Source: Streptomyces sp. NBC_01497
Lineage (GTDB): Bacteria > Actinomycetota > Actinomycetes > Streptomycetales > Streptomycetaceae
NCBI RefSeq assembly: GCF_036250695.1
Contig: NZ_CP109428.1
Coordinates: forward strand, 464,824 to 528,823
Reading direction: 5' to 3'
Length of the DNA: 64,000 nucleotides
The translations under genes were made by a program, and so were the position numbers. Positions 1-64,000 of this stretch are shown piece by piece. Under the pieces are notes generated by a model. That model saw nothing but the letters and a program-made list of their open reading frames with translations, searched no databases and was not told the DNA's origin. Position 1 is the stretch's first letter, and each line of letters starts with the position of its first letter.

Positions 1-173
1 GGCCGCTCCCAGCCCCAGTCCCTCACCAACGCGCTCGCCCCCCGCAACACCCACGAGGACTACATGGCGCGGAATGAGCGCCCTCAGGCCGCGAGACGTC
101 CCCTGCCGGGTCAAGGCGGTAGCCCCCAGGGGATGCCAGCAGCGGATCCGCGGGCGGCTCCGGAGGCAGACCC

Positions 174-392
174 ATGGGCGGACGGCCTCCGACCTGGAAA
201 TGCCCCTCGTGCGGCACTGCGACCTCCACTGTGGCGCCGGGATTGGACGGCTACGCTCCCGAGTCGGGCGGCCGGTGCCCGCGCTGCGAACAGCTCCACC
301 GCGAGCTCACCCGGAGCCGCACACAGGCCGGCGTCCTGGCGCGCTTGCGGGCACGCGCGGAGGGACGTCACCCAGCCTCCCCAGAAGCCTGA
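174..392 (+). CDS. Small zinc-ribbon protein
   Basis: A 72-residue protein with two Cys pairs, CPSC near residue 10 and CPRC near residue 35, about 22 residues apart, which is the layout of a zinc ribbon. The C-terminal half is Arg-rich. The ATG is preceded by GGAGG at a normal distance. Another reading frame open from base 1 to 408 could be the 3' end of a gene entering from the left, but its composition is poor. Function is unknown; small zinc ribbons of this kind occur among Streptomyces plasmid genes. Moderate confidence that it is expressed. Confidence 0.45.
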   Translation: MGGRPPTWKCPSCGTATSTVAPGLDGYAPESGGRCPRCEQLHRELTRSRTQAGVLARLRARAEGRHPASPEA

Positions 393-663
393 GATGACGG
401 CGCGTTGAGAGTTCAGTGCCGGCCGGAGGCGCAGTCTGAGGTCGCGTCACCGGCCGGCGAGTGCCCTTTCCGGGGTGCGCACGCGTGAAGCGATCCGGTG
501 GGGCGTTTCCGAGTGTGCCGTACCGCGGGATGATCGCGTGAACGGGCGCGTCACTAAAGCCGCGCGTTGTCTTCAGACCAGGAGAACCAACGCCGACAGA
601 CGAAATCTTCGCCGAGCCGGCATCGGTGATCCGCATGACGCATGTTGCGATATGGGCCGGCCG

Positions 664-1086
664 TCATACGGCAGCCGGCTGCGGCAGTTCCAGCACCCCG
701 GCGATCTTCCGTGCGAGCGCCGCTACGTGGGGTGGCAGATAGCTCTCCAGTGCGTCGACGTCGTCACACAGCCGGGCGCGCAGCGCGTGCAGACATGCCT
801 CGGTGAACAGCCTCTGCTCATCGGGCTCGGACATCAGTCCGCCTTCCGCACACCCCTGGCCCATCGAGAAACCGCATCTGCGCGTCCCGACCGTCCTCGG
901 GGGAAGCGGCGTGCCGAGCATCCCGGCGACCGCCTGCCGGTCCGAATCCCTTGGGCCGGCCGCCCGGCTGCGCTGCTGCCGGGTCTGGAGGTACGAGGCG
1001 AGGGTGTCCAGGGCCAGCCTGAGTGTCGTCCCGTGCACGCGTGGGACGACGAAGGTGAGCCGCTGGTGCTGTGGAAGAAGGAACAT
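664..1086 (-). CDS. Hypothetical protein
   Basis: A minus-strand frame of about 140 residues starting at an ATG at 1086. Two parts look protein-like: an N-terminal hydrophobic and aliphatic stretch (FLLPQHQRLTFVV) and a helical C-terminal part beginning MSEPDEQRLF at 833. The middle is Arg/Gly-rich and looks less natural, so two short genes or a frameshifted one are possible. I do not recognise the family. An overlapping plus-strand frame (475-1389) looks like a shadow. Low confidence. Confidence 0.3.
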   Translation of the reverse strand: MFLLPQHQRLTFVVPRVHGTTLRLALDTLASYLQTRQQRSRAAGPRDSDRQAVAGMLGTPLPPRTVGTRRCGFSMGQGCAEGGLMSEPDEQRLFTEACLHALRARLCDDVDALESYLPPHVAALARKIAGVLELPQPAAV

Positions 1087-1348
1087 GGGACGGCCCTGAC
1101 CCTTTCCCAGTCCTTCCGCTTCGGCCCTCGCCTCGCCGACGAAGTCAACGGGTGGCTCGCCATCGTCGACGCGTCCGGCGTCGCGCCGCGACCCTGGGCA
1201 TGGGCCGAACGGGTCCATCTGAGCCGGTCTGTGGGGGTGGGCCGCTGCGATCGCGATCTTGCCTGGCCCGCCGGGTTATGGTCCGCGTGGAAACGCTCCC
1301 TGAGGCAGTTCCTGCTGCTCCCGCTGGTGTGCTTGGAGGCTCGCAGGT

Positions 1349-2389
1349 ATGCCCCGTTCGTACTGCGGGCCGGCGGACGGGCGACGTGACTTCCTGGCGG
1401 GGCTCCGGTCGCGAGCGGGCGCCCTGCTCGCAGTGGCCGCTGCGGTGCTGAGCTCGTTGGTCATCACCACGCCCGCCGCTGCGGCCGTGCCCAGTTGCAG
1501 CGTCGGGGCTTACGTCACCGACCTCTACGCGGTGGATCCGATCAGGGGCACCGTGAACGCGGACCTGTGGCTGTGGAGCGTATGTCCACGCAAGGACCTT
1601 GCCGCTGTCCAGCGTCTCGAATTCACCAACGCGACGAAGACCATGTTGACAGCGCCTTCCAGCGAGAAGGTGGACGACGAGTACTGGACTCAGGTCAAAG
1701 TGTCCGGGACCTTCCGGCAGGCCCTGGACCTGACGGACTTCCCGTTCGACAAACAGGTCATCCGGATCCAAGTTGAGGAAAACAAGCTGGACAAGTCGCG
1801 ATTCGTCTACCGGGCGGATGTGAAGAACTCCACGTACAACCCCAGGATCCATCCCGCCGACTTCAAGATCACGCAATTCCGGATCGGTGTCGGGGACGCG
1901 CCCTACAGGACGAACTTCGGCGATCCCCGGCTCGAACAAGGAGGAAGCAGCCGCTACTCCCAGCTGATGATCGAGTTCCAGCTCACCCGAGAGGGCATCA
2001 CAAGTTTCGGCAAGCAGATCCTGCCAGTATACGTGGCTTTCCTGGTCGCCCTGATCTCGTTTCTGATCTGGTCGAAGGACAACGAGGTCGCCATGGTCGC
2101 GCGGCTCGGGATCCTCGGCACCGCGCTTTTCACGATCATGCTCAACTTGCGGGCAGTCGACGAGGCGCTGGGCACCTTCCTGAACGTGACGCTGGTCGAA
2201 GAGATCCACTTCATGAGCCTGCTCTACGTACTGATCGGTGTCGCCAACACCGCCTACGTCATGAAGCTGCTGACCGATCCCATGGTCCAACCGGCAGCAC
2301 GGCGCTTCAACAAGCGCATTTTCGCCATCGCGACGGGCCTGTACGTCATCGCCAACATCGTCGTCATCTCCCTCACCGTGTCGTTCTGA
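1349..2389 (+). CDS. Pentameric ligand-gated ion channel homologue
   Basis: A 346-residue membrane protein resembling the bacterial Cys-loop receptor family (GLIC/ELIC type). Residues 1-45 form a signal peptide with an AAAA cleavage region. Residues 46-230 form the beta-rich extracellular ligand-binding domain, which includes the family signature DFPFDKQ near residue 133, the region that pairs the loop with the membrane. Four hydrophobic helices follow: roughly 231-247, 255-272, 290-307 and 325-345. Two Cys residues (CSVG, SVCP) sit in the N-terminal domain. The predicted role is a cation- or anion-selective channel in the plasma membrane opened by an extracellular ligand or protons. Such homologues are scattered in bacteria and uncommon in actinomycetes. 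No partner gene is evident. Confidence 0.82.
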   Translation: MPRSYCGPADGRRDFLAGLRSRAGALLAVAAAVLSSLVITTPAAAAVPSCSVGAYVTDLYAVDPIRGTVNADLWLWSVCPRKDLAAVQRLEFTNATKTMLTAPSSEKVDDEYWTQVKVSGTFRQALDLTDFPFDKQVIRIQVEENKLDKSRFVYRADVKNSTYNPRIHPADFKITQFRIGVGDAPYRTNFGDPRLEQGGSSRYSQLMIEFQLTREGITSFGKQILPVYVAFLVALISFLIWSKDNEVAMVARLGILGTALFTIMLNLRAVDEALGTFLNVTLVEEIHFMSLLYVLIGVANTAYVMKLLTDPMVQPAARRFNKRIFAIATGLYVIANIVVISLTVSF

Positions 2390-2401
2390 GTCCGTGCACT
2401 G

Positions 2402-3033
2402 CTCGGCGGGCACACCAGCTGGGAGGCGTACTGCCGGGCGGAGCCCGGCATCTCCCGCGCGCAGGCCTACCTGCTCCTGGACGTCGCCCGCGCCCTGGCT
2501 GCGATCCACGACGCGGTGGCCCGCTCCGAGGCGTCTCGCACGCGAGACACCGACTCGGCCACCGCGGCTGTGCTCGACTTCGGCCTGTCCCAGCGCGCCC
2601 CGGTCGCCGTGGCCGGCCTCACGGAAACCGTCGCGGATCTGATCACCCGTCGTCCCGCCACGCTCGTCGGCAGCGGCCTGCGCGGCCTCGATGCGCCCGC
2701 AGTCCGCGCGGTGGTCCGCCAAGCCGTCCGCGACACCCACACCGCCCCGCCCCGCCGCCCGCCGAAGGGCCGGCCGATGCGACCCTCGCCGCACTGCACC
2801 GCACGGTCGACGACCTCACTTCGGGCAGCCACCCGATCGGGGAGCTGCTTCTCGAAGTCGCGCCGGCCTACCTGTCCGATGCCGACGCGGCCCACACGCT
2901 CGCCCCACTGTGCGAAGAGATCGGCGAAGAGCTTGACCACGGCCTCGCCGCCCGCCGCTACGCCATGACCGGCGACCGCCGCGCCCTACACGGCACCGTC
3001 CTGTATGAACGCCTCGCTCACAGGCAGGCCTGA
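2402..3033 (+). pseudogene. Truncated, frameshifted plasmid protein
   Basis: Two frames together encode one protein. The first frame (about 2402-2760) reads HTSWEAYCRAEPGISRAQAY, a helix-turn-helix-like segment familiar from Streptomyces accessory proteins. The second frame (about 2780-3033) ends RALHGTVLYERLAHRQA and stop. There is no start codon at the 5' end, so the gene is both 5'-truncated (right after the channel gene) and frameshifted near 2770. Probably an inactive regulator or replication-associated protein; the exact function is unknown. Confidence 0.5.
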
Positions 3034-3115
3034 TCACGGCCATTCCTGTGTGCCTTTTTGGCCGTTGTGCTGGAATCGTCCGCGCGGTCGGAGGTCTGGC
3101 CGTCGCTATCCGTGC

Positions 3116-3331
3116 GTGCTGAAGTCTCCCGGACGCCTCGTCCTCACCGCCGTCGCTGCACTGACCGCCCTCTCCCTCACCAGTTGCAGCACGGACTCAC
3201 CGCCGCAGCAGTCCACCCGGCTTCAAAAGGCCGCGGGTCTCAACGCCAAGATCGACGCTGTGAAGAAAAGGCTGAGCCCGAGCGACCCGCCGCTACGGAT
3301 TGTGGTGGACACCGCCTTCACTCAGCGCTGA
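3116..3331 (+). CDS. Small lipoprotein
   Basis: A 71-residue product from a GTG start at 3116. It has a lysine/arginine start, a hydrophobic core (LVLTAVAALTALSL) and a lipobox LTSC at the end of the signal peptide, so it should be lipidated and held on the outer face of the membrane. The mature part is short and charged (KIDAVKKRLSPSD). A strong terminator follows directly. Function unknown; similar tiny lipoproteins are common in Streptomyces. Confidence 0.5.
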   Translation: MLKSPGRLVLTAVAALTALSLTSCSTDSPPQQSTRLQKAAGLNAKIDAVKKRLSPSDPPLRIVVDTAFTQR

Positions 3332-3357
3332 ACCACCCGGCTCTTCCCTTGCGGGAG

Positions 3358-3403
3358 CGGCCGACCCCTCAGCCCACCCACCGGCGGGCTGAGGGGTCGG
3401 CCG
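3358..3403 (+). terminator. Strong intrinsic terminator
   Basis: GGCCGACCCCTCAGCCC pairs with GGGCTGAGGGGTCGGCC across a short loop, directly after the lipoprotein stop. It can serve both the lipoprotein gene and the convergent pseudogene that ends at 3466. Confidence 0.8.
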
Positions 3404-3465
3404 GCCGAAAGCTCGACAGATGTCTGCCCGTCATGCAATCGAGGCTGGCGTTCGGACGGCCACTG

Positions 3466-4080
3466 TCACTGGACGTGGTTGGTCTCGATGCTGTCGTCGA
3501 TCCGGAACGTGATGCCCGTCGTCTTGCCGGCTTCGGCGTCTGGATCAACGAGATCGACGAAGTCCACGAGCTTCCTGTAGAGCCGATTGCTACAAGCGGA
3601 TGTGGTCGCATCGTCCACTACTGACCCCGCCTGCAACGAAACGAGCAGCTGGGCCAGATTGTGACCGGAAAGGATCACCTTCTGCATGCCATTCTGGCGT
3701 CCGCCCTCTGTCAGCTTGGTGATCCTCCCGTCCGGAAGGTTTGGGTTCTGTGTGAACTTGTCCTCGTAAGTTGGACAGCGGGTTCCGGTAATTGAGCGGG
3801 TGACGCTGTCAGTCCAGGTCGGCTTCCAGGTGCCGAACGCGAGGATTGCCATGAAGGTCCACGTGTCCTCATGGCAGACCAAGGTCAGATAGGAGACGCC
3901 AGTGGCCACCTTGAGGTTCTCGTTGTGCACTGCAAGGTCGACGGCGTTGTCTGCGAGGGCTTTCTCGCGTGCCGCCCAGTCCTCTTCCAGCCAGTGCTTC
4001 TCTTGCTGCCAACGGTCAAGAGCGATCTGCCGCTCCAGCGCCTTGCCCGCCCGGTACTCCTCGCGCTATGTCTTGAGCAT
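3466..4080 (-). pseudogene. Hypothetical protein interrupted by an amber codon
   Basis: The frame from 3930 down to 3466 encodes about 154 residues of natural composition (TLVCHEDTWTFMAILAFGTW near its start). The same frame continues upstream through a helical, charged region (ALERQIALDRWQQEKHWLEE) to an ATG at 4080. In that frame codon 5 is TAG (4066-4068). Either a point mutation inactivated the gene or translation starts inside at GTG 3930. Family not recognised. DNA here is less GC-rich than the surroundings. Confidence 0.5.
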
Positions 4081-4400
4081 CCACTCTCCCCATCACTGAA
4101 AGTGCAAAGAGTATGCCTGTCCGTGTCCAGGGTCGGTAGTGCACCCTAAGCCGGAGGCAGGCGCGATCGGCTCTGTAGGGCGCCCACCTGCAGGGGCGGG
4201 CCGCTCGTCGACAACTTAAGTGGCCGGCACCCTCAGTCCGCCCGAAGGCGGGTGACGCGGGTGCCGGCCGACCCAAGACACCACCCCAAGGGGCGTGTGC
4301 TCGCCCCGCAGGTTGTCGCCCCCCGGCCGGTAGGTGAACCTGTAGTGTTGTTTTCTCGACACGTTTTCCGGTGGAGTGCCGGACGCGGGAGGCCCTGAAA

Positions 4401-5408
4401 ATGATCCGTGCCGGACGCCGGCACCTGGTGCGCACTCTGGCCGACATCGCCGCGCAGCAGGACGTTGCTCTACAGACCCTGCTCAACACCCGCCAGCACC
4501 AGGCGGAGGGCTTCCCCGCGCCGTTGAACGCGGGCCGCACCCGGCTCTACGACGGAGAGCAGATTGACGCGTTCCTGGCCAGGCGCCCGGTGCCGCCGCT
4601 GCCGGCGAGCGATGAGGAGGAGGACCTCCTGGACCGTCAGGAGGCCGCCGCGCTGCGCGGGGTGGAGCCGTACCAGTGGGACACCCGCAAGAAGAACCCG
4701 GCCGTGGCCGAGCACCTGGTCCTCATCCATGGTGTCGAGCACTGGCCCCGCCACGTCGTACGCGACCACACCCCCACGCCGCGACGGCACGCCGGTGGGG
4801 GCGGGGGTGGCCGGCCCACCGGCGCAGGCGACCAGGTCCCGCGCGATCAACTGCACGCGCGCGTCGCGCAGCTCCTGGACGACGACCCCCACCTCACCGC
4901 GGCCGGCGTCACCGACAGGCTCGGCGTGCACCGCAACACCGCCCAGAGCGCGCTGACTCAGCTCCGCGCGGAACGCATGGCCGACCGCATGCAGGAGCGC
5001 GAGCTGAATACCGCGCAGGCCGCCACAGACCTCGGCTACCCGCCCGGCCTGACCCGCCGCGCCGCCGTGCGAGCCGAGGCGGTCCTGCGCGGCCGCCAGG
5101 TGCTGCCGTACCTCGCCGACGTCGCCCAGGCGCTCCACACGCAAGGGTGGACGTCGTCCGGCACCGCGCCGGCCGTTCAGTACCCCGACAACGTCTGCGT
5201 CGCGGTGCTCGTGCTGGATGCGCCCGCGGCGCCGGCCCCGGCCTTGGCGTGGTCCGAGCAGCACGGCTGGCGCACCGCGACCTCCCGCCGCCACCCCCTC
5301 GGACGGGGCGCAGCACGGCCCCCGCCCGGCGACGGCGTATGCCACCTCGCCACCGGCATCACCCCCGCCCCCGCCGCCCTCGTCCAGGCGCTGTACACCA
5401 CCGGCTGA
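4401..5408 (+). CDS. DUF6292-like plasmid protein with N-terminal DNA-binding region
   Basis: About 335 residues. The N-terminal ~70 residues look like a helix-turn-helix/excisionase-type domain (LADIAAQQDV ... RTRLYDGEQIDAFLA). The middle has a second winged-helix-like segment (AAGVTDRLGVHRNTAQSAL). The C-terminal ~110 residues, from YLADVAQALHTQGW to ALAWSEQHGW and beyond, match my memory of the DUF6292 family found in Streptomyces accessory regions. The ATG at 4401 is chosen because GGGAGG lies 11 bases upstream; an earlier in-frame GTG at 4371 is possible. Likely a DNA-binding accessory or plasmid maintenance protein; exact role unknown. Confidence 0.6.
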   Translation: MIRAGRRHLVRTLADIAAQQDVALQTLLNTRQHQAEGFPAPLNAGRTRLYDGEQIDAFLARRPVPPLPASDEEEDLLDRQEAAALRGVEPYQWDTRKKNPAVAEHLVLIHGVEHWPRHVVRDHTPTPRRHAGGGGGGRPTGAGDQVPRDQLHARVAQLLDDDPHLTAAGVTDRLGVHRNTAQSALTQLRAERMADRMQERELNTAQAATDLGYPPGLTRRAAVRAEAVLRGRQVLPYLADVAQALHTQGWTSSGTAPAVQYPDNVCVAVLVLDAPAAPAPALAWSEQHGWRTATSRRHPLGRGAARPPPGDGVCHLATGITPAPAALVQALYTTG

Positions 5409-5758
5409 CCCAACCCGCCCCACCGCGCACCGCCTGGGCCCCCAGGACCCCCTGGGGGCCCGCGGCATGCCCGCACCAGCACACCCGGGACCCCAGGGCG
5501 CGCCGGAAGGCCAACACGGCGCAGGGCCGCGACCGGGCGGGGCGCAGCAGCGGGCAGGGCGCGGACCGCCCCGTCGAAGTGAAGTTCCCTCAGCGGGGAG
5601 CGGCCGCGCCGGGGCCTGGCCGCTCCATATGGGTTGACCTGCGTAAACGTTCCCTCATAGGTAGATCAGTAAGCAAGTTAGAGATGCACTTGTCTTATTG
5701 GTCGATAGCAACATCCGACCAACACCCAAGACCACCAACGCACTTGAAGGGGATACCC
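5409..5758. other. Intergenic region with AT-rich promoter-like stretch
   Basis: No convincing gene. The first two thirds are GC-rich. From about 5640 to 5720 the base composition becomes AT-rich (around TAAGCAAGTTAGAGATGC), as expected for the promoter of the DUF3846-type gene that begins at 5759. Confidence 0.4.
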
Positions 5759-6070
5759 ATGCTCGCAACCAACCTCGCCCTCGTCATCCGCCCCGACGCC
5801 ACGTTCGACGTCATCGACTGGCCCGCCGACGGCGCCACCCTGCGCACCCTCTACACCGCGCTCAACTGCGACTACGTCGACATGGTCGACGTATCCCCCG
5901 AGCTGTCCATGTGGCTGGACGACAGCGGAATCACCATCGGATCCCCCGTCAACATCCCCGCCACCAACCACCGAGGCGACACCATCGGCCTCACTCGCGA
6001 ACAGTGCGACATGGTCCTCGGAATCATCGGAATCGAAACCCCGACCATCCCGCACCAGCACACCAAGTAA
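5759..6070 (+). CDS. DUF3846-like protein
   Basis: 103 residues. It opens with a strand of the form LALVIRPDATFDVIDWP, then a helix that includes LRTLYTALNCDYVDMV, then the MWLDDSG turn. This is the pattern of DUF3846 proteins of actinobacterial plasmids and phages. AAGGGG lies 7 bases before the ATG. The next gene, also phage/plasmid-like, follows on the same strand. The biochemical function of the family is not known to me. Confidence 0.6.
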   Translation: MLATNLALVIRPDATFDVIDWPADGATLRTLYTALNCDYVDMVDVSPELSMWLDDSGITIGSPVNIPATNHRGDTIGLTREQCDMVLGIIGIETPTIPHQHTK

Positions 6071-6261
6071 CTCCCCAATCCCCGGCGGCCGGGGAGACGA
6101 ACTCCCCCGACCGCCCGGCCGCCACACGCCCCCAGCGCCTCACAGCGGCCCGTCGGATGAACTCTCCGGTCCCCTTCTCCCCGCGCGCCAACAGCCCGAG
6201 TCGAGCCGCCCCATGGGCCCGCTCCTCGCCCCCGCGCCCCTCACACGCCCAAGGAACCCCT

Positions 6262-6815
6262 GTGATCCCGGTCAAGAGCACCGAAGAGCAGCGCGACGCC
6301 TACACGCGAGCGATCACCAGCACGTTGGACGCCGCCCCGCCGGACCAAAAGCGGCGCGGACGCGAGCGGTACGCCACGGCCCATCAATTCGCGGTCGGGA
6401 TCTCCAAGGGAGCCACCTCGAAAGGCGCGGGAGTTCTCGCCGCACTGTCCGCCAACAAGTCATGGCGCAGAATTACAGGCTCGCCCGAAAGGCATTCATG
6501 GAGGGCACGGCAAGCGGACACGTCCGCGACGCGGTCACGAAAGCCAACCGCATCATGGCCGGTACCGGCCCCACCGAAGTTCTCCCCATGCACATCAAAA
6601 CGGGATACTTCTATGTGTGCATCGCCAACCCCGAAGACGGGCAAGCGGCAGTGATTGGCCGTCACGCGCACGACATCGCCGTAAGAGAGATCTACGGCCA
6701 AAGGGAAAGGGGGCTCGGCGAACTCGGGCGCTACAACGTACTGGCCGACTGCTACCGAGCCGCCACACGAGAAATCGGAGAGGTACCCAGCAAAGTTCAG
6801 GCCGTCACGCCGGCA
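6262..6815 (+). pseudogene. Phage/plasmid DUF7178-like gene, frameshifted and cut by an IS
   Basis: The N-terminal part (GTG at 6262, IPVKSTEEQRDAYTRA) and the C-terminal part (KANRIMAGTGPTEVLP, then IGRHAHDIAVREIYG and GRYNVLADCYRAA) lie in different frames joined near 6465. The C-terminal signature HAHDIAV with GRYNVLADCYRAA recalls a small family of actinophage and plasmid proteins. After VQAVT the expected ending is lost and IS3-like DNA begins, so the gene is both frameshifted and 3'-truncated. Confidence 0.55.
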
Positions 6816-6849
6816 GCGCACATCGAGCTGAAGGCCCCCTCGTACCGTG

Positions 6850-8118
6850 GAGTCCGTGATACCAGGGGAAACAGAGGTTCATAGGGTCCGAGCAGCAGAA
6901 GTACGACGCCGAGTTTCGTGAGGGTGCTGTACGCATCGTGATCGAGACGGGCAAGCCGATCCCGGAGGTCGCCGAAGACCCGGGTGCTCATCCGGGGATG
7001 CTGCCCGCTGGGTCTCGCGCTGGAGGAGGAATGGATCGGCCTCCTCGGACCGGCCCGCGCCCGCCGCTTCGGGCGGCCGACTGCGGGAAGGCGAACGCGC
7101 TGAGCTGGAGCGGTTGCATCGCGAGATGGGTGAAAGGAACGCGAGCTGGAGATGGGGCGTGATGTCTTCAAACAGTGCATGGCCTTGTGGGTGAAGTAGC
7201 TGCCGCGGACCCGGCCCGGCTGGCCGGGGTGATCAGCGGCTGCAAGGCCGGGCAGAACATTCCGCACGCCGTGTCCTGCCGCGTGCTGGGCGTGCGCCAG
7301 TCGCGGTTCTACAAGTGGAAGGACAAGCCTGTCACCGCCCGCGAGGTGCGGCGAGGACAGCTGGCCGACGCCATCCGGCGCGTCTTCGACGCCTCGGGCG
7401 GCACCCACGGCTCACCGAAAGCGTGGATCACGCTCGCCCGGGAGGGATGGCGCATCTCGGTGAACACCGTCGCGAAGACCATGGCAGAGCTCGGTCTGGC
7501 CGGACGGAAGGTCCGCCGACGCCGCGGTCTCACCCGCCCGGGCCGGCGGGCCGCGGCACCGGACTTCGTGCGCTACGACGCCCCGGACCAGGTAGGGGCC
7601 GGCGACATGACCGAGATCGTCACAAGTGAGGGCAACCTGTACCTCGCCACGGTGATCGATGTGTTCTCAGGTCGTCTGCTCGGCTACGCGATGGGTGCCC
7701 ATCGCGATGCCGAACTCGTCCTGGCCTCAATGCACATGGCCGCCGCCACCCGCGGCGGAGACGTGAAAGGCGTGATCTTTCACAGCAGAGGCAGCGAGTA
7801 CGTCTCCCGCCACTTCAAGCGGGCCTGCCGGAAACTCGGCGTGACCCAGTCCATGGGACGCGTCGGGTCGTGCTTCGACAACGCCGTCAGCCAGGCGTTC
7901 AACAGCGTACTCAAGGTCGAGTACGTCCACCGGCGCACCTTCGCCACCCGCACCGAAGCCCGGCTGAAGATCACCACATGGATCACCGGCTCCTACAACA
8001 CCCGCCGACTACACGGCGTATGCGGATACCGCAGCCCAATCGACTACGAAAACAATCACCAGACCGGCTCCGACCTTGAGCTGGCCGCATAGAAGAACTC
8101 CACACTTCGAGGGGATTG
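6850..8118 (+). mobile_element. Decayed IS3-family element
   Basis: Contains an orfA remnant from about 6885 (QQKYDAEFREGAVRIVIETG, an IS3 OrfA N terminus) that frameshifts after about 45 codons, and an orfB at 7175-8092. Exact terminal repeats were not resolved. The left boundary is placed where the DUF7178-like gene breaks off, and the right where an ISAs1 fragment begins. Both open reading frames appear inactivated. Confidence 0.6.
7175..8092 (+). pseudogene. IS3 transposase OrfB with lost catalytic residues
   Basis: About 300 residues with the integrase core of IS3 OrfB: first aspartate in GAGDMTEI, second region FHSRGSEYVS, third region DNAVSQAFNSVLK. In active enzymes the second motif reads HSDRGS and the third carries Glu (AEAF). 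Here the second Asp is deleted and the Glu is Gln, so two of the three catalytic acids are missing. Otherwise the frame is open, suggesting slow decay. It would normally be made as an OrfAB fusion. Confidence 0.7.
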
Positions 8119-8284
8119 ACACGAGGACCGCTCCCAGGGCCGCACCGGCAACGCGCCCCGCGTCATGGCCGGCCTCCGCAACACCGTGATCACCCTGCTG
8201 CGTCTCCACGGCCACCACAACATCGCGCCGCCCTACGGCATCACGCCCGTGACACCGACCGACCCGTCAGCCCCTTCCTGGCCG
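8119..8284 (+). pseudogene. ISAs1-family transposase C-terminal fragment
   Basis: About 55 codons reading EDRSQGRTGNAPRVMAGLRN then TVITLLRLHGHHNIA. This is the C terminus of an ISAs1-type (H-repeat) transposase. A homologous fragment on the other strand lies at 42823-43220. Only the end of the gene remains, abutting the IS3 remnant. Confidence 0.6.
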
Positions 8285-8395
8285 CATGATCAACAGCTTG
8301 CCGGGGCCCTGACCCGCAACATCCCCACCCCGGGGGCTGAACCGCACCAGCCAACACCAACGTCGTACCAGAAAAGAGTCCACCCATCCCCGACT

Positions 8396-8554
8396 CAAGC
8401 GTTGTCCCGTAACTCAGGGCATGAAGTCGGCGGGTCACCACAGGCAGATCCGATTGTCCGATCGTGCCCCAAATCACGGCCTCAACCCGATCCTGATCAA
8501 GTAGGTCGAACCCGACAGTGGTAAGGGCTGTCCAGAGTTACAGAACAGCCCTTA
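8396..8554. repeat. MITE copy 1 (~159 bp)
   Basis: A non-coding stretch bounded by imperfect inverted ends: left GTTGTCCCGTAACTC, right reverse complement TAAGGGCTGTTCTGTAACTC. The same ends and almost the same length occur at 27930-28087 and 46782-46941. No open frame inside. This copy has the most diverged left end. Confidence 0.6.
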
Positions 8555-8590
8555 ACAAACCAGCCCCCACCTACACGAAAGGCAAACCCC

Positions 8591-9814
8591 ATGCCACACA
8601 ACGAGGCCGCCCAGCGCCAGATCGAGGCCGCGTACGTAGAAGAACTCCGCAAGCTGGGGCCGGAAGACCCCCTCCCCAGCAAAAGAAGTTCCCCTCTTGG
8701 CGGGTACCTGGTGAGGATGCGGTCACGCGGGTCGGCCGGAAAGCCGGGCCCAGAGCTGTGCGAGGAGCTAAGGCGGTACGACCTCGAATTCACACAAAGG
8801 GTGACTGGCGGCAACTGGTTCCTGCCGTACCTCACCAAAGAGCAGCAGTACGCGACAAAAGCAAAAGCGCAGCGCAAGGCTATAGATGCAGGCGCGCACC
8901 AATCCTTCTCGCGTTTTTTGGGGTCCGAGGCCGCGTACGTAGAAGAACTCAACAAACGGAATGTGGGAGAACTGCCCGTCCAGAGGGATGCCGGCCTTGG
9001 TCGGTACTTGAGCGACATGCAGAAAAAAGGTCGGGCCAGTGTGTCGGAAGGGATGCATGATGCGCTGGGTCGGCAGGGCCTGTTCGTCGTCCGGAAGGAC
9101 GGCAAATGGCACCTGCCGAAGGGCTACAAGGCGTCAAGTAAAGAGTTCGAGTCCATTTTGAGGAGTGCGGCGGGCCCTTCGTGGTCGGGGGACGTGTCTT
9201 ACCCGGCCGGAGAACGGCAGCCCTCCACGTCACAGACCACGCGATCCCAGTGGTCACCGCCCGGCTTCGAGGGGGAAGGCAGTTCCCAGACACCGGCCCT
9301 CCCCGGCCGCACGCCCTCGCCGTATCAGTCCTTCCCCGCACCGACCTACCCCAGACTCCAGGAAGCACCCACGAACCACCAGCCCCAACAGCAGTACGGC
9401 AGCACACCCACCCAGCCCTATCCGCAACACCCGCACCACACCCTGCCCGCACCCACCCACCCGGCGTACCAGCGGCCCGCCACCTCCTCCCTCTCCAGCC
9501 TCGCCGACGCCATACCCGGCATAACCCACCTCACCCAACTACAGCCCACCGCATCCCACCAACAGCCCCCGACCCCCTCCACACAGCCATACCCCCAGTA
9601 CCCGCACCAGCCGCACCCGGGACCGCACCACCAGCCGCCGAACACACAATCCGCCCGCCCCAACCCCCCAACCCCCCAAAGGCAGGCACCCTACACACCC
9701 CGCTACCTCCCCCTACCGCCCCAGAACACCACAACGGGACTCCCAAGCTCCTCATCCACACGCCCAACCCAACCCCCCACCCGCCCCAAAACCCCGGCGC
9801 GCAAAACCCGCTGA
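8591..9814 (+). CDS. Hypothetical protein with duplicated module and Pro/Gln-rich tail
   Basis: 407 residues. Residues 11-80 and 112-176 are two copies of one module: each begins EAAYVEEL, has an LG(G/R)YL turn followed by a basic segment, and ends with a Trp (NWFLP, KWHLP). The first 24 bases of the two copies are identical in DNA, so the duplication is recent or homogenised. Residues 200-407 are a low-complexity tail rich in Pro, Gln, Thr and His, ending basic (PKTPARKTR). There is no signal peptide or membrane segment. Function unknown; a DNA-binding or surface/effector role is guesswork. Base use in the module part is less GC-rich than its neighbours. Confidence 0.6.
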   Translation: MPHNEAAQRQIEAAYVEELRKLGPEDPLPSKRSSPLGGYLVRMRSRGSAGKPGPELCEELRRYDLEFTQRVTGGNWFLPYLTKEQQYATKAKAQRKAIDAGAHQSFSRFLGSEAAYVEELNKRNVGELPVQRDAGLGRYLSDMQKKGRASVSEGMHDALGRQGLFVVRKDGKWHLPKGYKASSKEFESILRSAAGPSWSGDVSYPAGERQPSTSQTTRSQWSPPGFEGEGSSQTPALPGRTPSPYQSFPAPTYPRLQEAPTNHQPQQQYGSTPTQPYPQHPHHTLPAPTHPAYQRPATSSLSSLADAIPGITHLTQLQPTASHQQPPTPSTQPYPQYPHQPHPGPHHQPPNTQSARPNPPTPQRQAPYTPRYLPLPPQNTTTGLPSSSSTRPTQPPTRPKTPARKTR

Positions 9815-9872
9815 AAGACAGAACAAACCAACCAAAAAACAACCCGAACCGCCAGGGGACTGTAAGAAGAAC

Positions 9873-11504
9873 AGCTCTGTTCCGTAGTCGGTGGTAACGG
9901 CAGGTGACAGGTGTCGTTGACCTGGTATGCGCGATGTCAACTCCCTTGTGGCAATGGTGTTTTCAGGGCTCTCGGCACTGGTCATCGAAGACGTGGCAGA
10001 TGACGGCGAGGTGATCCGGGTCATCGCCCGGACCCGGGATGTTCCGGTGCCCTGCCCCGTGTGCGGGGTGCCGACGGGGAAGGTGCATGCACGAGTATCA
10101 CGCCCGGACGGTGGCGGATGTGCCGGTGGACGGTCGGCAGGTCGTGGCCAGCGTCCGGGTGCGACGCCTGGTCTGCCCGGTCCTGGGCTGCCGGCGGCAG
10201 ACCTTCCGCGAGCAAGTCCCTGGGCTGATCGAGCGCCTTCAACGTCGCACCATGCGTCTGACCAGCCAAGTCTCGAAGGTAGTCAAGGAGTTATGTGGCC
10301 GGGCGGCCTCCCGTCTCGCCCGGTTCCTGGCCACGCCCCTCTCCTACGCCACCGCCCTGCGCCTGCTGCGGCGCATCCCCCCACCGACGGTGCGGATCCC
10401 GAGGGTGATCGGGGTCGACGACTTCGCCCTGCGCCGCCGCCACCGCTACGCCACGATCATCATCGACGCCGAGACCGGGGAACGCGTCGACGTCCTGCCC
10501 GACCGCGAGGCCGCCACCTTGGAGGCATGGCTGCGCGGGAAGAAAGGGGTGGAGGTCGTGTGCCGGGACGGCTCGGCCACCTACGCCGAGGCGATCCGCC
10601 GGGCACTGCCCGACGCGGTGCAGGTCAGCGACCGCTGGCACCTGTGGCGCAACCTGTGCGACAAGATTCTGGCCGGAGTCCGCGCCCACGCCCCTTGCTG
10701 GGCCACCGTCAATCCGCCCCGGCCCGGCGGGGTACGCGAGCAGACCACCCGCGAGCGCTGGCACACAGTCCACGCCCTTCTCGACTCCGGCGTCGGCCTG
10801 CTCGAATGCGCCCGCAGACTGAACCTCGCCCTGAACACCGTCAAGCGCTACGCCCGCATCCCTGAACCGTCCGCCGATCGCATCGCCCCACGCTACCGGC
10901 CTACCGTGGTTGATCCCTACCGCGACCACCTGCGTCAACGACGGGCGGAAGACCCGACCGTCCCCGTCACCCACCTCCTCCACGAGATCCGGGAACTGGG
11001 CTACACCGGCAGTGCCAACCTGCTGGTCCGCTACCTCAACCAGGGCCGCGCCGAAGGCGACCGCCCCGTGACAACCCCACGCCGAGTCGCCCGGCTTCTG
11101 CTCACCCACCCCGAGCACCTGTCGACCAAGGACACCGACCTGCTCGGACTCCTCACCGCTGCCTGCCCGGAGATGACCGCGCTCGCCCGACTCACCGGCG
11201 AGTTCGCCGCTCTCCTGACCCCGGCCCAGGCCAACGACAACAAGCTCACCCAGTGGATCACCACCGTCCGCACCGTCGACCTGCCCCACCTGCACAGCTT
11301 CTGCAACGGCCTCGAACTCGACCGCGCCGCCGTGAACGCCGGCCTCACCCTGCCCCACCACAACGGCCGGACCGAGGGCGTCAACACCCACACCAAGCGG
11401 ATCATGCGGCAGATGCACGGCCGTGCCGGATTCGAACTCCTCCGCTACCGCATCTTGCTCAGCGCATAGGCATGCAACGTCACCACCGACTACGGAACAG
11501 AGCC
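9873..11504 (+). mobile_element. ISL3-family insertion sequence
   Basis: Terminal inverted repeats are visible: left GCTCTGTTCCGTAGTCGGTG from 9874 and the matching reverse complement CACCGACTACGGAACAGAGC ending at 11503. The element is about 1.63 kb and holds one transposase gene, which is frameshifted. No clear 8-bp target duplication was seen in the immediate flanks. Confidence 0.75.
9927..11469 (+). pseudogene. ISL3 transposase, frameshifted
   Basis: The N-terminal zinc-finger part (VPCPVCGVPTGKVH) is in one frame and the rest (HEYHARTVADVPVDG onward) is in another; a four-base insertion at about 10090 (GTGCATGCAC where GTGCAC is expected) explains the shift. The core has the DDE motifs VIGVDDFALRR, VVCRDGSATYAEAI and HNGRTEGVNTHTKR, so only the frameshift seems to disable it. 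Confidence 0.75.
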
Positions 11505-11531
11505 GTTGATTGGGCAGTCCCGGGGACTCAC

Positions 11532-11563
11532 GACCGGCCCGTCGGCTCAGCCGACGGGCCGGT
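11532..11563. terminator. Bidirectional terminator
   Basis: A near-perfect hairpin, GACCGGCCCGTCGGCT against AGCCGACGGGCCGGTC, lies between the ISL3 right end and the 3' end of the convergent hydrolase gene. It probably terminates the hydrolase transcript. Confidence 0.75.
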
Positions 11564-11604
11564 CCAGTCAGAGGGCGAAAGGCGTGCGAGCCTCCTGCGT
11601 CAGG

Positions 11605-13272
11605 TCACCCCAGGGGCAGTGTCAGGTGGGCCGCGCTCTTGGCGGGTGAGCTGATCGTTGTCGTGCTGTTGTCGGTGTCGCCGTCGGTGTCGGCGTCCGA
11701 GTAGAGCTGGTCCCTGGTCCCGACGACCAGCATCAGGCGGTGTTCCTGGGGTACGTCGTAGCCGGCTGCCTGAAGGTCCCAGGTGGCGCTCTTGTCCTGG
11801 CCGCGGGTCAGGTCGGTGAGTGTGAGGGGCTCGTGGGTGATGATGCGGGCGGTGTTGTCGGGGCTGACGTCGAACAGGTAGGCCACCAGGGTGGCGGCGT
11901 CGGCCGTGCTGCGCACGGTCAGGCTGAGCTGGGGGACGCCCCGGATGCGGCGGGCCGCGGTGAGTGGCGTGCTGGTCCAGACACCGAGGTACTGGCGGTC
12001 GAACTTGTCCGGGCTGTAGGTCTTCGGGCTGCCGTTCCACTCGGCCTGGCCGATGGTGATGACGGCGTCCACCGCTGTGGCGTCGGTCAGTTGTCCCGGG
12101 GCGAACTTCCGGTTCCAGCCCGTCGCCGGGTCTGCGCCCAGAACGCCGTCGCTGCTCTTTGGCGCGGAGCCGGTCAGGTACCAGCGTTCGGTGGAGGTGG
12201 TGACGTCCGCCCAGGAAGACCGGGGCTCGCGGATGCCCGGCTTGGTGATGACGTTCTTTCCGGTCTTCGGGTCGGTCCGGGTCTGGTAGCTGAACATGAT
12301 GTGGCTGGTGACCGGGGACCAGTCGGGCACGCCGTTGTCGGCCCCGAGGACGTGGTGGTCCAGCCACGCGAACGCCTCGTCGACCGGCAGGTTCGGGCCG
12401 CTGAAGGGGATGGTGAGGCCGGCGCCCTCGGGGGCGGCGTGGTCACCGATCCACAGGTTCAGGTGCTTGGGCACAGCGAGCTTGTCGAAGTGCTCGAGGA
12501 CCTGGTTCACCGGGAACAGCGTCTCGTGCCAGGTGTTGGAGAAGTACGTCGGGACGTTACGGTCGTTGGTCGCCGCGGCGTAGGAGGAGGGAGCCCGCTC
12601 GGTGCACCACTCCACGACGGATTCCATCCCCTGCCCGCGCATGAAGTCCGACAGGATCTGCTGGGTGGCCTCGTCGAACTTCCGGTCGAGCGGCCCGCCG
12701 GTGAAGTTGATCAGGGCTGTCACCGCGGCGAGGTGCCGGGTGTCGTTCTGGTAGAGGGCGGTGGCCAGGTTGCCCCAGGTGCTCAGGGCCACGACGGCGT
12801 CGACACGCTTGTCCTTGTCGTGCGCCGCGACCAGCTGGCTGATGCCCGAGCCGTACGACTCGCCGAGGAAGGCGACGCGGCTCGGGTTGAAGTACTGCTG
12901 GGCGTAGTCGATCGCAGTGGAGGCGTCGGACCAGTCCAGGGGGCCGGCGACATCGATGGTTCCCCCGGAGGTGAAGGGGCTGTCCACGTAGCCTCCGCCC
13001 GGCATTTGCGTCGTGAGGCCGATCCCGCGCGGCGTGTAGGCCAGCACGTGGTAGCCGCGCAGCGCCAGCTGGAGGTAGGTGTACTCGAACAGGGCCCAGC
13101 CGTACGGCGTCCAGCCGGAGGGCACGATCACCACAGGCATGGACTCCGAGGTGTTGAGTTTGATGGTGTGCGCCGACAGCCGCACGCCGTCGGCAGCGGT
13201 GATCCGGGGAAAGCCGACGGTGGCCGCTTGCTGCACCTTCCCCGTCAGCTGCCGGAGGTCAGAGGTCAGCAC
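11605..13272 (-). CDS. CocE/NonD-family (peptidase S15-like) alpha/beta hydrolase, 5'-truncated
   Basis: About 555 residues from a GTG at 13272. The N-terminal half is an alpha/beta hydrolase: oxyanion region VPSGWTPYGWALFEY, nucleophile elbow GESYGSG, and a later Asp/His region (WIGDHAAPEG). The C-terminal half is the beta-sandwich typical of X-Pro dipeptidyl-peptidase and cocaine-esterase-type enzymes. The same frame continues upstream (SPTSLNPAAVNVAQALIATL) with no start until it meets an MFS remnant near 13375, so the native signal peptide and start have probably been lost. If made, the product would stay in the cytoplasm. Confidence 0.75.
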   Translation of the reverse strand: MLTSDLRQLTGKVQQAATVGFPRITAADGVRLSAHTIKLNTSESMPVVIVPSGWTPYGWALFEYTYLQLALRGYHVLAYTPRGIGLTTQMPGGGYVDSPFTSGGTIDVAGPLDWSDASTAIDYAQQYFNPSRVAFLGESYGSGISQLVAAHDKDKRVDAVVALSTWGNLATALYQNDTRHLAAVTALINFTGGPLDRKFDEATQQILSDFMRGQGMESVVEWCTERAPSSYAAATNDRNVPTYFSNTWHETLFPVNQVLEHFDKLAVPKHLNLWIGDHAAPEGAGLTIPFSGPNLPVDEAFAWLDHHVLGADNGVPDWSPVTSHIMFSYQTRTDPKTGKNVITKPGIREPRSSWADVTTSTERWYLTGSAPKSSDGVLGADPATGWNRKFAPGQLTDATAVDAVITIGQAEWNGSPKTYSPDKFDRQYLGVWTSTPLTAARRIRGVPQLSLTVRSTADAATLVAYLFDVSPDNTARIITHEPLTLTDLTRGQDKSATWDLQAAGYDVPQEHRLMLVVGTRDQLYSDADTDGDTDNSTTTISSPAKSAAHLTLPLG

Positions 13273-13375
13273 AGACCGCTCGGCCGTGCCCTGCAGGGTG
13301 GCGATCAGTGCCTGGGCGACGTTGACGGCGGCCGGGTTCAGCGAAGTCGGCGAGGCGTAGACGCCGTGCTCGGCA

Positions 13376-13602
13376 CATCCTGGTCCGTCGGCTCGAAGAC
13401 GTGCCAGGCCGCCTTCATGATCGCTGGTGGTCTCATCGTCGCCCTCGTGGGGGTGCGCGGTGCCCTGCTCATCGCTGGGCTGCTGTGTTTGGCGAGCGCG
13501 CTGCTCCTGCCATGGCGGCAGGAAGGCACCGCCACGGGGAATGTTCCGGCGCCGGCGACGGAAGCGGCTCCGTCCCCGGTGACGGATAGTCCCTCCGCAT
13601 AG
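13376..13602 (+). pseudogene. MFS transporter C-terminal remnant
   Basis: A plus-strand frame reads SWSVGSKTCQAAFMIAGGLI, then a hydrophobic helix (VRGALLIAGLLCLASALLL) and a hydrophilic tail to the stop at 13602. This is a last-transmembrane-helix-plus-tail pattern of a major facilitator drug-efflux protein. Everything upstream is missing; the break coincides with the 5' loss of the opposing hydrolase gene, marking a rearrangement junction. Confidence 0.55.
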
Positions 13603-13719
13603 CGGTTTTTGCCGGATTGCAGTGATACGGCTTTGCCGGTGGGAGGGTAATACTCAGGGGCTGCGATCCGGGCCCGGTGGCCTCTTGGTGGGACTGCTGA
13701 CCGTCAGTGCCAAGAGGAT

Positions 13720-14628
13720 TCAGTCGCGGTGGGCCTCGCGGGAGGCCGGCTGTCCGCTCATGCGGGAGATGCGGCGGGTAATTCGCCTGGTCATCAGCGT
13801 GATCGTGGCCCAGGTGATGAGCGATTCCGAGTGTTGGACGAGCCGTTCGTAGTCGCGCGCGTGTCGACGGGCGTGCATGACCCAGGTGTGTGAGCGTTCG
13901 ACGACCCAGCGTCGGGGCAGGACGACGAACCCGGGGACGTCCTTCGGGCGGCTGACGGTCTTGATCGTCAGGCTCAGGTAGGCCTTTGCCCAGGTCACGA
14001 GCTGTCCGGCATAGGCGGAGTCTGCCCAGACGATGGTGATCTCGGGGTGCATCAGCCGCAGCCGGAGCAGCACTTCCTTGGCCGCGTTGCGGTCGGTCAT
14101 GTCGGCCGGGGTGACCATGACGAACAGCGGCAGGCCTTTGGTGTCCACGACCAGGTGCCGCTTGCGGCCGTTGATTTTCTTGCCGGCGTCGTAGCCGCGG
14201 GAGTCGTTGCCGACGGTGTCGGCGGCCTTGATCGATTGGGAGTCGATGACGGTGGCGACCGCCCCGGGCGCCTTCCCCATCTCGCGGCGAATCCGCTTGC
14301 GGAGCTGGTCACGGATCTGCCCGATGACGCCGGCGGTTGCCCAGCGGGCCATGAACCCGTAACACGTGCGCCAGGGCGGGAAGTCCTTGGGCAGTGCCCT
14401 CCACTTGCATCCGGTGTCGACGACGTAGCGGATCGCGTCGACCACCTCCCGGCGCGAGTGCTTCTCTGGGCGGCCCCCGGCCGGGGTCTCGCAGGCCGGT
14501 GTCGGCAGCAGCGGTTCGAGCAGGGCCCACTCGTCGTCCCAGGTGTCGGAGGGGGTAGCAGCGCCTGCGCGGCAACGTTCCCTCCTTGGAAGACGGGGTG
14601 GGCCCGGCCGCGAAGGGACCGGGCCCAC
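13720..14628 (-). CDS. IS5-family transposase
   Basis: About 300 residues, apparently intact. Motifs are TWDDEWALLEPLLP at the start of the conserved region, catalytic Asp in VIDSQSIKAAD, the GRKRHLVVDT segment, second Asp in VWADSAYAG, and Glu in WVVERSHTW. The true start is uncertain because no good start lies close to the conserved domain. Terminal repeats were not resolved. Confidence 0.8.
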   Translation of the reverse strand: MGPVPSRPGPPRLPRRERCRAGAATPSDTWDDEWALLEPLLPTPACETPAGGRPEKHSRREVVDAIRYVVDTGCKWRALPKDFPPWRTCYGFMARWATAGVIGQIRDQLRKRIRREMGKAPGAVATVIDSQSIKAADTVGNDSRGYDAGKKINGRKRHLVVDTKGLPLFVMVTPADMTDRNAAKEVLLRLRLMHPEITIVWADSAYAGQLVTWAKAYLSLTIKTVSRPKDVPGFVVLPRRWVVERSHTWVMHARRHARDYERLVQHSESLITWATITLMTRRITRRISRMSGQPASREAHRD

Positions 14629-14631
14629 CGG

Positions 14632-15066
14632 TCAGGCGTCGGCGTCGGTGAAGTCGGCGATGACGTCGAGCGTGGACTCGACCGAGTTGAGCTGGGTGTT
14701 TAGGTGTTTGATCCACCGGCCCTTGGGTTGAAGGACGGCGTGCGGGGCGACGGTCCCAGTGATGAACCGGCGGATCTCGGTGAGCTTCCCGCGGATGACC
14801 GCGACCTCGTATGCCTGGAGCTCGGCAGGGTCGGCGCAGAGCTTGTAGCCGTCCGGCCTCGTCCAGATCAGCGGCGGCCAGCCGCGTTCGGTGATGGTGT
14901 CCCGCAGGCAGGCCAGACCCGAGCGGGTCTGGTGGGGCGACAGTTCGCTGGATCTGACCAGTTGGGGGAAGGCCAGACCGGCCGGGCGGGCTTCGAAGAG
15001 TACGAACCGAACGGTGTCGGCGTGTCGCTGGGCGGCGGGTGATCTGCGCTCGGAGGCGCGGGGCAT
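14632..15066 (-). CDS. RacP-like accessory protein
   Basis: 144 residues. A winged-helix-like N terminus (FPQLVRSSELSPHQTRSGLA) is followed by a Trp-rich strand (WPPLIWTRPDGYKL) and helices ending VIADFTDADA. It resembles proteins annotated as RacP in Streptomyces accessory DNA, normally paired with a DUF6192 (RacO-like) gene, which is exactly what lies upstream here: its ATG at 15066 is only a few bases before the end of that pseudogene (15070), so the two were translationally coupled. Function unknown. Confidence 0.55.
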   Translation of the reverse strand: MPRASERRSPAAQRHADTVRFVLFEARPAGLAFPQLVRSSELSPHQTRSGLACLRDTITERGWPPLIWTRPDGYKLCADPAELQAYEVAVIRGKLTEIRRFITGTVAPHAVLQPKGRWIKHLNTQLNSVESTLDVIADFTDADA

Positions 15067-15069
15067 CGC

Positions 15070-16345
15070 CTACTCGCCTTGCAGCAGGCGGGCCAGTTCG
15101 CCGTCGACGTCGACCCTGCCGGTGTCCACCGGGGTCTCGATCCAGTCCAGCGTCGCCCTACGCGGGCGACGTTCTCGTGCACGATGGTGCGTTCGTCGTC
15201 GCCGAGCTGGCGGTCGCGCAGGCCCGGTACGACGCGGCCGGACGCCGCGACGAACGCGTGGCAGGCGGTGACCAGGTCCAGGAACTCCACCGACCGGTCG
15301 ATGTTGCGGATCGCCGGGGCGACGGGGCCGGACTCCTCGAAGTGCTCGCGGGCCTGCCGCCCGCGTTCGACCTGGTGGCGGGCGGTGTCGTCCGACATCG
15401 CCCGGAAGGCGACGTCCGGGCGCCGGAGCAGCCCGGTGGTCACCTCGGCCGCGACGTGCTCGTCACGGGTCAGCTCCTGGACCGCCTTCACCTTGTCCGC
15501 CTTGGCGACACGGGCGACGACCGCGGGCCTGCGAAGGAAGTCCGGGGCGACGGCTGCGGCGACCTGGTCCTCCCGGGTCAGTTCCTCCACCGCCCGGACT
15601 TTGGCCCTGTCCTTGACCTGCGCGACGACCGCGGGACGCCGCAGCAGATCACCGGTGACGGCGGCGGCGACCTCTTCGTCCTGGGCGAGCGTGTGAATCG
15701 CGCTGACCTTCTCCTGCGGGGTGACCGGTTTGACGACCTGCCGGCCGACCCGCCGGTTCGCCTCGTCCGGCGTCCAGCGGGACTTGCCCTCGGGCGGGCT
15801 GAGGATGGTGGTGAACCGTTCCTCGTCGTCGGCGATGGACGCCAGGATCTGGTGGACCGTGAACGACACGCCCGCCTTCCGCCGGTCCTTCGGCCACTTC
15901 GACGTGGTCCCACCGGGGCCTTGTCCACCCTTGCGTAGGACAGCCCGATGTCCTCAGCCAGGCGGAACAGCGACTCCTTGACCGTGAACAGCGAGTCGCT
16001 CCGCTCCTGGTCCCCGGAATCGCGCATGGGCTCGACTTCGAGCGCGTAGTCGCCGCCCGTGAACTGGATCCGGCTGGCGGTCTCCACCAGCTTCCGCAGC
16101 TCGGCCACGATCTCCGCGTACCGGTTCGCGCTGACACTGCCGACCTTGTCGGCGTCGTTGATCTCTTCAGTCATGGGCTTCTCACCCTCAACTACGGGCC
16201 GACCACTCAACTCAGCAGCCACCCGCTTGCGCAACCGGCGGTCCCGGCGCCACTGCCTGGCACGACATGCCGCCGAGCAGTACACGACAGCGGGCCGCGC
16301 GTCCGGCCTCAGCCGTTCACCACAGCCCCCGCACGCACGCTCCAC
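15070..16345 (-). pseudogene. DUF6192 (RacO-like) gene with two frameshifts
   Basis: The start region has a zinc-binding CGGC ... CSAAC cluster (from 16345), then MTEEINDADKVG at 16173 begins the usual family N terminus. Near 15920 the frame shifts to one carrying several repeats of an EELTREDQVAAAVAPDFL type (four tandem ~40-residue repeats, each with an FLRRPAVV-like ending). Near 15175 it shifts again before the expected C terminus LDWIETPVDTG ... LLQGE. All pieces are otherwise well preserved, so the damage is recent or an assembly artefact. It precedes the RacP-like gene. Confidence 0.65.
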
Positions 16346-16447
16346 AGCCCCCCGGCGTCCTCGGACACCCAGCCAGCCTAGGACCCAAAGCTACTCAAAA
16401 CCGGGGATCGAAAACAGGCACTGACGCGGGCGCTCGATGAGGCAGGC

Positions 16448-16905
16448 TCAACCGATCGAGAAGTCGGCGAACTCGACGTCACTGAAAGCGATGTGCTGCC
16501 CGTGGGCCCGGCGGCCCCACCCGCGAGAGTAGGAGCGCCCCAGCGCACGGGCGAGTATCACCGTCTGCTGCTGCTCACCCGCGCCGGCATCCCGAGCAGC
16601 GAACAACTCCCGAGCTACCTCTCCCGGCAGGTCCTGGGTGATCCACCGAACCCGCGGATCGTCCGAGGAGCCTGCAGGAGCCGCGAATCCGAATCGCGCA
16701 CGTGTATGGAAGGCGGACCCCCCGCCTCTGCCTGGGCACGCCGACGGGCCCGTACCCGGGGTTGCCACCGACCCAGGACCGCTTCCTCAATAGCCCGCAC
16801 CTGTGTCGGCCCCGGGGGACGACGTGCTCCGGGCTTCTTCGTCACCCACCGCTGCACGGTGCGCTCTGCAACGCCTGTGCGAGACAGCAGGAGCTATGCC
16901 CCGCC
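16448..16905 (-). pseudogene. tpg: Telomere terminal protein (tpg) pseudogene
   Basis: Fragments in several frames align with the intact Tpg at 21123: ERTVQRWVTKKPG (HTH region), VLGRWQPRVRARRRAQAEAGG (basic linker), ARFGFAAPAGSSDDPR (the region holding the DNA-linked Thr, here Ser), then EVARELFAARDAGAGEQQ and a C terminus FSDVEFADFSIG that parallels FTDVEHLEFDL. The N-terminal ~40 residues are missing and at least two frameshifts are present. It is a dead second copy of the terminal protein gene about 4.5 kb from the live one. Confidence 0.7.
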
Positions 16906-16944
16906 CTCACGCCCAGGGACGCGAGCGCCCTGTCACCTGGAGAG

Positions 16945-17562
16945 GGAGCGTGGCAGCCGCGGCAGATCCCGGACTGGAACGGCGACCGGCGCGTCGCGAC
17001 CCTCGCCGTACTCGCCCACAACCCCCACACCTCGAAGCCGGCTGTAACCGACCTGCTGCCCACGCTGCACCCGGTCGAGATCCGCTGGCTGATCACATAC
17101 GACAAGGCCCCTGCGTGGCTGAAGCAGGAAGCCCAGCGCCACGTCTCGCCGGATCCGAATGCCGGCGTCCTGCGGCTGCTGAGCGACGAGGAACTCGATC
17201 AGACGGCCGACCCGGCGGCCATCCTGCAATCCTGGATCGACACGGGAAACGTCTCCCACATGGACCAGGTGGCGTACGCCATCATCGCCTCCCGTCACTG
17301 CACCCGCGACCTCCTGCGCCAACTCCCATTCCGTATCCCGCTGACTTCCAATGACCGGGCGGCTGCGACCGATGAAGTCCTCAGGGCCTGTGGAAGCGAT
17401 ACCCGTTGCTGGCACAAGCTGCAAAAGGTACTGAAAGAGGCCTCGCGCGAGCGCACGTTCGGAGAGGTGCTGGACGGCGCCGACATGCCGGCGCCACGAC
17501 CCGTGCTCGACGCGGGCCGCCACGCCGACAACGAGCCATCGCTGCCCGACGAGCACGTCTGA
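16945..17562 (+). CDS. Hypothetical helical-repeat protein, 5' end probably lost
   Basis: About 205 residues of helical character. Short repeats such as DRRVATLAVLAHNPHTSKPA and MDQVAYAIIASRHCTRDLL look like HEAT-type helix pairs. No start codon with a ribosome site occurs in frame near the beginning; the frame runs backward into the tpg pseudogene on the other strand, so the gene seems truncated at that junction. A clean terminator follows. Function unknown. Confidence 0.45.
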   Translation, partial: GAWQPRQIPDWNGDRRVATLAVLAHNPHTSKPAVTDLLPTLHPVEIRWLITYDKAPAWLKQEAQRHVSPDPNAGVLRLLSDEELDQTADPAAILQSWIDTGNVSHMDQVAYAIIASRHCTRDLLRQLPFRIPLTSNDRAAATDEVLRACGSDTRCWHKLQKVLKEASRERTFGEVLDGADMPAPRPVLDAGRHADNEPSLPDEHV

Positions 17563-17595
17563 CGTAGCCCCAGACCCCCAGGACTCGGGGAATCA

Positions 17596-17631
17596 TGACG
17601 GCCGCCCGGATCGATCCGGGCGGCCGTCATC
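17596..17631. terminator. Bidirectional terminator
   Basis: A perfect palindrome (ATGACGGCCGCCCGGATC and its complement) sits between two convergent genes ending at 17562 and 17641. Confidence 0.85.
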
Positions 17632-17640
17632 TGGGGAGTG

Positions 17641-18615
17641 TCAGTCGTCAGCCCCAGTGCCCGGGGGGAGGCCGTCGTCCAGGACGATGCGGATGGTCTC
17701 GCCTTGTCCATCGATGCCGGCGAGTTCGGCCGCGATGCGGTTGTAAGACGTCGTAGCCAGTGCCCAGTCGCCCTGCAGCGGAGTGGCGGTGGAGCGGGTG
17801 TTCCACAGCTCGATCAGCAGGGCGATGAGGGAGCGTCCGGACAGGACGGTCTGGACGCGTCCTTCCTTGATGTCCTCGACCGAGGGAGGGGTGCGGAAGT
17901 GGCCGTGGTCGACGGCGAGTGCGGTGAGCCACTCCCAGGTGTCACGGTGCGCGATCAGTTCCGCTGAGGCCACGCCGGCGGCCTTCAGCAGCAGGACACC
18001 GTGGGCGATCCGCGGATCCTGCGAGTCGGTGAAAGCCTGCGAGGCGGTAGCGAGAGGCTGTGCTGCGGAAGGGCTGGTCCCCTGATAGGCGGCCTCGATT
18101 GCCTGCTTGAGAGCGAGGTCCCGATCCTGACTTTCAGGCTCCGGCTGCGGCTGGCGGGCGCTGTGCTCCATGGTTCCCCCCTGGGAGTCGATGTCAGATG
18201 GGATGGGCGGCTGCATCGTTTCGGGGTCGACGGAGTCGGTGTCGCTCTCCGCTCCCGGCTCCGGCGAGGCTGTCTCTTCGGTGTGCCTGTGCGGGCCGTC
18301 GCCGGGCTGCTCACCCGTCCCCTGTAGCGAGGCGAGGGGACTGAGGGTGTCGAGGTGGTCCAGCAGTTGCCGGAGCTCGCCTCGGGTTTCATGCAGATCG
18401 CTGATCATTCGGTCCTGGCGCCGGCGTACTTCCCGGTTCTCCTCGCGCAGTCCGGTGACGCCTCCTTGGACGGTTTCCAGGATCTTCAGCCGGCCCTGTG
18501 TGAATTCTCCGTGCAGCGCGGTCAGCCCGACCGTCGGCTCATCAAGACGTGCAACTTGCTTCCGTATCGCCTCCAGCTCTTTCATCGCGCGATCGAACGC
18601 GTCTTTCCACTTCAC
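17641..18615 (-). CDS. Coiled-coil hypothetical protein
   Basis: 324 residues from a GTG at 18615 (AGGGGG five bases upstream). Residues 1-100 are a predicted coiled coil with regular heptads (MKELEAIRKQVARLDE ... RQDRMISDLHETRGELRQLL). Residues 100-170 are an acidic, Pro/Gln-rich linker. Residues 170-324 form a globular domain (AYQGTSPSAAQ, HGVLLLKAAGVASAEL, TWEWLTALAVDHGHF, SLIALLIELWNTRS). I recall similar proteins on Streptomyces linear replicons, without known function. It is divergent from tap, sharing the intergenic region. Confidence 0.65.
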   Translation of the reverse strand: MKWKDAFDRAMKELEAIRKQVARLDEPTVGLTALHGEFTQGRLKILETVQGGVTGLREENREVRRRQDRMISDLHETRGELRQLLDHLDTLSPLASLQGTGEQPGDGPHRHTEETASPEPGAESDTDSVDPETMQPPIPSDIDSQGGTMEHSARQPQPEPESQDRDLALKQAIEAAYQGTSPSAAQPLATASQAFTDSQDPRIAHGVLLLKAAGVASAELIAHRDTWEWLTALAVDHGHFRTPPSVEDIKEGRVQTVLSGRSLIALLIELWNTRSTATPLQGDWALATTSYNRIAAELAGIDGQGETIRIVLDDGLPPGTGADD

Positions 18616-18746
18616 GTGACCCCCTGGTTACTCAGAGCATCCATCTGCCCGTATCTCCCCGCAAACCCTCCCCGTGACGCGATGCTTTCCAGCCCTTCCC
18701 CGGCCGGGGGGTACTTCCTGCCACCGCACGCGCTTCGTACGCGATT

Positions 18747-18763
18747 TGTACTGTAAATGTACA
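18747..18763. promoter_or_regulatory. Candidate operator upstream of tap
   Basis: TGTAC and GTACA arms separated by seven bases, embedded in an AT-rich stretch with further GTAC copies at 18738 and 18770, lie 47 bases before the tap start and between tap and the divergent coiled-coil gene. Tap itself begins with a helix-turn-helix and may bind here. Confidence 0.4.
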
Positions 18764-18809
18764 CTGATCGTACGTTTCATGAGGTAGAGTGGCACTCGGG
18801 AGGTGCTTC

Positions 18810-21110
18810 ATGTCCGAGTTGTTCGACGCGGTCGACGCCCTGCTTGCGTCCCGCGCCACGCTCCCGCCGCCGGCGGAGCGCAAGCGGCTGCGCGCCGCGC
18901 ACGGCCTGACGATCGACGAAGTGGCCACCGCGCTGAAGGTGCGCCGGGCCACAGTGTCCGGCTGGGAGTCCGGCAAGACCGAGCCCCGCCCGCCCGAGCG
19001 CGACGCCTACGCCCGGCTGCTGGACAAGCTCGCCGAGCTCTACCCCGCAGCCGCGTCCAATGCGGTCGCGCCCCTCCAGGACGTCGCGGAGCCAGCCACT
19101 TTCACCGCCGTTCCCGACCCGGCGGAAGACCAGACTCTGTCCACAGGGGAGGCGTCCGAGGCTGCGGCCATGACTGCAACCGAGAACACCCAGCCCCCTG
19201 CCCCTGTCGCCACTCACCCGGCGGGCGCGCCACATCCGGCGGGCGCGCCACATCCGGCGGGCGCGCCACATCCGGCGGGCGCGCCACATCCGGCGCGCAC
19301 CACCAAGACGTCGTCGACGTCGCGCCGCCCGGGTGCGAAGAAGGCGGCCCCGGCCGGAACCCCGGCGGCCGATCTACGGTTCGAGAACGGCCCGCTAGCC
19401 GTCCTGGACGTCGACGACGACGGCAAGGCGCTGGCGTACTGCACCGGCGGACTGATCCTCGACGTGCCCGCCAAGAGCATCCCGGCCCTGGTGGACTGGA
19501 CGCTCAAGGAGGCGAAACTCGGGGCGCCGAAGCTGTCCGGTCCGGGCAAGGACGCCGATCCGCTGCTCGTGCTCACCAAGGCCGCGCTGGAGCGCTACGG
19601 CCTCCCCGTCACCCTCACCGAGGAGGAGCGCCTCGCAGGGCGCCTCACGGAGGACCACAAGGTCATCAAGCAGCTGGCCCGCGCGGAGTGGAAACTGACC
19701 AAGCGCGGCCTCGGGCCGTGGGCGCGAATCTACCGCCCCGCCACCGGCTCGGAGCGGGCCTGCGTCCAGCTGTGCATCCCCTCCTGGCAGGCCCTGGACA
19801 CGCGGCACTGGGGCGAGGCCGGACAGCTCCCGCCGGCCGAACTCGCCCGCGTCCTGGGCGTGTACGCGTCGCGGGTGATGACGCCGCGCGGCTCCACGGC
19901 CGTGACGGGCCTGGAGCTGATGACCGCGTTGCATCCGCCGACCCGGGCCTCCGAGCCGGATGCCGACGGCAAGCGGCACTCCGAGCACAACCCCGGCTCA
20001 CTCGGAAAAGACGCCATCGAAGCGATGGACTGGCCGCCGTGCGAGGTCCCCGACGGCCACCCGGTCCTCAAGGATCTGCCCCGCTTCCATGTGCGCGGCC
20101 CGGCGGAGAAGCTGTTCGAGGAGGCGTACGACTGGGCACGGCCGATGACCGATGCCGAGTGCACCCTGCGCCACCTGGTCGGCATCGACGTGAACATGGC
20201 TTTCGCGGCCGGTGCCAACGGTTTGCCGGTCGGCCTCGGAGCGCCGGCGCACGTCACGGATCCGGTGTTCGACCCGAAGCTGCCCGGCTCGTGGCTGGTG
20301 GACCTGTCCCACGTCGACCTGTCGAAGGTGAAGGTCGGCAAGGAGTGGGTGGATCTGGACGGCGCGCTGTTGCCCAGCCCGTTTACGCCTAAGGGCGAGC
20401 GGCCCGAGGGCCTGGCCTGGTACGCGACGCCCACCGTCGCCTACGCGGCGGAGCTCGGCTACGAGGTGCGTCCGGTGGAGGCGTGGTTGCGGCGTGAGAG
20501 CGGCCGGTACCTGGACGGCTGGTACAACCGGCTGCGCGACGCCTACCTCGCCACGATGGCCGACCTCGGCGTCGATGCCGACTTCTCGCCGGCCGACTTC
20601 CTCGCGGAGATGGACGGCTACCGCGGCCGTGACCCGGAGCTGGCGATCGTTGTTTCGGCGGTCAAGGCGACGGTGAAGGGCGGACTGGGCAAGCTGCGCG
20701 AGCGGCCGCGCGGCGAGGGATGGCGTCCCGGTGAGCCGTGGCGCGCCCTGTCCCGTCCGACGTGGCGCCCCGACATTCGCGCGGCGGTCATCTCCCGCAC
20801 CCGCATCAACCTGCATCGCAAGATCGTCAAGCACGCGGCGTTCACCGGGCAGTACCCGGTCGCGGTCCTCTCGGACTGCGTCGTCTACGCGTCCAACGGG
20901 CCCTCGCCGCTGGACTTCCTGCCCTACCGGGAGGGCAAGCCGCTTCCCGGCGGCTTCAAGCTCGGCATCAACCCCGGCCTGGTCAAACACGAGGGCACCC
21001 AGTCCGTGCTGTGGGGCGAGGAGGTCCGCGAGCGATTCAACGCCCCGGAGCTCAACTTGGCCAGGTACATCAAGGACGGCACCGTCACCGACGCCGACAA
21101 CGGAGAGTAG
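18810..21110 (+). CDS. tap: Telomere-associated protein Tap
   Basis: 766 residues from ATG 18810, chosen because GGGAGG lies just upstream. An N-terminal XRE-type helix-turn-helix (LTIDEVATALKVRRATVSGW, residues ~30-55) is followed by a linker with four PAGAPH hexapeptide repeats, then the large conserved Tap region (RYGLPVTLTEEERLAGRL, GIDVNMAFAAGANGLP, SRTRINLHRKIVKHA, LGINPGLVKHEGTQSVLWG). In known systems Tap binds the single-stranded 3' telomere overhang and recruits Tpg for end patching. tpg follows after 12 bases, making a tap-tpg operon. It looks intact. It probably services the telomere at the right edge of this window and its partner end. Confidence 0.92.
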   Translation: MSELFDAVDALLASRATLPPPAERKRLRAAHGLTIDEVATALKVRRATVSGWESGKTEPRPPERDAYARLLDKLAELYPAAASNAVAPLQDVAEPATFTAVPDPAEDQTLSTGEASEAAAMTATENTQPPAPVATHPAGAPHPAGAPHPAGAPHPAGAPHPARTTKTSSTSRRPGAKKAAPAGTPAADLRFENGPLAVLDVDDDGKALAYCTGGLILDVPAKSIPALVDWTLKEAKLGAPKLSGPGKDADPLLVLTKAALERYGLPVTLTEEERLAGRLTEDHKVIKQLARAEWKLTKRGLGPWARIYRPATGSERACVQLCIPSWQALDTRHWGEAGQLPPAELARVLGVYASRVMTPRGSTAVTGLELMTALHPPTRASEPDADGKRHSEHNPGSLGKDAIEAMDWPPCEVPDGHPVLKDLPRFHVRGPAEKLFEEAYDWARPMTDAECTLRHLVGIDVNMAFAAGANGLPVGLGAPAHVTDPVFDPKLPGSWLVDLSHVDLSKVKVGKEWVDLDGALLPSPFTPKGERPEGLAWYATPTVAYAAELGYEVRPVEAWLRRESGRYLDGWYNRLRDAYLATMADLGVDADFSPADFLAEMDGYRGRDPELAIVVSAVKATVKGGLGKLRERPRGEGWRPGEPWRALSRPTWRPDIRAAVISRTRINLHRKIVKHAAFTGQYPVAVLSDCVVYASNGPSPLDFLPYREGKPLPGGFKLGINPGLVKHEGTQSVLWGEEVRERFNAPELNLARYIKDGTVTDADNGE
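19219..19290 (+). repeat. Four perfect 18-bp tandem repeats inside tap
   Basis: The unit CGGCGGGCGCGCCACATC repeats four times in frame and encodes PAGAPH copies in the flexible linker between the helix-turn-helix and the conserved part of Tap. Copy number is likely variable by slippage. Confidence 0.9.
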
Positions 21111-21122
21111 GAGCAGCCGACG

Positions 21123-21680
21123 ATGACCCTGTTCGGCGACGGCCTGGACGCCGCGGTACAGAAGGCGTTCACCCGCCCAGCGCCCAAGAACGCCGGCCCA
21201 CAGATGCGCTACCTGGTCAAGCAACTGGGCGGCACCAAGCTAGTCGCGCAGATGCTGCGGATCTCCCAGCGCACCGTCGAGCGGTACGTGAAGGACCAGA
21301 TCAAGAAGCCGCGCCCGGACCTGGCCGCGCGCCTAGAGCGCGAGGTGAAGAAGCGGTGGCAGCCGCAGATCCGGGCGAAAGCCCGGAAGAGGGCGGCGAG
21401 CACAGGCGGCATCGTCATCGACGCCCGTGCCCGCATGGGCTACACCGCGCCGATCGGGTCGACCGACCAGGACCGCATCCGGCACCTGACCGTCGCCCTG
21501 CCTCCGCAGTACGCCGCCCAGCTCTTCGAGGCCCAGGAGGCCGGCGCCAGCGACGCCCGCCTCCAGGACATCGCGGGCGAAGCCCTCAAGGAGGTGTACT
21601 TCCAGGACGGCGGCCGCCGCGCCGGCAGCCTGGAGGAGGTGCGCTTCACCGACGTGGAGCACCTGGAATTCGACTTGTAA
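21123..21680 (+). CDS. tpg: Telomere terminal protein Tpg
   Basis: 185 residues, the usual size. The helix-turn-helix TKLVAQMLRISQRTVERYV (residues 38-56) is followed by a basic segment (KKRWQPQIRAKARKR) and GYTAPIGSTDQDR, whose Thr114 coincides with the residue I recall as the DNA-linked threonine in Streptomyces Tpg. The C terminus ends VRFTDVEHLEFDL. The protein primes DNA synthesis to fill the lagging-strand gap at the telomere and stays covalently attached to the 5' end. It is cotranscribed with tap and has TAGGAG as ribosome site. Intact. Confidence 0.93.
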   Translation: MTLFGDGLDAAVQKAFTRPAPKNAGPQMRYLVKQLGGTKLVAQMLRISQRTVERYVKDQIKKPRPDLAARLEREVKKRWQPQIRAKARKRAASTGGIVIDARARMGYTAPIGSTDQDRIRHLTVALPPQYAAQLFEAQEAGASDARLQDIAGEALKEVYFQDGGRRAGSLEEVRFTDVEHLEFDL

Positions 21681-21787
21681 CACCCGCGCCCCGACCAGCC
21701 GTGAGTCCGGTGTTGTGGCTGAGCACTTCAGTTGGCGGGGCCGAGCACGGTCGATGGCGAACAACTCGGCGGAGTATGTGGACGCGG

Positions 21788-23539
21788 TCAGCGTTTGACG
21801 CGACTGCGCACGGCTAGGACCGCGAGTCCGAGGAGCAAGGGTTCGGTGAGGCGGGAAGCCATCTCGGTGTAGGTGCCGACAGTGGTCAGGTCCTGGCCGG
21901 AGGACCGAAAGATCACCGAATTGATCACCACTCTGAGGGATCTCTCAAATCGTTCGGTGGTGACGCGCTCTGGCCAGCGGCTGGTGGGATTGACTGGATC
22001 GGGACTGTCCGTGGTCAGGGTAAGTGTCTGCCCGGCGGTGACTTGGCGGCCGATGGTTTCCTGCTTCGAAGCCTGGGCCGGTACACCCCAGAGGATCATG
22101 ACCGCGATGGTGGCGGTCATTGCTGCCGCAAGGCAGGCCAGAGCGCGAGAGGCGCGCAACCCGTACCCGGCCATCGCCCAATACGCCGTCAGCAGGACGC
22201 GTTCAGTCCAGGGGGTGCCGATGCGATCATAGCGGCGCATTTCGCACTCGCCGTAGTAGAAGTCGGCGGCCCCGGGTTCGTTCTTGCCGTCTTCCAGTGC
22301 TTTCCGCAGCTGTCGGTAGAGCGCGGCGAGGGTCTCTGGGCCCCGGAGGTGCAAGAGGTCCGGGTGATGCGGTCCGGGCTGCCACTCGCGGAGGGAGGGT
22401 TCCTGGCCGGGGGTGAGGCGTCCCGTGGCGGCGCGCCAGTGGTGCTCCTCGGCCAGGGTGCGACGCCTGGACCATCGCAGCGGCACCGGCCCTCGGTGCT
22501 GCCAGCCCGTCGGTGGGCGGGCGAACGTGGTGCGGCCATCCATGCGGAGCTGGTCCAGGTGCACCGCGCCGGCGAAGCGGCACTCGGACAGGTCCACGTC
22601 AGTCAGGGCAAGATGGGCGGCATCCACCCCACTCAGGTTCCTCACCCGCACACCTGCGTCCTGGGCCGCCAACACCTCCTCGGGCACGGGGCGGTCTAGC
22701 GGGCCATTCACGGGGGCCTGTTCCGCTGTCACGGTGACCGGGTGCTCCAACACTGCACCGGCCAGATCCATTTCGGCATGTCGCAGCCGCAGCGCGGCCG
22801 TGGCCCCAAACCGTGTCCGCCGCAGCGATAACTCTCGCGCCGAGACCATCATCGTCACCGGTGCCTCGAATACCGCACTATCCAGACCCACCGTTCCGCC
22901 GCACACCAGCGGTCCCAGCCACGGAGCGTTCTCGAATCGGGCGCCGGCGAACGAGACATCGCGGTTGAAGATCGCTCCAGGAAACTGGACGGCGTCGGCG
23001 AACGCCGCCCCGCGGAAGTTGGCAGCGCCGGCGAAGGACGCGCTCCCGAACGCAGCGGCGCCGGTGAAGACCGCTCTGTCGAACCACGCGGCGAAAGCGA
23101 AGGCCGTCTGATTGAATGCGGCGAGACTGGCGAAGACCGTCCCGGCGAACGACGCGGCATGGGTGAACGTCGCACCGTCGAATGACACGGTGTCGGTGAA
23201 GACGGCTCCGTCGAACCGCGCGGAGCCGGTGAAGGACGCCCCGTCGAATCGGGCCGGGCCGAAACTGGGATGTCCGCTGGTGGGATCGCGCAGGGCTTCG
23301 AGCAATCCGGCCAGCAGGTCTTCGCTGAACGGGGTGCCTCGGTGGTCGATTGCGGCTCCGGAGGCCAGGGCCGCGAGATATGCGACTCGGTCGGCCGGGT
23401 CCAGGTGGGCCGGGCATGCGGTATGTCCGGGGACGCAGATGCCCCTACAGCCGACCGGATCCTCTTCGGTGGTGCCGTGGCCGCAGTGAGGCCACAGTGG
23501 GTGGGCGTGGGATGGCGGTTCGGGCTGTCCAGACGTCAT
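21788..23539 (-). CDS. Pentapeptide-repeat membrane protein
   Basis: 583 residues. Residues 30-45 hold a Cys/His-rich start (GCRGICVPGHTACPAHL). Residues ~90-215 are pentapeptide repeats of A(D/N)LXX type in the form FDGAxFTxxxxF, forming a right-handed quadrilateral helix. A second looser repeat block follows. At 420-450 is the motif RQLRKALEDGKNEPGAADFY with YYGECEMRR, then two to three hydrophobic segments (LLTAYWAMAGYGLRASRALA, MTATIAVMILWGV, LLLGLAVLAV). Proteins with this layout are thought to be membrane-anchored, sometimes channel-like. Function unknown. Confidence 0.75.
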   Translation of the reverse strand: MTSGQPEPPSHAHPLWPHCGHGTTEEDPVGCRGICVPGHTACPAHLDPADRVAYLAALASGAAIDHRGTPFSEDLLAGLLEALRDPTSGHPSFGPARFDGASFTGSARFDGAVFTDTVSFDGATFTHAASFAGTVFASLAAFNQTAFAFAAWFDRAVFTGAAAFGSASFAGAANFRGAAFADAVQFPGAIFNRDVSFAGARFENAPWLGPLVCGGTVGLDSAVFEAPVTMMVSARELSLRRTRFGATAALRLRHAEMDLAGAVLEHPVTVTAEQAPVNGPLDRPVPEEVLAAQDAGVRVRNLSGVDAAHLALTDVDLSECRFAGAVHLDQLRMDGRTTFARPPTGWQHRGPVPLRWSRRRTLAEEHHWRAATGRLTPGQEPSLREWQPGPHHPDLLHLRGPETLAALYRQLRKALEDGKNEPGAADFYYGECEMRRYDRIGTPWTERVLLTAYWAMAGYGLRASRALACLAAAMTATIAVMILWGVPAQASKQETIGRQVTAGQTLTLTTDSPDPVNPTSRWPERVTTERFERSLRVVINSVIFRSSGQDLTTVGTYTEMASRLTEPLLLGLAVLAVRSRVKR

Positions 23540-23895
23540 GCTCTAGGGACGATCGGCGCCGCCAGGCAGTTGCTTGACGCTAGAGAGTGGGGCATGGAAC
23601 CTGTGATCGTCGCAGCGACGGTCACCGTGGCGCTGAATGTCGTCAACGGGTGCGAGTCGCCCAAGGGTAGTGGCGGGCCTCGGTGGAGATAGCGCGTATC
23701 ACCGAGACTGCGAAGATTGCTCGCGTACAGTGCTTCGCCTGCCGGGCCCGCTGGGCCGCCATCGAGGGCACCGTACGGCCGGCCGCGCGCAGTTGGCCGA
23801 CCGCGGTGACTCGCTGCACGGGGACGATGCACCACGCGCCGCCACCGCGTCGGATTCACCCAGGAGGGCACTGGCCCCACAGCACCCGTCTTGGG
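23540..23895. other. Intergenic region without a clear gene
   Basis: A plus-strand frame from about 23689 (VEIARITETAKIARVQCFAC) has a CFAC pair that could be a remnant of a small zinc protein, but the rest looks random. Nothing else convincing. Confidence 0.3.
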
Positions 23896-24369
23896 TCACG
23901 CGCGGGGGCGTCGCATGATCTCGAAACCTGTCATACCGGTGCTGAGACGGATCCAGACGGGGCCCAGCACCGCCCACGGCGCCAGCTCAACGAGCGTCAC
24001 CAGCCCAAGACCGACCCACGCGTCGCCTTTCACGGGGTGGCCGAACATCAGGTAATTGAAGTAACCCACCGGGGCTGCGGCTACCACGAGCAGCAGCCAG
24101 CCCCAGAGGTTGGATGGCATCAGCTCCAGGAGGGCTGCAGCTACCCCGACCGTGACCACACAGAACAGGGGGATCCCCGCGGCTTCCAGGGAGCTAAGCC
24201 CGTGGCCGTGCAGGGCGGGGTAGACGGTGACCTCCAGCATCACTGCCATGGAGATGGCGTACAGGCCCGTCAGGGTGATCGTGAGGGCGGTGCCCCACTG
24301 CGGCCACGTGGGACGCTCTCGCTGATGCCCGGGGCCCGCTGCCACATTCACGTCCGTGTGATCAGTCAT
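23896..24369 (-). CDS. Small integral membrane protein
   Basis: 157 residues from ATG 24369. A short polar N terminus is followed by four hydrophobic helices (about 27-50, 62-82, 86-106 and 122-142), with a cytoplasmic-looking basic C terminus (GFEIMRRPRA). No recognised motif. It is followed on the same strand side by nothing and preceded by a small GntR gene, suggesting a regulator-membrane protein pair. Confidence 0.55.
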   Translation of the reverse strand: MTDHTDVNVAAGPGHQRERPTWPQWGTALTITLTGLYAISMAVMLEVTVYPALHGHGLSSLEAAGIPLFCVVTVGVAAALLELMPSNLWGWLLLVVAAAPVGYFNYLMFGHPVKGDAWVGLGLVTLVELAPWAVLGPVWIRLSTGMTGFEIMRRPRA

Positions 24370-24477
24370 GCACGCATTGTGGTGGGTGCCGATGGAACGC
24401 GATGGGTGTTCACCCACAACGCTCCCTGACCGGCCCCTTATCCGGCCATCCGGCTCGCCGGGACGGGCAAGCGTCCC

Positions 24478-24741
24478 TCAGTCGGCCTCGGGGCGCTCTC
24501 GGACGTAGCTGCCCTTCCCGTGGGTCGTGACAATCAGGTCTCGTTCGCGGAGTTCCTGGATGGCGCGGCGTGCTGTGCCGAGTGCGACGCGGTAGGTGCG
24601 GGCCAGGTCTCGCTCGCCGGGCAGCCTGGCGCCCGCGGACAGTTCGCTGGCCTCGATCTGCCGTTGCAGTTCGTTCGCGAGCTGTGCGTATACCGGTACG
24701 GGTGAACTGGCCTGGAACGGGCTCTCCTGGTCGTCGTCCAT
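24478..24741 (-). CDS. Minimal GntR-family regulator
   Basis: 87 residues from ATG 24741, consisting only of a winged helix of the GntR type: VYAQLANELQRQIEASELSA, then LPGERDLARTYRVALGTARR and IQELRERDLIVTTHGKGSYV. There is no effector domain. Such short GntR proteins are frequent in Streptomyces plasmids and integrative elements, where some repress transfer genes. It may control the adjacent membrane protein gene downstream. Confidence 0.75.
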   Translation of the reverse strand: MDDDQESPFQASSPVPVYAQLANELQRQIEASELSAGARLPGERDLARTYRVALGTARRAIQELRERDLIVTTHGKGSYVRERPEAD

Positions 24742-24877
24742 GACGGCACACTCACATAGGGGGCAGCTCCCCACAGATCCTCACAGCTCCATACAGCTCT
24801 ATAGAGCTCTGGACCGGTAGGCTCGATTCCGGGTCGTCGGTGGCCCTACGGGCGGAGTACGGGGAAGGTGAGCGGCT

Positions 24878-25085
24878 GTGGGTGCGAGTGTGAGCCGGGG
24901 AGGCGGCGACGGTAGGCCTGGTCCGGTGCAGCAGACGATGGATCAGCAGCGGATGCGTATCGACGCGGCCTGGCGCGCGCCTACACCGGCCACACCAGGA
25001 AGTGCTCGGCGTGCGGCACAGGCGTCGATTGCCCGAAGGCGCGGACGCTGCGGGCGGTATGGCGCGAGCTGGTCCCCCGCGTGTA
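24878..25085 (+). pseudogene. Small Cys-rich plasmid protein, frameshifted
   Basis: The frame from GTG 24878 (PVQQTMDQQRMRIDAAWRA) shifts near 24978 to one reading YTGHTRKCSACGTGVDCP then KARTLRAVWRELVPRV and a TAA at 25083. The joined product would be about 70 residues with a C-x2-C-x5-C cluster. A single-base loss in the GCGCGCGC run explains the shift. Function unknown. Confidence 0.45.
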
Positions 25086-25258
25086 AAGCACTCTGCAGCC
25101 CTTCGCCGTGTCAGTTGACGTTCTATGGCCGAACTCGAACTTCCCGACCTGAGTTGACAACCTGCATGAGGGGAGGCTCACCCAGGCGGACCTGCAGGCG
25201 AGGCACTACCTGTCTTTCGGTCGTGCGGTAGTGACGGTGAAACACCTGCTACTCCGGC

Positions 25259-25292
25259 CATGGGGGGCGGGGTCCGGAGGAGCCCCCCATGG
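25259..25292. terminator. Strong GC hairpin
   Basis: CCATGGGGGGC pairs with GCCCCCCATGG across a 12-base loop. There is no gene directly upstream that clearly needs it, so it could also be a structured replication or mobile-element site. Smaller palindromes (CCGGGCCGAAGGCCCGG at about 25415) lie nearby. Confidence 0.5.
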
Positions 25293-26113
25293 GGTCGCGC
25301 AAGGGCGTAGCCCGCAGCCCCGCAGCGCAGCGGAGGGGTCGCCATAAGGAGGCCGCAACGGCGAGTCCTTGATCCCGGACAGGGTCCGGCCGACGGCGGC
25401 GACGTACTGCCGGACCGGGCCGAAGGCCCGGTGCACCACCCACGACGGCAAGACACGGCTTCTGCCGCTGTTGGCTTCGGGTTGCACAGATAAGGGCTTG
25501 CCCGGCCCCGAGGTGGCAAGCCCAGGACCGTATGCACGACAGCTTGCCCCGCCGGCTCAAGCCAAGGTCTCTTGGTAGGGGCACGGACGTGCCAGACTCG
25601 CTCGCACTGCGGGTAGCGGCCGTCCTGTTCAGGGCTTTAGCCCTCAGAGCCCGTCTGATCACTTCCTGGTGGTGCCGAGCGGGGAGGCATCAGTGCACTG
25701 CCGGGGCTCGCGTTCTCCGCATCACAGGTTGTCTGTGCCTCCAGGCTGGCGGACTGCCACCCTGGAGGCCGCTGACCGGCGGGACTCTTCTCGACGCTGG
25801 TAGTCGTCGCGGGCGTTGTGGTGGGTGAGCGCGACCGTGAGAGGTTCCGGGCGGGAGCGTCCGAAACGCGTCCACGTCGGCCCGTGAGGCCCCTGCTCCT
25901 GGAGAAAGGCGAGAGTGGTGGTCACGACGGGAACGGGGCAGTCATGCGTGACGGCTGCTGCCGCAGCTGATTCAGAGATGCAAGATGAGAAGTGGCCTTG
26001 CTTCTCTCTAAATAAAACTTGCCTTGTGAGCAGGTACCGCGTTAGAAAAGCCCTGCCACTCTGCCTGTAGATACGTTCACCTGAACCGTTCGAGGTCGAC
26101 GAGCTGAGTCAGA
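25293..26113. other. Gene-poor stretch
   Basis: About 0.8 kb without a convincing coding region. A minus-strand frame near 25722-25925 (PEPLTVALTHHNARDDYQRR) has partly protein-like composition and might be a fragment. Composition falls sharply in GC from about 25980 on, just before msrB. Confidence 0.35.
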
Positions 26114-26515
26114 TCATTCGGAATCGGCAGGCTTCAGCCGCAGGGATAGGCTGTTGATGCAGTATCGCTTGTCCGTTGGGGTTGCGAACCCCTCCCCCTC
26201 GAACAACTCTCCAAGATACGACCCGCAACGAGCACATCGAACCACGGGATAGGAGGATCCGCCCCGCTGTACTTGGACCGAGCCGAGGTCCTTAGGGTCG
26301 TAGAACGCAGGCCAGCCACAACGAGAGTCGAACTTTTCCTCAGAAGTGAAAAGATCGGCACCGCAGGCCCTGCAAGAGTACACACCATTTTCCTTTGTAT
26401 CGGTGTACTCTCCCGTAAACGCCGCTTCGTCCGCAGCGCAACGCAACACCCTGTATTCTTCAGGGCTGAGCTCCGCGTGCCACTCGTTGTTTGACTTCTC
26501 AATATCGTATGCCAT
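26114..26515 (-). CDS. msrB: Peptide methionine sulfoxide reductase B-like protein
   Basis: 133 residues from ATG 26515. The MsrB signature is present: EYRVLRCAADEAAFTGEY, zinc CXXC pairs CRAC and CARC, GWPAFYD, and the catalytic Cys in RYCINSLSL. The usual HLGHVF segment reads YLGELF here, so the conserved active-site His is replaced. It would reduce Met-R-sulfoxide in oxidised proteins using thioredoxin, if still active. Base composition is clearly lower in GC than the surroundings, suggesting transfer from another genus. msrA lies 0.5 kb away on the same strand. Confidence 0.8.
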   Translation of the reverse strand: MAYDIEKSNNEWHAELSPEEYRVLRCAADEAAFTGEYTDTKENGVYSCRACGADLFTSEEKFDSRCGWPAFYDPKDLGSVQVQRGGSSYPVVRCARCGSYLGELFEGEGFATPTDKRYCINSLSLRLKPADSE

Positions 26516-27032
26516 GACTTCAACCCTCCGGGATTTTGACGACGCGGCGGTGGAGGCCCGCCCGTACGGGCAAAGCCAAGTGTCGGAGCCGTATCCTGTG
26601 TCGGACGCCCGCCGGAGACTAAGCGAGATATGTCTCAAGAATTCCGAATCCCAAGACAGAATCCGAAGCCGGACGGAACACCTCAGCCACGAGTCCGACG
26701 CCCGGATAGCGGCCTCCGCCAACGGCATTTTTGTGCCGAAAGCGGCCTTCGCGCCAGGCTCCTGCCTGGCTTTTGTGCGGCCCGGGAACGACGAGTCGGG
26801 TGTCGGCGTCGATGGCGATCTGTTGGTGGTGGACTAGCGGCTGTTAAGTAGCTCATTGGTGGGCCGAGCCTGCGACGCAAGGGACACCAAGCAAGATGGA
26901 CGCTTGCCGCCGTTCCGGGACCGAGATCCCCGCAGTCAGGTCGGTTGCACCATGCTTCGTTCCTACCCGGCGCGGGACAGGCGGGTGACACCAGGATCAA
27001 GGTAGTGGGCTGCGCTCTCGCCAATAAGGCCA
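26516..27032. other. Intergenic region between msrB and msrA
   Basis: About 0.5 kb with several short frames on both strands; none has a ribosome site plus natural composition. Nothing recognised. Confidence 0.35.
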
Positions 27033-27587
27033 TTAGGCAGAGGTCCCATCACGCCTTGGCAGCACCCAATCTTTGCGGGGGAAGTGGCACGTGTAACCGT
27101 TCGGGTAATTGATGAGGTAATCCTGATGCTCGGGCTCCGCCTCCCAGAAGGGGCCAGCTGGCTCGATCGTCGTCACAGCTTTACCCGGCCATAGACCGGA
27201 CGCGTCGACATCCGCGATCGCGTCCTTTGCGACCTGCTCCTGCTCAGGCGAGAGGGGGAAGATCGCCGAGCGGTAACTCGCGCCGATGTCGTTTCCCTGG
27301 CGGTTCAGGGTCGATGGGTCGTGGATCTGGAAGGAGAACGCCAAGATGTCGCGGTAGGTCGTCTGGGCCGGATCAAAGACGACCTCGACCGCCTCGGCGT
27401 GGCCGGGGTGATTGCGGTACGTTGCGTGATCGTTCTCCCCGCCGGTGTACCCGACGCGCGTGTCCAGCACGCCGGGTTGCCGGCGAATGAGGTCCTCCAT
27501 ACCCCAGAAACACCCGCCGGCTAGGACAGCCGTCTCGGTGTCCGGTTGGCGGGTGATCTGTCCGGTGTCGTGAATTCCGCTGGTCAT
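27033..27587 (-). CDS. msrA: Peptide methionine sulfoxide reductase A
   Basis: 184 residues. The catalytic motif GGCFWGMED is near residue 27, followed by [20 protein letters not shown] and the conserved [12 protein letters not shown] and [11 protein letters not shown]. The enzyme reduces Met-S-sulfoxide in proteins (and free), with thioredoxin as electron donor; a thioredoxin gene is at 35357. GGAGGAG lies just upstream of the ATG. Appears intact. Confidence 0.92.
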
Positions 27588-27929
27588 GATAGGCGCTCCT
27601 CCCTGTTGATGATTTCGGCCGCTTCGAACGGCGAGCGGTACTCGCCATTTCCCTGTGTCCCGGGCTCGAAGAACGGGACGAAGCGAAGCGAAGCGTGATC
27701 GAGCTCATCCAGTCGCTGGTCGCCGGCGTCGGTTTGGCCATATCGAACACGCGCCCAATCCCAGAGTAAGTCGGGAGCCAAAGATCGCAAATTGCCTGCC
27801 GTAACGGCGCTGGACTGCGGTCAGAGCCGACATCGTGGGGCTCAACGGTGGCCGTGTCCTTGATCAGAGCATCGACCGGGCCGCCAGACAGCAAGTCGTC
27901 GATGGTCCCGAGTGTCGTTGGTCGAATCG
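27584..27929 (-). pseudogene. Frameshifted, truncated gene upstream of msrA
   Basis: Two frames together read TTLGTIDDLLSGGPVDALIK, HDVGSDRSPAPLRQAI and then SLAPDLLWDWARVRYGQTDA, ending INREERLS four bases inside the msrA start. The frame change is near 27785, and the 5' end is cut by a MITE at 27930. Coupling to msrA suggests an old operon partner; family not recognised. Confidence 0.4.
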
Positions 27930-28087
27930 CTAAGGGCTGTCCCGTAACTCCCGTGGGCGCTCGACGTCGCCCGTTTCGGTCCGATTCGGAGCGCCTCATA
28001 CATGGCCGAGAGTGGGACAGATACGGACAAGTCCCGGTCTCGAGGCCAACCTGTTGTCCACCTCAGGCACTTACGGGACAGCCTTAG
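27930..28087. repeat. MITE copy 2 (158 bp)
   Basis: Inverted ends CTAAGGGCTGTCCCGTAA (left) and TTACGGGACAGCCTTAG (right) enclose about 120 bases with no coding capacity. It truncates the gene upstream of msrA on its right side. See the copies at 8396 and 46782. Confidence 0.8.
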
Positions 28088-28095
28088 CTTGATCT

Positions 28096-28867
28096 TTAAC
28101 TTGTGCGTCGTGGTCGTGGGGTAGTTGGCTTCGTCTTTTGCCGCTTCGCTGGGTGGTGTCTGGCGGATGTGTGCACGTCGTAGCGTGGCGTGGGCCAGGT
28201 GTTCTTCTGGCCTGGTGGCCGTCCGGTGCCTGGGCGGGAGGGTTTCGGTGCGCGGGCTGGGCAGGCGGCTTGTAGGCGGATGTGCCGAAAGTCGCGGCGG
28301 ACGCGGGCCGGGGTGAGCCTGTCCGGGGAACTCGGCTTCTCCCAGGGGTGGCGGCGGTCGGCGGCCAGGGTGCGGGCCAGTCGCAGTTGGGTGTAGGCGG
28401 CCAGAACGAGCCAGGTCCAGCGGTCGGCCGCTTCCGCAGTACGGATCTTGGGGCAGGTCCAGCCGAGGGTCTGATTGAACAGGCGGAACGTGTGCTCGAT
28501 GTCGAAGCGTCGCAGGTAGGCCTGCCAGAGCCGGTCGGTGTCCGCGGGAGTGGCGTCGGTGCCCGACCACCACAGCCAGACCGGCTTTGGGGTGGCTCCG
28601 CTGGGCAGGTGGCTGATGTCCAGACGGATCACTGTGCCTTCGACGATCGGCAGGGTTGCATCGGCTGCCGCCCAGGATGAGCGATGGGTGAGTTTCGGGT
28701 GCAGCCGGTCCCAAGAGCGGGCGAGTGCGGTGCCGTAGAGGCGGGTGTGGTTGAGAGTTTCGACGTCTGGTGTGCCCCAGGTGTCGGGCCGGCCGAAGAC
28801 GAACTCGGCGCGGTGTCGGGGTGGCCGGCCCGTGGTGTGCGGCTGCCGGGTTGGGACGGACCTGGGG
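28096..28867 (-). pseudogene. DDE transposase, 5'-truncated (copy 1)
   Basis: The frame from about 28867 reads FVFGRPDTWGTPDVETLNHT, YGTALARSWDRLHPKL, PVWLWWSGTDATPADTDRLW, RRFDIEHTFRLFNQTLGW and AADRWTWLVLAAYTQLRLAR to a basic C terminus. The Glu of FDIEHTFR is the likely last DDE acid. The N-terminal third is missing, cut by the adjoining IS3 element. A second truncated copy of the same family is at 38172. Confidence 0.65.
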
Positions 28868-28893
28868 CCTTGACCCCGAATCCTGAATACGGG

Positions 28894-29795
28894 TTATGCG
28901 GCTGGTGCCAGCGTAGTTGGTGTGAGGTGGCGGGCGTTCTCGAAGGCGATCGGTGATCGTTGTCCGAGGCGGGAGTGTCGGCGTCGGGTGTTGTAGCGGT
29001 GGAGCCATCTGAAGGCGTCGAGTCGGGCCTGGCGTTCGTCGGGCCAGCTCTTTCGTCCCTGCAGTGTCTCGCGTTTGAAGGTCGTGTTGAAGGACTGGGC
29101 GAGTGCGTTGTCTGCGCTGGAGCCGACCGCGCTCATGCTTCGTCGGGCCCCTGCTGACCTGCAGGTTTGAGCGAAGGCCCTGCTTGTGTACTGGGCTCCG
29201 TGGTCGGTGTGCATGATTGATTCGGCGAGGCTGCCGCGGGTGCGGACCGCCGCGGCAAGGGCGTCGGTGGCGAGGTCCGCGCGCATGTGGTCGGCGATCG
29301 CCCAGCCGGCCAGACGGCGTGAGGCGAGGTCGATGACGGTCGCCAGGTAGCAGAATCTCCCGCCGTCGATGGGCAGGTAGGTGATGTCGCCCACGTACTT
29401 CGTGCTGGGTTTCTCGGCGCTGAAGTCGCGGCCGATAAGGTCCGGTGCTTTGGCCGCGGCCGGGTCGGGGACGGTGGTGCGGTGCCGGCGTCGCAACCGG
29501 ACCCCTTCGAGCCCGGACGCCCGCATAATCCTGGCGACGCGTTTGTGGTTGACGGCTTCACTGTTCGTCTCGCGAAGTTCGGCGGTGATCCGTGGGGCTC
29601 CGTAGGTGCCGTCCGATTCCTGGTGCACCGCCCGTATCCGGGCGGCCAGCCTCGCATCGCCGCCTGCCGGGCGGCCCGGTCCGCGGCTGTCCGGCGCCAG
29701 TAGTAAAGGCTCGAGCGGCTCACGCCGAGGATGCTGCACAGCCGCTTCACGCCGTAGCGGCGGTGGAGGTCGGCGACGCACTGGAAGCGGTTCAC
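28894..29795 (-). pseudogene. IS3 transposase OrfB, frameshifted and E-to-Q
   Basis: N terminus VADLHRRYGVKRLCSILGVS, then a shift near 29670 into DARLAARIRAVHQESDGTYG. Catalytic positions: Asp in VGDITYLP, Asp in MHTDHGAQYTS, and the third acid replaced by Gln in DNALAQSFNTTFKRE. So it is disabled by both a frameshift and loss of the last acid. Confidence 0.7.
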
Positions 29796-30091
29796 CAGCG
29801 CGTCTCCCCGGCGAAATACTTCGCCGCTTTGCGGAGGATCTCGCGTTCCTCCTCCAGCTCGCGGATCTTCTTCCGCAGAGCCGCGTTCTCCGCTTCCAGC
29901 GGGGCCGGCGGCTGGGCCGGTTCCTGCGTCCGGCGTCCCCGCGGACGGCTTGCTCCGGCAACCCTCACCCAGTTCCGCAAGGTCTCTGGATTGATCCCCG
30001 GATCGGCGGCGACCGACCTGATCGTCGCGTCGGGCCGCGACTCGTACAGCGCGACCGCGTCCGCCTTGAACCCCGGCGGGCAGTTCTTCAT
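29792..30091 (-). CDS. IS3 OrfA
   Basis: About 99 residues: a helix-turn-helix (FKADAVALYESRPDATIRSV, LRNWVRVAG) followed by a leucine zipper (LEAENAALRKKIRELEEERE ILRKAAKYF pattern). It overlaps orfB by four bases, the usual set-up for frameshifted OrfAB production. Confidence 0.75.
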   Translation of the reverse strand: MKNCPPGFKADAVALYESRPDATIRSVAADPGINPETLRNWVRVAGASRPRGRRTQEPAQPPAPLEAENAALRKKIRELEEEREILRKAAKYFAGETRW

Positions 30092-30167
30092 GACCACGAG
30101 ATGTCCGTTCTCAGATCCGCAGGATCCAGTGTCTCGTGTGTCCAACATCAGGGGTCAAGGCCCTCTC

Positions 30168-30352
30168 GGTGTTCACCCCGAGATCACCGGCGACCGACTT
30201 AATCGTCGCTCCCGGCCTCGACCGGTACAACGCGACTGCGTCCGCCTTGAACTCGGCGGGATAGTGCTTCATCCCCACGGGGACTCCGTTCTCCTGGACC
30301 GACAAGATCCAAGTCTCTCCGGTGTCCAAGATTTGGGGTCAAGGCCCCTGCT
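30168..30352 (-). pseudogene. Remnant of a second IS3 orfA
   Basis: HYPAEFKADAVALYRSRPGA and TIKSVAGDLGVNTE match the neighbouring OrfA start at about 80 percent, then break at the inserted element. The outer end GGGGTCAAGGCC of this older copy is at about 30337-30349. Confidence 0.65.
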
Positions 30353-30512
30353 CTACGCCCGCACCTGGACCTCCGAAGCGGAGCGGACCCGGGCGATCGC
30401 GGTCTGGAACGTCCACCACAACTACCACCGGCCGCACACCACCGCAGGGAACCGTCCTCCTGCCTCACGCCTCCCCATGAGCGTCACAAACGTCACGGTC
30501 AGCAACATCTAG
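30353..30512 (+). pseudogene. IS481-type transposase C-terminal fragment
   Basis: Reads TRAIAVWNVHHNYHRPHTTA and GNRPPASRLPMSVTNV to a TAG at 30510. The NYHRPHTT.. GNRPPASR pattern is the C terminus of IS481-family integrase-type transposases. Everything upstream is missing. Confidence 0.6.
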
Positions 30513-30754
30513 ACGGCCTGTTGACGTTGCCTGGCAAGCCACTTGCCGATGTTCATTCCGCACACGGTGACGCCGGGCAGGACGTCGGCCCCTTCTCCGG
30601 CGGCGACCAGCTCGTGCAGGGCGGCGTAGTGTCGCTGCCACTCCGCCGGCCAGGCCGGGTTCCGGTGCTCGTCCACGGCCTCCAGTGCGGTCTTCCACTC
30701 GGCCTGGTCGTCCAGCGCGATCGAGCGGCGCAGATTGGACACCCATTGCTCCAC
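30509..30754 (-). pseudogene. Remnant of a telomere helicase (TtrA-like) HA domain
   Basis: About 80 residues: WKTALEAVDEHRNPAWPAEW then QRHYAALHELVAAGEGADVL and GMNIGKWLARQRQQAV. This matches the helicase-associated repeat of the terminal helicase at 60194 (DEDWDCPWPLDWQRHYRILA ... LGRWLQRQ). No helicase core remains; both ends are cut. It suggests that a terminal helicase gene once lay here. Confidence 0.6.
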
Positions 30755-30775
30755 GGGTCGATCCGGTGTCGTCGC

Positions 30776-31024
30776 TTATGGCGAGACCCGGACGGCTTTC
30801 ACGGTGGGCGGTTGCTGGTAGCGGCTGGTGTGGATGATACGGACTTCTGCCTGGTTGCTGATCTCTGCCTGGACGATGCCGCTCTCGTCGGTGTAGATGG
30901 GGTTGCCACCGGGGCCTGTGCGATCCGTGCGGTGGACGAGCACTGTTTCGTCTTCGCCGCCCGGTTCCTGGAAGACCAACTCGTATCGGACTACGTGGCC
31001 GGCCCCTCGTTCTTTGTCTGGCAT
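30776..31024 (-). CDS. DUF6296-like small protein
   Basis: 82 residues from ATG 31024. Pattern RYELVFQEPGGEDETVLVHR, TGPGGNPIYTDESGIVQAEI, EVRIIHTSRYQQPPT is that of a small beta-rich Streptomyces family I remember as DUF6296. Usually found beside another small protein, as here. Function unknown. Confidence 0.6.
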   Translation of the reverse strand: MPDKERGAGHVVRYELVFQEPGGEDETVLVHRTDRTGPGGNPIYTDESGIVQAEISNQAEVRIIHTSRYQQPPTVKAVRVSP

Positions 31025-31099
31025 GCATGTCACCGCCCGCGGAGTGAGGTCCTGTCGGTAGTCGCAGCGCGCCGCCGGCAACGGCATCGGCGGGGCTTT

Positions 31100-31327
31100 T
31101 CAGGTTCTGGGCCATTCGTGCGGTCGGCTGCCCTGCCATTCAATCCAGGCGGGGTCGTCGATCGCTGCTTCGGGGTCGTCGATGCCGGCTTTTTCCAGGA
31201 AGACGGCCAGGTCCACGTCGGAGTGGGCAACGCCGACGATCTCGTCGTGTCCGCCGGAGCGCCGCACAGAGACGTGCCGGCCGCCGGTTGCAGTCGGTCG
31301 ATGTACGACGATTGGAGCGCTCTCCAC
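31100..31327 (-). CDS. Small conserved-looking hypothetical protein
   Basis: 75 residues: VVHRPTATGGRHVSVRRSGG, then EIVGVAHSDVDLAVFLEKAG and DDPAWIEWQGSRPHEW. Natural composition and a Trp-rich C terminus; such proteins are common in Streptomyces genomes. It lies directly upstream of the DUF6296-like gene on the same strand, likely an operon. The GTG start is uncertain. Confidence 0.5.
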   Translation of the reverse strand: MESAPIVVHRPTATGGRHVSVRRSGGHDEIVGVAHSDVDLAVFLEKAGIDDPEAAIDDPAWIEWQGSRPHEWPRT

Positions 31328-31535
31328 CTTCCCATCGTGCCATTGCGGGCACCATCAGGCATGTCACGGGCTCTCCACGCTTCGGCGCACGCCAACGCGT
31401 CACGGATGGCCCACCGCCCAGCCGGCGCTGCAGCCCGAACGTCCTTCAGCTTGTCCTACCTCCCAAGCGTGGGTCTGAGGCGGTCATTCGTAAGAGGACG
31501 TTCCGGTGAAAAAAAGGGATAGTTCATGGGTTGTA

Positions 31536-32369
31536 TCAGGTTATAGGTGTTTCGCCGGTTGCTCGTTTCTCGAGGTTCGAGATCATCGCGAGGCGGATCA
31601 TGCTCTCGGAGTGCGCAGGTTTGGTCTCGTAGTCGCGGGCCAGGCGGCGGTGCATCATGATCCATCCGAAACTCCGCTCGACGACCCAGCGCCTGGGGAT
31701 CACCGAGAAGCCTTTGACCTGCTCGTTCCGTGGGACGACGTCGACGTCGATGCCGAGGGTGGCGCCGTGCTCGATGGCCTTGGTCTTGTAGCCGGTGTCG
31801 ACCCATGCCTTGGTGATCGTGGGGTGGTCTGTGGCGAGTTGGGTGAAGAGTTGCTTGCCGGCCTCGTTGTCGGAGACGCTGGCGGCGGTCACGATGACCA
31901 GCAGTAACAGGCCGAGCGTGTCAACGACGATGCTGCGTTTCCGGCCCACGATCTTCTTGCCGGCGTCCGTGCCCTGGGTGTCGGTGGGGACGCTGGTCGC
32001 GGTCTTGACGCTCTGCGCGTCGATCACGCACGCGGTGGGTTCCGCGGTGTGTCCTGCCTGTTCACGGACCATCCGGTGCAGGTGAACGCCGAGCTTCTCG
32101 ATGGTGCCGTCGGCGGTCCAGGCGCTGAAGTAGCCGAACACGGTGGTGTGCGGCGGGAAGTCGTGCGGCAGGTAGCGCCAGGGGACGCCGGTCCGGTTGA
32201 GGTAGAGGATCGCGTTCATGACTTCTCGCAGATCAGTTAGCTTGCCGCCGAGGTGGAGCGAAGTCTTCTGGCGCTCGGCCCGCCAGGCCGTCAAGGTCGG
32301 TTCCATCAACGCCCAGCGGGCATCGGAGAGATCACTCAGGTACGGCCGGCGTGGCTGCGAAGAAGTCAT
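31536..32369 (-). CDS. IS5-family transposase
   Basis: 277 residues from ATG 32369. Motifs: LSDARWALMEPTLTAWRAER, DFPPHTTVFGYFSAW, first Asp in [26 protein letters not shown], second Asp in AWVDTGYKTK, Glu in RRWVVERSFGWIM. All catalytic positions are kept, so this copy may be active. Composition of the flanks falls to lower GC at both sides. Confidence 0.85.
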   Translation of the reverse strand: MTSSQPRRPYLSDLSDARWALMEPTLTAWRAERQKTSLHLGGKLTDLREVMNAILYLNRTGVPWRYLPHDFPPHTTVFGYFSAWTADGTIEKLGVHLHRMVREQAGHTAEPTACVIDAQSVKTATSVPTDTQGTDAGKKIVGRKRSIVVDTLGLLLLVIVTAASVSDNEAGKQLFTQLATDHPTITKAWVDTGYKTKAIEHGATLGIDVDVVPRNEQVKGFSVIPRRWVVERSFGWIMMHRRLARDYETKPAHSESMIRLAMISNLEKRATGETPIT

Positions 32370-32692
32370 AGGGATACTCAGGCATGGGGTTCCGGACCGG
32401 GCATATCGCTCGATCGAGCGAGGCAAAAGCCACTTTCAGAAGGTTCTTCGAACCGGACAGGAGCTATCGGATGAAACAGGGCTTAAACGCGCGGTCACGT
32501 CCACTGAAGCTGCAGACGCAAATCACCTGTTCTGCCTGGATGCGGCCAAACCCGGCACGACACAACCACCTCAAACCGTCACGTAAATACCACGAACGTC
32601 CTCTGATGACCCAATAGCAGAAAGGTGCTGCTGACCTGCAAGGATGCGAGTGTCTAGGCCGTATCCGTTGCGAGAGTCAGGGCACCTTTCCG

Positions 32693-34030
32693 GTGGGCGA
32701 GCGTACAGGGTGGGATCGTCGGCTGCGTGTACGGGCCGACGGCAAAGGGCTGGTCGGGCATGCCGGAGCGGTACTGCTGCGTCGGTGCGCCGACCGGATG
32801 GGGTTGACCAGGGCCCTGGCTGATGTGCTGCCGGTGGGCGTCGGGCACGTCTGGCGCGATCGGGGGATCGTGGTGGTCCAGCTCGCGGTGGCCATCGTGC
32901 TCGGCGCGACGAACCTGATCGAGGCCGAGCAACTCGGCCTGCACCAGGGAGGACTGTTCGGCCCGGCCGCTTCGGACTCCACCGTCCGCCGCGCCCTGCT
33001 CGATCTGGACAACGCCGCACTCACGCTGATCGCGAAAGCCCGGCGGAAGGTCCGCCGTCACGTGTGGTCGCTCATCACCGCGGCCTCGAAGAAGGAGAAG
33101 GCCGCAGCCACGTTCAAGGGCACGTTCGGGTTCCACCCCCTGGCGGCCTGGTGCGCGAATACCGCCGAGTGCCTGGCCATGGAGCTCCGGCCGGGCAACG
33201 CCGGAGCGAACACCGTCGTCGACCACCTGCGGGTCCTCACCTCCGCACTGGCCCAGATCCCGTATTCCAGCGCCGCCAAGCTCCTGATCCGCGTGGACGG
33301 AGCCGACGCCACCCACGGCCTGCTGGAGCATCTGGTCGCGCTGAACACCAAGCGGCGCACGGTCCGCTTCAGCGTCGGATGGAAGATCACCGACGAGGAC
33401 GAGACTGCGATTGCGAAGCTGCCCGACAACGCCTGGGAGACCTCGCTGAAACAGGACGGCTCGCTCCAGGAAGGCTACTTCGTGGCCGAGTTGACCGGCT
33501 TGAACACCCGGGAGGGCTGGCCGAAGGACACCCGGCTGATCGTCCGCCGGGTCAAGCCCTCGGGCCGCCAGATCAAGAAGCTGACCGACTTCGAGAAGAA
33601 GACCGGCTGGCGCTACTCGATCACCGCCACGAACATCGGCCGGATGTGGGGCGTTTTGGGCTCGCATCAGGTGCAGTTCCTCGACGCCCTGCACCGCGAT
33701 CACGCCGAAGTGGAAGATCGAGTACGGACGAACAAGGCTCTTGGCCTGCGCAATCTTCCCTCGACATCGTTCGCGGTGAACCAGGGGTGGATGCTCACCG
33801 CGAATCTCGCTGCCGACCTGGATGCCTGGGTCCGCCTCCTTGGCCTGCACGACATCGATGGCCTGGCCGGCGCCGAGCCGGACACCATGCGATTCCGCCT
33901 GTACCACCTGCCCGCCCGCCTTGCGAAACACGCCCGCAACCGGTGGCTCCGCATCGAGACCACCTGGCCCTGGGCGTCAGCGTTCACCACCTGCTGGCGC
34001 AGGCTCACAGACCTCCCGGCCGTCACCTGA
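32693..34030 (+). pseudogene. IS1380-family transposase with in-frame deletion of the first catalytic Asp
   Basis: 445 residues in one open frame. Family features: SDSTVRRALLDLDNAALTLI, FKGTFGFHPLAAWCANTAEC, RPGNAGANTVVDHL, LIRVDGADATHGLLEHL (second Asp), KITDEDETAIAKLP, AEVEDRVRTNKALGLRNLP (Glu). Between VRRHVWSLI and TAASKKEKAAAT the usual segment with the IVIDIDATL-type first aspartate is missing, about 25-35 residues, without loss of frame. The enzyme should be inactive. Confidence 0.7.
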
Positions 34031-34494
34031 CATCCGGCTCCCGCCCCGACGAAGACCAGAACGGAGGAAACCCGCACCACCCCCCGGAGACGTGGAACCC
34101 CGGCGCATCCGCAGCGTCACGCGAAGGCCCGCCCCGAACGACGTGGGGACATTACGGGCGAACCGTCAAGTCGATCAACAACCGAACCCCACTGACGAAT
34201 CGAGGCCAACCATCAATAAATATTTCGCCTGAGCGTCGACTGCGAAGTGTTCTGCCCGGATACCGTCGGATCCGCGAGCGCAGTGAGCTGGACCACCTCA
34301 CGTCCAACTAAGAAAGGAGCAGTGCCCAGGCCGACTCTTCACGTAAACCGACAATTACTCCCAGCGGATCGGAAGAGCGTTGTGGGGCGGGTCATGAACC
34401 ATCTCCCGCGTGCCGTCATGTGCCAGACGTCGTATGGTTAAGACCACGGACGTTTCCGAGTCCGAAGGGGCGATGTGTAGGAGTAGGAGGCGAT
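34031..34494. other. Gap after IS1380; promoter region of the DUF417 gene
   Basis: No gene seen. The first part is probably the right end of the IS1380 element; AT-rich DNA near 34200 and a mixed stretch before 34495 with GTAGGAGGCGAT mark the control region of the next gene. Confidence 0.35.
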
Positions 34495-34962
34495 ATGGGT
34501 AAGGGGATCCCACTCAGCGAGAAGCTGCAACAGCTAGGTAAGCCCCTGTTGCGCGCAGGGCTCAGCCTCAATCTGTTGTGGATCGGGCGGCTGAAGTTTG
34601 AGGACTATGAGGTCGAGAACATACGTCCTGTCGTAATAGGGAGCCCTCTCCTATCGTCCCTTGCTGAGCGACTGGGCGAGCACCGTCTAGCAAGGGGCGT
34701 GGGTCTCACGGAGATCACGATGGGGGCCATGATTGCGTCTAAACCGGTGGCGCCTAGGGTCGCCGCAATAGGTAGCTTGGGTGCTATCGCAATGTTCGCA
34801 TTCACGCTCAGTTTTCTGGTCACGACGCCAGAGGCGTGGCAGCCTGAGAGCAGGGAACCCAAGCTGTCGCCGGCCGGGCAATTCATCGTGAAGGATGTCG
34901 TCATGATGGCTGGGGCTATGCTGACAGCCAGCGAAGCACTCGAGGCCACCAAGCGCGGATAA
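34495..34962 (+). CDS. DUF417 (YkgB/RclC-like) membrane protein
   Basis: 155 residues from ATG 34495, with a strong GTAGGAGG site upstream. Pattern LLRAGLSLNLLWIGRLKFED and YEVENIRPVVIGSPLLSSL, then EITMGAMIASKPVAPRVA and two hydrophobic helices (GSLGAIAMFAFTLSFLVTTP, FIVKDVVMMAGAMLTA) is typical of DUF417. The best-known member, E. coli RclC, belongs to the reactive-chlorine response. Here it lies between methionine sulfoxide reductases and thioredoxin, which agrees with a role against oxidants. GC is lower than average. Confidence 0.75.
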   Translation: MGKGIPLSEKLQQLGKPLLRAGLSLNLLWIGRLKFEDYEVENIRPVVIGSPLLSSLAERLGEHRLARGVGLTEITMGAMIASKPVAPRVAAIGSLGAIAMFAFTLSFLVTTPEAWQPESREPKLSPAGQFIVKDVVMMAGAMLTASEALEATKRG

Positions 34963-35089
34963 AACTTAATGATTTAAACCGCTTCTCGACCCGGGGCCTC
35001 GTCGAACAGAGCGGGTTGACAGGGCTCACTTCCTACCCCACTCTTTAGTACTCCAGTAGCGGTTCGTGTCATGCGGTGTATCTTTGTTG

Positions 35090-35193
35090 GTCGCGGTGGC
35101 TGCCGGATGGCTTTCCGACTTTCGGTCGAGTCGGGATGGACCACGGGTGCCATAGTCAACGTCGACGGCGGCGTTGTGGGGGACCGCAACTGA
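35090..35193 (+). pseudogene. SDR oxidoreductase C-terminal remnant
   Basis: The last ~30 codons read SVESGWTTGAIVNVDGGVVG then DRN and TGA, which is the C terminus of a short-chain dehydrogenase, nearly the same as SESSWTTGAIFNVDGGIMAG in the intact gene at 43342. Upstream sequence is in the wrong frame or missing. Confidence 0.55.
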
Positions 35194-35356
35194 CTGGCCG
35201 TACACGACAGATGAATGTCCCGTTTGGATCTGTCTGAGGTGACCGAACTGTTGAGGCATGCGGTTTGCAGAAGCGCTGCAATAACGCCCTACCTTGTCAG
35301 CTCATCGGAATGAGAAAACGCACCCCAAATAATCTTTGCAGAGCATGGAGAAAAAC

Positions 35357-35686
35357 ATGGCAAGTATTCATGTGGTAAATGTAATGGACAGTGACTTCGA
35401 GACCGAGGTCCTCAGTTCCAAGGTACCCGTCCTGGTCGACTTCTGGGCAGCTTGGTGCGGCCCCTGTAAGATGCTGGCCCCGGTCGTTGATGCACTTGCC
35501 GATGACTACGTGGGAAGGCTCAAGGTTGCCAAGCTCGACGTCGACGCGAATGCAGCCACAGCACAGAAGTATCAGGTGCAGGGAATCCCGCTGCTTCTTC
35601 TCTTCAAGGAAGGTGCGGTAGTAGAAGAGGTCTTGGGTGCTCAACCGCGCATGGCTGTCGAAGGATTTGTGGTCAAGCATCTCTGA
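35357..35686 (+). CDS. trxA: Thioredoxin
   Basis: 109 residues from ATG 35357 (GGAG six bases upstream; an earlier ATG at 35345 is too close to it). The fold signature VPVLVDFWAAWCGPCKMLAP with the WCGPC redox pair is near residue 31, followed by KLDVDANAATAQKYQVQGIP with the cis-Pro. It would pass electrons from thioredoxin reductase to MsrA and MsrB, both encoded 8-9 kb away. No reductase gene is in the window. Lower GC than neighbours. Confidence 0.92.
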   Translation: MASIHVVNVMDSDFETEVLSSKVPVLVDFWAAWCGPCKMLAPVVDALADDYVGRLKVAKLDVDANAATAQKYQVQGIPLLLLFKEGAVVEEVLGAQPRMAVEGFVVKHL

Positions 35687-35759
35687 GGGTACACACGATC
35701 AAGCAACAGGGGTGGCAGTATAAAGCGAGACGTCATAGGGGCTGACGATTGATGCTTGC

Positions 35760-35997
35760 GTGCGGTATCACCGGAGGATGAGGTATCCACAGGGTGGCGG
35801 GCTGACCGCTGAACGACAGTGCAAGCGCGAGGAGTTACGGCTTCAGGCGGCTGAGCGGTTTGCCCTGGGCGAGGGCAGTTCAGCGATCGCCAGGGATCTG
35901 CGGGTCAGTGTCCGGTCGGTGCAGCGATGGCGTCGTGCATGGGCCGGGGGCGCCCCACGATCCCTGCGGTCGCAGGGGCCCGCATCGCTGCCGCGGC
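35760..35997 (+). pseudogene. IS630-type transposase N-terminal fragment
   Basis: Reads RYPQGGGLTAERQCKREELR, ERFALGEGSSAIARDLRVSV and RSVQRWRRAW then SLRSQGPASLPRL. This is the N-terminal helix-turn-helix of a Streptomyces IS630-family transposase. An IS5 element sits exactly after codon LPRL, and no catalytic part is found on its far side. Confidence 0.6.
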
Positions 35998-36000
35998 TAA

Positions 36001-36886
36001 CTGATCATTTCAGAATGAGGATATGAGGCGTCTCAAGCAGGTGATGCTGCAGGCGAGTTGGAGGAGCCTGAGGTGCAGGTCGGCGCGTATCTCGTAGCGG
36101 ATGCGGAGTCGTTTGAACTGGTGGAGCCAGGCGAACGTCCGCTCTACCACCCAGCGGGTCTTGCCCAGGCCAGAGCCGTGCGGGGCACCGCGTCGGGCGA
36201 TCTTGGGGGTGATTCCTCGCGCTCGGATGAGGCGCCGGTACTTGTCGAAGTCGTAGCTGCGGTCGGCGAACAGGCGCCGGGGGCGATGACGTGGTCGGCC
36301 GCGCAGGCCATGGATGTGGGGAATCGCGTCCAGGAGTGGCATGAGCTGGGTGACGTCGTGACGGTTTCCGCCGGTCAGCGAGACGGCGAGCGGGGTTCCC
36401 TGCCGGTCGACGACGACGTGGTGCTTGCTGCCGGGCCGGGCGCGATCGACCGGCGAAGGTCCGGTGTGAGCCCCCCTTTGAGCGCCCGGACGTGCGAGCC
36501 GTCGATCGCGGCGTCGTCCATCTCCAGCAGCCCTTCCTTGCGCAGTTCCGCCAGCAAGACCTCGTGCGGCCGGGGCCACACTCCCGCTTCGGTCCAGTCC
36601 CGAAGACGCCGCCAGGCCGTTACCCCGCTGCAGCCGACTCGCTCCGCGGGAACGTCCCGCCAGCTCACACCCTTGCGCAACACATAGACGATGCCCGCAG
36701 AGCGGCACGGTCATCCGCCGGCAACCGGCCTGGATACCGGCGGCGCCGGGGCGGACGAACCGGCAACAGCGGGACAACGCGTTCCCACAGGTCATCAGGC
36801 ACGAGATTAGCAGGCACACAACAGATCCTGCCGACTCACCACCCAACTGACAACCCACCAGACAGAGTTCATTCTGAAACGATCAG
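36001..36886 (-). mobile_element. IS5-family element with clear ends
   Basis: Inverted repeats CTGATCATTTCAGAATGA (left) and TCATTCTGAAACGATCAG (right) bound an 886-bp element, flanked on both sides by TAA, a 3-bp target duplication as expected for this IS5 group. Transposase at 36010-36858 is frameshifted. The target was an IS630 remnant. Confidence 0.85.
36010..36858 (-). pseudogene. IS5 transposase, frameshifted
   Basis: The N-terminal part (GVSWRDVPAERVGCSGVTAW, RRLRDWTEAGVWPRPHEVLL, MDDAAIDGSHVRALKGG) and the C-terminal part (HHVVVDRQGTPLAVSLTGGN, FADRSYDFDKYRRLIRARGI, TRWVVERTFAWLHQFKRLR) lie in different frames. In this group OrfA and OrfB can be joined by programmed frameshifting, so it might still be functional, but an extra shift also affects the start. 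Confidence 0.65.
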
Positions 36887-36890
36887 TAAG

Positions 36891-37381
36891 CTAAGCACAC
36901 TCATGCCACGACCACCCCACCCCCAACTCACGCGCACACTGGCGCTCCGGTTCCGCCGTCGCCTCTCCCTCCGGCAGACACGAGCGACGCAGTCGAAGTC
37001 CTCTTCCTTGGGGCGTTCTGCGAGGATTGCGTCAAGGGAGTCAGGATTTGGCCGTTCGTCGGAAAGGGCTGGGCGAGCTTGGACAGGTTGGCCAGCTCAG
37101 GGCCGTCACCTTCCCGGTTCCAGCGGCCTTGGACGCACACCGCACGCGGAGAAGGCCGTACGCGGGCCCTGCGCCGTCGGCGCCCACGTCAGTGAGGAAG
37201 CACGCTTGACGTGCCGCGGCGAGCCGCTTGATCAGCTGGTAGAGCATCCAGAGGGACTCAGCCCGAGCTCGGACCACAACGGATTCTTGTCGCTAAGGCC
37301 GCATCAAGAGGCAGGTCGGAGGACATACTTGAAGGCGTGTGAAGGCTCCGCGCAGGCGCGGCTCACGGAAGGGGACGTTCA
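36891..37381. other. Gap before the TerD gene
   Basis: About 0.5 kb without a secure gene. A minus-strand frame at 37041-37277 (SLWMLYQLIKRLAAARQACF) has some natural features but no support. The 3' part should contain the terD promoter. Confidence 0.3.
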
Positions 37382-37915
37382 GTGGGGGTTGTCGGCAACG
37401 TGCTGGGCAAGGTCGAGGTGCGGCTCAAGTGGGACCCGAGTCCTCTGGGCGAGCCCCCGCGCCATCTCGACATCGTCGCCGCGACCTACTCCATGGACGA
37501 CCCCTTCGGCAAGCCGGCGTACCTGGTGCACTACGACAGCCGCTCACCCGACGGCACCATCAACATGAGTCGTCACAGTCAGACCGGCCAGGGTTTCGGG
37601 TTCGTCGAGGTGATGTCCTTGGAGTTCGACCGTCTGTCCGGCGCCTACGCGAGGGTTATCGTGGGCGTGGTCATCCATCAGGAGCCGGTTCCCCGGACGT
37701 TCGGCGACATTTCGAACGCGGGAGTCGTAATCCTCGAGGGCTACGAGGAACTGCTCACCGACGATTTCTCTGGCATGGCCGGATCGACCGCGACGACCCT
37801 CGCCGAGTTCACCCGCAACGACACCGGCCACTGGAAACTGCGCGAAATGATCCGGGGATCCGACAGCGATCCGGCGGGCTTCATGATCGAGATGGGCGCT
37901 GTCCGCCACATCTGA
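37382..37915 (+). CDS. TerD-family protein
   Basis: 177 residues from GTG 37382 (GGAAGGGG upstream). Pattern VEVRLKWDPSPLGEPPRHLD, DPFGKPAYLVHYDSRSPDG and FGDISNAGVVILEGYEELL matches actinobacterial TerD proteins, which bind calcium and belong to tellurite- or stress-associated clusters, or regulate development in Streptomyces. It stands alone here without terB/terC. Likely intact. Confidence 0.75.
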   Translation: MGVVGNVLGKVEVRLKWDPSPLGEPPRHLDIVAATYSMDDPFGKPAYLVHYDSRSPDGTINMSRHSQTGQGFGFVEVMSLEFDRLSGAYARVIVGVVIHQEPVPRTFGDISNAGVVILEGYEELLTDDFSGMAGSTATTLAEFTRNDTGHWKLREMIRGSDSDPAGFMIEMGAVRHI

Positions 37916-38004
37916 CCGACGGGCCCGCGTGCGGCCATCCCGGTTTGAGGTTCGCCTTCTGGCTGAACGCTCCGCTCGTCGAGCTGACCGCGCTGCCTTC
38001 TGGT

Positions 38005-38167
38005 TCATCGGGTCATCCCGAGGATCTGCTCGATGGCCGAGACCATCGTGATCTGGGAGTAATACTGACTGCGCGCAGACGTGCCGCTCGTCGGCTCTGA
38101 CGGCAAGGTCGCCAAGGATGGCCAGAGCCCTTGCGGTGGTGAGCTTCGCTTTCTCCTCGTATCGCAT
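38005..38167 (-). pseudogene. Short frameshifted gene
   Basis: MRYEEKAKLTTARALAILGD then LAVRADERHVCA in one frame, continuing in another as SQYYSQITMVSAIEQILGMT and TGA at 38005. One shift near 38065. Joined length about 54 residues. Unknown family. Confidence 0.4.
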
Positions 38168-38171
38168 GCGC

Positions 38172-38842
38172 TCAGTGTGCTGATCCTCGAAGTCGCTTGT
38201 CAGCCTGTCCTGCGGGGTTTGGTGCCGACCTTGTGATGGGCGGGCCGGCTGTATGCCTCGCCGGTGGCGAGCACTCTGCCCACATCATGACGGATGGCTG
38301 GGCGGCGGTTCGTCGACCCCGGGGGCCGGCCTGGCCCGGGCCGGGACGGTTTCGGTGTACCGGCTGGAGAGCCAGTCTTCGCGTGCAGGTTCCTGAACCC
38401 TCTGCGGACGCGGGCGGGGGTCCGTTTGTTCGGCTCGGTCGGCTTCTCCCAGGGTCGGCGGAGGTCGGTGTCAGTGGGCGGGCTAGCCGGAGCTGGGCAT
38501 AGGCGGCGATCACCAGCCAGGTCCACCGGTCGGCCGCTTCCGAGCTGCGGAGCCGGGGCTTGGGCCACCCCAAAGTCTGCTTGAACAGGCGAAATGTGTG
38601 CTCGATGTCGAAGCGCCAGAGGAAGGACTGCCAGCAGCGGTCGAGGTCCGTTTCGGTGGCATCGGTGCCCGACCACCACAGCCATACCGGCTTGCTGACC
38701 CCGCCGCTGGGCAACTTCTCCACGACCAAGCGGATGATGGTGCCCTCGATGATGGGCAGTTGGCCGTCGTGGTCGAGCCATGTGGCCCGGCGGGTCAATC
38801 TGGGGTGCAGCCTGTCCCATGCCGGCGCGGTCGCCTTCCCCT
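38172..38842 (-). pseudogene. DDE transposase, truncated (copy 2)
   Basis: LRLVVEKLPSGGVSKPVWLW-like region with PVWLWWSGTDATETDLDRCW, LWRFDIEHTFRLFKQTLGWP and AADRWTWLVIAAYAQLRLAR, homologous to copy 1 at 28096 and in the same orientation. The N terminus is cut by an IS5 element at 38844 and the last part is frameshifted. The two copies bracket a 10-kb segment with msr-linked redox genes and TerD. Confidence 0.65.
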
Positions 38843-38843
38843 A

Positions 38844-39842
38844 GGACTTGTCCGGGCGATCATGTGCGGAGCCAGATGACGAGGGTTGCTGCGGTTGCGG
38901 TGCCGAGGTAGACGTAGCCTCGTTTGTCGTATCGCGTGGCGACGGCTCGGGATTGTTTGAGCTTGTTGATCGCTCGTTCGACGGTGTTGCGTTTCTTGTA
39001 ACGCTCCGCGTCGAAGGCGGGTGGCCGTCCGCCGCGTGAGCCTTTGCGCAGGCGGGCGGCCTGGCTGTCGGTCTTCTCCGGGATCGTGTGCCGGATACCC
39101 CGACGCCGCAGGTACCGGCGGCAGGGGCCGTTGCTGTATGCCTTGTCCGCGGCAAGGCTGTCGGGCTTGCCGCGCGGCCTGCCCACGGTCGTGCGCGGGA
39201 CTCGGATCTTCTCCAGCACCGCTTCGAACTGGGTGCAGTCCGCCCGCTGTCCGCCGGTCAGAACCAGGGACAGGGGGCGGCAGCGTCCGTCGGCGCTCAG
39301 GTGGAGTTTGCTGGTGAAGCCGCCCCGCGAGCGGCCCAGGCCCTCACCTCCCGCACCACCTCCACCAGCCGGCCGTGCAGGCTCTGCCAGGGCGTTTCGT
39401 CCTGGTGTTCTGCCTGTTCGCCCCCCTTTGAGGGGGCGGGCGGCGGATCGGTGTGGGCACCGGCCGCATGCTGATGCGCACGCACGATGGTGGAGTCGAC
39501 CGCAATGTCCCAGTCGATGTCACCAGCCGCGTCGGCCGCGGCCTGAACCTGCCGCAACAGGCGTTCCCATGTCCCGTCCGCCGACCACTGCCGATGACGT
39601 TCGTAGACGGTCTTCCACGGCCCGAACCTCTCCGGAAGATCACGCCAGTGCACGCCGGTTCGCACTCGGTGCAAGATCCCGTCGATCACCTGCCGGTGAT
39701 CCCGCCACCGGCCACACCGGTTGTTGCTGACCGGCAGAAACGGCCGCAGCCGCTCCCACTCCGCATCCGTCAAGTCACCCCGCCCCATGCCCAGGACAAC
39801 GAGCCAGAAGTCAGACAGTCACATGATCGGGCGGACAAGCTC
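38844..39842 (-). mobile_element. IS5-family element (999 bp)
   Basis: Ends GGACTTGTCCGGGCGATCAT (left) and, reverse-complemented, GAGCTTGTCCGCCCGATCAT (right) are clear inverted repeats. It carries a two-frame transposase and is inserted between a truncated transposase (left) and a DUF5709 fragment (right). Confidence 0.8.
38860..39788 (-). pseudogene. IS5 transposase in two frames (OrfA/OrfB)
   Basis: OrfA 39788 down to about 39330: LTDAEWERLRPFLPVSNNRC, GVHWRDLPERFGPWKTVYER, IAVDSTIVRAHQHAAGA (Asp). OrfB from about 39219: KPDSLAADKAYSNGPCRRYL (Asp) and YKKRNTVERAINKLKQSRAV (Glu). All three acids are present; the change of frame lies near 39330. Programmed frameshifting is plausible, so the element may be active; I mark it as broken only because two frames are needed. 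Confidence 0.6.
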
Positions 39843-40067
39843 TAAGTGGACCGCCGGCTCCTCCGCCGACGCGGCGCCGTCGTCGATCCCCACGTCCCTG
39901 GCCCAGTAGTCGTCACCGTCGCTCGTGCCACCGATGCCGTCCGTGCCTTCCTCGTCCCAGAAGACGAGGCGCCCGGAGCGTACGGTGCCCACCTGGCCAT
40001 CGATGATCTCGCCGTCCGTGTCCGCGCTGTCACCCAGGCCGTCGCCGTCCTGGTCCACACCGTCACC
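39819..40067 (-). pseudogene. DUF5709 C-terminal fragment
   Basis: GDGVDQDGDGLGDSADTDGE, IDGQVGTVRSGRLVFWDEEG and DYWARDVGIDDGAASAEEPA. This is the C-terminal half of a DUF5709 protein, homologous to the complete gene at 40705. It is cut at its 5' side by an IS701 remnant and its last codons lie in the IS5 end. Confidence 0.6.
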
Positions 40068-40074
40068 GACCTGG

Positions 40075-40640
40075 CGTATGCAGCCGGTCATCAAGCCCAC
40101 CGCGTTGATCATCGATGACACCGGGTTCCTCAAGGACGGGGACGCGTCCGCGTGTGTGACCAGGCAGTACACCGGCACCGCGGGCAAGGTCACCAACTGC
40201 CAGGCCGGGATCTCCTTGCATCTTGCTTCCAACGGCCCCTCGGCAGCGGTGAACTGGCGTTTGTTCCTGCCCGGGAGCTGGGCGGCCGGCAGGGGGAACC
40301 TCAGCCGTGCATCCCGGCCTACTCCGGCCGCGGCCCACGGCCCGTTCCTGCCTACTCCGAGCCGGCCCAGAGGGTGAAGAGCCTGGTCATCGCGGTCGGG
40401 AAATCTGCCGCACGGCCGGTGCAGTGGAGGGAGGGATCACGGCCCGGCAGTGGCCGCAGCGGGCACAAGCGCATCTACTCGCGCTTCGTGACCCTACGGA
40501 TCCGGCCCGCCGGACGTGAGATCCGCAAGGCCACACCCGACGCGAGCTTCCGGTCCGCTGGCTGCTGGCCGAATGGCCCGCTGGCCAGGACGAGCCCTCG
40601 ACTACCTCCCACCCGAAGATTCGAGGCCCGCCACCACCGA
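40075..40640 (+). pseudogene. IS701-type transposase remnant
   Basis: MQPVIKPTALIIDDTGFLKD (first Asp), YTGTAGKVTNCQAGISLHLA and AVNWRLFLP are in one frame. After a gap comes RPVQWREGSRPGSGRSGHKR and SRFVTLRIRPAGREIRKAT. Large internal deletions and frameshifts make it non-functional. Confidence 0.6.
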
Positions 40641-40704
40641 TCCCAAGCGACCACGAACACCGCCTGAAACCACAGAAACCGGCCGCTACGAAACCCAGGG
40701 CAGC

Positions 40705-41139
40705 TCAGCGGGATCCGTACGCATCAGGGTCTACGACGTGAATGGCCGACTCTTCTGCTGATGCCGCGCCGCCGTCGATACCCACATCCTTTGCCCAGTA
40801 GTCATCGCCGTCGTACTGTGCCCCGCTAACGTCTTTATTCCACACCGAAAGGCGACCGGCACGCACGGAGCCGACCTGGTCGTCGATGACCTCGCCGTCC
40901 GTGTCTGACGTATCGCCGATGCCGTCGCCGTCATCGCTCCGATTCTCCTCCACCTCACGTGCCAGCCGCCTGGACAGGGATTCGTGGCTCTGCGACTCAC
41001 GCTCGGTTATTCCCCACTCGCTAACGGCGAGAGGACGTTCGGCCGGAGAGTACCCGGCGTCCAGGTAGTCCCCAATTTCGTCTTCGTCAAGTTCTTCCGA
41101 AGCCCTAAGGAGCCCCGGGGCCTGCTCTTCATCGCCCAT
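40705..41139 (-). CDS. DUF5709 family protein
   Basis: 144 residues from ATG 41139 with AGGAGG upstream. LLRASEELDEDEIGDYLDAG YSPAERP at the N terminus, then HESLSRRLAREVEE, an acidic DGDGIGDTSDTDGEVIDDQV stretch, GSVRAGRLSVWNKD and DDYWAKDVGIDGGAASAEES at the C terminus. The family is a soluble, acidic Streptomyces protein of unknown function. A broken paralogue lies 0.6 kb downstream, with IS701 debris between them. Confidence 0.75.
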   Translation of the reverse strand: MGDEEQAPGLLRASEELDEDEIGDYLDAGYSPAERPLAVSEWGITERESQSHESLSRRLAREVEENRSDDGDGIGDTSDTDGEVIDDQVGSVRAGRLSVWNKDVSGAQYDGDDYWAKDVGIDGGAASAEESAIHVVDPDAYGSR

Positions 41140-41197
41140 GGTGTCCTCCTGAACTGCGTGCCCGGCTGGCTCGGCTCTCTGCCTCCGCAAAACAAGT

Positions 41198-42538
41198 TTA
41201 TGTTCTTGTCCGCGGAGGTGAGCACGGAGGGCGCGCCGGCACGGTGCAGGCGCCCGGTGGCGGCTCGGGGCATAGAGCGGCATACTCCATCGCGGCGGAT
41301 GTGGCTGTACGGCGGGCCAGGAGAATGACGGCGGCGGTCGCGGTGAGGACGCTCACGGCTACGGCGTAGACGAGGGCTGTGTCATGCAGGCCATATAGTG
41401 CGGTAGCGATGCCGCCAATGACAGCTGGCACTGCGGTGGCGACGTAGCTGACGATGTAGATGGCCGTGATCAGCCCGGCACGCTGGCCGGGCGTGACTGC
41501 GGGGGCCGTAGCCGTGGCGCGGTAGGCGCCGAGGAAGCCGGGACCAAAGCCGAGTCCTGCGATAGCAGTGCCCAGAAACAGGACCCAAGGTGTGCTGGTG
41601 TCAATGGCCGCAAAAGTCACCAGGGCCCCGGCGGTAAGAGCGAGACACCCAGCCAGCATCACGCGGGCTGGCCTCACCTTGGCGAGTGCTCCGGAGGCCG
41701 CGGCCCCGAGCCCTGTGAGCAGGAAGATCAAGATGCCGCCCCAGAGTAGGTTATGGGAGTGCAGCAGCTGGCTGGCGAGCGATGGTCCAAGTGATAGGTA
41801 GAAGCCACCGAGCGCCCACACGCCGACCAGGCAGGGCAGGGCGGCGGCGAAGGCACTCCTGGACGGGTGCGGCACGCTGACCTGCGGGCGGAGCGAGCCC
41901 AGGGCATGGGGGCGCCTGCTTCCGGGCTCCTGGGTAGTCAGCACGGCGAGCAAGCTTGCGACGAACATCGCAAGCAGCAGCCACCAGATCAATCGGGTCG
42001 GTGCCGGGGCGTACTGGCCCAGTACGCTGGTGACGATCGCACCGAGGGCTTGACCAGCGGTCGGCGCCGCACTGGACAACAGCGGTGCCGCGCTGCCGTG
42101 TGGCCGCAAGTCGTGCAGCGCAGCAGCGGCCGCACCGGTGATAAGGCCGACCGCGAGGCCCTGCAGCGCGCGCGCCGCAAACAACAACCCGACTCCGTGC
42201 GCGAGCAGGAACAATCAGCACGCAACGGCGCCTGTGGCCAGCCCGGCCAACAGCAAGGGTCGACGGCCTACGTAATCCGAAAGGGAGCCCAGGGAGAGCA
42301 AGGTGCACAGCAAGACGATGATATAGACCGTGAACAGCAAGGTCAGCGTGATCGCAGGGAACCGGAACTGCGCCTGATACACCCGGTAAAGCGGTGAGGC
42401 GGCAGCGTTCGACGCGAACGCCAAGAACGCAGCGACGGCTGCTACGCCGAAAGCCGCGCCCTTCGGTAGGGCGAGCCGCCGCAGCGGCCCTTTGGCTTCT
42501 TCAATACGCGTGAAGCGTACTCGGCTGCTGTCGCCCAT
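41198..42538 (-). pseudogene. MFS transporter with an in-frame TGA
   Basis: From ATG 42538 the frame encodes the first three helices (AAFGVAAVAAFLAFASNAAA-like region, FPAITLTLLFTVYIIVLLCT, LSDYVGRRPLLLAGL with the MFS motif A) up to a TGA at 42215-42217, then continues in the same frame with LFLLAHGVGLLFAARALQGL and nine further helices to 41198. The stop replaces one residue, perhaps Trp. Joined length about 446 residues, a 12-helix drug-efflux type. Either a nonsense pseudogene or a sequencing error. Confidence 0.75.
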
Positions 42539-42822
42539 CAGACTGTCGTCACGAATGCGAGCTTGGCACTGTCGATGATATTTTGCATGTCTTGGGCGAT
42601 GATTCCCACTGTTTCTAGCCTTCCCCTGGCGGGACGTGGCGGCGTACGGGCTACGTGACTGGCGGCTGGCGCCCGGAACCCGCTGCCACTCATCGCAGAC
42701 ACTCGCCTGTTCGTTGGGCTGAAGACTGGAGTCGGCCACGCCGCCGACGAAGGTCTAACCGAGACCCCACTTCAAACAGATCGAGTTACAGGCTCTCTGT
42801 ACCTGTTTGGAGGTACTGAGGT

Positions 42823-43220
42823 TTAACTCGTGGTGTCGGTGGGGCGGTCGATGTCACGGGCGTGGTGCCGTAGGGCGGCTGCGATGTTGTGGTGGCCGTC
42901 CAGGCGGAGCAGGGTGATCGCGGTGTTGCGCAGGCTCGCCATGACGCGGGGCGCGTTGCCGGTGCGGACCTGGGAGCGGTCTTCGTCGAAGGTGACGCGG
43001 ACCCAGTGCAGGCGGTTCTCGATCTCCCAGTGTGACTGCACCCATCCGGCCAGGACTGCCGGCGGTGCGGTGGCGGCCTCCGCGCTGGTGATCAGGTAGA
43101 CCATCTCGACGGTCCGTTTGCCCTTCCGGGTGACGGTGCGCCGCAGTTGAGCGCGACCTGCGAGGCGCCGCTGAACTCAACCCAGGCCGGCACGTCGACG
43201 ACCTTACTGTAAACGGGTGA
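42823..43220 (-). pseudogene. ISAs1-family transposase C-terminal fragment
   Basis: KVVDVPAWVEFSGASQVA in one frame, then LITSAEAATAPPAVLAGWVQ, SHWEIENRLHWVRVTFDEDR and VRTGNAPRVMASLRNTAITL in another, ending IDRPTDTTS. The SHWEIENRLHWVRD-like block is the ISAs1/H-repeat signature. N terminus absent. The fragment at 8119 is from the same family. Confidence 0.65.
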
Positions 43221-43341
43221 ACGGAGGGGTCCATACGGTCCATGGTTGCGGTAGGGACCTTGTAGATCGGCCGTCGATCTTGCTGCAGGAGGGTGGAATG
43301 ACCGGAAGGGACTTTTCATCCTCAAACGGAGTGTGATCTGT

Positions 43342-44115
43342 ATGGCCTCGGACTTCGAAGGCAAGAAACTCGTCGCGATCGGCGGCGCAAGCGGCATGGG
43401 ACTGAAAACGGCGCAGAACGTCATCGAGAAGGGTGGCAGCGCGGTCATCATCGGCCGACCGGGCCAGAAACTCGACGATGCCGTTGCGAACCTTTCGCGC
43501 TCAGGCAGCGCATATGCGATCGCAGCCGACCTGTCGAACTGGGAGCAGGTCGTCGAGGCGCAGAGGCAGCTGGTGCAGAGCCACTCCGACGCGACTCTTC
43601 TCGTCAACTCAGCGGGGTTCTTCCTGCCCAAGCCGTTCCTCGACCACGAGGTCGCGGACTACGACTCGTATCACGACCTGAACAGGTCGACGTTCTTCCT
43701 GACGCAGACAGTCGTACGGGGCATGATCGCCGGTGGTCAGGGCGGCGCCATCGTGAACGTGGGCAGCATGTGGGCGCACCAGGCTCTCGCTGTGACGCCA
43801 TCGTCGGGCTACTCGATGGCCAAGGCGGGCTTGCACGCCCTCACACACAACCTGGCCATCGAACTCGCCGGGGAGGGCATCCGGGTGAACGCCGTGGCCC
43901 CCGGTGTCACCGATACACCGCTCTTCGCAAAGGTCTTCCCCCCCGACCAGCTGAAAGGGGCGCTTGAGCAGCTCAGCGGCCTGATGCCACTCGGCCGGAC
44001 CGGCACCCCGCAGGACCTCGCCTCCACCATCGCCTTCCTCCTCTCATCGGAATCGAGCTGGACAACCGGCGCCATCTTCAACGTCGACGGTGGGATCATG
44101 GCAGGACGCAACTAA
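43342..44115 (+). CDS. Short-chain dehydrogenase/reductase
   Basis: 257 residues. NAD(P)-binding motif GGASGMGLKTA near residue 15, NSAGFF (NAG variant), catalytic Ser in NVGSMWAHQ and the YxxxK pair in SSGYSMAKAGLHAL, then PGVTDTPL and the C-terminal SESSWTTGAIFNVDGGIMAG. A classical SDR with all catalytic residues. Substrate unknown. A remnant of a close relative is at 35090, so a copy was probably moved or lost. Near the other redox genes of this arm. Confidence 0.88.
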   Translation: MASDFEGKKLVAIGGASGMGLKTAQNVIEKGGSAVIIGRPGQKLDDAVANLSRSGSAYAIAADLSNWEQVVEAQRQLVQSHSDATLLVNSAGFFLPKPFLDHEVADYDSYHDLNRSTFFLTQTVVRGMIAGGQGGAIVNVGSMWAHQALAVTPSSGYSMAKAGLHALTHNLAIELAGEGIRVNAVAPGVTDTPLFAKVFPPDQLKGALEQLSGLMPLGRTGTPQDLASTIAFLLSSESSWTTGAIFNVDGGIMAGRN

Positions 44116-44259
44116 GTCGCTGTTGTCGTTCCGGCCATGAGGGGTGGGCTTCGAACCGGGGTTCCCGATCGGGTGGTCGGGGAGGTGTCGGCGCATAAGG
44201 GTGGGGCCTTCTGAACAGCTCGATGGTGTCGAATCAACGAGCAACGTCAGGGGGCCCCG

Positions 44260-45176
44260 GTGTTGGAGTGTTCCGTGTGGATGGCCGGGCAGTCCAGTTC
44301 AGTTGCCCCGGAGTGTGACTGCCTGGCACACCGGTTCGGAAACGCCGCCGACAACAGCTGCCGGCAGCGGCGATATCCGTCGGATATGACGGACGCGGAG
44401 TGGGCGGTGGTCCGGCCGCTGCTGCCGGTGCCGGGCTGGATGTGGGGCCGGGGCGGGCAGCCGGAGGCCTACTGCCACCGGGCGATACTGGACGGGGTCC
44501 GGTACCTGGTCGACAACGGAATCAAGTGGCGGGCGATGCCGGCCGGTTTCCCGCCGTGGGACCGGGTCTACGCGTTCTTCCGCCGCTGGCGCGGCCACGG
44601 CCTGGCCCGGGAGTTCCACGACCGGCTCCGCGCCCGGGTCCGCGAACGGGAGGGCCGCGACGCCGAGCCGACGGCCGCCGTGATCGACTCCCAGTCGGTC
44701 AAGGCCGATGCCGTCGTCGGCACGGACAGCCGTGGCTTCGACGGCGGCAAGCTGATCAACGGCCGCAAGCGGCACGTCGTGGTGGACACGCTCGGCCTGC
44801 TGCTGGGCGTGATGGTCACCGCCGCGGACATCGGGGACCGCACCGCCGCCCAGGTCCTGCTCCGGCGGGTGGCCGACGCTCACCACCGCCTGGAACTGGT
44901 CTGGGCCGACGGCGGCTACACCGGCAGCCTCGTCGGACACTGCCTGGCCGCACTCGCTCTCGTCCTGAAGATCGTCAAACGCAGCGACGGCCAGAAGGGG
45001 TTCGTAGTGCTGCCCAGCGGTGGATCGTGGAGCGCACGAACGCGTGGCTGATGCGCACCCGACGCCTGGCCCGCGACTACGAACGCCGCACCACCAGCGC
45101 CGAGGCGATGGTTTATTGGTCGATGATCCTGCTCATGACCCGGCGCCTGGCCCGGCCGCACCCGCAGCCAGCGTGA
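44260..45176 (+). pseudogene. IS5-family transposase, frameshifted near the end
   Basis: [60 protein letters not shown] (Asp), [20 protein letters not shown] and [15 protein letters not shown] (Asp) are in one frame. The last block [20 protein letters not shown] (Glu) needs a shift near 45015, where the expected CGGCGGTGG has lost bases. Functional otherwise. Confidence 0.7.
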
Positions 45177-45667
45177 ACCGGCCCGGTCCCGGCTCGGTCA
45201 GCCAGCCACGTGTAACCAGGCGTTTCGCCTTCGACCGCAAGGCCTCCACCCGCGCCGGGACCACGTCCATCCCGAAGGCCGCGGCCATCTCCTGGCAGGT
45301 CAGCGGCCCTTGATGAAGCCGGGACCGAGTCTGCGAGCACCTGCACGATGCGCTGGTAGTCCACCGACAGCACCGCCGGGGCAAGGCCCTCCCGCCACAC
45401 CGGCACCTGCGACCTCGGCTTGACCACATCCCCGGGTGCCGACGGCACATCCGCGTCCAACGGATCCAAGGTGACCTCCGTCCCGGCGGTGCCGGCGCTG
45501 GGAGCCAGCACCGCATCAACCCGCCTATGGGCGATCACCCACTCCTGCCATTCCTGCTCGGCCGCGGCCAGCTCGGCCTGGATCCGATCGGCCTCCTCCC
45601 GCAGCCCGTCGACACGACGACGAGCAACGAACTCGTGCTCTTCCAGCAGTCCGACAACCGACGGCAT
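45133..45667 (-). pseudogene. Common Streptomyces hypothetical protein, frameshifted
   Basis: MPSVVGLLEEHEFVARRRVD, coiled coil EEADRIQAELAAAEQEWQEW, then LAPAVLSVDYQRIVQVLADS. After a shift near 45320 it continues PLTCQEMAAAFGMDVVPARV, EALRSKAKRLVTRGWLTEPG and RFTLAAG. The second half is a winged helix. I know this as a widespread Streptomyces protein of unknown function, often near transposons. Its 3' end overlaps the IS5 gene end. Confidence 0.55.
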
Positions 45668-45779
45668 CCAGGCCTCCCCGGCGAGTGACAACCCGACAGG
45701 CCACAACTCCCACCGAACTGCCGAACCTATGCCTGACCAGAGAAAATGCCGCCACCAAGTTCGGAACGACAACAGCTAC

Positions 45780-46721
45780 TCAGGTGCGGGCGGCGCCCTG
45801 TCGGGGCTGCGTCCAGGTCAGCACGATCTTCCGACCGCCGGCCTGTCCGGCAGAAACCCGAGCGAAGGCCGCCGGCCCCTCGCTCGAGGGAAGCACCTCC
45901 AGGTTCTGCTGCAGCCTCCCGGCTACCGCCGATTCAGCCAGATGCGCAAGCTGCGCCGCGTCAGGCCGAACGTAGATATCCCTGCTCACGATGCCACGTT
46001 CCCCTGCAGGCGCGTCTGAGGTGAGCGAGATCAGACGTCCGCCATCGCGCAGCACAGACATGGCCTCCTGTGACGTTCCTTCAACGGCAATGAGTACGCC
46101 ATCGAACCCGTGCGGAACCTGCCCCCGCCAACCCGGCTTCCGGTAGTCGACCACCTCGGACGCGCCCAGAGCGGACAGCCGCTCGCCCGCTGCAGCGGAT
46201 GCTGTCACCGTCACCTCGATCCCGCGCGCGGCAGCGATCTGCAGCGCCAACGCGCCCGTAGCCCCTCCTCCATTGGTGATCAACAGTCGCTGTCCGCTCG
46301 TCAGCGCTAGCTCTTCCAGGGCCTGGTATGCCGTGAGTCCGGCAACTGGCAATGCCGCTGCTTGAGCGGCATCCAGCTCCGTCGGGCAGGGTGCGGCGCT
46401 AGCCGCGGTGATCAGTGCCCGCTCTGCCCAAAAGCCGCTTCCGCCGGGCAGCGGGGCCTCGTGGGCGAGCACTCGGTCGCCAAGGGAAAAGCCCTCGACG
46501 CCCGGACCGACCGCCACCACGCGGCCTGCCCCCTCCACTCCGAGCGCGGCCGGGGTCCGCAGCCCTACGTCCCAGCTGGCGTCGGTCAGCAACTGGTCCC
46601 ACGGGCCGACACCGGCGGCGTCCACCTCGAGCAGAAGCTGGCCAGCCTCGGGCGCCGGGGGCTCGGGCAGATCGAGCAGGACGACATCTGCTCCCGGACC
46701 GGAAACTCCGCATGCCTTCAT
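45780..46721 (-). CDS. Quinone oxidoreductase-like MDR enzyme
   Basis: 313 residues. The start is placed at ATG 46721 rather than 46727 because GAAGGG lies seven bases upstream of it. MDR features: VDAAGVGPWDQLLTDASWDV, LGVEGAGRVVAVGPGVEGFS LGDRV, QAAALPVAGLTAYQALEELA and the nucleotide-binding ITNGGGATGALALQIAAARG. No zinc ligands, so it is of the NADPH:quinone reductase type. It reduces a quinone or enone with NADPH. A fragment of a similar gene is at 47204. Confidence 0.85.
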   Translation of the reverse strand: MKACGVSGPGADVVLLDLPEPPAPEAGQLLLEVDAAGVGPWDQLLTDASWDVGLRTPAALGVEGAGRVVAVGPGVEGFSLGDRVLAHEAPLPGGSGFWAERALITAASAAPCPTELDAAQAAALPVAGLTAYQALEELALTSGQRLLITNGGGATGALALQIAAARGIEVTVTASAAAGERLSALGASEVVDYRKPGWRGQVPHGFDGVLIAVEGTSQEAMSVLRDGGRLISLTSDAPAGERGIVSRDIYVRPDAAQLAHLAESAVAGRLQQNLEVLPSSEGPAAFARVSAGQAGGRKIVLTWTQPRQGAART

Positions 46722-46781
46722 AATCATCCCTTCATTCGATCCGGCTGACCTGGAGGTACAGACCGGGATCCCGATACACAA

Positions 46782-46941
46782 CTAAAGGCTGTCCCGTAAC
46801 TCTTGGGAGGGGCAGTCGAGCCAGTCCTGCTCGACTAACTTGTCCGCTTCTAACCCGCTTACCGGACTCGACAATGACTCATCGAATCGGGTCGAAGTGG
46901 ACTCACCCAGGGCACCAGAACAGTTACGGGACAGCTCTTAG
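46782..46941. repeat. MITE copy 3 (160 bp)
   Basis: Left CTAAAGGCTGTCCCGTAACT and right AGTTACGGGACAGCTCTTAG are inverted ends; the interior is non-coding and differs from the other two copies. It lies just upstream of the quinone oxidoreductase gene and may influence its promoter. Confidence 0.8.
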
Positions 46942-47203
46942 GCGGTCCAGCAGACCGCTGTGATCTCGAATGCGTTGCCGATGTGTTTGTTAATCCAACC
47001 GCCAAGAGAACTCTATGGTCCAGAAGCCCCGGCGCGGAGCGCTGGGTCCGTCGATCGTGCGCGCAGGCAGACCAGACCATCGAACCCGGCCTCAGCCTCT
47101 CTATGATCGCAGCAGATCTCCGGAAACGGGACGATCCACGGCCGAGAGCAGGCATGCTTGCCAAGTGGTGTCGCGCCATCCTAACGTGGACGGAATAGTC
47201 CCA

Positions 47204-47600
47204 TTATCTCATATCTGACGACACGAGTTGTCGGTCTGGATGACCCGGCCTTGCACGGCGATTCAGACGGTCTGTGACCTGTAACGTGTCCGCGGAGGAG
47301 TCCCGGCCTTCGTGGCGCCCGGCCGGCACCAACCTTCCGCCGCGCTGGGGGATCACGGCCGTACCGCGAACGACCAGGTGGCGTCCATGGCTCCGGTTCA
47401 CGAGCGTCGCCAACTGCTCACCGTCACAGTGGTGGGCGGCGGGGTCTCCGGATGCGCGTCCGATACCGGTAACGTGTGCCCCTTCTTCACGGCCGACCTT
47501 GGTCACCGCCGAACCGAGTCCGCCGGCCTCGCCATGCACGAGGATCGCCGGCCAGGTATTCGCCCCTCGGGCACTCCGGATAGCCCGCGGACGACGTCGT
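47204..47600 (-). pseudogene. MDR oxidoreductase fragment
   Basis: WPAILVHGEAGGLGSAVTKV and GREEGAHVTGIGRASGDP are the nucleotide-binding part of a quinone-reductase-type enzyme (AxGGVGS motif variant). The sequence before and after is in other frames or lost. Confidence 0.45.
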
Positions 47601-47696
47601 CCAACACCTGGTTTGTCAGGTCCGCTGTGAGGTTCCCCCGGGATGCGGGGAATGGTGACAGCAGGTCAGATGGGTCTCATGAGAGGAGCCCAGACG

Positions 47697-48005
47697 ATGC
47701 CTGCCCCGAGGAAGTACCCGCTGGAGTTGCGTGAGCGTGCGGTGCGGATGTACCGGACTGCCGAGCCGAAGCCGGTGATCCGTCGCATGGCCGAGGATCT
47801 CGGTGTGCATCACGAGGCTCTGCGCCACTGGATCCGGCAGGCCGAGGCCGACGCCGGCGAGCGTGACGACCTGCTCACCACCGAGGAGAAGGAAGAGCTC
47901 GCCCAGCTGCGGCGCGAGGTGCGGGAACTGCGTCGGGCGAACGAGGTCCTGCGGACGGCCTCGGCTTTTTTCGCCGCACAGCTCGACCCGACCCGGCCCA
48001 GGTGA
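47697..48005 (+). CDS. IS3-family OrfA
   Basis: 102 residues from ATG 47697. RKYPLELRERAVRMYRTAEP and VIRRMAEDLGVHHEALRHWI form the helix-turn-helix; KEELAQLRREVRELRRANEV is the leucine zipper. It overlaps orfB by four bases. Appears intact, though its orfB is not. Confidence 0.75.
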   Translation: MPAPRKYPLELRERAVRMYRTAEPKPVIRRMAEDLGVHHEALRHWIRQAEADAGERDDLLTTEEKEELAQLRREVRELRRANEVLRTASAFFAAQLDPTRPR

Positions 48006-48594
48006 CCGCGCTCCTCACAGAGCACCCGCACCTGGGGGTCGAGCCTGTACTCCGGGAACTGCACATCCCCTCCTCCACCTACTACCGCTGGCGCCAGGCC
48101 GAGACCGAGCCCTGCGAGCGGAGCCGCCAGGACACCGAGCTGACCGGGCAGATCCGGCGGATCCACCAGGACTCCGGCGGCATCTACGGATCGCCCAGGG
48201 TCCACGCCGTCCTCCAACGCGAGGGCGTTCACGTCGGCCGCCAGCGCGTCGAGCGGCTCATGCGGGAAGCCGGCCTGGCCGGATCAGCCCCCGCAGGAGC
48301 AAGGCCTTCACCCGCCGGGACCCCGACGCCGACCTCGCCCCTGACCTGGTACAACGCGACTTCACGGCGTCCACGCCGAATCGATTGTGGGTCACCGACC
48401 TGACCATGATCTCCACCCTGGAGGGACCACTGTGGCTGTCGGCGATCCGGGATGTCTTCTCACGCAGAGTCGTGGCCTGGGAGACCTCCGCCCGCGCGGA
48501 CGCCGACCTGGTCCTGTCCTCGTTGGAGTACGCGCTGGCCAGCCGTGAAGTCGCCCCCGGCGAACTCGTCCACCACGCTGACCACGGCACGCAA
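48002..48594 (+). pseudogene. IS3 OrfB, frameshifted and 3'-truncated
   Basis: TALLTEHPHLGVEPVLRELH and STYYRWRQAETEPCERSRQD begin in one frame. Near 48295 the frame shifts to DPDADLAPDLVQRDFTASTP with LWVTDLTMISTLEGPLWLSA (first Asp) and LVHHADHGTQ (second Asp), where it stops abruptly at the palindromic junction at 48595. The third catalytic region is missing. Confidence 0.7.
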
Positions 48595-48665
48595 GGCGGA
48601 TTCAACTGGTCGTCGCAACACCTTGGTTATGGAGGTGTTGGATGGGACGACCAGTTGAATCCGCC
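48595..48665. repeat. Two abutted inverted repeats (IS-end junction)
   Basis: The 28-base left arm starting GGCGGATTCAACTGGTCGTC is repeated in reverse complement (ending GACGACCAGTTGAATCCGCC) after an 11-base loop, with four extra bases in the right arm. It looks like the two ends of one IS type placed back to back without the body. It separates the IS3 remnant from the glycosyltransferase remnant. Confidence 0.7.
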
Positions 48666-49034
48666 CTGCCCCCGCGGGTCGCAGTGGAGCGGTGGGTGTC
48701 CCTGAAGGCGTTGCTGCCGCATATGGGCCTCGTCGTAAGTCATGGAGGGTCGGGCACGACACTGCATCCGCTCGCGGAAGGACTGCACTTCGTACTCCCG
48801 CAAGGCGCTGACCAATTCAGCAACGCGCAGGTGATCGCCGACACCGGCCTCGGCATCCGGCTGCTCAACGAAGAGCTCACGGCCGACTCGGTCGGCGAAC
48901 TCTCGGCGGCGCTGCGGCATGCCCTCATCGGCGGACGTCGTCTGCCGGCTGCCGGAACCCATGAGGGAATCGGGCCGGTAGAGGCGTCCTGCGGTCGGGG
49001 CGGGGCCAATACGAAGGGACGCGCGGAGGAATAA
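48642..49034 (+). pseudogene. Glycosyltransferase (UGT/MGT type) C-terminal remnant
   Basis: AVERWVSLKALLPHMGLVVS HGGSGTTLHPLAEG and LPQGADQFSNAQVIADTGLG match the UDP-sugar-binding C-terminal lobe of macrolide-type glycosyltransferases (WVP..ALLPH, HGGSGT, PQ.ADQF). The N-terminal lobe is missing. The present ATG at 48642 lies inside the IS-end repeat, so this is a remnant whose reading frame was joined by chance. Confidence 0.65.
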
Positions 49035-49256
49035 ACCCTGAAGCCTGTGGTGGAGCGCCTCTCGGTCGGCGTTAATCCTCCGACGGGAATCCCGACGGGA
49101 GCGCGGCCCGCGCTCGACGATGCCCACCTTCCTACCCGCGCCCGCCAGATCGGCAGGGAGGAACCCCCGCCCTGACTGGTCCCGAGTCGAGCCCGGGCGC
49201 GGGCAGAGTGGGCACGGTGCCGGCTTCTACGGCGTCGGCCTCCGGGGCGGCTGCGG

Positions 49257-50018
49257 TCAGCTCTGGTGGGCGAGGTCGGCCGCGGTGAGTCCCTCGAGTG
49301 CCATGCCGAGTTGCGTGCCTTCGGCGAGGCGCCTGCTGATGCGCTGGCGCAGCGTGACGGCGAGGTAGCGGGTGAGCAGGTGCGGCCGGCCGGCCAGGGT
49401 CTCGGCGAGTTCCTGGGCGCGGGCCAGGACCTCGCTCCCGGGGAGCACCTCGGCCACCGCGCCCCAGCGTTCGGCCTGTTCGGCGGTGAACGATCCGTGG
49501 GTGAGGGTGAGGTAGCGGGCCCGGTTGAGGCCCAGGGTCTCCTCCCAGACGACCTGGATGCCGTCGCCGGGGACGATCCCGAACGTCAGGTGGGGGTGGT
49601 CGGAGAAGACGGTGGTGTCGGCGGCGATGACGATGTCGGCGAGCAGGGCGTACTCGCTGTGGACGGTGGCCGGGCCGTTGACGGCGGCGACGATCGGCAT
49701 CTCCAGGTCGGCCAGGCGCTGCATCACCCGGCGGCCCTCGGCGAGGGTGCGGTCCCAGTGTCCGGGCTTGGTGATGTCACCGAGGCTGGGACCGTCGATG
49801 TCGGTCATGAAGCGGTCGCCGGTGCCGGTCAGGACCAGCACCCGGTTGTCGTGGTCCTCGCCGATCTCGTAGAGGGCGCGCGGCAGGTCGGTGTGCAGCC
49901 GGCCGGTGAAGGTCGCCGGGCCGCCGTCGCTGTGGAAGCGCACGGTGAGCACACCGGAGGGGGTACGTTCCATCGCCAGGTTCTCAAAGGCGCTGAAGTA
50001 CTCGGGCAGGGTGGTCAT
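49257..50018 (-). CDS. Enoyl-CoA hydratase/isomerase-family protein (6-oxocamphor-hydrolase-like)
   Basis: 253 residues from ATG 50018 with AGGAG upstream. Crotonase-fold pattern: FENLAMERTPSGVLTVRFHS, RVLVLTGTGDRFMTDIDGPS, VQRLADLEMPIVAAVNGPAT-like segment (RVMQRLADLEMPIVAAVNGP), ADIVIAADTTVFSDHPHLTF and GIVPGDGIQVVWEETLGLNR. The overall pattern recalls 6-oxocamphor hydrolase, a C-C bond hydrolase of this fold, more than a CoA hydratase. Substrate unknown. It is the last gene before the transposition module and is apparently intact, possibly cargo. Confidence 0.75.
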   Translation of the reverse strand: MTTLPEYFSAFENLAMERTPSGVLTVRFHSDGGPATFTGRLHTDLPRALYEIGEDHDNRVLVLTGTGDRFMTDIDGPSLGDITKPGHWDRTLAEGRRVMQRLADLEMPIVAAVNGPATVHSEYALLADIVIAADTTVFSDHPHLTFGIVPGDGIQVVWEETLGLNRARYLTLTHGSFTAEQAERWGAVAEVLPGSEVLARAQELAETLAGRPHLLTRYLAVTLRQRISRRLAEGTQLGMALEGLTAADLAHQS

Positions 50019-50158
50019 GCGACGGCTCCTCGCGTAAATCGGGTAGGGCTCGAGTCCCCAAGACAACATCCCGAGAAGCGAAATCCCAAGCAACAGGCCC
50101 GAGGGCCGACTGTGATTCCGAGGTTCGTAGCTGGTGTGGCGAGGGCTGCTTGAGCTGG

Positions 50159-50279
50159 GGTGTTGGTGATTCCCTGATAAGGAGTCCGGCGCTTACGGGG
50201 AGCTGGAGACAGTGGTGATGGGGCGTCTGGCCTGTGGTTGTTCGGGGTTCGTTGATAACGGCGGTGTGGTGTTGGTGAT
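50159..50279. repeat. 12-bp direct repeats, candidate TnsB-binding region
   Basis: GGTGTTGGTGAT occurs at 50159-50170 and again at 50268-50279, with related shorter copies near 50213 (GTGGTGATGGGGC) and 50247 (GTTCGTTGATAACGG). Repeated sites of this kind define the ends of Tn7-like elements. Located in the gene-free stretch after the last gene of the module. Confidence 0.35.
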
Positions 50280-50356
50280 GGGCTCCGGTATCTAAAGGGT
50301 CGGTGCGGGTTTGTGCTGGTCAGCGGCTTGCTGCATGGTCGGGGTCTGCTGGTGGG

Positions 50357-50989
50357 CTATGCCGTTGCTGTCGGGTGGGGGTTGCCGCCGGTCCAGTACA
50401 GGGCGGTGTCGATGTCGCGTGCGGTCCAGCCGGCGGCGTGTGCTCCGCCGTGGTGGAGGAGGTCGTCGAGGAGCTGGAGGTAGCGGCCGTAGCGTCCCGG
50501 TGTGGGGGTGAGGGGGAGGCGGAGGGTGTCGAGGGCGTGTTGGACGCGGCGGTCGTAGACGGCCATCCGCTGGGGTGCTGCTGCGGTGAGGATGGCTGAG
50601 GCGAGGGCGTCGCCGGTGCGGAAGCCGGGCAGTTCCCAGATGATGCCGCGCCCCGTGCGGGCGGCCTCCCCGCGCGAGATGGTGGTGTCGCGGACGGCGG
50701 TGACGACTCGCTCGGTGACGGCTCGGACCTGGGTGTCGGGCAGGGACATCAGTTCTGTCACCCAGCGGGTTTGTGCGGAGAGCCGTTTCCAGACGACGAG
50801 GGCTGCGATGTCCGTCTTGCCGAGGCTGCCGGTGTGCTCGGTTCGCTGCGCGACGTCGTGGAGGACCTCGTCGTAGTGGGGTGAGACGCCTGCCAGGTAG
50901 TCGGCGCGGGCGGGGATCAGGGTGTCCCAGGCCTGCCGGCAGAGGGCAGCGAACTCGTCGCCGCCTGGCGTTTCGGTGGTCGTCTTCAT
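50357..50989 (-). CDS. HhH/OGG-fold-like protein in the tns operon
   Basis: 210 residues, starting seven bases after the tnsC stop. The C-terminal half carries LPGFRTGDALASAILTAAAP followed by QRMAVYDRRVQHAL, the pattern of a helix-hairpin-helix DNA-glycosylase-like fold (LPGVG..ASAILT, then D.R). The N-terminal half is helical (DIAALVVWKRLSAQTRW). The Asp and a Lys-like catalytic residue cannot be assigned with certainty. Its place as last gene of the transposition operon suggests a DNA-binding or repair role during insertion, but this is inference. Confidence 0.6.
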   Translation of the reverse strand: MKTTTETPGGDEFAALCRQAWDTLIPARADYLAGVSPHYDEVLHDVAQRTEHTGSLGKTDIAALVVWKRLSAQTRWVTELMSLPDTQVRAVTERVVTAVRDTTISRGEAARTGRGIIWELPGFRTGDALASAILTAAAPQRMAVYDRRVQHALDTLRLPLTPTPGRYGRYLQLLDDLLHHGGAHAAGWTARDIDTALYWTGGNPHPTATA

Positions 50990-50996
50990 GTCCGCA

Positions 50997-52067
50997 TCAT
51001 GCCGTTCTGGCGGGTTGGCGGGTTCGGGGGCGGCTTGCTTCTTCGGCGAGGTGGTCGAGCTGGATAGCTTCGAGCGCCTTTTTGGTGATGCGTTCGGTGC
51101 CGTCGCAGATGGCGGTGATCGCTGCTTGGCGGATGAGGCGGGCGAGGCTTCCGATGCGGCCGGCGGTGCGCTGGTGGAGGTAGGAGGCGTGGCGGGGGAG
51201 TGTGCCGGGTGTGTGCTGGGTGAGGTCGAGGGCGTTCTCCATGTCGGTGATGAGATCGGTGAAGGGGCGGGTGTTTCCGTGGCGGGCGGGGAGGGGGCCG
51301 CAGGTGATGAGGCTGGCGCGGCCGGCGAGTTGGGCGCCGCGTACTCCGGAGAACAGCGTGGTTGAGGCGACGTCGATGCCGGTGTAGACGAAGGTTGCTC
51401 TGATGCGTTCGGTGAGGTCTTTGAGCAGGTCGGCGGCTTCGGCGCCGGTGGTCGTGCGCGGGTTGAGGCGGTGGATCTCGTCGATGAGGACCAGGCGGAC
51501 GCCAGCGGCGGTGTAGGTGTGGCAGACGGCCTCGGTGATCTGGGTCTGGGTCATGCGGGTGGTGACGGGGATGCCGAGGTAGCGGGCGAATTCGGTGGCC
51601 AGGGTTTTCGCGGTGGCGCCGGCCGGCACCAGCAGGTACGCGACCGGTGTCTGCTGGTGGGTGCGTCCGGGCGGGGCGGGGTGTTTTCGGGTGTGGGCGA
51701 GGTGGCAGGTGCGTCCGACTTCGAGGAGGGCGGTCGTTTTCCCGGCCGCGGCGGGGCCGGTGACGATCAGTGAGGGCCGGGCGGTGGTCTGCTGGTGGCG
51801 GCCGAGGAGCATCAGGGTGCGGACCTGGGTGGCGAGGGTGTTGATGGCGGGGGTGCGGACGGTGACGAACGCGGAGTGGTAGGCGAGGCGTTCTTCCGTG
51901 CTGCGTGGGGTGTCGCCGGGCTGGGGCGGGGTGAGGGGCGGGGTGGTGGCGAAGCGTTGCCAGCCCTGCCAGGTGGTGATCGGCCATTCCGGCTCGACTG
52001 CCTGCGTGCCAGGCGGCGGTGCCTCGGTGTTGGCGGGGGCGTGGTGGTTGCGTGCGGGGCTGGTCAC
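50997..52067 (-). CDS. tnsC: TnsC-like AAA+ ATPase
   Basis: 356 residues. The GTG start at 52067 overlaps the tnsB stop (GTGA), so translation is coupled; the longer frame upstream is a shadow of tnsB. Walker A GPAAAGKTT (104-112), Walker B RLVLIDEIHRL (191-201), arginine-rich sensor region (TDMENALDLTQHTPGTLPRH, RIGSLARLIRQAAITAI). It belongs to the TniB/TnsC group. In Tn7-like systems it polymerises on DNA, links the TniQ target selector to the transposase and controls insertion. Appears intact. Confidence 0.9.
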   Translation of the reverse strand: MTSPARNHHAPANTEAPPPGTQAVEPEWPITTWQGWQRFATTPPLTPPQPGDTPRSTEERLAYHSAFVTVRTPAINTLATQVRTLMLLGRHQQTTARPSLIVTGPAAAGKTTALLEVGRTCHLAHTRKHPAPPGRTHQQTPVAYLLVPAGATAKTLATEFARYLGIPVTTRMTQTQITEAVCHTYTAAGVRLVLIDEIHRLNPRTTTGAEAADLLKDLTERIRATFVYTGIDVASTTLFSGVRGAQLAGRASLITCGPLPARHGNTRPFTDLITDMENALDLTQHTPGTLPRHASYLHQRTAGRIGSLARLIRQAAITAICDGTERITKKALEAIQLDHLAEEASRPRTRQPARTA

Positions 52068-54226
52068 CAGTTGAGGGCTTCCTGAGCGGGGTCGTAGAGG
52101 CCGAGTCCGGTGTACGGGACGGGCACGTCGCTGGTGTCGCCGGGTCCGAGTTCGTCTTCGCTGTCGGCCTGTTCTGGTTCGTCGGGCTGGTCGTCGAGGT
52201 CGTCGAGGTCGTCGATGCTGTCGTCGTCCCAGGCGTCGTCCCAGGCGTCGGCCTGCGGGGCCGGATCGTAGGGAGGGCGGGTGCCGGCTGCGGGCGGGGG
52301 TGTTTTCAGTGGTGCGGCGCGGGTGATCAGGCGCTGTTCGCCGGGGGTAGCGGTGCCGGCGTGGGCGCGGCGCATGAGCTGGTCGAGGGCGTCGGCGAGG
52401 TCGGCTTCGTGGGTGTCGCGGTCGCTGTGGCGGGTGGTGATCGTTTTGATGTGCTGCCAGGTGGCGCTGTTGAACGGCTGGTGAATGTGGTCGCGGTGGA
52501 TCCACGGGATCTCTGTCAGGTGTCCGTCGGGCAGGCGGATCCAGACCTGGCGGGCGTCGTGGGGGTTGGTGTGGACTTCCCATTTGCCGCCGCGTGCGGT
52601 GACGGGGGAGGGCTGACCGCGGTAGGGGGCGAGGACATCGTGGTCGTAGGTGCGGTGGTCGACGCGGATGCCGCGTTCGGTGATGGCCTGCCAGCGCACC
52701 GGCAGCAGTTCGAGGTAGTCGCTGCCGCTCAAGGGGAGGGGCACGTAGCCGGTCACGGCGATAAGCGCGGCCCACATCTGGTTCGGGGTGAGAGCCTTCT
52801 TCGGCAGGGTGGGGTGGCGCAGGCCTTCGTGGGGGCGGTGGTGGTAGTGGATCAGCCATTCGTCCAGAAGGTCCTGCATCTGGGCGACGCTGAAGCAGGC
52901 CTCGCCTTCGGCGTCCGGTCCGCGGCGGGTGACGTCGGAGCCGGTGTAGCCGGGCAGGTGCTGGCACAGCAGGGCGTTGACCGTGCCGAAGGTGCGTTCG
53001 ACGATGCCTTTGGCGGCGGGGGCGTGGGGCGGGGTGGGCTGGACGCTGATGCCGAGGGTTTCGCAGGCGGCGGTGAACGCCGTGGACAGGTAGACCTTGC
53101 CCCGGTCCACGACGATCGTCTCGGGCACCACCACCGGCCGGGCAGCCGCGCCCTCGAGCCGTTCGTCCAGGTCCATCAGCCGCTGTAGCTGGGGGAGTTG
53201 GGTGTGGGCGAGGCACAGTGCGTCGGGCCAGGAGGGACGGGCCGCGTGCGGGACGGCCATCTCGGCGAGCAGCAGGGCCGCGTCGACTGCCTTGGTGCCG
53301 GCGGGCCGCAGGACCGCGGCGAGGATGGCGCGGGTGGCGACGTCGACGGCGATCGTGAGTTCGGGCCGGCCGGTGGTGCCGTCGTCGAAGACGGCCAGGA
53401 CGTCCAGCCGTGTGGTGTCGACCTGCACCTGCTCGCCCGGCCGCAGCGCCACGGTCGGGGTGAACGCCTGTCCGCCGGTGGGGGAGGGGAGAGTACGGGC
53501 GGGGCGGTGGGGGTGTTCGGCAGGGTCGGCGAGCTGGTGGACGAGCCGGTAGAAGGTGGCCTGGGAGGGGGCGGGCACTGTGCCGCGGCCGTGCCGGTCG
53601 GTAAGGATCTGTGTGACCAGGGGCATCAAGCCCTTGACGGTGCCCTTGGAACGGCCGCGCTGGCGGCGCAGCGCTTCCTCGATGGCGGCGATGACGCGTT
53701 CGTCGGTGCGCCCGGTAGGCACGGGCCGACGGGTGGTGCGGTGGTCAACCAGCCCCCACAGTCCCTGCTTGCGGTAGGCCAGGCGCATGCGCTGCACCGT
53801 GGTCCGGGAGACAGGGCCGAAGCCGATCGCGGTCAGCTCCGTGGCCTTGGCCTCCTCGCGCTGTGCGAGGGTGAACCGGTCGGGGTCGTACTCGGCCCGG
53901 GGCGCCCCGTCGCTGTCCGTCCCGCCGGGCAGGCCGGTCTCCACCTCGCGGATGTGCCGCTGCCAGGCCAGTGCCTTGCGCCGCGCGTCCTCGGGCGCGG
54001 TTTCGAACAGACCCCACTGCGTTGCGGCCTGGGGCATTTCGGCGCCCACGATGGTGAAGGACGGGTCGGCGAACAGGTGTCCGGCCACGACCGTCTCGTC
54101 TTCGCCTGTTTCACCGGCGAGGTGGACCTGCTGCCCCGCCATCGCGATGACCTGCCAGGTGCGGTCACGGAAGCGGACGTGCGCTCCGACCTGCAGCACC
54201 GGCCGGCCGCCACGCCGCACGCTCAC
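52064..54226 (-). CDS. tnsB: TnsB-like DDE transposase
   Basis: 720 residues from a GTG that overlaps the tnsA stop (GTGA). N-terminal DNA-binding region with helix-turn-helix segments (TAIGFGPVSRTTVQRMRLAY, VTQILTDRHGRGTVPAPSQA). Integrase core with D270 (EQVQVDTTRLDVLAVF), D374 (ETIVVDRGKVYLSTAF) and E410 (AAKGIVERTFGTVNAL). C-terminal beta-barrel and an acidic tail (DDSIDDLDDLDDQPDEPEQA), which in Tn7 contacts TnsC. It cuts and joins the 3' ends of the transposon. Full length and intact. Confidence 0.93.
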   Translation of the reverse strand: MSVRRGGRPVLQVGAHVRFRDRTWQVIAMAGQQVHLAGETGEDETVVAGHLFADPSFTIVGAEMPQAATQWGLFETAPEDARRKALAWQRHIREVETGLPGGTDSDGAPRAEYDPDRFTLAQREEAKATELTAIGFGPVSRTTVQRMRLAYRKQGLWGLVDHRTTRRPVPTGRTDERVIAAIEEALRRQRGRSKGTVKGLMPLVTQILTDRHGRGTVPAPSQATFYRLVHQLADPAEHPHRPARTLPSPTGGQAFTPTVALRPGEQVQVDTTRLDVLAVFDDGTTGRPELTIAVDVATRAILAAVLRPAGTKAVDAALLLAEMAVPHAARPSWPDALCLAHTQLPQLQRLMDLDERLEGAAARPVVVPETIVVDRGKVYLSTAFTAACETLGISVQPTPPHAPAAKGIVERTFGTVNALLCQHLPGYTGSDVTRRGPDAEGEACFSVAQMQDLLDEWLIHYHHRPHEGLRHPTLPKKALTPNQMWAALIAVTGYVPLPLSGSDYLELLPVRWQAITERGIRVDHRTYDHDVLAPYRGQPSPVTARGGKWEVHTNPHDARQVWIRLPDGHLTEIPWIHRDHIHQPFNSATWQHIKTITTRHSDRDTHEADLADALDQLMRRAHAGTATPGEQRLITRAAPLKTPPPAAGTRPPYDPAPQADAWDDAWDDDSIDDLDDLDDQPDEPEQADSEDELGPGDTSDVPVPYTGLGLYDPAQEALNW

Positions 54227-55047
54227 TGCCCCTCCCCGCTGCCCGGGCCGCCGTGGCCGTTCGCACCGCCGGCGCCGGTGCTGACGAGGACCCGCTCGTT
54301 AAGCGGTACGTCCAGGGGCGCGGTGAGGTGTCCGTGCCACAGGGCGTGGAAGACGGCGGGCAGGACTTCGATCGGGTCGCCCACCGCTTCGACGCCCTCG
54401 ATCAGCGGCTGCGGCTGTGCGAACACCTCACGCAGGGCGGCCGCGAGACGGGGATGGCCGGCGTTGCGGGGGTGGCGGTACCCGGCCAGCCATTTCAGGT
54501 TTGCCGAAAGCGTCTTCTCCAGCGGCTCAAGGCGCCGGTAGCTCCAGCCGGCCTGCGCGCACGCCGCCTCAAGGACCGTCGCAGCACGCTGCGCCCGCTC
54601 GCCGCCGGCCTCCAGGTGGTTGGGGCAGTCGGCCAGCAGGGCGGTGCCGTCGCGGTGGCGGGCGAAGAGCTGCGGCACCCACGAGCGGACCTGGCCGCGC
54701 GCGTCCCGCCACAGCAGACGCACCGGCCGCCCGGCCAGGCCGACCACCTCGGGGTCGCGGTCCAGCACCGTCAGCTGCGCCCGCATCGCGGCCGACCCGC
54801 ACGCCACATGCCGGCCGGTCGTGGCCGACCACCACTGCCCAGGACCCCACCGCCGCCTCGGCACCACCGGGAACGCCGACACCGGCTCCAACTCCTCGAA
54901 GGCCACCGCGAGAACCGCGTCCGCCCACCGCTGCTGCACCACCTGCCCGAGAGGATCGACGAAGACCGCCTCCCACTCGGATCCGGTATCCGTCTGCATG
55001 CGCTGTGAGCGGCCACCTGCTGCGGCCGCTGCGTCCTTGCTGCCCAC
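54223..55047 (-). CDS. tnsA: TnsA-like subunit with degenerate nuclease site
   Basis: 274 residues from GTG 55047 (an ATG at 54999 is also possible). The Streptomyces TnsA layout is clear: WWSATTGRHVACGSAAMRAQ, DRDPEVVGLAGRPVRLLWRD, SWVPQLFARHRDGTALLADC and SANLKWLAGYRHPR. In active relatives the first block contains ESxxERD (Glu catalytic) and the third HxPDFFxR (Asp). Here the Glu is Met88 and the Asp is Gln126, and the following basic residue is also absent. The fold is kept, so it may bind TnsB and TnsC, but 5'-strand cleavage looks lost. TnsA normally lets Tn7 cut and paste. Confidence 0.85.
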   Translation of the reverse strand: MGSKDAAAAAGGRSQRMQTDTGSEWEAVFVDPLGQVVQQRWADAVLAVAFEELEPVSAFPVVPRRRWGPGQWWSATTGRHVACGSAAMRAQLTVLDRDPEVVGLAGRPVRLLWRDARGQVRSWVPQLFARHRDGTALLADCPNHLEAGGERAQRAATVLEAACAQAGWSYRRLEPLEKTLSANLKWLAGYRHPRNAGHPRLAAALREVFAQPQPLIEGVEAVGDPIEVLPAVFHALWHGHLTAPLDVPLNERVLVSTGAGGANGHGGPGSGEGQ

Positions 55048-55177
55048 GCGCCCCAGTCAAGCCCGTCCTGCCAGTGCGGCGGGCCGCTTCACGGATTTTG
55101 ATCACGAGTGCCGGGCCATGAGGTAGTGCCCTGCGGATCGTGGTCCCTGCAGAGCCTGCCTGCCTCCTGACACTTAC

Positions 55178-56584
55178 TCACCGCTCCTTTCCCGGCCGCT
55201 CGTTGCGCTGGTCCGCGAGTGCCTCGGCCAGGACATCGGCCGGCAGACGGGCCCAGCGCGCCAGGTCCTCCAGCGCCATCCCGGCCGCGAAGGCTGCTGC
55301 TGCGCTCTCCCGGACGGCCTGCTCGATCAGTGTGGCGGCATGGCCGAGGTTGCCCAGCAACTGCTGCGCGGCGTCGGCGGTCTTGCCGTACTGGGCGCCG
55401 CGCAGCTGGGTCAGCTGCTCTTCGGCGTCGTTGACCAGGCTGCTGATCAGCGCCCGCTGCTCGGCCGGCACCGCAGAGCGCCACGTGGTGCCCGAGCCGG
55501 GCGCGCTACGTTCCTTGGACAGGACGCGCAACTGTCCGGCCATGGTCGCGGGCTGGTGTTCCTGGCGCAGCCACCACGGATCGTTGTCGTAGCCGGGCGG
55601 GCCGCCGGCGCCACGACGGATGCGGATGACGGCGCCCATCCACGAGGTCAGCGGGCCGCCGTAGTCGGTTGCCGCCAGCGGCCCCAGCCACCCCCGCCCG
55701 ACGCGCTCACCGAGTCGGCGGCAGAACGCCCCGTCGGAGGGCAGCGCCCGCGGCCGCCCGGCACCGCTGTCCCTCCACACCAGCTCGGCCATCGCCGGGT
55801 CCAGCAGCGCGTCGGCCACGGCCACCACCTCGGGGAAGACGACCGCGTCCCGGCCCACGATCCGCCACCGCTCCAGCTCTGTACCGGCGTTGCCGCCCGC
55901 GACCTGGTGCAGCCGCTGAGGCCACAGCGTCTCCCGCTCCCAGTGCAGAGCCTGCTCCCACCACCGGGCCACCACCGCATAAGCCAGAGCGAACACCCTC
56001 TCCGGCTCCGCTCCAGCCCGTACCGCCCGCCGCGTCACACCAGTCCACCGCCGCTGCGCCGCGGCCACTTCCGGCACACCCCGTACGTCCAGATACTCAA
56101 GAGGCTGGTCGGCGTCGGCGTCCAGGAGCCACCGCCCGTGCCGGACACACACCCGCTCCCATCGCGGCGCGTACCGCACCACCCGCACGGCCGTCCCCGC
56201 GCGCCGGGCCGCGCACAGACGGCAGCCGAAGGCGACCGGCCCGGCGACCGCACCCCCGGTCCGCCACGCGGCCGCCGGCACGCTGTTCTTTCTGGCCGAC
56301 AGCTTGGCGTCCTGCTGTCCCCAGGACGGCAACGCCCGCGCCAGCACGTCTTCCTCGACGCCGCACATGCCTGCCAGTAGCTGTCGTCCGGGCGGGTTCA
56401 GCAGCACCTCGGCGTCGGCCCGCGTGCCCCCGCCGTCGTGCCCCGGCGGGTAGTTGCGCCACTGCCAGCACGACCGCAACACCTTCGCTTCCATCCCGTA
56501 ACGGCCCGCGATGCGGCAGATCAGCGACGAGGTCGTCTCCCCCTGAAGGGGAACTGTCCGCAGCAGGCCGGGGTGATGGGTCAC
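55178..56584 (-). CDS. tniQ: TniQ-family target selector 1
   Basis: 468 residues. N-terminal TniQ domain: LRTVPLQGETTSSLICRIAG RYGM, with the zinc motif CRLC (121-124) and CVRH (146-149) followed by GRWLLD, as in TnsD/TniQ. The rest is helical and Trp-rich (LLDPAMAELVWRD, WMGAVIRIRRG). No HA modules. It begins 130 bases upstream of tnsA on the same strand. TniQ/TnsD proteins bind the target DNA and load TnsC; this one may serve a second target site or form a pair with the TniQ-HA protein. Confidence 0.85.
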   Translation of the reverse strand: MTHHPGLLRTVPLQGETTSSLICRIAGRYGMEAKVLRSCWQWRNYPPGHDGGGTRADAEVLLNPPGRQLLAGMCGVEEDVLARALPSWGQQDAKLSARKNSVPAAAWRTGGAVAGPVAFGCRLCAARRAGTAVRVVRYAPRWERVCVRHGRWLLDADADQPLEYLDVRGVPEVAAAQRRWTGVTRRAVRAGAEPERVFALAYAVVARWWEQALHWERETLWPQRLHQVAGGNAGTELERWRIVGRDAVVFPEVVAVADALLDPAMAELVWRDSGAGRPRALPSDGAFCRRLGERVGRGWLGPLAATDYGGPLTSWMGAVIRIRRGAGGPPGYDNDPWWLRQEHQPATMAGQLRVLSKERSAPGSGTTWRSAVPAEQRALISSLVNDAEEQLTQLRGAQYGKTADAAQQLLGNLGHAATLIEQAVRESAAAAFAAGMALEDLARWARLPADVLAEALADQRNERPGKER

Positions 56585-56824
56585 TTCACCACGGTCTCGT
56601 GTCCGCCGTCCCGGCGGGCGCTTTTGCAGCGGATGCCCAGGCGCCCCGTCCTCCTGGGGCCGTCACTTCTACTCGACGGAGCCACCTTCAGACCGTTTTT
56701 CCTGCCACCTCCTGCTACCCCTGTGACCTGCGAAGGCGATGCGACAGGCCGGGAGACAGGGGGAGTTGGGAAAAGATCTTGGCCATCGGCACGCCCTACG
56801 TGATCACTCTCGGAAGTCTCACCG

Positions 56825-59800
56825 TCACGCTTCACGCAAGGTGCCTTGCCGACTCGAAGCCTCAGGGCGGATACCGATGGTGCTCAGCAGGGCCTGTTGG
56901 TGGGGGTGGAGTTGGTGCCAGAGGACGGTTTGTTTACGGGCCCAGCGCTGAAGCTCGGGCGGGAGGGGCTGGCCTGTGGTGCGGAGGGTGCGGTGCTGGT
57001 GGTACTTGCGTTGCCAGGCGAAGGGCCAGGGCGGGTTCCACCAGGGGTCGAGGACGGTGAGTTCTTGCAGGGTGAGGGCGGACAGGAGGCCAGCGCGGGC
57101 TTTGCGCCGTTGCTGGATGAGCCAGTGCCCCAAGGCGAAGCCGTGGTGCTGGGTGTGTTTGAACACGGCTAGGTGGCCGTGGGCGGCGGCGTAGGCACGG
57201 GCGTGGGGGAGGCCTTCGCCTGCGGGATAGCGGTGCGCGGTTGTAGGAGCCGGTACGGGTTCGGTGGCGGGCGTGGCGCCGAGGTTGGCCAGGAGCTCTT
57301 GCTGGGTGGGATGGAGGCTGTCCCACAGCCTTGTCTGGGTGGTGGCCCAGCGTCGCTGGGCCACGGTCAGGTTGCCGCTGGCAGGGGCGGCGTGTGCCCG
57401 GTGGTAGGCGCGCTGCCACGCCAGGGGCCAGGGCGGGTTCCAGTGCGGGTCAAGGGCGTTCAGCGCGGCGATCCGGGCCGGATCGGTGCGCCCGTCAGCC
57501 ACGCGGTGTCGCTGGCGTAGGAGCCAGGTACCGAGGGGATAGCCGTTGTGGCGGGTCCGTTCGGCCACGGCCAGATGCCCGTGTTCGGCGGCATAGCTAC
57601 GTGCGTGGGCGAGCCCTGTGTCTACGCGGGCGGGGCTTCGATCGGCTTCGGTCACTGCGCGGGCGACGGCAGAGGAGATGCCGATGTCCGCGAGGAGACT
57701 CTGCTGATCGAGTTGCAGAACGTCGTGCTGGACGCACTGACGGTGCAGCCACACTGTCACCTCGTCCTCGTCCCTGCCGCGATGCGGGCCAAGCACGTTC
57801 AGCTGGCCTTTCCGCCATCGCTTACGGGCCCGCTGGTAACTCCGCTGCCAGGGAAAGGGCCAGGGCGGGTTCCACCAGGGATCCAGTTCGGCCAGCAGCC
57901 GGCCACGCAGCCACACGCCTTCGGTGGCTTGAGCGTGCCGACGGTCCTGGCGGCGCTGCTCCACCAGCCAGCGGCCCAGGGCAAACCCGTCGTGCACGTA
58001 CTCGGAGGCAACCGCAAGGTGCCCGTTTACCGCGGCGAAGGAACGAGCACTGGCCATGCCGTCCAAAGCCCACAGACCGGCAGCAGCAATCTGCTCGTTC
58101 ACGGCCTGGGATGCCCCGGACCCGCCCTGCACTTTCGCGGCTTCCTCGGCTGTGATGCCGATGTCTGCCAGCAGGCGCTGCTGATCGGGGTCCAGACGCC
58201 GATACGCGGCGCACTGCCGCGACAACCACAGGGCAAGATCTGCTTCGACTCCTGGAAAGCCGCCCCCCACATCGAGCCCGCCCCGGCTCTCCACCAGCCG
58301 CCGGGCCTGTGCGTAGGAGCGCTGCCATGTCAGCACCCAGGGCGGATTCCACCAGGGGTCGACGGCGTCGAGGGCACGGGAGTGCTCCGTAGGTTCCCGG
58401 TTCTCGCGGGCCCTGCGGCGCTGGTGCACGAGCCACGACCTCAGCGGATACCCCTGGTACATCGCGTCCTTGCCCGAGACGGCCAGGTGACCCTGCTCGG
58501 CGACGTAGGACCTGGCGTGCGTCAGCCCCGTTTCGAAGCCGGCCTGGATGGGGATCCGCCGCGGCAGAGCGGTGCGGGCCGCCTCGGCCGTGATCCCGAT
58601 GTCCGCCAGCAGACGCTGCTGCTCAGGATGGAGAGTGCTGTAGTGGGTGCACTGCAGATACAGCCACTCGCCGTTGAGGATCTGGGTGCCGGGGAATCCC
58701 GCGGCCGCATCGGGCGGGCCGGCGACTGCGGCGTGATCGCGCGCCCGGTAGTACGAGCGCTGCCACTGCACCGACCAGGGGACGTTCCACCACGGGTCCA
58801 AAACCGCGAGAGCCTGTGCACGGTCCGGCCCTATTGCCCACGCTCTGGTCTGGACGTTGCTCAGCCATTCCCCAAGCCGATAGGAATCGATCACGGTGTC
58901 CTGCGGGACTGCGAGATTGCCGTGTTCGCGCACGTAGCGGCTGGCATGCACCAGGCCGGCCGCGAAGGCTTCGTCCGCCTGCCGGCTGTGTCCGCGCCGC
59001 CGTTTGCCTTCCGCGCTACGGCCGCCGGACCCCACATGCGCCCGTACCGCGAGTTCGTCCACCAGAGGGAGCTGACGGTGCGCCGGAGCCACCGCCCACA
59101 TCGCCTGTTCCGCAGCCCTTGTCCCACCCTGTGCCCGCACGCACTGATAAGCCCACGCAAAGAGAGGACCTGACGTCTCCTGCGCCAGCTGCTCCACGTA
59201 CCAAGGCCTCCGCACACAGCCCGCAACAGCAGTTAAAAGCGACGGCAGATCAGCCAGGCGAAAAGGAAGATGGCCCTGTGCATCGGCCACCACGCGGCGC
59301 CGGAAGCCGTCACTGGCAAGCAGAGTGGCCAGAGCAACGGTCTCCGGATAGATCACCAGTTCCCGAGCCACAACCCGCCACACATCCTGGTCCAAGCCGT
59401 CACTGTCCAGGCTCCGCAGCCGCGCCGACCACAAATGCTCCTGCGGCCACGTCTGCCACCACCACGACGACGCCACCGCCCGCGCCACCTCAAAAGCATC
59501 CGACGCCAGCGCGGAACGACGCAGCAGCCTCACGTGACGGCGCTGGGCGTCCAGCACCTGCCCGCACCCGGCCAGGTCCATCACTCGGCCCGCCGTGCCC
59601 GGGATATGCATCAGCCACCGGCGATGAGACGGGCACACCCGCTGCTGCGGCCCCAGATACAGGCGAGCGGTCTCCCTCCTTCCGGTACGCCGCGCCGTGC
59701 ATTCAGGGCAAGCCGGCCCCCAGCACCGAACCTTCTCCGCGGTGTGGTGAAACTGCGCTGCCGGCCCTATAGCGAACCGTCGACGGGGCTCCTCCTGCGC

Positions 59801-60100
59801 CCAGGCAGGCAGCGCCCGCAGCAGACGATCCTCCGGGACGCGACACAGCTGCGCTACCCGGTTCCGGGCCTCCTGGTTCAGGTAGATCTCGCTGTCCAGC
59901 TGCGCCCTGCCCATCGCGTTCGGCAGCCCGTCCACATCGACGACCGCCGCCAGCAGGTCCCTGAACGCCATGCCGTAGCGCGCCGCCAGCCGCGTCAGGA
60001 ACGACTGCGTCATCTCGCCCTGCAGCGGTCCCACGCGCAGCACACCGCTCGGCAGCGCGAGCCCCTCAACTGCTGCCGGTGCCTTACTCTCGCCGCTCAT
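56825..60100 (-). CDS. TniQ fused to five helicase-associated (HA) modules
   Basis: 1091 residues from ATG 60100. Residues 15-165 form a TniQ domain: LRVGPLQGEMTQSFLTRLAA RYGM and zinc motif CPEC (131-134) with CPSH (156-159). After a helical linker come five tandem modules (about 376-510, 521-650, 675-810, 824-940, 960-1080). Each has GLxHARSYAAEHGHLAV, LGxWLxxQRR, DPWWNPPWPxxWQRxY and then QQxLLADIGI. These match helicase-associated domains of the next gene, the terminal helicase. The likely role is to place TnsC at a chosen DNA site, probably telomere-related. The gene is intact and lies 93 bases after the helicase gene. Confidence 0.85.
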   Translation of the reverse strand: MSGESKAPAAVEGLALPSGVLRVGPLQGEMTQSFLTRLAARYGMAFRDLLAAVVDVDGLPNAMGRAQLDSEIYLNQEARNRVAQLCRVPEDRLLRALPAWAQEEPRRRFAIGPAAQFHHTAEKVRCWGPACPECTARRTGRRETARLYLGPQQRVCPSHRRWLMHIPGTAGRVMDLAGCGQVLDAQRRHVRLLRRSALASDAFEVARAVASSWWWQTWPQEHLWSARLRSLDSDGLDQDVWRVVARELVIYPETVALATLLASDGFRRRVVADAQGHLPFRLADLPSLLTAVAGCVRRPWYVEQLAQETSGPLFAWAYQCVRAQGGTRAAEQAMWAVAPAHRQLPLVDELAVRAHVGSGGRSAEGKRRRGHSRQADEAFAAGLVHASRYVREHGNLAVPQDTVIDSYRLGEWLSNVQTRAWAIGPDRAQALAVLDPWWNVPWSVQWQRSYYRARDHAAVAGPPDAAAGFPGTQILNGEWLYLQCTHYSTLHPEQQRLLADIGITAEAARTALPRRIPIQAGFETGLTHARSYVAEQGHLAVSGKDAMYQGYPLRSWLVHQRRRARENREPTEHSRALDAVDPWWNPPWVLTWQRSYAQARRLVESRGGLDVGGGFPGVEADLALWLSRQCAAYRRLDPDQQRLLADIGITAEEAAKVQGGSGASQAVNEQIAAAGLWALDGMASARSFAAVNGHLAVASEYVHDGFALGRWLVEQRRQDRRHAQATEGVWLRGRLLAELDPWWNPPWPFPWQRSYQRARKRWRKGQLNVLGPHRGRDEDEVTVWLHRQCVQHDVLQLDQQSLLADIGISSAVARAVTEADRSPARVDTGLAHARSYAAEHGHLAVAERTRHNGYPLGTWLLRQRHRVADGRTDPARIAALNALDPHWNPPWPLAWQRAYHRAHAAPASGNLTVAQRRWATTQTRLWDSLHPTQQELLANLGATPATEPVPAPTTAHRYPAGEGLPHARAYAAAHGHLAVFKHTQHHGFALGHWLIQQRRKARAGLLSALTLQELTVLDPWWNPPWPFAWQRKYHQHRTLRTTGQPLPPELQRWARKQTVLWHQLHPHQQALLSTIGIRPEASSRQGTLREA

Positions 60101-60193
60101 GCCACCCCACTCCGTCGGCCCCGCTTCTCGTAACCACCTGCGAGCCACACCCAGTTACGGAACGGAGGGGTCTGCGCACCGATCAAGCAGCAT

Positions 60194-62845
60194 TCATGCC
60201 CACTCGACTCCCAGCTCCGCGAGGGCAGCGCGCTGCTCCTGCGCGAGCTTGTCGCGGCGGGTCTTGGTGTTGGAGACCCACACGCCCAGCTTCACGGTCA
60301 CCGGTTCAGCCTCGCCGCCGACCGTGATCCGCTCTGCATGAGCCCTGGGGACGCGGTCGTGGCCTTCGCGGGCGATGTACTGAGCGAGAGCCGCAAGGCC
60401 CCGCTGGAAGGCCATCGACGCCTTCCCGGAGCCCTTGGTCGTGGTGGCCGGGACGGGCCGTTCGGCAGGCTTCACGCCCAGCCCGGACAGGCGCTGTTGC
60501 TGCTCCTTCGGCAGCTCCGTCCAGGAGCTGACTTGCCGCTGGAGCCATCGGCCAAGGTCATCACCTTCGAAGAGCACGCCCGGCTCAATCTGCGGCAGCA
60601 TGCCGTCGGCGTCGACGAGGTCGGCGAGGATGCGGTAGTGGCGTTGCCAGTCCAGCGGCCACGGGCAGTCCCAGTCCTCATCGATGGCGGTCAGGTGCGC
60701 GGCCCGTACCGCGGCGCGCTCGGGGTCCTTCCCGAGGCCGCCCTTGCGGCGCAGATTGGCCATGTGCTGCCCGATGGGCACCATGCCCTTGGCCTCGCTC
60801 TCGCCCCACACGGCGTCCTGACGGGGTGCGAGGTGCCCGGTGGCCCGCCTGTACGAGCGCAGCGCGGCGAGCTTGGTCTCCCAGGCTTCCTCACCCGGCT
60901 CCCACACCATCCCGGCCTCTTCGGCGTCCAGCAGCTCCTTGCGCCGCTCCTCCAGCTCCCCGGCCCGCAGCGCCTTCCGCTGCTTGTGGACCCAGCGCCC
61001 AAGGGGAAAATCTTTCGTCACCCCGACCTGGGTCTCTGTGTCGTAGGGAACGGCGTAGAGGCCGGTGATCTCGTTCTCCGCCCGCCAGCGGAGCAGGGCC
61101 TGGTAGCCCTCCAGCCAGACGAGGCTGTCCGGCCGGTAGACGCGGGTACGCAGGAACGCGGCGATCGTGGCGGCGTCCCGGGGAGTGCTGAAGTGGAGCA
61201 GAGCGGATTCGGCGGCGGCCTGGGTGTCGTCGTGCTCCTGGTCCTCGCCGTCGCCCGCGCCGTCGGCGCCGATGATCTGGCCGTTCTCGTCTCGCTGGAT
61301 GTGGACCTTGCGCTTGCCGCTGGTGAGGGCGCGGGAGGCGAGCTGCTCAACGAGTCGTTCATCATGACTGCGGAGCCCTTGCAAAACGGCTACAAGGGGG
61401 CGGAACGAGGCGGAGGCGACCATGTCGTTCGGGTCCTCGTTCGGCTCCAGGAAGATCGGCACGATGATCCTGGCCACCTTGGTGGAGCCGTCGCGGTTCA
61501 ACCTCAGCGCGCGGCCGATGTTCTGCACGATCTCCACCTGGGAGCCGCGGGTGTCCGCGAAGCAGATCGAGTCGACTCCCCGCTCGCCGGTGATGTCCAC
61601 GCCCTCACCGAGAACGCGAACGCTGGCGAGGAATGCCCGGTGCACCCGGCGCCCGGCCGCGTCGATGCCATTGGCGAACTGCCGCAGCGCCTCCCGCCGC
61701 TCGGCTACGAGGTGGTCACCGCACAGCCACGCCGACCACACCCGGTCCGGCGGGACGTGGCGGCCGGCCTCCAGCTCGTAGAACTCCGCGTCGATCGAGG
61801 ACGCGGGGAGCTTGTCGGCGGCGGCCAGATCGGCGTCGGAGGCGTCGTTCAGGAACAGCGCGGCAGCCGTCTCGGGCAGCTTGTCCGCGAACGCACGGGC
61901 CTCTTCGACCTTCTGGTGGAACGTCATGACCGTACGCAGGTTGTACGCGGCGGCGTGCTCCAGGAGCGCGGTCTGCAACAGCGCCAGGCGCCTGCCGCGC
62001 CGCGCCTCCTCCGACTCCCCGAGGACAGGCGAGGGGTCGCGGATCTCCAGCACGTCGATCTCGAACCCGGCAAGGATTTCGCGCTCGATGGCCTCGCTCA
62101 GACCGAGCTCTGCGAGCCACGCGCCGTACGTGCCCTCCGGGTCGTCCGACATGGTCGCGATCTCCGCCTCCTGGCCGTCCGCGCCCTTCTGCGGGCGGGC
62201 CGCGGCGAGGATACGCGGGGTGGCGGTGAGGTAGAGCCGGAAGTCCGCCGGGATACGGGCGTTGTCGTGGATCGCCGCCCACGGACGCCCAAGATCACCA
62301 GCGGTTCCATGTGCCTCATCCACGATGGCGAGGTCGAAGCCGTCCATGCGCTGCCCGTAGAGCCGCTCCCCGCCCGCCAGAGCGGCCTCCAGCGGCCCGC
62401 GAACCCTCCGCTGGCCCTCGGGCGCGTCGATGTCCTCCCGGTCCACGAGAGAGGCGTACGTGGCGAACACGACCACGGGCCCGTGCCCGGCCCACAGAGC
62501 GAGCTGGATCGGGTTCGTGGTGGTGCGCACCCCGAGCGAGCCCAGGACCGCGTCGTTCTCCAGCGAGCACACGGCGACCATCGGCGCCCGGTGGCCCACC
62601 GCCCGCCACGCCTGGGCGGTCTGCGCGAGCAGGTCCAGGGTCGGCACCGTGATGAGGATCCGGCCGTCCGCGAACGACTCCAGCGCGCACGCAGCAGCGG
62701 TGATCGTTTTGCCGGATCCGGTCGCGGAGACGATCGTGCCCCGGGCACCCTGCGGGGGCGGAGATGATCTTGCAGTAAATTCTACCCATCTGCGGAAACT
62801 CGTTTTCTGGTCCAGTTGGTGTTTCCGAAGCTGTACGTGCGGCAT
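60194..62845 (-). CDS. ttrA: TtrA-like terminal (telomere-associated) SF2 helicase
   Basis: 883 residues from ATG 62845; the longer upstream frame overlaps the ankyrin gene and is rejected. Core motifs: Q-like QLRKHQ, Walker A SATGSGKT (40-47), DEAH (176-179), LTATPR, and GEGVDITGERGVDSICFADT with QNIGRALRLN (motifs V and VI). The C-terminal 250 residues contain helicase-associated repeats (DEDWDCPWPLDWQRHYRILA, LGRWLQRQ, LGVWVSNTKTRRDKL). Such helicases are the outermost genes of many Streptomyces linear replicons and were linked to conjugal transfer in S. lividans. It heads the minus-strand cluster that continues with the tniQ and tns genes. Confidence 0.88.
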   Translation of the reverse strand: MPHVQLRKHQLDQKTSFRRWVEFTARSSPPPQGARGTIVSATGSGKTITAAACALESFADGRILITVPTLDLLAQTAQAWRAVGHRAPMVAVCSLENDAVLGSLGVRTTTNPIQLALWAGHGPVVVFATYASLVDREDIDAPEGQRRVRGPLEAALAGGERLYGQRMDGFDLAIVDEAHGTAGDLGRPWAAIHDNARIPADFRLYLTATPRILAAARPQKGADGQEAEIATMSDDPEGTYGAWLAELGLSEAIEREILAGFEIDVLEIRDPSPVLGESEEARRGRRLALLQTALLEHAAAYNLRTVMTFHQKVEEARAFADKLPETAAALFLNDASDADLAAADKLPASSIDAEFYELEAGRHVPPDRVWSAWLCGDHLVAERREALRQFANGIDAAGRRVHRAFLASVRVLGEGVDITGERGVDSICFADTRGSQVEIVQNIGRALRLNRDGSTKVARIIVPIFLEPNEDPNDMVASASFRPLVAVLQGLRSHDERLVEQLASRALTSGKRKVHIQRDENGQIIGADGAGDGEDQEHDDTQAAAESALLHFSTPRDAATIAAFLRTRVYRPDSLVWLEGYQALLRWRAENEITGLYAVPYDTETQVGVTKDFPLGRWVHKQRKALRAGELEERRKELLDAEEAGMVWEPGEEAWETKLAALRSYRRATGHLAPRQDAVWGESEAKGMVPIGQHMANLRRKGGLGKDPERAAVRAAHLTAIDEDWDCPWPLDWQRHYRILADLVDADGMLPQIEPGVLFEGDDLGRWLQRQVSSWTELPKEQQQRLSGLGVKPAERPVPATTTKGSGKASMAFQRGLAALAQYIAREGHDRVPRAHAERITVGGEAEPVTVKLGVWVSNTKTRRDKLAQEQRAALAELGVEWA

Positions 62846-62956
62846 GGAGAACTTTCTTTCAGTGAGGTCTACGGTTCGTTGTCCGACAATGAAGCCGAGG
62901 TGATTGCGGTGTACTGGCGGTGATGGACGTAGCTCTGGTTGGGATGTTGGGGGACG

Positions 62957-63568
62957 ATGCGGGAGATGGATGGGGCAGCGAAGTTGGTAGAGGCGGCGGG
63001 TTGTGGCGATCTGGAGCTGATGACAAGTCTGCTGGGCAAGGGCACACCGGTCGACGGCAGAGATCGAGAGGGCCGTACTCCTCTGGATCGTGCTCTGTGG
63101 GCGGGGCGGCACGGAGCTGTCTGTCTGCTCCTGGCTGCGGGCACGAACACTGAACAGCCCATCGGGCAGTACGCCGAGACGCTGCCACTGCGCTTCACCG
63201 CTGAGCGTGGAATGCAGACCATGGCCCGCATTCTGCTGGAGGCCGGGGCAGAGCCTGATGGCCGACTGTGTGAGGGGCGGGCAACCGCCTTGATGGTGGC
63301 GGCCACCGAAGGACAGGAGGGCATCGCTGAGATGCTGCTGGACCACGGAGCATGCCTGGAGTCGGTGGGACGGGGCCGGACACCGCTGGAATGGGCGGCG
63401 TCCGGGGGCAGGCCGGCAGTCGTCCGGCTGTTGCTGGACCACGGCGCCACCCGGATAGCCGAGGCACTGGCCCAAGCTGGCCGTGGCGCCAACCGCTGGA
63501 AACACACTCCTGAGCGCCAAGCAGAGTACACGGAGACAATCTCCATGCTCCTGGCCGCAAGCAACTGA
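62957..63568 (+). CDS. Ankyrin-repeat protein
   Basis: About 203 residues made of ankyrin repeats: LVEAAGCGDLELMTSLLGKG, GRTPLDRALWAGRHGAVCLL, TALMVAATEGQEGIAEMLLD and GRTPLEWAASGGRPAVVRLL. No signal peptide. It is divergent from the helicase (111 bases between starts) and transcribed toward the telomere, making it the outermost gene. It may act in protein binding; function unknown. A start at 62966 is also possible. Confidence 0.8.
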   Translation: MREMDGAAKLVEAAGCGDLELMTSLLGKGTPVDGRDREGRTPLDRALWAGRHGAVCLLLAAGTNTEQPIGQYAETLPLRFTAERGMQTMARILLEAGAEPDGRLCEGRATALMVAATEGQEGIAEMLLDHGACLESVGRGRTPLEWAASGGRPAVVRLLLDHGATRIAEALAQAGRGANRWKHTPERQAEYTETISMLLAASN

Positions 63569-63778
63569 CCCTGAACCGCCGTTCCTCTCTCAGAATTCCG
63601 GAAAGGTTCCCGGATGGCTGGGGGTATCCCGCCTTTCCGCCAACAATACATGGTGCATCAACCGTGATGCACACGGTCCACTAGAACCCACACGAACGAG
63701 CCCCCCACCCCTCGCAGCCAGCCCGGCCCGCGCCAGCGGGCCCCAACGGGCCTGGAGGCGCAGCCGGAAGGACCGTCA

Positions 63779-63803
63779 GGCGGGGGAGCGCAGCGGACCC
63801 GCC
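63779..63803. repeat. Telomere palindrome (inner, imperfect)
   Basis: GGCGGG and CCCGCC arms around GGAGCGCAGCGGA. An imperfect hairpin marking the inner limit of the palindromic zone. Confidence 0.5.
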
Positions 63804-63878
63804 CCGGGCCGAAGCGAAGCGAAAGCCCCCAGCGAAGGCGCAACCTTCACCCCGTTCCGGGAGCGCAGCGAACGGAAC

Positions 63879-63909
63879 CTCACCCCACGGGCGCAGCCCG
63901 TGGGGTGAG
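63879..63909. repeat. Telomere palindrome, 14-bp arms
   Basis: CTCACCCCACGGGC, loop GCA, GCCCGTGGGGTGAG. A perfect hairpin with the C-GCA-G loop. Confidence 0.9.
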
Positions 63910-63929
63910 TGGCCCGCGCAGCGGGCCAC
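63909..63929. repeat. Telomere palindrome, 9-bp arms
   Basis: GTGGCCCGC, loop GCA, GCGGGCCAC. It touches the preceding palindrome. Confidence 0.9.
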
Positions 63930-63931
63930 CA

Positions 63932-63954
63932 GCGCTCCCGCGGAGCGGGAGCGC
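63932..63954. repeat. Telomere palindrome, 10-bp arms
   Basis: GCGCTCCCGC, loop GGA, GCGGGAGCGC. Nearly identical to a palindrome of the archetypal Streptomyces telomere as I remember it. Confidence 0.9.
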
Positions 63955-63979
63955 AACCACCTTGCGCAGCAAGGTGGTT
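63955..63979. repeat. Telomere palindrome, 11-bp arms
   Basis: AACCACCTTGC, loop GCA, GCAAGGTGGTT. Directly joined to the preceding palindrome. Confidence 0.9.
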
Positions 63980-63989
63980 CGCTTGCATT

Positions 63990-64000
63990 GCGCGCAGCGC
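63990..64000. repeat. Terminal palindrome at the window edge
   Basis: GCGC, loop GCA, GCGC at the very last bases; probably the terminal palindrome (I), possibly cut short by the window or assembly. Confidence 0.7.

Follow-up and report, generated by a model that had tools for sequence, protein, structure and literature searches.

A 13.9-kb block that carries a Tn7-like transposition module and extends to the telomere is present at all four termini of the Streptomyces sp. NBC_01497 genome, and its sequence and arrangement suggest, with a probability that we put at roughly 70%, that it moves as a one-ended transposon that copies the element together with the telomere onto other chromosome ends. 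The genome consists of two linear molecules, the chromosome (C1; 8,552,978 bp) and a plasmid (C2; 528,823 bp), and the window (the whole 64,000-nt stretch of DNA that was analysed) is the right end of the plasmid. A whole-genome comparison revealed zero substitutions between window positions 50111–64000 and the copies at the other termini. With 20 kb per end aligned, the block measured 13,885–13,890 bp, and pairwise comparisons showed 0 mismatches and 1–5 gap openings. Its features are listed in Table 1.

Table 1. Features of the terminal block, in window coordinates
Feature	Position	Strand	Basis
Inner transposon end, 5'-TGTGATTCCGAGGTTCGTAG...	50111..50356	.	common first base at the chromosomal, plasmid-left and plasmid-right junctions
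210-aa conserved protein	50357..50989	-	544 relatives at E ≤ 1e-3
TnsC/TniB AAA+ regulator, 356 aa	50997..52067	-	Pfam TniB 1.7e-15, Walker A
TnsB DDE transposase, 720 aa	52064..54226	-	Pfam Mu-transpos_C above cut-off
TnsA-like subunit	54223..55047	-	NF033179 2.2e-84
Second TniQ-type protein, 468 aa	55178..56584	-	resembles TniQ part of TniQ-HA
TniQ-HA, 1107 aa, TniQ plus six HA domains	56825..60148	-	Pfam
Terminal HA helicase, 883 aa, inward transcription	60194..62845	-	Pfam HA, ResIII, DEAD
Ankyrin-repeat ORF, between helicase and tip	62939..63568	+	Pfam Ank_2 5.2e-21
Telomere, palindromic terminal DNA, outer edge of the block	63570..64000	+	fold, plasmid-end matches

A search of the genome with the inner end returned four full copies, all of them terminal, and no further inner-end match or close copy of the element beyond the four termini. 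At the chromosomal, plasmid-left and plasmid-right junctions, the inner edge was the identical base (5'-TGTGATTCC); the boundary base at window position 50111 reads 5'-TGTGATTCCGAGGTTCG, and the match begins at TGT in each junction. The three flanks are mutually unrelated, with no alignment between them better than E 0.02. The block therefore has one specific end that faces the interior of the replicon, marked by an exact TGT boundary in three flanks; a single sharp inner end was also seen in the strain NBC_00984. A sequence-only reading that preceded this analysis had placed the block at 50094–64000; the module and the position of the end stood, and the four-end alignment and the flank comparison moved the exact inner edge to 50111. 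Gene order, strand and placement against the chromosome end were as that reading described, and the comparison of the replicon's two ends that it had called for showed the same block at plasmid left and plasmid right with unrelated flanks. The two chromosome ends are alike through the full 20 kb compared, past the element; because this match runs to the 20-kb limit, the chromosome has a terminal repeat that exceeds the element in length, and the at least 20 kb common to both chromosome ends indicate that recombination between ends also happens in NBC_01497. The inner end holds imperfect internal repeats, which we infer to be candidate TnsB sites, and its first ∼60 bp are similar in other elements and in solo ends.

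The right edge of the window looks like a telomere and not a break in unique DNA. Its last kilobase was matched at 4/4 contig ends, and the remaining matches of this kilobase, two palindromic ones of 31 bases, lie within the same right-hand tips. All four contig ends stop at identical bases, the tips being alike save for indels, and the last 181 nt fold well beyond shuffles (z -8.47, 0/200). For the last 431 bp, 38 of the 40 plasmid records listed (of 167 matching) had the match within 130 bp of the record end; in the other two of those listed, one match was ∼3.5 kb in and one was internal. The contigs end ∼20 nt before the ends of S. globisporus C-1027 SGLP1 and pSHJG1. An assembly break at the right edge, which would have undone the sequence-only proposal, was rejected on the shared contig-end bases, the fold (z -8.47) and the plasmid-end matches (38/40 listed records near-terminal). 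The CP003276 end that resembles those of NBC_01497 opens with a palindrome that we take to be archetypal. In a passage of PMC8743542, the pSHJG1 right end is classed as Sg2247-type, and since this listing is at odds with the archetypal-looking palindrome, we assigned no telomere class.

Comparison of the outer 1150 bp with the inner end revealed no second end: the best local score was 23 (shuffle mean 22.1), a value that 78/200 shuffles equalled or exceeded, in a test that could overlook a strongly diverged end. The two transposon ends with TnsB sites that are expected of a Tn7-like element were thus not found (78/200 shuffles as high; a diverged end could escape), and the telomere takes the place of the other end, with the block reaching the contig tip at 4/4 ends. 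The suggestion that the telomere is the outer end of an element that lives on chromosome ends and supplies their helicase is supported by these results (a block at four ends, one sharp inner end and no second end) and by a similar anatomy in relatives.

The proteins of a Tn7-like transposase, a DDE TnsB, an AAA+ TnsC and TniQ, are all encoded in the block, so that a full module lies at the terminus of a linear replicon. The GTG start of tnsC overlaps the stop of tnsB. The match of TnsB to rve falls just under the Pfam cut-off; its catalytic triad is D270-D374-E410, with a D374/E410 spacing of 35 residues. TniQ-HA matched Pfam TniQ at 2.7e-8 and Pfam HA at 8.8e-64 over six stretches. The second TniQ-type protein shares 31% identity with the N-terminal region of TniQ-HA (E 3e-35), lies under the Pfam TniQ cut-off when searched alone (E 0.0011) and could be aligned with five related proteins, of which one strain contributed two. 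The terminal helicase contains four Pfam HA stretches, and its helicase motifs were located. The sequence-only reading was right about the presence of this gene, with a correction to its start: the 1108-aa ORF reaches to 63520 and is antisense to the ankyrin-repeat ORF on the + strand, and the ATG at 62845, giving 883 aa, is most likely the start. Its "HhH" label for the 210-aa protein found no support, as this protein had no Pfam match above cut-off and a poor structure model (pLDDT 60.5); a counterpart is present in NBC_00212, and none is listed after TniB in NBC_00984. The genes tap (18789-21110; NF047542, 1095.5 bits) and tpg (21123-21680; NF047541, 282.4 bits), identified by profile search, lie within the window and outside the element.

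The TnsA-like subunit retains the TnsA fold and is predicted to be nuclease-dead. Its structure model reached a pLDDT of 86.4, with Tn7 TnsA as the top PDB matches, and an intact PD-(D/E)xK active site was not found: among the 120 closest relatives, the active-site E was replaced by M in 119 and the D by Q in 118. Outgroup TnsA proteins retain these residues in 119/120 and 120/120 cases. In the TnsA tree, a clade of 13 contains all 11 terminal-labelled rows (branch 100/100), and the active-site residues are lost across this clade with terminal copies. Because two ends and an active TnsA, both part of the Tn7-like definition, were not found, the claim that the element is classically Tn7-like is weakened; the claim that a Tn7-like transposase is at work is unaffected.

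The junctions in NBC_01497 lie in different surroundings. On the chromosome, the inner end adjoins the start of a remnant tnsB-like ORF with 33% identity to the window's TnsB, which belongs to an older, different Tn7-like module and is followed by TniB and then by DUF3375 and DUF4194/MksE genes. The plasmid-left junction is within a terminal HA helicase, of which the 3' part is left; S. globisporus C-1027 SGLP1 carries the counterpart of this helicase 1079-3754 from the tip. The plasmid-right junction is upstream of an enoyl-CoA hydratase-like gene. Inspection of the junction flanks by eye revealed no common target motif, and the 5-bp target duplications of a Tn7-like transposon are unreadable, the distal side of the targets having been lost. 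We rejected linearisation of the plasmid by one paired insertion: the five bases before the inner end are non-complementary between the two sides (compared by eye), and thus the plasmid's two ends did not come from one event.

The same kind of anatomy was recovered in relatives, at the ends of plasmids and, in one case, of a chromosome, when the gene order was sought in other assemblies as the sequence-only reading had advised. In NBC_00984, one 9.2-kb element is present at both ends of plasmids p1 and p2 (p1L, p1R, p2L and p2R) with 0–3 mismatches and in three flanks; the p2L and p2R ends match each other over 20 kb. Its inner terminus is CTAACG instead of TGT, with the bases further in conserved. 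The p1R copy is ∼0.1 kb upstream of a full helicase, the p2 copy is inside a helicase, and the p1L junction is not in a telomere-type gene. The NBC_00212 relative (TnsB 90%) carries extra genes between TniQ-HA and the second TniQ, some of them annotated as an ABC-three-component system, and its inner TGT end adjoins the 3' part of a helicase. In NBC_01340, the inner end lies against a tnsC, 99 kb from an end. The left contig end of the one-contig genome G005 is followed, after 366 bp, by a helicase-TniQ-TnsA-TnsB-TnsC array with no TniQ-HA; at the right end, searched over the outermost 14 kb, 0/7 element proteins were matched at E ≤ 1e-10. At the left end of NBC_01005, the inner end was not found at ≤5 mismatches.

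Plasmids of NBC_01592, NBC_01362 and NBC_01650 have a common arm (98.2–98.9% identical) and an element that is 99.5% identical, the NBC_01650 record being without the element's outer 2.3–2.4 kb. The inner end starts 0 bp (NBC_01592), 1605 bp (NBC_01362) and 2352 bp (NBC_01650) into the common arm, and in NBC_01592 it is inside a tnsC, as judged by the flank letters and the TniB annotation of matching stretches. Eight other plasmid records, which include near-duplicates and at least one plasmid that carries its own module, have the helicase stretch of the common arm starting 0.8–1.3 kb from the tip; since this stretch is near-terminal in other plasmids, the elements of the three plasmids start at the position of a former tip. 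Repeated insertion explains the series, and a single insertion would fit it too if deletions had then proceeded inward from the inner end.

Among 11 readable junctions, nine were in or just beside a terminal helicase or a tns gene of another element. The helicase type accounts for six (own plasmid left, NBC_00212, NBC_00984 p1R and p2, NBC_01362 and NBC_01650) and the tns-gene type for three (own chromosome, NBC_01340 and NBC_01592). The two of neither type, own plasmid right and NBC_00984 p1L, were counted against the one-ended telomeric reading. These junctions come partly from related strains and are not all independent, and the junction of NBC_01340 is an internal one. The tally leaves out NBC_01005, as well as the internal solo ends of NBC_00046, WZ-12 and NBC_01455, whose flank genes are uncalled.

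The position of TnsA was followed across the family. Among Streptomycetaceae records of at least 100 kb, TnsA was ≤30 kb from a record end in 34/39, against a random expectation of 6.5; these 39 were drawn from the 60 listed of 136 TnsA records and are not independent of one another and not necessarily all linear. For other genera among the 60 listed, the figure was 1/12 such records. Three of the five exceptions were examined, two having an intact TnsA motif and the third, from S. nigrescens, a dead one. Two relatives with a dead TnsA at non-terminal sites were counted against the reading, one on a circular plasmid of S. griseorubiginosus and the other in S. nigrescens SNP1, where it is 142 kb away from an end. 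Solo inner ends, several of them within megaplasmids, were counted likewise; they lie inside NBC_00046, NBC_00012, NBC_01590, WZ-12 and NBC_01455 and at the 99-kb site in NBC_01340. The solo end of NBC_00012 and NBC_01590 is that of NBC_00046, and the end of the related 9.2-kb element also occurs inside NBC_01591. No second end copy was found at the four solo-end loci examined. An internal module with two ends, the other observation that would have told against the sequence-only proposal, was not found as such, but SNP1, the S. griseorubiginosus plasmid and the solo ends are internal. A TnsB match at E ≤ 1e-60 was present in 21/41 genomes (own included), many of the matches being distant and internal.

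We propose the following course for transposition. One or both TniQ proteins, together with TnsC, would choose a site in the terminal region of the recipient, to which TnsB would join the inner 3' end after nicking it. With TnsA dead, the second donor strand would stay uncut, so that the donor would retain its copy. Starting at the 3' end of the target, replication would then run through the element to the tip, where it would probably be completed by Tap and Tpg, encoded on the plasmid outside the element, and the old tip of the recipient would be lost. Repeated rounds could account for the identical ends in one cell, for nested elements and for the truncated terminal helicases just inside the inner end. 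In a broader proposition, to which we give even odds, the element is a copy-only, one-ended transposon: with the TnsA nuclease lost and excision given up, each strand transfer would begin a one-way copying of element and telomere, and subtelomere erosion, telomere replacement and identical ends in Streptomyces would be driven by such transposition.

Homologous recombination or break-induced replication between similar telomeres might have spread the block in place of a transposase. The likeness of the two chromosome ends over all 20 kb compared, beyond the element, fits such exchange, and the telomere and terminal-helicase sequences common to many replicons would offer homology for crossovers. 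Crossovers, however, are not expected to stop at one TGT base in three unrelated flanks, and the boundary in NBC_00984 is likewise at one base; recombination can homogenise older insertions, but the inner boundary is not made in this way. We therefore rejected spread by recombination alone on the shared boundary base in unrelated flanks, and regard this explanation as unlikely. The slimmest chance was given to an assembly artefact in which a single terminal repeat had been joined in error to more than one contig end: the copies do differ by short gaps only, as with read error or collapsed repeats, but three different flanks meet the block at one base and a like layout is found in the records of other strains.

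A function that serves the host would make the block a domesticated telomere-healing device in which Tns proteins cap broken ends, rather than a parasite. Such a device would share several of the observed features: at the junctions, the distal portion of an older end has been replaced, TnsA no longer has its active site and each end bears a near-identical cap. The diversity of the modules, the nesting of element in element and the extra genes (the NBC_00212 ABC-three-component system) look mobile, however, and the 20/41 genomes (own included) without a TnsB relative at E ≤ 1e-60 indicate that it is not a general host necessity; we consider end repair decidedly improbable. A conventional two-ended Tn7-like element that favours telomere-proximal targets and has an outer end immediately internal to the telomere would explain why a TnsA fold, TnsB, TnsC and TniQ are all present. 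This reading, which we hold to be very remote, was rejected on the outer-end search (best score 23 vs shuffle mean 22.1, 78/200 as high), and it is also opposed by the tip belonging to the shared block at 4/4 ends and by the loss of the TnsA active site. One-ended transposition of element and telomere thus remains the reading that we prefer.

According to passages of PMC8743542, the telomere classes of Streptomyces depart from the species phylogeny, horizontal exchange of telomeres has been put forward, and TtrA is encoded by an inward-transcribed helicase gene near Streptomyces replicon ends. The terminal helicase of NBC_01497 is TtrA-like by position and domains and lies within the repeated block. 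The element is a concrete candidate agent of telomere exchange, with a mapped inner end and four near-identical caps in one genome, and the relatives caught at differing points of one arm add to this case. The clade-wide loss of the TnsA active site predicts copy-only transposition.

Telomeric transposons of linear bacterial genomes reportedly have a terminal module, one inward-facing end and the telomere as the other end, and move to a new telomere. As the sequence-only reading had suggested, the class was already known: telomere-associated transposons of linear bacterial genomes were described by Hsieh et al. (Science 2025, 387:eadp1973), cited in PMC12669027, in a passage that mentions a CRISPR-associated member, and also in PMC13228271. 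The NBC_01497 element is of the same class, as judged by the title of that report and the PMC12669027 passage. Tn7-like modules on Rhodococcus and Mycobacterium kubicae plasmids also encode TnsA-like, TnsB, TniB and TniQ proteins with the same TnsA-TnsB-TniB order, but differ in that TniQ follows TniB and the TnsA active site retains E, D and R; these copies, on a circular plasmid or at an internal site of a linear plasmid, are assumed to be two-ended. In Tn5053, the type V-K CAST and V. cholerae TnsA D90A, as treated in a passage of PMC8188705, the transferred strand alone is cut and transposition is consequently replicative, and the V. cholerae element with a TnsA active-site mutant gave >95% cointegrate reads. 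Whereas such TnsA-less or TnsA-mutant elements have two ends and yield cointegrates, the NBC_01497 element has one end and a telomere, and its product would be a copied chromosome end.

The plasmid carries its own pair of tap and tpg genes, for a telomere-associated protein and a terminal protein, and this pair would serve the telomeres of the Tn7-like element in trans. A short Tpg-like ORF was also found (see table).

At four places in megaplasmids we found the inner end of the element, its interior-facing transposon end, standing alone. These solo ends comprise 56–224 bp of the end sequence, with unrelated DNA beyond, and no second copy of the inner end was detected in the 24–34 kb fetched around them.

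At the left end of the chromosome, an older Tn7-like module lies directly interior to the element; its gene order is a partial tnsB, TniB, and then DUF3375 and DUF4194/MksE genes, the latter two of which may be defence cargo.

Features of the plasmid window and of the fetched loci
Feature	Location	Remark
tap-tpg pair	window 18789-21680	outside the element, ~42 kb from the tip
Short Tpg-like ORF	window 16448-16768	match to the Tpg model limited to its C-terminal half
Solo inner ends	L044 17001; L045 16002; L046 16009; L047 12001	interior of megaplasmids
Older Tn7-like module	L007 13944-19059	chromosome left end
S. griseorubiginosus module	L054 10001-17390	circular plasmid
NBC_00212 genes between TniQ-HA and second TniQ	L011 7562-10504	ABC-three-component system genes, by annotation

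In NBC_00212, the closest plasmid relative, the annotated ABC-three-component system genes separate TniQ-HA (TniQ with helicase-associated domains) from the second TniQ. A circular plasmid of S. griseorubiginosus encodes TnsB, TniB, a TniQ-HA, and an unannotated frame for a dead-type TnsA, whose catalytic residues are replaced; this module is possibly a non-telomeric relative of the element.

Similar ends in C-1027 SGLP1 and pSHJG1 extend ~20 nt beyond all four contig ends, including window position 64000, and the last palindrome may therefore be missing from the assembly. For pSHJG1 (L089 and L090), the published class of its right end and the sequence of that end in CP003276 seem discordant under the telomere classes, which the orientation of the record may explain.
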